Virus record (IMG/VR): IMGVR_UViG_3300037189_008394
Coordinates: 1 to 21,168 of that record
Reading direction: 5' to 3' (one strand)
From: a virus
Length of the DNA: 21,168 nt
The notes under the pieces were generated by a model. It had not been told where the DNA came from and searched no databases. It worked only from the letters and a program-made list of their open reading frames with translations. Numbering within the stretch: the stretch's first letter is position 1; the number at the start of each line of letters is the position of its first letter. This document shows positions 1 to 21,168 of this stretch, piece by piece. The translations under genes were made by a program, and so were the position numbers.

Positions 1-720
1 AGCGGCAGTATAATACGCAAAAGGGTTCTGCGATTTTGACTCGTCAAATTGCAGTCCGATTTGACTGAGTTGTAACAGGGCTTGTCCCCGCATTTCTTCG
101 TTGTATGTATATCCACGCCAGTTGCTCCTTGTTGCATATCTCTCGCATAATTTCATAAACATTAATGCCAGTTTCTTTGTCATTGTTCCATGCTCACGAC
201 AAAATTCCCCGGTTTCTAAATCGCCCTTCCAGTGACTCTTTCCTACCAGATACGGAATTTTATGATCTGTGATGCGGTAGTGATAGAAGGGTGGGAAATT
301 TAAACGAATTCTTGTTGGGTTAAGAACAACCACATCAACAATATCTTCTAACGGATCATCGTCGGCTTCGATTTCTAATAAGTCTTGTATTTTTTGCTTT
401 TTGCCCGCAGTCTTTGGTACTTTCTTTGGAGCCATTGGTATGTGATCCCAGCAGGTAATGCGAAAAACTAAATCTGTATTTGGTATTTTTTTTGGATCAA
501 CAATAGTTCCTTCTCTTTTTAATCGATCTGCTCGGTTTCTTCGAGCCTCAGCTATGGTGCGAATATTAATTTTGTCAACGCTGGGTAGAATTATGTCGTA
601 CTGGTGATCAAGCACAGGATCGCGAAAAACGCAGTATGTATTTTTTGATAGGTGTATTTCTTTTAAAATATCACGATTATTTAGGTAATTTACTTTTGCA
701 GGTGTGCGTATTAAAGACAT
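1..720 (-). CDS. 55: gp55-like late-transcription sigma factor (3' end cut by window edge)
   Basis: In T4, gp55 is a small sigma-like factor that binds host RNA polymerase core and, with the sliding clamp, recognises TATAAATA late promoters. The 240 visible codons start at ATG 718-720, with AGGAGG six bases upstream, and run off the left edge, so the C-terminus is missing. Residues 11-30 (NYLNNRDILKEIHLSKNTYC) match the start of T4 gp55 (YVNNKELL...). Residues 201-240 contain GYTYNEEMRGQALLQLSQ followed by FDESKSQNPFAYYTAA, matching the T4 gp55 core (GYT...EM...NFDETKYKNPHAYIT), the sigma region-2-like part. About 150 residues separate these blocks, against roughly 30 in T4. As I remember them, cyanophage gp55 proteins also carry this longer middle, with FPPFYHY and an SHWKGDL...GEFC...HG segment, so it is probably clade-typical and not a foreign insertion. 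The gene is divergent from the structural genes it would activate. Confidence 0.87.
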   Translation of the reverse strand, partial: MSLIRTPAKVNYLNNRDILKEIHLSKNTYCVFRDPVLDHQYDIILPSVDKINIRTIAEARRNRADRLKREGTIVDPKKIPNTDLVFRITCWDHIPMAPKKVPKTAGKKQKIQDLLEIEADDDPLEDIVDVVVLNPTRIRLNFPPFYHYRITDHKIPYLVGKSHWKGDLETGEFCREHGTMTKKLALMFMKLCERYATRSNWRGYTYNEEMRGQALLQLSQIGLQFDESKSQNPFAYYTAA

Positions 721-726
721 TCAAGT

Positions 727-732
727 CCTCCT
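727..732 (-). promoter_or_regulatory. Strong Shine-Dalgarno site of the gp55-like gene
   Basis: The minus strand reads AGGAGG here, six bases before ATG 718-720. It is a full anti-16S match and fixes the start of the late sigma gene. Most of the structural genes in the window have much weaker sites. Confidence 0.85.
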
Positions 733-735
733 ATG

Positions 736-751
736 TATAATATTTATTATA
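736..751. promoter_or_regulatory. Symmetric AT element with overlapping -10 and late-type boxes
   Basis: TATAATA (736-742) and TATTATA (745-751) are perfect inverted arms around TT. On the minus strand the element holds the -10 TATAAT (746-751) and an overlapping AATAAATA (741-748), which matches the T4 late consensus TATAAATA at 7 of 8 positions. On the plus strand it gives a second TATAAT (736-741), with a poor -35 candidate AAGACA at 714-719, so a weak divergent promoter toward the baseplate genes is possible. The minus-strand late box could let gp55 act on its own gene. Confidence 0.45.
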
Positions 752-773
752 GCACATCTTTAGCAGATGTCAA
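746..773 (-). promoter_or_regulatory. Consensus-like sigma70 promoter of the gp55-like gene
   Basis: The minus strand carries TTGACA (768-773), a 16-base spacer and TATAAT (746-751). TGC directly upstream gives an extended -10 (TGCTATAAT). Both hexamers match the bacterial housekeeping consensus exactly. Transcription would start near 739 and run through the gp55 Shine-Dalgarno site, leaving a leader of about 20 bases. A host-type promoter fits a gene needed before late transcription begins. Promoter activity is inferred from sequence only. Confidence 0.8.
754..770. repeat. Inverted repeat inside the gp55 promoter spacer (operator candidate)
   Basis: ACATCT (754-759) and AGATGT (765-770) are perfect 6-base arms around a 5-base centre (TTAGC). 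The repeat fills most of the spacer and overlaps the -35 hexamer at 768-773. A protein bound here would block RNA polymerase, so it could be an operator. The arms are short, so chance is possible. Confidence 0.45.
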
Positions 774-803
774 CCTTTCAAAATATACATGGTTTATATT
801 TTG

Positions 804-811
804 TGTAAATA
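804..811 (+). promoter_or_regulatory. T4-type late promoter candidate for the baseplate cluster
   Basis: TGTAAATA matches the T4 late consensus TATAAATA at 7 of 8 positions. It ends 18 bases before ATG 830. A start a few bases downstream would leave a short leader that still holds the AGGA site at 820-823. Its position before the first gene of a plus-strand structural run and the adjacent gp55 gene both support the call. Confidence 0.5.
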
Positions 812-829
812 CACATTATAGGATAAAAT

Positions 830-2182
830 ATGGCAACATTTTACGGAACCGCAACCGCATTAGACGCTGACACAGCACAAGGATTGGCGTTAGAACAAGC
901 CAGGTCTGCGGCATTTGATGCGCTGGGCACCAGCATCGAGTTTACTGGTTTTGATCAAGTTTACGTAAAGGCCAATAACGACGGCACCGCTCGGGCCAAT
1001 TTTCAAGACTTTACCTGGACAGCCAGATACCAAGTGCAAGCCGTTCAAGTTGATACACCGCCACCAGCAGATGGCGAGGATGCAAACAATGAAGAGCTGC
1101 CACCATTGGGTGATCCCATTGTAATAGCACCAAATCCTGTATTAAATCTCGATATCACTGAACAAACCGACGGCAGCAATGTTAATACAGGCCCAACTGA
1201 CGTAAATGATACTACTGGGCTGGATGCAGGGGAGCAAATTCCAATAGATCAAGTTGTTACTGCACCCGAAGCAGTTACTGACGATGGGACCACCGACGGT
1301 ATACAGCAGGTAATAAGCCCCGATACAATTTACGATGATGGTACCACGGATGGTATACAAACACAGGTAAATCTTGACCAAGCTAGAAATCAAGCAACAC
1401 TTCAGCAACAACGAAAACAAGTCAACAACGGTGACTGGCGTGTTAGATTAAGTCTAGCACAAAACAGCCAATTTTTGTACAGCTTGCCTGAAAGTCAGCG
1501 AGGTATTTTAGATCCGTTGTTTTACACTAACGGTGTTATATTTCCGTATACTCCATCAATTGAAACTACCTATAAAGCAAACTACAACACCTACGATCTA
1601 ACACATTCAAACTATCGCGGTTATTTCTATCAAGGTAGTCACGTTGACGCCATTGGTCTACGAGCAACATTTACTGCGCAGGACACACAAGAAGCCAACT
1701 ATCTTTTGGCAGTGATTCACTTTTTCCGTAGCGTTACAAAAATGTTTTACGGACAAGATGCAATTCGTGGTACCCCACCACCACTGTGTTATCTAAGCGG
1801 TCTTGGCGAGTACCAATTTAATGGGCATCCTTGTTTAGTGTCAGAGTTTAGATATTCGTTGCCCGACAATGTAGATTACATACGAACTGGCAGTGTTAAT
1901 ATCAATGGCACTGACCTACTCACACGTCGTGACCGACAGGCTGCTTCTACTAGCCCAATTATTACAATTATCAATCGATTGATAAATGCAGGGCTAACTA
2001 AAGGTGCAGAGGACAGTACACCTGCACCACCTACGTTAGGGCTGAACAGTCCTACCTATGTGCCTACAAAAATGGAAATAAGTTTAACTCTGCTCCCAAC
2101 ACAAAGTCGTAGTCAAGTCAGTAAAGAGTTTAGTCTTAAAGGATTTGCTAATGGTAACTTACTCAAAGGAGGGTTCTGGTAA
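830..2182 (+). CDS. 48: gp48-like baseplate tail-tube cap protein with extra N-terminal domain
   Basis: This 450-residue protein probably sits on the baseplate hub where the tail tube begins, as T4 gp48 does. The C-terminal half (about residues 200-450) resembles proteins annotated gp48 in aquatic T4-like phages as I remember them. Landmarks are VRLSLAQNSQFLYSLP, HFFRSVTKMFYGQDA followed by a GTPPP turn, SLPDNVDYIRTGS, and the ending MEISLTLLPTQSRSQVSKEF...LLKGGFW. Residues 1-70 form a separate compact alanine-rich beta/alpha domain I do not recognise. Residues 75-200 are acidic, proline-rich and low in complexity, with an 18-residue tandem repeat at 146-181, so they are probably a flexible linker. 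The ATG follows an AGGA site at 820-823. The stop overlaps the gp53 start as TAATG. Alternatives are gp54 or another tube-junction protein. The structural role is firmer than the gene number. Confidence 0.65.
   Translation: MATFYGTATALDADTAQGLALEQARSAAFDALGTSIEFTGFDQVYVKANNDGTARANFQDFTWTARYQVQAVQVDTPPPADGEDANNEELPPLGDPIVIAPNPVLNLDITEQTDGSNVNTGPTDVNDTTGLDAGEQIPIDQVVTAPEAVTDDGTTDGIQQVISPDTIYDDGTTDGIQTQVNLDQARNQATLQQQRKQVNNGDWRVRLSLAQNSQFLYSLPESQRGILDPLFYTNGVIFPYTPSIETTYKANYNTYDLTHSNYRGYFYQGSHVDAIGLRATFTAQDTQEANYLLAVIHFFRSVTKMFYGQDAIRGTPPPLCYLSGLGEYQFNGHPCLVSEFRYSLPDNVDYIRTGSVNINGTDLLTRRDRQAASTSPIITIINRLINAGLTKGAEDSTPAPPTLGLNSPTYVPTKMEISLTLLPTQSRSQVSKEFSLKGFANGNLLKGGFW
1265..1372 (+). repeat. 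Two-copy 18-residue tandem repeat in the gp48-like linker
   Basis: Two in-frame 54-base units (1265-1318 and 1319-1372) encode PEAVTDDGTTDGIQQVIS and PDTIYDDGTTDGIQTQVN. The core DDGTTDGIQ is identical in protein while most of its codons differ at the third base, so this is an older duplication kept at the protein level. It lies in the acidic linker between the N-terminal domain and the gp48-like part. Confidence 0.75.
2165..2172 (+). promoter_or_regulatory. Shine-Dalgarno site of gene 53
   Basis: AAAGGAGG sits inside the end of the gp48-like gene, nine bases before ATG 2182. It is the strongest ribosome site on the plus strand here and supports both the TAATG overlap start and translational coupling. 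Confidence 0.8.
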
Positions 2183-2481
2183 TGGCTGTTTATGATGCAA
2201 CCAGTCCGTATTATCAGACTGGGTTTACACAATTTTATTTGGATACCATGGTTAACCGACCTATACCCAAAGAAAACGATGATAAATTCTTTAAAATAAA
2301 TCAAACATATCAATATCGTCCAGATTTATTAGCATATGACTTGTATAATTCTGCAGGACTATGGTGGGTATTTTATCAACGCAATCCAAACACATTAACA
2401 AAACCGCCTATTGATTTTGTAGCTGGTACGTTAATATATCTGCCAAAAATGTCAACACTAAGAACTGTTTTGGGATTATAA
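2182..2481 (+). CDS. 53: Baseplate wedge protein gp53
   Basis: gp53 links neighbouring wedges in the T4 baseplate. This 99-residue protein has the gp53 signature YRPDLLAYDLYNSAGLWWVF (residues 45-64), which aligns with T4 gp53 RPEELANAIYGNPQLYWVL. It is followed by a LysM-like tail (NPNTLTKPPIDFVAGTLIYLPK, residues 68-89). T4 gp53 is about twice as long, so this is a compact version consisting mostly of the core. The start overlaps the preceding stop (TAATG) and has a strong Shine-Dalgarno site. The following gene begins three bases after its stop. Gene order tube cap, gp53, hub, spike supports the call. Confidence 0.88.
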   Translation: MAVYDATSPYYQTGFTQFYLDTMVNRPIPKENDDKFFKINQTYQYRPDLLAYDLYNSAGLWWVFYQRNPNTLTKPPIDFVAGTLIYLPKMSTLRTVLGL

Positions 2482-2484
2482 TAA

Positions 2485-5400
2485 ATGTCAAAAGTTCAAG
2501 TATTAGAGGCAGAACGCACACGACTGCTAGAAGAACGTGACGTTTTGGCTGCCCAGTATCAAGCCGGTGACACATCGGTGTTACCACAAATACAAGAGAT
2601 AAATGCACAACTACGAGAGGTAGTATTACAGATCGAAGCATTGTCTAGTCTACCAGTGGACAGTAGTGGGCAAATTGTTACTAATGCACAGTTAGCACGA
2701 GACGATGGTGCTAACACACAAATACCTGAATTAGGACGCCAGATAATTGATGCCGAAGGCAGGATTTCGTTTGCCGAAGATAATGACACTACACCATCAA
2801 ACGCCAACAAGTATAGTGTTAATGTAGACATTGGCACAGATGGCGAAGTGCGAACACTAGGTGAAACACAAACAGTCAGCGGCCCTGCAGAGCAAGGTGA
2901 AATGGTTTCTGAACCTTGGTACGATGCTGGGTCAACTCAAGAAGATCTTGAAATTCGCAACAGCAGTCCAGGAGTATTAATATCAGATCGATCTCAGCCC
3001 GGAGTTGGCGCCAACGATGACAGTGGCGCAGTAACTAGTAAAAATGTTCAACAACAGACCATAGATAAATTATTTGCCAATAACAAAGTATCTCCACAGA
3101 GAAATGTATTAGATGACTACGCTAGCTACACTTATGAACTAGGATGGTATATTTTAAAGCCTGGTGAGATTAGCAAGTTAATGAATACTTCTCAGGTAAA
3201 TCGCGCTATTTCAGGCAAGCAACTTTTAGTTCAAAGCGGTGGTGCAGCGTCTCGACGACCCACCAGTAATGCAAACACAGCCAGCATCACTGACCCAACT
3301 ATAAACACTGACCCAAACTCTCTTGAGCCAGTTGTTGTTATAGGCGCCGGCAGTGGACGAAACGAATTTTTTGATCTTGATTTTTATTTTGATGAACTTC
3401 AAATGACTAGCTTATTGCCCGGTGGCGGCGCCGGTACAATGGCTGCACATCAAAATTCAGAATTAAGTTTTAGAATTATAGAACCAAATGGCATATCATT
3501 GATAAGCAGACTACGATCTGCTGTGGCAAAATTATACGGTGACACCTATAAAGCCATGGGAAATAATCCAGCCAACTATGTGACTGCACAGTATTGTTTG
3601 GTTATTAGATTTTACGGATACGATGAAAATGGCCGCGCAGTACAAGTGGGCACAACCGGTGCCACTGGCGAGTCTGACGAGGAAGTTGACAACTACTACA
3701 TTGAAAAATTTGTGCCATTCTTGTTACAAGATATTAAATTTAGAGTTGAAAACAAGCTGGTAGAATATAATATTACAGCCAAGCCAATTGCATACAATTT
3801 CAACATAGGCAGTGCTCGTGGTCCTATTCCTTATAACTTAGAACTAACTGGTAAAACTATTAAGGAAGTATTAATTGGAAAAACACCAAATACAACAGTA
3901 TCTGCTGATGCTACCGGGCTAACTCGCGATGACCAATTTGGACAATATGATCCCACAGACAGTGATTTTGGTGCGTTCGGTGAACCACCGACTGGCACAG
4001 CGCCAGCACCGTCAAACATAGTATCGGCACCAAATAAGAAAAATAATTACACCGGGTTAGTCGAAGCGTTAAACGAAATACAACAACAACACGTTAAGAA
4101 TAAAATATACAGTATTGCTGACGAGTATGTCATAGAGTTTGCACCAGACAGTATTGGCGGTGCTCGGGTTGCTAAACAAGGATCTGTTAATAAAAAAGTT
4201 GTGCCCATGCAACAAACTACCACAGCCGCTGATATAACATTGGGCGACAAACAAAGCATGGATATTAATAGTCGCGGATTTAGCGTACTGGCAGGAACTG
4301 CGGTGGTACAATTTATTGACCAAGTAATGAAAACCAGTGGCTATATCAGCCAACAGCAACTTCAAGTCATTGACGAAACTGATGGCACAGTAAGAAAAAA
4401 CGGCACCCCGGCCAATCAAGTAGCATGGTACAAAATAAATTTTCAAGCATCGCCGATTGCCTATGATCCATTGCGCCGAGACTTTGCATACAAAATGAAA
4501 TACGTAATCAGTGCATATGGTATTACAACACTGCAAAGTGAATATTTTCCAGACAGCAAGTTCCGCGGTCTACATAAAAGATATAATTATTGGTTTACCG
4601 GGCTTAACAATAGCGTGTTAAAGTTTGAGCAAAACTATAATGCACTATATCAAATTGTAATCAGCGGTAGCCCACTAGGATCAACATTTGCTAACATCTA
4701 TGATAGCCGACAGTATACACCTAGAGTGTTTCAACCACGAAGCGGACAAAGCTCGCAGTATGCCGAAGGTAGATCTAACGAGCCTGCAGCCAATGCCGCT
4801 GACTACCTGTACAGCCCCACAGATCAAGCCGATGTTAAACTTAGAATTATTGGCGATCCTGCATGGCTACAACAAGGCGAAGTTGCCAGTGCAGTTAACG
4901 CAAAAACTTTTAATTTCAGTCCATTTTTAGCTGACGGTACAATTAATTTTGACGCATCGGAAATAGCATTTGATATTACCTGGAACCGACCACAAGATTA
5001 TAACTTGAGCACAGGTGTAATTAATCCTAGACCGTTAAATTCCAATATGGATCGTGAAAATGCAACATATCGAGCTACAAAAATTGTTAGTTATTTTAAC
5101 AAAGGCTCGTTTGAACAAGAGTTATATGGCAGACTATTACCATTGTCTACTGCTGGATCTAAAACAAGTTCAGTAGACTTTGCACAAAAATCTATAGACC
5201 TAGGAACAGATGCGGACAGAGAAACAGGTAGCAATGTTGACCCAGGAATAAGAACACAAGGTACACTGGAACCTGGAGAAGAAATTGCAACCGATAACAC
5301 ATCACCTGATAGCAGTGAAACTCAAATTTCTGAGTCTGCAACAACCCCACAGCCTGCAGAAATGGCTGAAGCCGCAACTTCAAACGGCGACATTGACTCA

Positions 5401-5493
5401 GCTGCCGATGATGGCACTGCATATTATGCCGGCCTTGGTGAAGATGTGTTTGTAACCACCACAGGTGGCCAATTAATGGATAGAGAAGCATAA
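2485..5493 (+). CDS. Large baseplate hub-like structural protein (candidate gp27 functional counterpart)
   Basis: This 1002-residue protein lies between gp53 and the gp5-like spike. Residues 1-55 are charged and leucine-rich with coiled-coil character. Residues 57-200 are acidic and probably disordered. An ordered core starts near 212 (YASYTYELGWYILKPGEISK) and runs on through LLVQSGG (247-253) and FDLDFYFDELQMTSLLPG (about 296). It includes a beta-rich stretch at 405-441 (FVPFLLQDIKFRVENK) and RGLHKRYNYWFTGLNNSVLK near 693. The last 110 residues are acidic and rich in T, S, E and D. I recall similar large proteins next to gp5 in aquatic T4-like phages, annotated only as structural. Its place just before the spike suggests the ring that gp27 forms in T4, but the protein is over twice as long as T4 gp27 and I see no direct sequence match. 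The ribosome site is weak, so coupling to gp53 is likely. Confidence 0.62.
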   Translation: MSKVQVLEAERTRLLEERDVLAAQYQAGDTSVLPQIQEINAQLREVVLQIEALSSLPVDSSGQIVTNAQLARDDGANTQIPELGRQIIDAEGRISFAEDNDTTPSNANKYSVNVDIGTDGEVRTLGETQTVSGPAEQGEMVSEPWYDAGSTQEDLEIRNSSPGVLISDRSQPGVGANDDSGAVTSKNVQQQTIDKLFANNKVSPQRNVLDDYASYTYELGWYILKPGEISKLMNTSQVNRAISGKQLLVQSGGAASRRPTSNANTASITDPTINTDPNSLEPVVVIGAGSGRNEFFDLDFYFDELQMTSLLPGGGAGTMAAHQNSELSFRIIEPNGISLISRLRSAVAKLYGDTYKAMGNNPANYVTAQYCLVIRFYGYDENGRAVQVGTTGATGESDEEVDNYYIEKFVPFLLQDIKFRVENKLVEYNITAKPIAYNFNIGSARGPIPYNLELTGKTIKEVLIGKTPNTTVSADATGLTRDDQFGQYDPTDSDFGAFGEPPTGTAPAPSNIVSAPNKKNNYTGLVEALNEIQQQHVKNKIYSIADEYVIEFAPDSIGGARVAKQGSVNKKVVPMQQTTTAADITLGDKQSMDINSRGFSVLAGTAVVQFIDQVMKTSGYISQQQLQVIDETDGTVRKNGTPANQVAWYKINFQASPIAYDPLRRDFAYKMKYVISAYGITTLQSEYFPDSKFRGLHKRYNYWFTGLNNSVLKFEQNYNALYQIVISGSPLGSTFANIYDSRQYTPRVFQPRSGQSSQYAEGRSNEPAANAADYLYSPTDQADVKLRIIGDPAWLQQGEVASAVNAKTFNFSPFLADGTINFDASEIAFDITWNRPQDYNLSTGVINPRPLNSNMDRENATYRATKIVSYFNKGSFEQELYGRLLPLSTAGSKTSSVDFAQKSIDLGTDADRETGSNVDPGIRTQGTLEPGEEIATDNTSPDSSETQISESATTPQPAEMAEAATSNGDIDSAADDGTAYYAGLGEDVFVTTTGGQLMDREA

Positions 5494-7745
5494 TGGCAGA
5501 TAATATTTCAAGAAGTACAGGAAGAAGTAAAAATTACAAGTTTGATCGAGGAGGTATGCCCTCTGAGTTTGGACCATTTATTGGCATAGTGACTAACAAT
5601 GTTGACCCAACAAGATCTGGTAGACTACAAGTTTGGATCGCAGAGTTTGGATCAGTTAACAAAGATGGCACACCAAATTTAACCGACGAATCAACATGGC
5701 GTACCGTCAGTTACCTTCCACCATTCTATGGCATAACTGAACACAGCGGTGCCCCAACTGGTGCAGGTGGATTTGTTCCGGGCAACAGACAATCTTATGG
5801 CATGTGGTTTACACCGCCTGACATTGGCGTAAGTGTAATGTGCTTTTTTGCCGGTGGCGATCCAACACAAGGGTACTACGTAGGATGCGTGCCTGAGCCT
5901 GGCCTTAATCACATGATTCCAGCAATTGGTGCCAGCAAAAAGTTTAAAATAACTAATCCTGCACAAGCCAATTATTTTGCTGGAGCAACACAGTTACCAG
6001 TAGTTGAAATCAATGATGAAAACGAAGGCATAGACAAAAATCCTAAATTCTATGACTCACAAAAACCAGTACATAGTGTACAGGCTGCAATTTTATTTCA
6101 GCAAGGTCTAGTCACTGACAACATTCGCGGCCCTATCACCAGCAACAGCCAACGTGAAAGTCCCAGCACCGTATACGGCATTTCGACTCCAGGCCGACCT
6201 GTGTACCAGGGCGGGTTTGATCCTGCTGAAATAAAACAAAAATTACAAACAGGACAGATTAAACCACAGGACATTATGGTAATCGGACGCCAAGGTGGAC
6301 ACACCTTTGTCATGGACGATGGCGACCTTACTGGAAAAAACACATTAGTTAGAATTCGATCAGCAAAAGGCCATCAAATTACAATGAGCGATGATGGTAA
6401 CTGTTTTTACATTACACATGCCAACGGTCAAACATGGTTAGAGTTTGGTGCAGAAGGCAGTGTCGATGTGTTTAGTACAAACTCAATCAACCTTAGAACT
6501 AAAGGCACATTAAATTTTCATGCTGATGGTGATATTAACATGTTTGCCGGAAAAACTGTGAACATAAAGTCTGGTTCTAACACCACAATTGAAGCGTCGG
6601 CTAAATTAAATCTTATATCTCAAGCTGCCACAACAATTTACAGCAAAAGTGTACTGGGCTTACTCAGCGATGGTGCATTGAACTTAAAATCAAAATCTGG
6701 TGGCTGGAATGGTGGGTCAGCACTAAACATTCAAGCCGGTTGTATTAACTTAAATGGCGGTGGGGCACCTTCAGTTTCGCCTCCTATTAGTCTGCGAGAT
6801 TTGTCGCTGACCGATGTTAAGTTTACCACCAGCGGATGGAAAGCTCAGCCAGGCACACTAAAAACAATTGTTACTCGAGCCCCAACACACGAGCCTTATC
6901 CGTACCACAATCAAGGTGTTAATGCAGTTACAAGTCTTGGAGAAGGTATACCGGCCAAACTAGAACCATCTGCAGAAGAAGCAATTTTTGCTGCCGAGGA
7001 CGCACCGCTTGAAGATCAAATTGACATTGCTGATTATACAGAGCAACCAACTGCTGATGACGGCCTAGGATCTTTAGATCAAGATGAATTTACTGGCGTA
7101 CTTGCACAGTCTGCGGTATCAACTGGACAACAATTTGATGAAATAGTACCAACTGATGACAATGTGTCAGTTGGTGCATATGGATTAAATTCAGGACAAC
7201 TAGAAACACTGGGATATGTTAAACCTGGAACAACACAGCAATTGATCAATGGTGATCCAACTACAGCAGAAAAAGTACTGGCTAATCCGTCAGTATGGAC
7301 CGGTAAAGGTGGCATTAATACATTAACTGGATTTTTATCTGACAAAAAAACACAGTCAACTGCACAACAGGCATTATTTGCAGCCACATTATCTGGACTA
7401 AAACAAAAAGGTGCAGTAACTGGCAACGAACCGTCAACACAGCTTGGAGGAATACTGCAAGTTGGTGCTAAGTTTGGTGTTGACACCGCAGTTAAATGGT
7501 TAAATGGAAACGCACCGTCGAGCTTGATTAATAATATTGCTAAGACTGCTAGACAGGGACTTTATGCCACTGCATTTTCAAATCAGAAGCTTGGTAGCCT
7601 TGGGCGTGCAACTGTACCGGGTTATAATAACACTGTGCAACGATCAAGCATTGACACCGCAGTTGGCGCTATTATTAATAGTTCAAAAATACCAACCCCA
7701 GATTTTAGTAACCCAGGAACAGATAATGCTGATGAAAATGTTTGA
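5493..7745 (+). CDS. 5: gp5-like baseplate central spike protein without visible lysozyme domain
   Basis: gp5 forms the trimeric cell-puncturing spike under the tail tube. An OB-fold like that of gp5 and VgrG begins at residue 23 (PSEFGPFIGIVTNNVDPTRS, then GRLQVWIAEFG) and continues to about residue 135 (GGDPTQGYYVGCVPEPG). Residues 270-425 hold short alternating repeats typical of the triple-stranded beta-helix, such as SINLRTKGTLNFHADGDI and KTVNIKSGSNTTIEASAKL. A THEPYPYHNQG motif follows near 465. The T4 protein has a lysozyme domain between OB-fold and helix. Here that stretch (about 150-265) looks unrelated, with no catalytic pattern I can identify. Residues 560-700 form another domain (YGLNSGQLETLGYVKPGTTQ, then VWTGKGGINTLTGFL) of unknown function. 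With 750 residues it is longer than T4 gp5 (575). The start overlaps the previous stop (TAATG). Confidence 0.85.
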   Translation: MADNISRSTGRSKNYKFDRGGMPSEFGPFIGIVTNNVDPTRSGRLQVWIAEFGSVNKDGTPNLTDESTWRTVSYLPPFYGITEHSGAPTGAGGFVPGNRQSYGMWFTPPDIGVSVMCFFAGGDPTQGYYVGCVPEPGLNHMIPAIGASKKFKITNPAQANYFAGATQLPVVEINDENEGIDKNPKFYDSQKPVHSVQAAILFQQGLVTDNIRGPITSNSQRESPSTVYGISTPGRPVYQGGFDPAEIKQKLQTGQIKPQDIMVIGRQGGHTFVMDDGDLTGKNTLVRIRSAKGHQITMSDDGNCFYITHANGQTWLEFGAEGSVDVFSTNSINLRTKGTLNFHADGDINMFAGKTVNIKSGSNTTIEASAKLNLISQAATTIYSKSVLGLLSDGALNLKSKSGGWNGGSALNIQAGCINLNGGGAPSVSPPISLRDLSLTDVKFTTSGWKAQPGTLKTIVTRAPTHEPYPYHNQGVNAVTSLGEGIPAKLEPSAEEAIFAAEDAPLEDQIDIADYTEQPTADDGLGSLDQDEFTGVLAQSAVSTGQQFDEIVPTDDNVSVGAYGLNSGQLETLGYVKPGTTQQLINGDPTTAEKVLANPSVWTGKGGINTLTGFLSDKKTQSTAQQALFAATLSGLKQKGAVTGNEPSTQLGGILQVGAKFGVDTAVKWLNGNAPSSLINNIAKTARQGLYATAFSNQKLGSLGRATVPGYNNTVQRSSIDTAVGAIINSSKIPTPDFSNPGTDNADENV

Positions 7746-7755
7746 ATTTTAAAAT

Positions 7756-7763
7756 AATAAATA
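7756..7763 (+). promoter_or_regulatory. Late-type promoter candidate upstream of gene 25
   Basis: AATAAATA differs from the T4 late consensus only in its first base. It lies in the 25-base gap between the gp5-like gene and gene 25. It ends seven bases before ATG 7771, so a transcript from it would be almost leaderless. No Shine-Dalgarno site is visible for gene 25, which is compatible with that. AT-rich gaps produce such octamers by chance, so support is moderate. Confidence 0.4.
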
Positions 7764-7770
7764 TTATATT

Positions 7771-8145
7771 ATGCCAACATTCATCGGATTCAACACTGTC
7801 GACCAACCTAAGAAATTTACGTTAACAAACTTTGATTTAGTTAAACGAGATTTTTTAAATGCCATTAACATCAGACAAGGGCAGTTAGTAGGCCGTCCAG
7901 GCTACGGAACTACCTTGTGGGATAACCTGTTTGAAAGTCAAACACAGGCCACACAAGCTGCCATTGAACGAGAAATACAACGTGTAGCTGGATTAGATCC
8001 ACGACTTTATATTAAATCAATTAACGCATATCCTCAGCAAAATGGAATATTGTTAGAAGTTGATGCTGCCATGGTACCTAGCACCGACGCTCAACGTCTA
8101 AGCATTTTCTTAGACCAAGAATCTCGACGAGCTAGTTACATATAA
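7771..8145 (+). CDS. 25: Baseplate wedge protein gp25
   Basis: gp25 (GPW_gp25 family) is a core wedge subunit with gp6 and gp53 and has relatives in type VI secretion baseplates (TssE). This 124-residue protein has about the usual length (T4 gp25 is 132). The family signature appears as GRPGYGTTLWDNLFE at residues 41-55. It is followed by the helix TQAAIEREIQRVAGLDPRL and the strand GILLEVDAAM, both as expected. ATG 7771 has no clear Shine-Dalgarno sequence and is preceded only by AT-rich DNA with a late-type box. The partner gene 6 lies 44 bases downstream, the usual pairing in aquatic T4-like phages. Confidence 0.92.
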   Translation: MPTFIGFNTVDQPKKFTLTNFDLVKRDFLNAINIRQGQLVGRPGYGTTLWDNLFESQTQATQAAIEREIQRVAGLDPRLYIKSINAYPQQNGILLEVDAAMVPSTDAQRLSIFLDQESRRASYI

Positions 8146-8159
8146 ACTACGTAGTTTAT
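8142..8159. repeat. Perfect 18-bp palindrome over the gene 25 stop codon
   Basis: ATAAACTACGTAGTTTAT reads the same on both strands and includes the TAA stop (8143-8145) of gene 25. As RNA it could form a 7-bp AT-rich stem with an ACGT loop. No T-run follows, so it is a poor intrinsic terminator. A protein-binding site or an RNA stability element is equally possible. Confidence 0.6.
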
Positions 8160-8165
8160 TATACA

Positions 8166-8173
8166 AATAAATA
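8166..8173 (+). promoter_or_regulatory. Late-type promoter candidate upstream of gene 6
   Basis: AATAAATA, the same octamer as before gene 25, ends 16 bases before ATG 8190. A start about seven bases downstream would give a leader with only a weak purine stretch as ribosome site. The same octamer before two successive structural genes in a phage with a gp55-like factor supports late promoter use. Confidence 0.45.
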
Positions 8174-8189
8174 AAAGAAACTTAATAAA

Positions 8190-11100
8190 ATGGCAAAAAC
8201 TACAAGACAAACCGCAATATTTGGAGTTGAAGATTGGAAAAGAATCTATCAAACCTACCGAGAAGCTGACTTTCAAAGCTACGACTTTGAAACTCTACGC
8301 AAGAGTTTCATTGACTATTTGCGCTTGTACTATCCAGAAACATTCAATGATTATATTGAATCCAGTGAGTTTATTGCTTTATTAGATGTTATGGCCTTTA
8401 TGGGGCAAGGACTGGCATTCCGCACTGATCTTAATACTCGAGAAAACTATTTAGACACTGCCGAGCGCCGAGACAGCGTGGTTAGATTAGCTAACCTAGT
8501 AAGCTATACACCCAAAAGAAACACAGCCGCACACGGCTACTTAAAAGTTTTTTCTGTTTCTACCACAGAAAATGTCTACGACTATAATGGCATTAATCTT
8601 TCAAATATCACAGTTAACTGGGCAGACCCTACAAACCCAGACTGGCAAGAACAATTTACCAGTATTATCAATGCCGCATTGGTGGACAGTCAAAAAATTG
8701 GCCGCCCAGGCAATTCACAGACAATACTAGGGGTAAAAACCGACGAGTACGGAATTAGTTTACTGCCTGGCTTCTTGCCAATCATACCCTACAATGCCAC
8801 AGTTGACGGGGTATCAATGCCGTTTGAAGCAGTGAACTCTACCAGCGTGGGGAAAACATATCTGTATGAACCAGCACCGCGCCCCGGAGTACCGTTTAAT
8901 GTACTATACCGTAACGACAATCTAGGATACGAAAGTCCAGACACGGGTTATTTCTTTGCTTTTAAGCAAGGCGTGTTACAAAATCAAGACTTTAATTTAG
9001 CAGAACGTATTTCTAATAGATCCGTTAACATTAATATTGAAGGTGTTAACAATGATGACCGTTGGTTATTTCAACTCAGCAATGTAGGCAGCATTTCTAA
9101 AGAATGGACCTATGTTGACAGCGTGTATAGTGCCGCAGTAGAACAACTATCTCCAAATTTAAGATCGCTGTTTTCTGTCAGCAGTAGAACCAATGACCAA
9201 ATTACTTTAAACTTTGGCGATGGCGTATTCAGTCAGATCCCAGTAGGCTTGTTCCGCTGTTACGTTCGTGCCAGCAACGGTCTTGAATACATTATTAATC
9301 CTGAAGAAATGCAGAGTGTAAGTCTGCCTATCAGCTATGTTAGTCGTACTGGACAAAACCAAGTAATAACATTCACCTGCGGTATCACAACACCGGTGTC
9401 CAATGCATTGGCTAGAGAATCAATAACAGAAATTAAACAACGTGCGCCTGCTCGTTACTATACACAAAATCGTATGGTTAACGGTGAGGACTATAACAAT
9501 TTTCCGTTTACTGCATACAACAGTATTTTAAAAAGCAAAGCTCTTGCACGTAGCAGTATTGGTACCAGTCGATATCTTGATCTAGTAGATAATACTGGAA
9601 AATATTCAAGCACTAATACGTTTGGCAGCGATGGCGCCTTGTATGAAAACAATGTGTTACCTACAATTTTATTCAGCTGGCTAACCACCAACGACATTGT
9701 TGATGCAATTACAAACAAGCTACAGCCAAATTTAGTTGGCAGTTTGATGCATCAGTTTTACTATGCTAACTTCTACCGCCCATCATTGACAACTGGATTA
9801 CCAGTTACCTGGCACCAAAGTACCACACAGGTCAACGAAACCAGTGGTTATTTTGTAGTGTCCGGTAGCCCAGCCCCAATTGGATTCTATTCTGGATCTA
9901 ATACAAAGTATATTACAGTTGGTTCTATTGTAAAGTTTGTGCCACCTCCTGGTTACTTTTTTGACGCAAACAATAGACTCAAAGTTGGGACTCCGGTACT
10001 AGCCGATGAAAAATTAGAAATATGGGCATCGCCTACCAGTGTAATACTTGACGGTACTGCACAAGGTGTTGGCAACTTACCTAACGGAGTTGGTCCAGTA
10101 GTTTTAAATAATTTTGTTCCTACTGGCGCAATTGCCAGTCAGGTTATTCCGTTGTTTAACACCGACTTGCCCACAGACATACAGCAACAGATGCTAGAGC
10201 AAATTGAGTTGTTTAGAAATTTTGGACTTGGGTACAACAATTTAACCAACACTTGGTATGTAATTTCTTCAACAAACTTAGATCAAGATGCGGCATTTAG
10301 TTTGGCTAACGCACAATCAACATTAGGCATTAACAATGATGCCAGCTGGCTAGCACAGTTTGTAACAAATGGCGAGTCTTATACTATAACTCTAAGAGGC
10401 CTAGCATACTATTTTGGTAGTGTATTAAAAACTAGATTCTTCTTTAACGATGGTAACAAAATCTATGATAGCCGCACAGGAACAACTATTAAAGATTTTA
10501 TCAATGTGTTAAAAACCAATAGCAAACCTGACTCTAATCAGCCTTTGCCCGGTGACATATACATGACCATTGTTGGTCAACCTGTACAAAGCGACGGTTA
10601 CGTTGACGACTTTCAGGTATTAGTAAGTTATCGAGACAGTGATGCAGATAATGTTCCTGACAACCCTGACTTTTTCTCTGAAATTGTTGGACCAGAACCA
10701 ACATCGGGACAACCCGGTAGTCTAGTGTTCTTGCAGGAAACAGTTGACTTTGATAACCTGCAGAGATATCTGTTAGTTGAAAAAGACATTGTCAACTATT
10801 CCTATGCTACACAGTCTGCAATTGAAGCAGTTAAATTGGAATATGTCCCTGGACAGGTATTTTATGCATACACAGATAATGCATTTTACATCTTAGTTGA
10901 AAATATTGATGGTGTTAGATCGTTACAATCAACTACAGAATTTATTACCCGCAAAGGACGCCAAGATCTATATTTCCAGTATAGACACAATAGTCCATTG
11001 ACCAGCAGGATTGATCCCGGTACTACCAACATTATTGATTTGTATGTCGTGACACAACAGTACTATACTGCATATCAAAACTGGGTGCGCGATACCACTG

Positions 11101-11600
11101 ATACAATACCTATGCCCGAGATGCCAACAATTAATCAGTTAAGCAATGAATATGCAGGACTGCAAGAATATAAAATGATATCCGACAATGTTGTGTTAAA
11201 CTCGGTGACATTTAAACCATTATTTGGCGCCAAGGCAGCCAAAGAATTGCAAGCAACAATAAAAGTTATCAAGGCAGCAGGTAGCACAGCCAGCATCAGT
11301 GAGATTAAGAATTTAGTGATTGCAAACATTAACAACTATTTTACCATTGACAAATGGAATTTTGGAGACACGTTCTATTTCTCAGAATTAGCCGCATACC
11401 TACATAAACAAATGGGAGATGTTATCAGTTCAGCAGTATTGGTTCCGTTAGACATACAAAAGAGTTTTGGCGATCTCTATGAAATTCGTAGCGCACCCAA
11501 TGAAATATTTGTTAATGCAGCCACAGTTGCGTCAGTTGAAGTTATCGACGCATTAACAAGCACAAATTTACGCACAGCACCCGGTAGTGGAGTTATATAA
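8190..11600 (+). CDS. 6: Baseplate wedge protein gp6 (enlarged)
   Basis: gp6 forms the ring that holds the wedges around the hub and drives baseplate rearrangement on infection (baseplate J-like family). The N-terminus is typical. It has YQTYREADFQSYDFETLRKS (residues 20-39), YIESSEFIALLDVMAFMGQG (55-74), then TRENYLDTAERRDSVVRLAN (83-102) and SYTPKR. The C-terminus (about 1048-1087, with WNFGDTFYFSELAAYLHKQM and VISSAVLVP) also fits gp6, as does the following SFGDLYEIRSAPNEIFVN segment. At 1136 residues it is far longer than T4 gp6 (660). The excess lies in the middle (about 450-950), which reads as extra beta-rich modules. The stop overlaps the next start (TAATG). I am confident of the family. 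The role of the middle is unknown. Confidence 0.9.
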   Translation: MAKTTRQTAIFGVEDWKRIYQTYREADFQSYDFETLRKSFIDYLRLYYPETFNDYIESSEFIALLDVMAFMGQGLAFRTDLNTRENYLDTAERRDSVVRLANLVSYTPKRNTAAHGYLKVFSVSTTENVYDYNGINLSNITVNWADPTNPDWQEQFTSIINAALVDSQKIGRPGNSQTILGVKTDEYGISLLPGFLPIIPYNATVDGVSMPFEAVNSTSVGKTYLYEPAPRPGVPFNVLYRNDNLGYESPDTGYFFAFKQGVLQNQDFNLAERISNRSVNINIEGVNNDDRWLFQLSNVGSISKEWTYVDSVYSAAVEQLSPNLRSLFSVSSRTNDQITLNFGDGVFSQIPVGLFRCYVRASNGLEYIINPEEMQSVSLPISYVSRTGQNQVITFTCGITTPVSNALARESITEIKQRAPARYYTQNRMVNGEDYNNFPFTAYNSILKSKALARSSIGTSRYLDLVDNTGKYSSTNTFGSDGALYENNVLPTILFSWLTTNDIVDAITNKLQPNLVGSLMHQFYYANFYRPSLTTGLPVTWHQSTTQVNETSGYFVVSGSPAPIGFYSGSNTKYITVGSIVKFVPPPGYFFDANNRLKVGTPVLADEKLEIWASPTSVILDGTAQGVGNLPNGVGPVVLNNFVPTGAIASQVIPLFNTDLPTDIQQQMLEQIELFRNFGLGYNNLTNTWYVISSTNLDQDAAFSLANAQSTLGINNDASWLAQFVTNGESYTITLRGLAYYFGSVLKTRFFFNDGNKIYDSRTGTTIKDFINVLKTNSKPDSNQPLPGDIYMTIVGQPVQSDGYVDDFQVLVSYRDSDADNVPDNPDFFSEIVGPEPTSGQPGSLVFLQETVDFDNLQRYLLVEKDIVNYSYATQSAIEAVKLEYVPGQVFYAYTDNAFYILVENIDGVRSLQSTTEFITRKGRQDLYFQYRHNSPLTSRIDPGTTNIIDLYVVTQQYYTAYQNWVRDTTDTIPMPEMPTINQLSNEYAGLQEYKMISDNVVLNSVTFKPLFGAKAAKELQATIKVIKAAGSTASISEIKNLVIANINNYFTIDKWNFGDTFYFSELAAYLHKQMGDVISSAVLVPLDIQKSFGDLYEIRSAPNEIFVNAATVASVEVIDALTSTNLRTAPGSGVI

Positions 11601-14600
11601 TGGCACAAGCCCAAGTACGCAGTATTGATTTTTTACCTGAGATTTTTCAAACTCAGACAAATCGCCAATTTTTAGCCGCAACATTAGATCAATTAATACA
11701 AGAACCAAAGTTTAAAAAGACACAGGGGTTTGTAGGTCAAACAGTTGGCCCAGGAGTTAACCCCAACGATTATTATGTCACAGAACCAAGCAAAGTTCGG
11801 AGCGACTATCAACTTGAACCTGGCGTAATTATCAAGAAGCCAGACAGTGACACTATCAAAGATGCAATCACTTATCCAGGGATAATCGATGCATTAACAG
11901 TCAAAGGCGCAAACTCTCCAAACAACGATCGTTTGTTCACCAGTGACTACTATACCTGGGATCCGTTTGTTGACTATGATAAGTTCTCAAATTTTAGTCA
12001 ATACTATTGGCTGCCGCAGGGACCAGACAGTGTAGTTGTAGCCGCAACAACAGTACCAGTTACCAACGATTTTGATGTAACACGTACAAACAAAGGATAT
12101 ACAGTTGTTGGGGAATCTGGTCGCAACCCAACGATCACACTTGTTCGAGGCGGGAATTATACATTTAATGTAAATCAACCTAATCAACCATTCTGGATTC
12201 AATCAGCCCCGGGTGTTACTGGCCAATTACCTGCAACACCAAATCTCAGCAGTCGCGGAGTATTAGGTGTAAGCAACAACGGAGCTTCATCTGGACAGGT
12301 TACATTTAATGTGCCGTACAAAACAGCACAGAACTTTTATTATCAAAATTTAAACAGCATTGGTACAGTGGACTTAGTCACTGACTTAAAATACAGCGAC
12401 ATTAACAATGTTTTCGTCACTGATTTTATTGCCAAGTATGGCGGCATCGACGGCATTAAAGACCTCAACGGCCGCACATTGATTTTTAAACACACTGTTG
12501 AAGATGCAGCCGCAGCAGGCTGGCTAGAAACCACTCAGTTTGACCCAATAGTTCGAACCGCACCTAATCAAGTTGGTGAAAATATCAGTTATGATATTAA
12601 CAGCCAACCATACGATGATGTGCCTTATGAAACAATCACAGACATTATTGTAAGCGGCAGTTCAGATCCTCTTGACGGCCAGCCGGGATCATTTGATTCA
12701 ACTACATACGATCAAGTTACACCTATTAACGACCCAGCTGTTCGCTACGGAATCTGGCAGATTAACTATGTAGCCACCGATGATGGCACATTTTACATTA
12801 AATTAAATGTTTATCAAACTGTAAGCGCACTATCGTCATTCTCTATCAAGTACGGTACAGAATATAGTAGCTCACAATGGTTTAAAAATCAAACTGGATA
12901 CTTTGAAGAATTCCCACTGCTAAGTGCAGTGCAAGATGTATTGTATTATCAAGATACTACCAATCCAGCATTTTTTGGCGAAATTAGATTAATCGATCAA
13001 ACTTCCGATCAAACTTTGTTTATCGAAGATATTATTGGAAAGCCAACATTTACTAGTCCTAACGGGGTTACATTCACCAACGGACTAAAAGTTCAATTTG
13101 AAGGTACAGTTGTTCCTAGCAGTTACCAAGGACAAACATACTATGTTGAAGGTGTGGGTTCGGCAATACAATTATTGCCGGTGGGCAATTTTGTTACTCC
13201 GGAGACATACACACAAAGTGAAACATTACCATTTGACAGTCTTGGATACGATATTGGCAACTTTGATGCAAACTTAAATGCACCGGATATACAAGATTAT
13301 ATTACAATTAATCGAGCAAGCCCAGACTTAAACGCATGGACTCGTAGCAATCGCTGGTTCCACTTGCAGGTAATTTTAGATACTGCAACTTATAATAATC
13401 AGCCACCTAAGCTCAACAATCTAAGACGAGCACGTCGACCTATTTTAGAATTTAGACCCGGCATTAAACTCTGGGACTCGGGCACAAAAGGCAAACAGCC
13501 AATTGATATCATTGACTTTGTACAGACTGATGCATTAAGCAATGTTGATGGTACAATTGGATATAGCACCAATGGCTATACTTTAGTAGCAGGTACTCGA
13601 ATTGTGTTTGCAGCCGACAACGATCTGCAGGTTAGAAACAAAGTATACACTGTGCAATTTATCAAGCCTGACGGAGTGCCACCGCTAATTGCTCAACCAG
13701 TGATTAACTTAGTTGAAGCGCCAGATGCATTAGTGTTACCTGACGAAACTGTTGTCTGTTTAAACGGCGCAACACTACAAGGTGTTACTTTTAGATTTAA
13801 CGGTGACACTTGGATCCAGTCACAGCAAAAGAATTCTGTCAATCAAGCACCATTGTTTGATGTTTATGACAGTCAAGGAATTAGTTTGGGCAACAGAGAT
13901 GTATATCCTAGCTCGTCATTTCTTGGCACAAAATTATTTTCATATGCCGCAGGCTCTGGTTCAGCTGATGATGTTTTAGGATTCCCACTAAGATATTTGA
14001 CCATTAACAATGTAGGCGACATTGTATTTGACAATAATCTTTACAAAGATACATTTTACTACGTTGTCAATGCTTCTAGTATTACTAAAAATATCAGTAT
14101 TGGCACTGTTAGAGAATATTCTGACAGGGTTGTGTTTGAACGAAAACTGGGCTGGCAACGAGCTGTAGTCCAAAGCCGACAATACCAACAATTTAAGTTT
14201 ACCTATGATGGATCTCCGTTAATCTTAGATGTTGTGGTTGTTGACCCTGACTCAATCCCGCCAATAAAATTATATGTTGGATCAAAGTTCCAGGACACTA
14301 ACACTTATACCATTGAACGAAACACAATTGATAACACCACGGTTATAACATTATTGTATACTTACGTGCCCGGCGATGTAATCGAAGTACTGGCATTAAG
14401 TAATCAAGTAAGCCAAATTGGTTTTTATCAAGTCCCAATTAATTTACAAAATAACCCATTCAATGGAAATTCTGACACGTTTACCCTTGGATCAATACGC
14501 AAGCACTACGAAAGTATCTGCGAAAACTTAACAGATTTAACAGGACCTGTTAATGGCAGCAATAATTCTAGAGATCTCGGAAATATTGTTCCTTATGGTC

Positions 14601-17600
14601 TAAACATATTACAACAAAGCAGTCCGTTGACTCTTGCTGGGTATTTCCTGCGCAGTCCAGAGTATGAGATTTTTGCCGCAATTAATTATAATAGTCAAGA
14701 GTATATTAAGTTTAAATCAAAACTATTGTATACAGTTGCTCAAAATGACTATAGCAATATGACCACTGCTGAAATTTTAGATTCAGCAATTGATACTATT
14801 AATCAAGGAAAAACTTCTAGAGATCCATTCTACTGGAGTGATATGTTGCCTAGTGGAAATATCTATACTAGCAACACCTACATTTACAATACAATAAGCA
14901 CACCTATTTTTAATACTGTGCAGTCGTATAATTTTAATAGTTCTAATTATCAAGGTCTGTTGGTATTTTTAAACAATGTATTGCTGACAATAGGCTACGA
15001 ATATGTTGTGACTGAAGATTCTGCGCACATAGAAATTCTTGTACCATTAGTCGACGGGGACGTGGTAGAGATTAGAGAGTATTCGGCTACATATGGAAAC
15101 TTTGTGCCCAACACACCAACAAAGATGGGACTGTATCCATCGTACAAACCTAAAATATTTTTAGATGATACATTTGTAAATCCTCGAATGGTAATACAGG
15201 GTCACGACGGAAGTATCACTGTGGGGTTTGGCGACTTTAGAGATCAAGTGCTATTAGAATTTGAGACTCGAATTTTTGATAATTTAAAAATACATTCCAA
15301 AATACCAATTGTACCAGCTGACGTAATACCCGGCGAGTTTAGAACAACTGGATATTCAAAAGCTGATATCACAAATATTTTATCTGAAAGCTTCTTAAGC
15401 TGGGTAGCTTGGAACAAATTAGATTTTAATAGTCAAACATTTATTGCCGACAACGAGTTTACTTGGAACTATAGTTCATCTGGAAATAAAATTAATGGAC
15501 AACCACTAATTGGCGGTTGGAGAGGCTCGTATCTATACTACTATGACACTATCTCTCCTAATACAACGCCTTGGGAGATGCTAGGGTTCAGCGAAGAACC
15601 TAGTTGGTGGGAAAATAGATATGGTTCTGTGCCATACACCAAAGGAAACTTGGTGTTATGGGACGACCTTGAAATTGGTTTGGTAGCAGATCCTGCGGGC
15701 CCATATATATTACCGCAGTATGCACGCCCGGGTCTTACCAGTATTATCCCTTCAGGTACCCAAGGAGAGCTGCTAAGTCCGTTCGACAGCCTAGTAGGCC
15801 CATACAATTCCGCAAACTTTAAAAAGAGCTGGTCAGTGGGCGATGTTGGACCAGTTGAAGGTAGCTGGATTAACAGCAGTAGCTATCCATTTGCACTAAT
15901 GCGCTTGTATGCATTAACACGACCAGCAGAGTTTTTTGCATTGTTTGCAGACCGTGATCTCTACAAATACAATGCTGAATTTGATCAATATTTGTACAAT
16001 GATCGTTACAGACTTGACGCCAGTGGAGTGCAGATTTACGGAAATGGTACGTCAAAGGCCAGTTATATCAATTGGATTGTGGACTACAATCGACAGTTAG
16101 GGCATGACAGTACTACTATTTTACAAGAAGATTTAGCCAGCTTGGATGTGCGCCTGTGCTATCGCATGGCATCATACACTGACAAACAGTATCTAAAAAT
16201 ATATTTAGAAAAAAGCAATCCTAACAGTACCAACAGCAGTCTGTTGTTGCCCGACGACAGCTACAATGTCTTGCTCTATAAAAATCAACCATTTAAAAGT
16301 ACCACATACAGTTCAGTGGTGGTACAGCGTGTTGAAAAAGGCTATGCAGTCTACGGATACAGCAATGAAAATCCCTTCTTCCAGATTTTGGTTAGCAAGC
16401 CAGTTGGACCAACCCGAACATTGTTTGCTGGGGGAATAACTGTTACAGTGCCAACAGAATATACCAATACAATTGCACAAGTTCCATACGGCTATGTGTT
16501 CACTAATGCCACAGTAATGGCTGATTTCTTGTTAAGCTATGGTGAATTTTTAAAATCCCAAGGCATGGTATTTGAAACTGTTGAGAATGGTTACATACTT
16601 GATTGGCCGCAAATGGCCCAGGAATTTTTATACTGGGTTGGCCAAGGGTGGGCGCCAGGTAGTGTAATTAATTTGAATCCTAATGCTACAAAATTAGTAG
16701 TTTCACAGCCACAGGCTGTGGTTGACAATGTAGTAGTGCAAACCCCTACTAAACAAATACTGGATCAAAATAAAAATAAATTCCCTGCAAGAGACGCAGT
16801 GATTGACCGCAACGGTAATTTGTTTACTATCTCTAGTCCAACTCAACAAACAATATCTTTTGTTGACCTGCAATTTACCAGCTACGAGAATTTGCTAGTT
16901 CTTAATAATGTTAGCACGTTCAATGACTTAATCTACGATCCTATCACAGGATCTAGACAGAGCCGAATCAATATGGTTGGATGGACCACCACAGATTGGA
17001 ACGGAACGGTTGATGCTCCGGGCTTTATTTTCAATGAAGAGACAGTACTTGAGTGGCAGCCGAATAAAAAATATACCAAAGGGCAGATAGTAATTTACAA
17101 AAACAATTATTGGAGCGCACAAAACATTATACAACCAAAAGTAACTTTTGACTATAATGATTGGGTAAAGAGTGACTATACTTTAATACAAAAAGGTATG
17201 TTGCCTAACTTGGCTAACAAAGCTAATCAACTGCAAAACAGTTATAATGTTAACTCGGCAAATCTTGAGCGTGACAACGACCTGTTAAGCTATGGCCTTA
17301 TTGGATTCCGACCACGCCAGTACATGCAGGCTCTTAATCTTGATGATGTCAGTCAAGTAAATGTCTATAAGCAATTCTTAAAGACCAAAGGAACTCGTCG
17401 AGCCATTCAACAATTTACTAATGCTGACCTAGGCAAGGAAATAGCCGAATACAATGTTTATGAAAACTGGGCAATCCAACAGGCAGTTTATGGTGCTAAC
17501 GCAAACAGAAGCTACATCGAACTTCGATTAAACGCCGCAGATTTAAAATCTGATCCATCATTGGTGCAGGTAATACAGCCTGGTCAAGAAAGTGATGCTG

Positions 17601-20600
17601 ATCAAACAATATTATTAAATGATGTCTGGAAAGAAAGTTATAAACTAACATCTACAGATATTTTACCTACCACATATACAACGCCACTTGACAAGGGCTT
17701 GCCCAGTGCAGGATATGTTGACTTAGATGATGTGGACATCACAGTATTTGATCTTGAAGATCGTACTGCGCTTGATGCTTATCTAAGCAATATCAAAGTT
17801 GGCACTAAAATTTGGGTGGCTAAAGTTGATGAGTACAATTGGAATGTTTACAGAACTGATGCTGTGCCCGGTTATATTGAATCTGTCACTGACAACCTAA
17901 ACGGAACCAGCACAGTTAATTTTACTAAACCACACAATCTAGTAGATAATCAAACAATTATTATCAAATATTTTAACCCAGCGGTTGATGGTGTGTACAA
18001 TGTACTAGCAGTTACCGGTGTTAACACTGTGACTATTGCATATACTTTTACTGGAACTGCAACCACAATTGAAGGTGACGAAGGTATTGTGTTTTATACA
18101 CAGACCATGCGCATCAAACAGCCCAGCGACATTGTTAATTTGTCCTATGCTAAACAGTTATTTGCTGGTGCTAGAGTGTGGGTTGACACTGATAGCCAAG
18201 GGCATTGGGAAGTATTAGAAAAGCAAGATCCATTTAAGTCAAGTCAAATACTAGATGTTGGTACAACATACCCACTTGAAGAATTTGGAACATCAGTTGC
18301 ACAAGCTCGCGAAAATATCAGTGCTTTAGTTGGCGCCCCTGGCTATAAAACAGCCGGTGGCGTATATGTTTATCAGCGCAGTCCCAACGTCGGGTATGTG
18401 CCAGATGCTATCATTGAATTAGATGCCACAGCTACATCGGGATTTGGTAATTCGTTAAGCATTGGAAATCAAGATTGGGCGTTTGCTGGCGCCAGCAAGA
18501 GCCGCGGGGACGAAGGTTACGCAGCCGTATTGCATAGATATTCAAATACAGCTTGGCAAATGTGGCAATTGTTTATTGCAGATGATCAGCCAGGATACGG
18601 GTTATACGGAAATTCAGTAGTAGTCAGTGACAATGAACGCTGGGCTTATGTTGGTGCACCTGGCGCTAACTCAGTGTATGCTTATGGCAAAGTTGACGTA
18701 CAAACACAGAAAAAAGAGTTTGTAACTGACGGAACATCATATCAATTTTATATTGGTAATGCTATTCAATTCAACGAAGATACCCAGTTATCAGTGGTAT
18801 TAAGCAATCAATTGTTGATATTAAACACAGATTACACAGTGTTGAACGGTGATACTATTGTATTCCCCGAAGCACCACGTGCATTGCAACCATTGGTGGT
18901 TTCAAGACTTACTAGCACACAATTAGATCGAACCACATACTATAATGTTGTTGCGTCAAACGTAACAGCTTCGGGTGGATCGGGTGCAGTGTTTACTGTT
19001 GTAAACACTCGTGGCGTCTACAACACTTCAGTTTCAAATGGCGGCCTTGGATACATTATTCCTGAAGGATTTTATAATTCAACAGGCAGTAGCGGCACCA
19101 CTTTTAAAGTTGACAGCACAGTTGGCATCGTGCCGGGAATGGTCTGCCTAGGTACAGGTGTAACGGCTGGACAAAAAGTAGTAACTGTGTTAGATTTAAC
19201 AACAGTTATTTTAGATGCACCTCCAAACGGTTTGCCAGTTAACGGACAAAATTATAGATTCTGTCCAGTATTAAAAATTGTAGGCACAGACATTGGCGGC
19301 GCAAGTCCAGCAAATGATCTTTACTTGACAGTGACAAACTCAACAACCACAACTGGCATGGTACAGATTGTAACTAGTTCTGGCAGCGGTGTATCAAATA
19401 ACAACTACTTCCCGTTGTCGGACTATTTCTATACAATTGATAACTTGTATGGCTTTACTGTATTTGTAAACGGAACTATTCAACGGCCTAAACTTGATTA
19501 TGAATTTAACAGTGACAGTAGCGGGCATTATCCATTGCTGTTAGAGTTTATAACTATTCCACCTGCTGGCGCAGAAATTGTAGTTAAGGCACAGTCGTAT
19601 TACGAATACGTTAAAACTATTACAGTCTCCGGTCTACCACAGGATGCAAAGTTTGGTCAGACTGTGAGTTGCACCACCGATGGCCGACAAGTAATCATTG
19701 GTGCTCCATATACCAATGATACCTATGACAAGAGTGGATCGGTATATGTGTTTGATCGTAATGTTCAAAGATATATCATAACTGACCCAACTGTGACAAC
19801 ATTTGCACTGCCTGTTGGTTGGTCTGGACCGGTGTCTGTTATATTGAATAACCAGTTCTTGACCAACAACAGAAACTTTATCGACGGGCAATTTAGTGTT
19901 AACGGTAACAATGTTGAGATCAACAGTAACATCAAATTAAATGTTGGTGACATTTTAGAAATTGAAAATAATATTTTCACTCAACTACAAAAACTCACTG
20001 AAAATACTCCGGCTAAGAATGCATATTATGGATGGAGTACTGATATCTGTAATGTAAATTGTAGCATTTATATCGGTGCTCCCAATGACGACTATGCATT
20101 ATCTAAAGCTGGATCAGTTGAACGTGCTGTAAACCAAGCCAAAGTATACGGTGTGATCACATCTACTGTGCCTAACCCTGCACTAACTGCTGGCAACACA
20201 CTGCGTATTAATAACATGGTTATAGCGGTGCCTGCGTATCCAAACAATAATGTAGCTGGACTAGCTGCCGCAATTAATGCCAGCACAATACCAAATGTTG
20301 TGGCAGCAGTATCCAACGGATACTTGACATTAACTGTGAAAAATTATGATGCTGCCGCAAACTTTAACAAACTAAATGTGTTGCCAGGAGCAGTAGGGTC
20401 AGCATTTACTGCATTGGGATTCAAGCCTTTTGTATACACACAGACTATTGTAAGTCCAGTACCACAGTACTATGCAAAATTTGGTCAATCTGTTAACATA
20501 GATACATCATCAACTAACTTAACAATTGGTGCGCCAAACGGATCTGTAATACAGCCAACAACATTTGATAATGGTCAAACATATTTTGACGGCCGTGCTA

Positions 20601-21168
20601 CTACAATTATTAATCTTATTGAGCGTAGTGGAGTTGTTTACACATACGACTATTTTGAAAGTGCAGAACCATCAGTGGTTAATCCTGGCAAATTTGTATT
20701 TGGACAACAGGTTTATACAGACAACGTCTACGAACAAGATCAGTTTGGTACATCAATTAACTATACATCCGGGGTACTAATGATTGGTGCGCCGGGCTAT
20801 GATGCAGGTGACAGCACTTTATTGGCTTACGGATCAACTTCGGTACTAAATAATCCTAATAGAACACTTGCTTGGGTGCCAATCCGTAAACAATCTCCAA
20901 CAGTTGAAGTGTCACTGTTAAATTCTGTTTACATGTACAACAGAATAACATCGGCAAAAACACAGTTTTTTGATTTTATTAATCCGTTACAGGGTAAAAT
21001 TTTAGGTGTTGCACAACAAAATATTGATTTTATCGGATCAATTGATCCTGCAAGTTATAATATCGGTACAGTTAATAATTTTGGTAATTCGTGGCAGGAC
21101 AATTATGTTGGACAAATTTGGTGGGATACATCAATGGCTCGATTCATTGATCCCAACCAAGACGACAT
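11600..21168 (+). CDS. Giant modular baseplate/tail structural protein, >3189 residues (3' end beyond window)
   Basis: One open frame starts at ATG 11600, overlapping the gp6 stop, and stays open to the last base. The frame agrees at every point I checked along its length. Conserved-looking N-terminal blocks are SIDFLPEIFQTQTNRQFLAA (residues 8-27) and WDPFVDYDKFSNFSQYYWLP (about 119-138). Similar sequences follow gp6 in aquatic T4-like phages as I remember them, annotated only as virion structural proteins. Modules seen in order are a cupredoxin-like sandwich (176-249), a conserved-looking block (NQAPLFDVYDSQGISLGNRD, from about 748), two early copies of a 60-residue beta module, a CBM5/12-like patch (1818-1857), a block with GFRPRQYMQALNLDD (about 1903), and seven FG-GAP-like motifs (about 2228-3080) with inserts. 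No signal peptide or transmembrane segment is apparent. Its place after gp6 is that of T4 gene 7, a wedge protein of about 1030 residues, so a wedge or peripheral baseplate role is inferred. Confidence 0.85.
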   Translation, partial: MAQAQVRSIDFLPEIFQTQTNRQFLAATLDQLIQEPKFKKTQGFVGQTVGPGVNPNDYYVTEPSKVRSDYQLEPGVIIKKPDSDTIKDAITYPGIIDALTVKGANSPNNDRLFTSDYYTWDPFVDYDKFSNFSQYYWLPQGPDSVVVAATTVPVTNDFDVTRTNKGYTVVGESGRNPTITLVRGGNYTFNVNQPNQPFWIQSAPGVTGQLPATPNLSSRGVLGVSNNGASSGQVTFNVPYKTAQNFYYQNLNSIGTVDLVTDLKYSDINNVFVTDFIAKYGGIDGIKDLNGRTLIFKHTVEDAAAAGWLETTQFDPIVRTAPNQVGENISYDINSQPYDDVPYETITDIIVSGSSDPLDGQPGSFDSTTYDQVTPINDPAVRYGIWQINYVATDDGTFYIKLNVYQTVSALSSFSIKYGTEYSSSQWFKNQTGYFEEFPLLSAVQDVLYYQDTTNPAFFGEIRLIDQTSDQTLFIEDIIGKPTFTSPNGVTFTNGLKVQFEGTVVPSSYQGQTYYVEGVGSAIQLLPVGNFVTPETYTQSETLPFDSLGYDIGNFDANLNAPDIQDYITINRASPDLNAWTRSNRWFHLQVILDTATYNNQPPKLNNLRRARRPILEFRPGIKLWDSGTKGKQPIDIIDFVQTDALSNVDGTIGYSTNGYTLVAGTRIVFAADNDLQVRNKVYTVQFIKPDGVPPLIAQPVINLVEAPDALVLPDETVVCLNGATLQGVTFRFNGDTWIQSQQKNSVNQAPLFDVYDSQGISLGNRDVYPSSSFLGTKLFSYAAGSGSADDVLGFPLRYLTINNVGDIVFDNNLYKDTFYYVVNASSITKNISIGTVREYSDRVVFERKLGWQRAVVQSRQYQQFKFTYDGSPLILDVVVVDPDSIPPIKLYVGSKFQDTNTYTIERNTIDNTTVITLLYTYVPGDVIEVLALSNQVSQIGFYQVPINLQNNPFNGNSDTFTLGSIRKHYESICENLTDLTGPVNGSNNSRDLGNIVPYGLNILQQSSPLTLAGYFLRSPEYEIFAAINYNSQEYIKFKSKLLYTVAQNDYSNMTTAEILDSAIDTINQGKTSRDPFYWSDMLPSGNIYTSNTYIYNTISTPIFNTVQSYNFNSSNYQGLLVFLNNVLLTIGYEYVVTEDSAHIEILVPLVDGDVVEIREYSATYGNFVPNTPTKMGLYPSYKPKIFLDDTFVNPRMVIQGHDGSITVGFGDFRDQVLLEFETRIFDNLKIHSKIPIVPADVIPGEFRTTGYSKADITNILSESFLSWVAWNKLDFNSQTFIADNEFTWNYSSSGNKINGQPLIGGWRGSYLYYYDTISPNTTPWEMLGFSEEPSWWENRYGSVPYTKGNLVLWDDLEIGLVADPAGPYILPQYARPGLTSIIPSGTQGELLSPFDSLVGPYNSANFKKSWSVGDVGPVEGSWINSSSYPFALMRLYALTRPAEFFALFADRDLYKYNAEFDQYLYNDRYRLDASGVQIYGNGTSKASYINWIVDYNRQLGHDSTTILQEDLASLDVRLCYRMASYTDKQYLKIYLEKSNPNSTNSSLLLPDDSYNVLLYKNQPFKSTTYSSVVVQRVEKGYAVYGYSNENPFFQILVSKPVGPTRTLFAGGITVTVPTEYTNTIAQVPYGYVFTNATVMADFLLSYGEFLKSQGMVFETVENGYILDWPQMAQEFLYWVGQGWAPGSVINLNPNATKLVVSQPQAVVDNVVVQTPTKQILDQNKNKFPARDAVIDRNGNLFTISSPTQQTISFVDLQFTSYENLLVLNNVSTFNDLIYDPITGSRQSRINMVGWTTTDWNGTVDAPGFIFNEETVLEWQPNKKYTKGQIVIYKNNYWSAQNIIQPKVTFDYNDWVKSDYTLIQKGMLPNLANKANQLQNSYNVNSANLERDNDLLSYGLIGFRPRQYMQALNLDDVSQVNVYKQFLKTKGTRRAIQQFTNADLGKEIAEYNVYENWAIQQAVYGANANRSYIELRLNAADLKSDPSLVQVIQPGQESDADQTILLNDVWKESYKLTSTDILPTTYTTPLDKGLPSAGYVDLDDVDITVFDLEDRTALDAYLSNIKVGTKIWVAKVDEYNWNVYRTDAVPGYIESVTDNLNGTSTVNFTKPHNLVDNQTIIIKYFNPAVDGVYNVLAVTGVNTVTIAYTFTGTATTIEGDEGIVFYTQTMRIKQPSDIVNLSYAKQLFAGARVWVDTDSQGHWEVLEKQDPFKSSQILDVGTTYPLEEFGTSVAQARENISALVGAPGYKTAGGVYVYQRSPNVGYVPDAIIELDATATSGFGNSLSIGNQDWAFAGASKSRGDEGYAAVLHRYSNTAWQMWQLFIADDQPGYGLYGNSVVVSDNERWAYVGAPGANSVYAYGKVDVQTQKKEFVTDGTSYQFYIGNAIQFNEDTQLSVVLSNQLLILNTDYTVLNGDTIVFPEAPRALQPLVVSRLTSTQLDRTTYYNVVASNVTASGGSGAVFTVVNTRGVYNTSVSNGGLGYIIPEGFYNSTGSSGTTFKVDSTVGIVPGMVCLGTGVTAGQKVVTVLDLTTVILDAPPNGLPVNGQNYRFCPVLKIVGTDIGGASPANDLYLTVTNSTTTTGMVQIVTSSGSGVSNNNYFPLSDYFYTIDNLYGFTVFVNGTIQRPKLDYEFNSDSSGHYPLLLEFITIPPAGAEIVVKAQSYYEYVKTITVSGLPQDAKFGQTVSCTTDGRQVIIGAPYTNDTYDKSGSVYVFDRNVQRYIITDPTVTTFALPVGWSGPVSVILNNQFLTNNRNFIDGQFSVNGNNVEINSNIKLNVGDILEIENNIFTQLQKLTENTPAKNAYYGWSTDICNVNCSIYIGAPNDDYALSKAGSVERAVNQAKVYGVITSTVPNPALTAGNTLRINNMVIAVPAYPNNNVAGLAAAINASTIPNVVAAVSNGYLTLTVKNYDAAANFNKLNVLPGAVGSAFTALGFKPFVYTQTIVSPVPQYYAKFGQSVNIDTSSTNLTIGAPNGSVIQPTTFDNGQTYFDGRATTIINLIERSGVVYTYDYFESAEPSVVNPGKFVFGQQVYTDNVYEQDQFGTSINYTSGVLMIGAPGYDAGDSTLLAYGSTSVLNNPNRTLAWVPIRKQSPTVEVSLLNSVYMYNRITSAKTQFFDFINPLQGKILGVAQQNIDFIGSIDPASYNIGTVNNFGNSWQDNYVGQIWWDTSMARFIDPNQDD
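12125..12346 (+). other. Cupredoxin-like beta-sandwich in the giant protein, no copper ligands seen
   Basis: Residues 176-249 read NPTITLVRGGNYTFNV, then QPFWIQSAPG, a GVSNNGASSGQVTFNVP segment and FYYQ. This resembles the tLxRGxxYtFxV...HPFxI...NNG...G.vtFxVP pattern of cupredoxin-like domains. The usual metal-binding His, Cys and Met positions are not present: Q stands where HPF would have H, and no C or second H follows. It is probably a structural sandwich only. The family match is from memory. Confidence 0.4.
14190..19977 (+). repeat. Five dispersed copies of a ~60-residue beta module
   Basis: Five diverged segments share the pattern (V/L)xV(F/I)(L/V)Nxxx(L)...xxY, a loop, then a hydrophobic strand and (P/V)xGDxIxV. 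Approximate spans are 14190-14407, 14910-15090, 18711-18918, 19418-19612 and 19766-19977. Cores include LLVFLNNVLLTIGYEYVV, LSVVLSNQLLILNTDYTV, FTVFVNGTIQRPKLDYEF and VSVILNNQFLTNNRNFID. Three close with GDVIEV, GDVVEI and GDILEI, and one with AEIVVK. The conservation is at protein level only. Copies three to five lie within the propeller region, between FG-GAP motifs. Confidence 0.5.
17051..17170 (+). other. CBM5/12-like carbohydrate-binding patch in the giant protein
   Basis: Residues 1818-1857 read EWQPNKKYTKGQIVIYKNNY, then WSAQ, a spacer with P and the closing NDWVK. This follows the chitin-binding CBM5/12 pattern (W...Y..G..V.Y....Y.A......P....W) in spacing and aromatic positions. In that family the aromatic residues stack on sugars. 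The module is a single short copy, and the assignment is by eye. Confidence 0.45.
18281..20840 (+). repeat. Seven FG-GAP-like motifs, probable seven-bladed beta-propeller
   Basis: Seven segments share (F/Y)G.S......(V/I)GAP...(G)..Y.Y. They begin near 18281 (EFGTSVA...VGAPGY...VYVYQR), 18440 (GFGNSLS...AGASKS), 18599 (LYGNSVV...VGAPGA...VYAYG), 19649 (KFGQTVS...IGAPYT...VYVFDR), 20024 (YYGWSTD...IGAPND), 20477 (KFGQSVN...IGAPNG...VYTYDY) and 20741 (QFGTSIN...IGAPGY). FG-GAP repeats form the blades of integrin-alpha-like propellers, and seven is the canonical number. The calcium-binding DxDxDG loop of integrins is not evident. Long inserts lie between motifs 3 and 4 (about 960 bases), 5 and 6, and 6 and 7. 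Confidence 0.65.
20174..20430 (+). other. Flagellin-hook-IN-like insert between FG-GAP motifs 5 and 6
   Basis: The insert reads AGNTLRINNMVIAVP, NNNVAGLAAAINASTIPNVV, AAVSNGYLTLTVKN and FTALGF. This follows the flagellin hook IN pattern: a strand with INg, a helix LAaaINa, (g)V.A......L.L, and an ending LG. The motif occurs in flagellins, hook-associated proteins and some phage structural proteins. Here it would be a small alpha/beta knob protruding from the propeller. It could instead be a convergent pattern. Confidence 0.45.

Follow-up and report, generated by a model that had tools for sequence, protein, structure and literature searches.

The DNA analysed here, referred to below as the window, is an IMG/VR virus record of 21,168 bases taken in its entirety (IMGVR_UViG_3300037189_008394). 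It encodes a set of genes for baseplate and other virion proteins, behind a late sigma factor, and it ends within a very long open reading frame. The genes are as follows.

1..720, − strand: late sigma factor (gp55-like), truncated at the record start (phrog_12791, E 8.3e-56)
830-2182: virion structural protein (phrog_12050), on one flank of the gp53-like gene
2182..2481, + strand: gp53-like wedge protein (phrog_7145, E 1.8e-22; T4-type gp53 profile comparison, E 1.2e-6)
2485-5493: virion structural protein (phrog_11190), on the other flank of the gp53-like gene
5493..7745, + strand: gp5-like hub/spike protein (phrog_13211, E 2.8e-36)
7771..8145, + strand: gp25-like sheath initiator (PF04965, E 1.5e-7)
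8190..11600, + strand: gp6-like baseplate wedge protein, 1136 aa (phrog_10646, E 9.1e-279; phrog_219, E 1.4e-26; T4-type gp6 profile, E 1.6e-12)
11600..21168, + strand: giant virion protein gene in the gene-7 position (ATG start, 3189 codons to 21166, no stop before the record end; phrog_10938)

The order late sigma factor, structural protein, gp53, structural protein, gp5, gp25, gp6 and giant protein is common to the window and the phages PA5oct, PBECO4 and RaK2, with differences confined to a handful of small genes inside the gp5-gp6 interval. In PA5oct these are two opposite-strand genes between gp5 and gp25; PBECO4 and RaK2 differ by a few small genes of this interval. The neighbouring late sigma factor is likewise found in all three phages, as is the arrangement of phrog_12050 and phrog_11190 genes around the gp53-like gene. 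An intact gp6-like ORF ends at the start of the giant in 76 of 80 contig relatives (the best 80 of 229), and a family gp6 model was built from these 76 loci and five isolates. The placing of the giant gene in the gene-7 position after gp6 by the initial annotation agrees with the order gp53, gp5, gp25, gp6, giant. The gp5-like hub protein (5493-7745) has no lysozyme domain in Pfam, whereas RaK2 gp5 is described as lysozyme-bearing. In Salicola phage SCTP-2 the gene before the giant encodes 3096 aa (L086:6609-15899); its identification as a fused gp6 was considered but is not supported (E 2).

The final base of the gp6 gene, 11600, is also the first base of the ATG of the giant (junction ATATAATGG). 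From there the ORF extends on the + strand to 21166, open at its 3' end, and since the window is the whole 21,168-base virus record the gene is cut by the contig end. A frame of 3189 codons is far beyond chance. It had been described as open for at least 3189 codons and leaving the window, which is correct, and as more than three times the length of T4 gp7, which is an understatement given that T4 gp7 has 1032 residues.

A scan of IMG/VR yielded 229 stretches encoding relatives, the best 80 of which were retained. These best 80 of 229 match the giant at 44-59% identity over the best tblastn segment, and many span residues 4-3189. The giant is one complete ORF in 52 of the 80, some of the 52 being near-identical copies; it is cut by the contig or locus end, with no break, in 24, and it lies in two or three ORFs in the remaining four (L028, L077, L078 and L079), where the break sites differ and the splits, either sequencing errors or genuine, look sporadic. 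The possibilities raised at the outset, of a frameshift or assembly error in the window or of homologues divided among several genes, are thus not borne out by the relatives. An assembly artefact or a chimeric contig might be argued from the four divided relatives and from the record being a short fragment, but the 52 whole ORFs lie on other contigs and homologues of 3326-4449 aa are present in six isolate genomes, which reduces the probability of this explanation almost to nothing. The giant gene is real and no product of assembly.

An alignment of 54 rows comprised 47 contig relatives, six isolates and the window, identical proteins and proteins shorter than 3800 aa having been removed from the contig set and L078 being included with its first piece only. 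The 47 relatives are 3933-5212 aa long with a median of 4790 aa (~520 kDa); one of them, L026, has 4718 aa and a mass of 518 kDa, compared with 119 kDa for T4 gp7. They continue past the window end for 1142-2077 residues (median 1598; 46 relatives, the split L078 being excluded), and the full-length protein of the window is expected, by comparison with them, to have ~4300-5270 aa. Mean identity per 100 residues between the window giant and the 47 relatives is 0.39-0.71 outside the lineage-variable stretches, falling to 0.22 at residues ~300-400 and to 0.25 and 0.08 at residues 2400-2600.

The family to which the giant belongs is, by homology, already known. One PHROGs family is matched, phrog_10938 ('virion structural protein', E 1.6e-258, best stretch residues 916-1817), which has members in PA5oct, RaK2, PBECO4 and Atu_ph07; its library category is head and packaging, and gene order speaks against this. 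By tblastn the giant matches 60 phage records, all at less than 60% identity and nearly all from genomes larger than 280 kb, including PA5oct-like, RaK2-like and PBECO4/121Q-like phages, Atu_ph07, SCTP-2, a Vibrio phage and others. The isolate homologues include proteins of 3857 aa in PA5oct, 3333 aa in PBECO4 (383.1 kDa) and 3326 aa in RaK2. When the open protein was searched in its entirety against PDB sequences, nothing matched at E <= 1. The gene had been called structural, and although the phage of the window is uncultivated, relatives of the giant are virion proteins. The record of PA5oct annotates its giant, gp355, with ESI-MS/MS virion evidence, and the available text on phage CBB, which is RaK2-like, reports 21 virion peptides for CBB_236, the neighbour of the gp6 homologue CBB_237 (PMC5259590). 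In phAPEC6, gp245 (381.88 kDa, 17 peptides) adjoins the wedge protein gp244, according to the available text of PMC7247149; from its position and the PBECO4 mass, gp245 would belong to the same family.

Within the giant, a conserved backbone and its insertions can be delimited as follows, all on the + strand.

11600..12049, + strand: N-terminal block, residues 1-150, LPEIF..N..FL.ATLDQL, conserved with all six aligned isolates
12050..13279, + strand: lineage-variable insert 1, residues ~151-560 (alignment)
13280..17749, + strand: backbone common to RaK2/PA5oct-type giants, residues ~561-2050 (alignment, tblastn)
17051..17116, + strand: CBM_5_12-like stretch, residues 1818-1839 (sub-threshold, E 0.079)
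17249..17449, + strand: candidate gp7 core, residues ~1884-1950, KGT motif at 1930-1932 (profile-profile scans)
17750..20884, + strand: lineage-specific insert 2 with FG-GAP propeller, residues ~2051-3095 (Pfam, alignment)
18278..18406, + strand: FG-GAP repeat 1
18437..18568, + strand: FG-GAP repeat 2
18596..18730, + strand: FG-GAP repeat 3
19643..19768, + strand: FG-GAP repeat 4, preceded by ~300 residues of inserted modules
20018..20134, + strand: FG-GAP repeat 5
20471..20608, + strand: FG-GAP repeat 6
20735..20863, + strand: FG-GAP repeat 7
20885..21166, + strand: start of the conserved C-terminal backbone, residues 3096-3189, continuing past the record (alignment)

The backbone common to the 47 contig relatives, the six isolates and the window consists of residues 1-150, ~560-2050 and 3095 onward. 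Insert 1, measured between residues 140 and 560, has 420 aa in the window and 319-609 in the 47 loci; the isolates have 9 aa (PBECO4, RaK2 and Vibrio 2.275), 85 (PA5oct and SCTP-2) or 136 (Atu_ph07). Insert 2 has 1045 residues in the window, 151 in PBECO4 and RaK2, and 1470 in Atu_ph07, the last devoid of FG-GAP repeats. As judged from the alignment, the size of the giant comes mostly from a large backbone common to RaK2-like phages together with two lineage-variable inserts, and not from recognisable neighbouring T4 genes.

Pfam identifies FG-GAP_2 (PF14312) in three stretches of the window giant at E 3.4e-15. A repeat model built from seven window repeats picked by eye, and therefore counting the window best by construction, finds seven in the window and between five and seven in 46 of the 47 relatives (seven in 30, six in 14 and five in two). 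In L067 and in the six isolates it detects no repeat. The first of these exceptions (L067:9409-21210) is a divergent relative of 3933 aa, otherwise of the same clade. The seven-repeat domain is predicted to form a propeller of the integrin-alpha type. Between repeats 3 and 4, inside the propeller, residues ~2400-2600 (18797-19399) contain glycine-rich modules and, at an identity of 0.08-0.25, have hardly any counterpart in the relatives. The CBM_5_12 domain is recognised in three stretches of L026 at E 3.4e-8. What is new here is accordingly a longer branch of a known giant virion protein family bearing a predicted propeller; no paper joining phage, FG-GAP, baseplate and virion was found in the PMC literature.

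The wedge of known contractile baseplates contains one gp7-type and two gp6-type chains, joined by a core bundle and a trifurcation, as set out in the available part of PMC10457771. A KGT motif in the giant was first spotted by a pattern search, and profile scans were run afterwards. Profile comparison works at this distance, because the family gp6 and gp53 profiles find their T4-type counterparts (E 1.6e-12 and 1.2e-6, respectively). Profile-profile comparison of nine gp7 cores with the family block gave an alignment of 68 columns at P 6e-4, in which the KGT motifs are in register. When the giant was cut into 156 overlapping windows and scanned with a mixed template, those four that contain the KGT block took ranks 1-4, with a best score of 26.0 and P 5e-4, which corresponds to ~0.08 after correction for all 156 overlapping windows; the best of the other windows scored 15.8 (P 0.048). 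These four windows again took the top four places when the template was cyanophage cores alone (best P 5.8e-4) or six short gp7s alone (best P 0.0014 when these are cut to the core and 0.0032 uncut). None of 200 column shuffles reached the gp7-core score (maximum 20.0 versus 25.4).

Other searches were less responsive. T4-type gp7 cores alone miss the KGT site, their best P of 0.011 falling elsewhere in the giant. With HMMER the KGT site of the window was the top row among 1886 ORFs, though at a non-significant E of 2.8, and with a longer core model it was not the top row; the whole giant searched against T4-type gp7 reached a best E of 0.29, and T4-only profiles were likewise without a match. 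A second gp7 motif, HPxGF, gave no signal over the 156 windows of the giant; by pattern it is also absent from two of five cyanophage giants in the gene-7 slot, those of ACG-2014f and of S-CAM22, the latter examined in part. The other proteins of the window showed no signal with the gp7 core (best of 27 gp6 windows P 0.068), and among solved structures no wedge chain matches the core block of the giant family. Taken from the profile comparisons, a gp7 core in the middle of the giant, at residues ~1884-1950, is probable.

Two further sites were considered and rejected. The N-terminus begins with LP..F and a helix and so resembles cyanophage gp7 in appearance; comparison of profiles, however, gave P 0.3. 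An AlphaFold2 model of residues 1-192 was uninformative (mean pLDDT 49.8) and, when compared with 56 chains, matched none at a Z of 2 or above. The C-terminal part, represented by residues 3076-3780 of L026, gave P 0.79 against gp7 cores. Its model (pLDDT 72.2) reached a best VIA-align Z of 4.1, to unrelated chains, and no Foldseek match in the PDB at E <= 0.001; 12 BFVD matches were obtained at E <= 0.001, the named ones being large phage proteins, among them a structural protein of Atu_ph07.

These observations bear on two accounts of the giant. It may be a peripheral decoration of the baseplate or tail, such as a fibre anchor or an adhesin, which is merely encoded after gp6, the true gp7 being another, unrecognised small protein. 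Such a role would fit the adhesin-like FG-GAP and CBM5/12 modules and the absence of T4-type gp7 similarity from both HMMER and T4-only profiles, and what is shared with the giants of cyanophages is for the most part glycine-rich repeat modules rather than backbone. However, backbone and position are conserved across phages of very different hosts, and the gp7-core signature occurs at one site. Furthermore, no credible gp7-core gene appears elsewhere in ten related genomes and long contigs, where a search of low sensitivity, which also misses the site in the giants, produced weak matches with internal stops. We consider a decoration of this kind unlikely, if the most serious competitor. The account we favour, with moderate confidence, is that the giant supplies the third chain of the baseplate wedge, being the protein which RaK2/PA5oct-type jumbo phages encode in the gp7 slot, enlarged to ~4,800 residues.

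The initial annotation went further, in proposing that the giant might merge the roles of gp7, gp8 and gp10. Of this the gp7 part survives in the probable core signature, while the merger with gp8 and gp10 finds little in the profiles. Over 39 windows of the giant, T4-type gp8, gp9 and gp11 profiles stayed at noise level (gp8 best P 0.026), and the gp10 profile reached a best P of 0.0058 in a weak stretch near residue 4300 of L026. A single chain in which gp7, gp8 and gp10, or a fibre anchor, are fused would account for the size of the giant, for this gp10-like stretch and for the failure to find a credible gp8 gene in ten related genomes and long contigs, where the gp8 profile gave weak matches with internal stops only. 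Against this stand the noise-level profiles and the cyanophage ACG-2014f, which has a separate gp8 behind its gene-7-slot giant of 4225 aa; a giant in this slot accordingly needs no fusion. A fused chain is improbable, and a gp8-like role might lie anywhere. Downstream, the nearest ORF of at least 100 aa has 200-221 aa in 51 of the 55 relatives whose longest giant ORF is complete, as counted by eye and by length only; two of the exceptions are loci that end earlier and two are split. In L026 this ORF belongs to phrog_11259, of unknown function. PA5oct has a 201-aa gene after its giant and, further on, a gene noted as T4-like gp10.

If the giant is indeed the gp7-slot chain of the wedge, its short core would lie in mid-chain and would probably associate with a pair of gp6 chains in the manner of a (gp6)2-gp7 wedge. 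By analogy, the long flanks around the core may extend outward from the wedge at the rim of the baseplate. The FG-GAP propeller and the CBM-like modules on these flanks could there make contact with the host surface or anchor fibres, and such contact might be relayed to the wedge ring and on to the sheath. Known baseplates, with their (gp6)2-gp7 stoichiometry as given in the available part of PMC10457771, would suggest some six copies per virion, or ~3.1 MDa. Should the located core be right, gp7 would be inflated and interrupted rather than missing, the wedge heterotrimer would remain universal, and a concrete role could be given to the largest structural genes found in jumbo phages. Should it be wrong, there would still be a new, longer and propeller-bearing branch of a known giant virion protein.

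It is attractive to consider, tentatively, that T4-related contractile tails have in their gp7 slot a general platform for growth, on which one small core of the wedge has expanded independently, from 284-316 aa (Det7 and C48C1) to 1032 aa (T4), 3,300-5,200 aa (RaK2-type phages and the clade of the window) and 6,817 aa (ACG-2014d). 'gp7-less' phages would then hide gp7 in giant adhesive proteins, and in the present case a seven-bladed integrin-like propeller would act as a host-contact sensor wired into the wedge. Giant proteins in the gene-7 slot are already in public records; no paper was found, by title or the beginning of its abstract, which treats them as gp7. The list of T4 homologues of CBB includes gp6, gp25 and gp53, and the term gp7 is absent from the available text (PMC5259590). 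As far as the available parts of two further papers go, gp7 is counted within the non-cyanophage core only (PMC3037559), and is stated to be absent from cyano- and pelagimyophages, being substituted by VrlC (PMC7029224). This statement of absence is at odds with the profile match of the core of the cyanophage giants to T4 gp7 (P 4.5e-7).

A number of parallels can be drawn with known systems. The giants that follow gp6 in cyanophages of the Kyanoviridae and relatives (L089, L095-L098) have, by annotated coordinates, 3045 aa in S-CAM3, 4225 in ACG-2014f, 4458 in MED4-213, 6273 in S-CAM22 and 6817 in ACG-2014d, that of ACG-2014f being annotated 'baseplate wedge initiator'. Like the window giant they lie directly after gp6, are of giant size and carry a probable gp7-core signature and glycine-rich repeat modules. 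However, their backbone is not homologous to that of the window giant in the searches made here, and in S-CAM3 and MED4-213 the core is near the N-terminus and detectably similar to T4 gp7, whereas the candidate core of the window giant is in mid-protein. In S-CAM3, two stretches matching T4 gp7 are ~1830 residues apart, against ~108 in T4. T4 gp7 also follows gp6, overlapping the gp6 gene, and has a KG-motif core behind a large N-terminal region, as the giant probably does; it is four to five times shorter than the giant, to which T4-type gp7 alone has no detectable sequence similarity.

At the other extreme are short gp7s, which profile comparison links to T4 gp7 (P 4.5e-5) and to the cyanophage giants (P 4.8e-13). 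Det7 gp204 of the Ackermannviridae (284 aa) and the protein of C48C1 of the Kyanoviridae (316 aa) have the KGT-type core signature that is probable in the giant, and little beyond the core. The 316 aa of the C48C1 protein (L103:1234-2184) occupy a gene-7 slot that in ACG-2014d, of the same family, encodes 6817 aa. In XM1 the gp7 orthologue, gp17, has 242 residues and, in the part of PMC10457771 available, flexible parts that are involved in tail spike binding. Closest to the window giant are the phrog_10938 proteins of RaK2, PBECO4, PA5oct, Atu_ph07, SCTP-2 and Vibrio 2.275, which have a homologous backbone with 25-31% identity over aligned residues and take the same post-gp6 slot wherever the neighbour is recognisable. 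The clade of the window differs from these isolates, with their 3326-4449 aa, in its greater length (median 4790 aa among the 47 relatives), its longer insert 1 and its FG-GAP propeller.

Follow-up and report, generated by a model that had tools for sequence, protein, structure and literature searches.

An integrin-alpha-type seven-bladed propeller predicted within a giant baseplate protein of uncultured T4-related jumbo phages

Neither FG-GAP repeats nor integrin-type propellers are new, and earlier work has described seven-bladed propellers in the tails of podoviruses as well as FG-GAP proteins in algal viruses. In integrin alpha chains (alphaM, alphaL, alpha4, alphaIIb and others), each of the seven blades carries an FG-GAP motif, DxDxDG calcium loops occupy the 1-2 loops of several blades, and an N-terminal strand closes the ring at blade 7. 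Ligands bind the top face, the loops between strands 3 and 4 form the bottom face, and some integrins carry an I domain at the junction of blades 2 and 3. Among phages, T7 gp12 and the SU10 nozzle protein each contain a propeller of seven blades, with extra domains placed within blades or between them, and have roles in assembly, channel closure and fibre docking; integrins are mentioned in neither paper (PMC6702177, PMC9509320). Virus-borne FG-GAP repeats with a proposed attachment role are also found in algal giant viruses such as MntV1, and their authors considered them possibly the first in any virus (PMC11467894). The propeller described here differs from the podovirus nozzles in lying within a T4-like baseplate wedge protein, and from the MntV1-type proteins, which belong to unrelated viruses, are encoded by separate genes and do not belong to any tail machinery. 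What appears to be new is the presence of an integrin-type propeller in a baseplate protein of contractile tails and its fixation throughout a jumbo-phage clade: a literature search combining FG-GAP or integrin with phage tails, baseplates and jumbo phages did not find this arrangement, although subscription journals and preprints fell mostly outside its scope and absence is unproven.

The window, meaning the whole stretch of DNA analysed, consists of 21,168 bases of an IMG/VR virus record and contains the following annotated genes.

1..720, minus strand: late-transcription sigma factor (phrog_12791, E=8.3e-56)
5493..7745, plus strand: gp5-like baseplate hub protein (phrog_13211, E=2.8e-36)
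7771..8145, plus strand: gp25-like baseplate wedge protein (PF04965, E=1.5e-7)
8190..11600, plus strand: gp6-like baseplate wedge protein (phrog_10646, E=9.1e-279)
11600..21166, plus strand: giant baseplate-associated virion protein, 3189 aa, ORF truncated at the end of the contig (phrog_10938 virion structural protein, E=1.6e-258)

The giant ORF lies downstream of the gp25-like and gp6-like wedge genes, and two structural proteins are also encoded upstream of it. Membership of phrog_10938 was seen both in homology across the N-terminal scaffold and in the position after the gp6-like gene, in the window and in the gene order of relatives; the exception is SCTP-2, in which the gp6-like gene is located elsewhere. 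The sequence-only reading had framed the comparison around cyanophages, which was not borne out. Cultured homologues come from jumbo myoviruses (PA5oct, 121Q, RaK2, Atu_ph07, CBB and similar), which have in common with the window the N-terminal 2000 residues, the C-flank and the position after the gp6-like gene, and the source phage is likewise a jumbo myovirus, related to T4, rather than a cyanophage. The annotation of the PA5oct homologue marks its detection by ESI-MS/MS. A profile search against the PDB returned no match to T4 gp7 for the giant protein.

Complete close relatives of the giant protein are mostly about 4,600–5,300 aa long, the longest in the set being those of L084 and L087 (6,150 and 6,268 residues). 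In one relative, a gene with weak matches to tail fibres follows a short distance downstream of the giant gene. The phage gene was also present on four contigs (L089, L090, L092 and L093) binned as Porticoccaceae, Rickettsiales and Neomarinimicrobiota genomes; these are probably phage contigs within the bins, and the bin names are no evidence of host. Within the N-terminal part, a beta domain at aa 168-262 (nt 12101-12385; NPTITLVRGGNYTF...) looks cupredoxin-like by eye. A stretch resembling CBM5/12, a chitin-binding type, occurs at aa 1818-1839 (nt 17051-17116); it is weak in the window (E=0.079), with a best E of 3.6e-5 among the six of eight family proteins that have it.

Seven FG-GAP-like motifs had been read from the letters in one stretch of the giant protein, and the same number was recovered by a regular expression and a repeat HMM, with starts at aa 2228, 2278, 2334, 2682, 2807, 2958 and 3046. 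The repeat HMM detected exactly seven copies in the window protein, at 18–33 bits each, and FG-GAP_2 (PF14312) matched aa 2228-3071 with E=3.4e-15 and 56.4 bits against a curated cut-off of 23, while the Pfam model FG-GAP (PF01839) had no match in the window. When 176 family proteins were scanned over their first 1900 residues, the repeat HMM scored above 6 bits only five times, which indicates that seven in one 850-residue stretch are not due to chance. No DxDxDG-like motif was seen in the seven repeats of the window as listed, in agreement with the reported absence of the usual calcium loops and in contrast to integrins; only four such motifs in total were found across the repeats of 63 close relatives.

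AlphaFold2, given an alignment of 65 sequences, modelled aa 2000-3189 with a mean pLDDT of 86.8 and a pTM of 0.82, and the model contained a seven-bladed propeller. Blade geometry was taken from the strand list and the ranges of the structural aligner, and the predicted elements are as follows.

18227..20884, plus strand: seven-bladed integrin-alpha-type propeller, aa 2210-3095 (AlphaFold2 model, VIA-align)
18236..18253, plus strand: ring-closing strand from the N-terminal side, blade 7 strand 4, aa 2213-2218 (model, integrin alignment)
18284..18415, plus strand: blade 1, FG-GAP motif 1, aa 2229-2272 (motif searches, model)
18443..18574, plus strand: blade 2, motif 2, aa 2282-2325 (motif searches, model)
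18605..18694, plus strand: blade 3 strands 1-3, motif 3, aa 2336-2365 (motif searches, model)
18695..19597, plus strand: insert 1, 3-4 loop of blade 3, beta modules, aa 2366-2666 (strand map)
19598..19621, plus strand: blade 3 strand 4, aa 2667-2674 (model, strand map)
19652..19765, plus strand: blade 4 strands 1-3, motif 4, aa 2685-2722 (Pfam, repeat HMM, model)
19766..19951, plus strand: insert 2, 3-4 loop of blade 4, small beta module, aa 2723-2784 (model, strand map)
19952..19996, plus strand: blade 4 strand 4, aa 2785-2799 (model, strand map)
20027..20134, plus strand: blade 5 strands 1-3, motif 5, aa 2810-2845 (motif searches, model)
20135..20428, plus strand: insert 3, 3-4 loop of blade 5, flagellin-IN-like module, aa 2846-2943 (model, strand map, PF07196 in family)
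20429..20449, plus strand: blade 5 strand 4, aa 2944-2950 (model, strand map)
20480..20713, plus strand: blade 6, motif 6, long conserved 2-3 loop, aa 2961-3038 (repeat HMM, model)
20744..20851, plus strand: blade 7 strands 1-3, motif 7, aa 3049-3084 (repeat HMM, model)
20885..21166, plus strand: C-flank, common to cultured jumbo phages without the propeller (flank comparison)

When the model was compared with 965 PDB chains by VIA-align, the best 50 matches listed were all integrin alpha chains. The best was integrin alphaM (Z 40.7, 2.6 Å over 354 residues, 20 % identity, model range 211-1095), and aa 2210 (model residue 211) was paired with the first residue of the integrin alpha chains. None of these 50 matches is a podovirus nozzle chain, to which the propeller may nevertheless be akin; in a Foldseek search, a cyanophage A4 portal-tail chain ranked eighth. 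At the sequence level, the profile of the 65-sequence alignment matched only integrin alpha among PDB sequences at E<0.1 (alphaM 4.5e-5, alphaIIb 8.9e-4); the single-region sequence gave no matches in the PDB, the integrins being reached by the profile only. A second model, of a distant relative with 27 % identity to the window (L079), had a pLDDT of 79.4 and a pTM of 0.76 and gave Z 40.2 and 2.5 Å over 345 residues, again with all matches listed being integrin alpha; the two alignments have many rows in common, so the models are not fully independent. In these predicted structures the ring consists of seven four-stranded blades and is closed by strand exchange at blade 7, which is the integrin way of ring closure. 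The predictions strongly support a closed seven-bladed integrin-alpha-type propeller at aa 2210-3095, as the sequence-only reading had suggested for 18281-20840; the extent is slightly wider, as it includes the closing strand ahead of motif 1. Integrin alpha chains also have thigh, calf and membrane segments and pair with a beta subunit; the fold is of integrin type but the protein is not an integrin, its flanks being phage baseplate sequence. Some phage entries of BFVD, including one of cyanophage S-TIM5, already have FG-GAP names or match this model.

The three inserts described between motifs were present and more orderly than described, each lying between strands 3 and 4 of the consecutive blades 3, 4 and 5. 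This places them on one face, which in the model is the face opposite that by which integrins bind ligands, whereas the integrin I domain is on top. All three were folded in the model, apart from stretches of insert 1 modelled at low confidence (about aa 2491-2549). Lengths in relatives were 63–355 residues for insert 1 and 84–210 for insert 3. Similarity was loosely coupled to that of the core for insert 1 (rho 0.23) and insert 3 (rho 0.32), compared with 0.51 for insert 2 and 0.64 and 0.48 for the flanks. The flagellin-IN-like label for insert 3 is tentative: the window alone was weak, at 12 bits against a cut-off of 22.7, and in the family PF07196 matched 11 of 22 aligned members (best E=2.2e-5). 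Extra inserts in top loops were mapped in a few relatives, in loop 2-3 of blade 1 (L040, L051, L057 and L070) and, for L047 and L082, at the junction of blades 2 and 3 that holds the I domain in some integrins. Mean pairwise identity was 0.52 for the propeller core and 0.52 and 0.59 for the flanks, and no hypervariability was seen in the loops of the core. The long conserved 2-3 loop of blade 6 (aa 2979-3010, nt 20534-20629) has invariant D2990 and D2997 and could be a metal or ligand site.

The number of motifs was stable among the 63 close relatives spanning the region, with seven in 50, six in 12 and five in one; in a relative with six (L028), the spacing over the missing slot equals two blades. 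Neither observation that the sequence-only reading had named against itself, separate beta-sandwiches in a predicted structure or a freely varying motif count among close relatives, was made. Fewer motifs were detectable in distant relatives, yet L079, with four, still had seven blades in its model. A tree of 60 sequences, based on the scaffold region, midpoint-drawn and leaving out SCTP-2, placed all 52 motif-bearing proteins in a single clade (support 100/100) that comprises 53 sequences, all uncultured, so that the motif was detected in all clade members but one. The other group contained six cultured jumbo phages and one metagenome sequence. The repeat HMM found no propeller motif in these six or in SCTP-2. 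The flanks of the propeller are common to the seven cultured homologues examined and are continuous or nearly so in several, with only 36 residues between the two flank-matching stretches in CBB, while Atu_ph07 and Phosso have other, long sequence between them. Since the flanks are near-continuous in several cultured phages, the propeller was gained or lost as a single block, in a direction that the midpoint tree cannot tell. In SCTP-2 (L002) a different domain lies between the two flanks, at 18037-19110; a lamin-G-like identity, seen by eye, was not confirmed by Pfam.

Exact peptide patterns from the propeller alone found no close relatives, and the conserved scaffold was needed; when the propeller region was run by tblastn against cultured phages, only the end of the propeller and the following flank were matched. 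FG-GAP repeats occur elsewhere in related phages, namely in two adjacent giant proteins of Phosso (L096, 2339-22979; about 3,160 and 3,690 aa, annotated hypothetical), with dozens of FG-GAP_2 repeats, and in a separate Atu_ph07 protein annotated hemagglutinin.

We propose that the propeller is a single block inserted into a giant, conserved wedge protein in the baseplate of uncultured jumbo phages related to T4, with its ring closed by integrin-style strand exchange. It would form a rigid platform at the baseplate periphery, without the integrin calcium loops, and the 3-4 loops of the neighbouring blades 3, 4 and 5 may display folded modules that would contact the surface of the host, or a surface polymer, prior to injection. 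Such a platform for exchangeable surface-contact domains is the likeliest reading, with about even chances. It is favoured by the accessory distribution, by the loosely coupled inserts and by the location in a baseplate wedge protein; the propeller appears accessory because it is absent from the cultured phages compared and present in one 53-member clade. The CBM5/12-like stretch, which lies elsewhere in six of eight family proteins, was also counted for surface contact, and the earlier suggestion that a decorated propeller could serve as an adhesion surface is plausible. Prediction and sequence comparison show the fold, its seven slots, where the block is inserted, the topology of the inserts and the clade distribution; exposure on the virion, binding and any particular ligand are what we infer. 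A bolder and rather doubtful version is that in this clade the propeller is an interchangeable receptor-reading head of the baseplate, whose loop modules are swapped to change grip.

The same data would suit a structural or docking element equally in one respect: conservation of the core matches that of the adjoining baseplate segments and hypervariable loops are absent from it, which leaves the inserts as the sole parts that vary as a host-contact surface would. The inserts also face away from the integrin ligand side, and insert 2 is coupled to the core like a flank. An element that holds the giant wedge protein to its neighbours or anchors fibres, with inserts for fibre or plug attachment, has precedent in the nozzle propellers of T7 gp12 and SU10 (PMC6702177, PMC9509320) and agrees with the near-universal presence of the motif in the clade. 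It is a serious possibility that falls somewhat short of even chances, given that homologues with both flanks function without a propeller, that inserts 1 and 3 come and go too freely for docking sites and that the 50 best structural matches listed were all integrin alpha chains. The propeller could also be imagined as a passive spacer or relic acquired from some bacterial FG-GAP protein and lacking any role of its own, because FG-GAP proteins are common and Phosso and Atu_ph07 carry such repeats in other proteins; retention in nearly all members of a diverse clade, with invariant residues, makes this very unlikely. The least probable alternative, with hardly any chance of being correct, is that separate beta domains bearing FG-GAP-like motifs follow one another in a row without forming a closed ring. 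Large inserts do part motifs 3-4, 4-5 and 5-6, and the ring is a predicted one, but both models form one ring that superposes on complete integrin propellers over 345–354 residues at 2.5–2.6 Å, and the seven slots are retained.

These results place an integrin-type propeller in the baseplate of contractile-tailed phages, where it could be missed because the isolates compared all fall outside the clade that carries it. The propeller provides a concrete, expressible domain for asking how such phages first touch their hosts, and its relatives form a natural series in which different domains are plugged into fixed loops of one scaffold.
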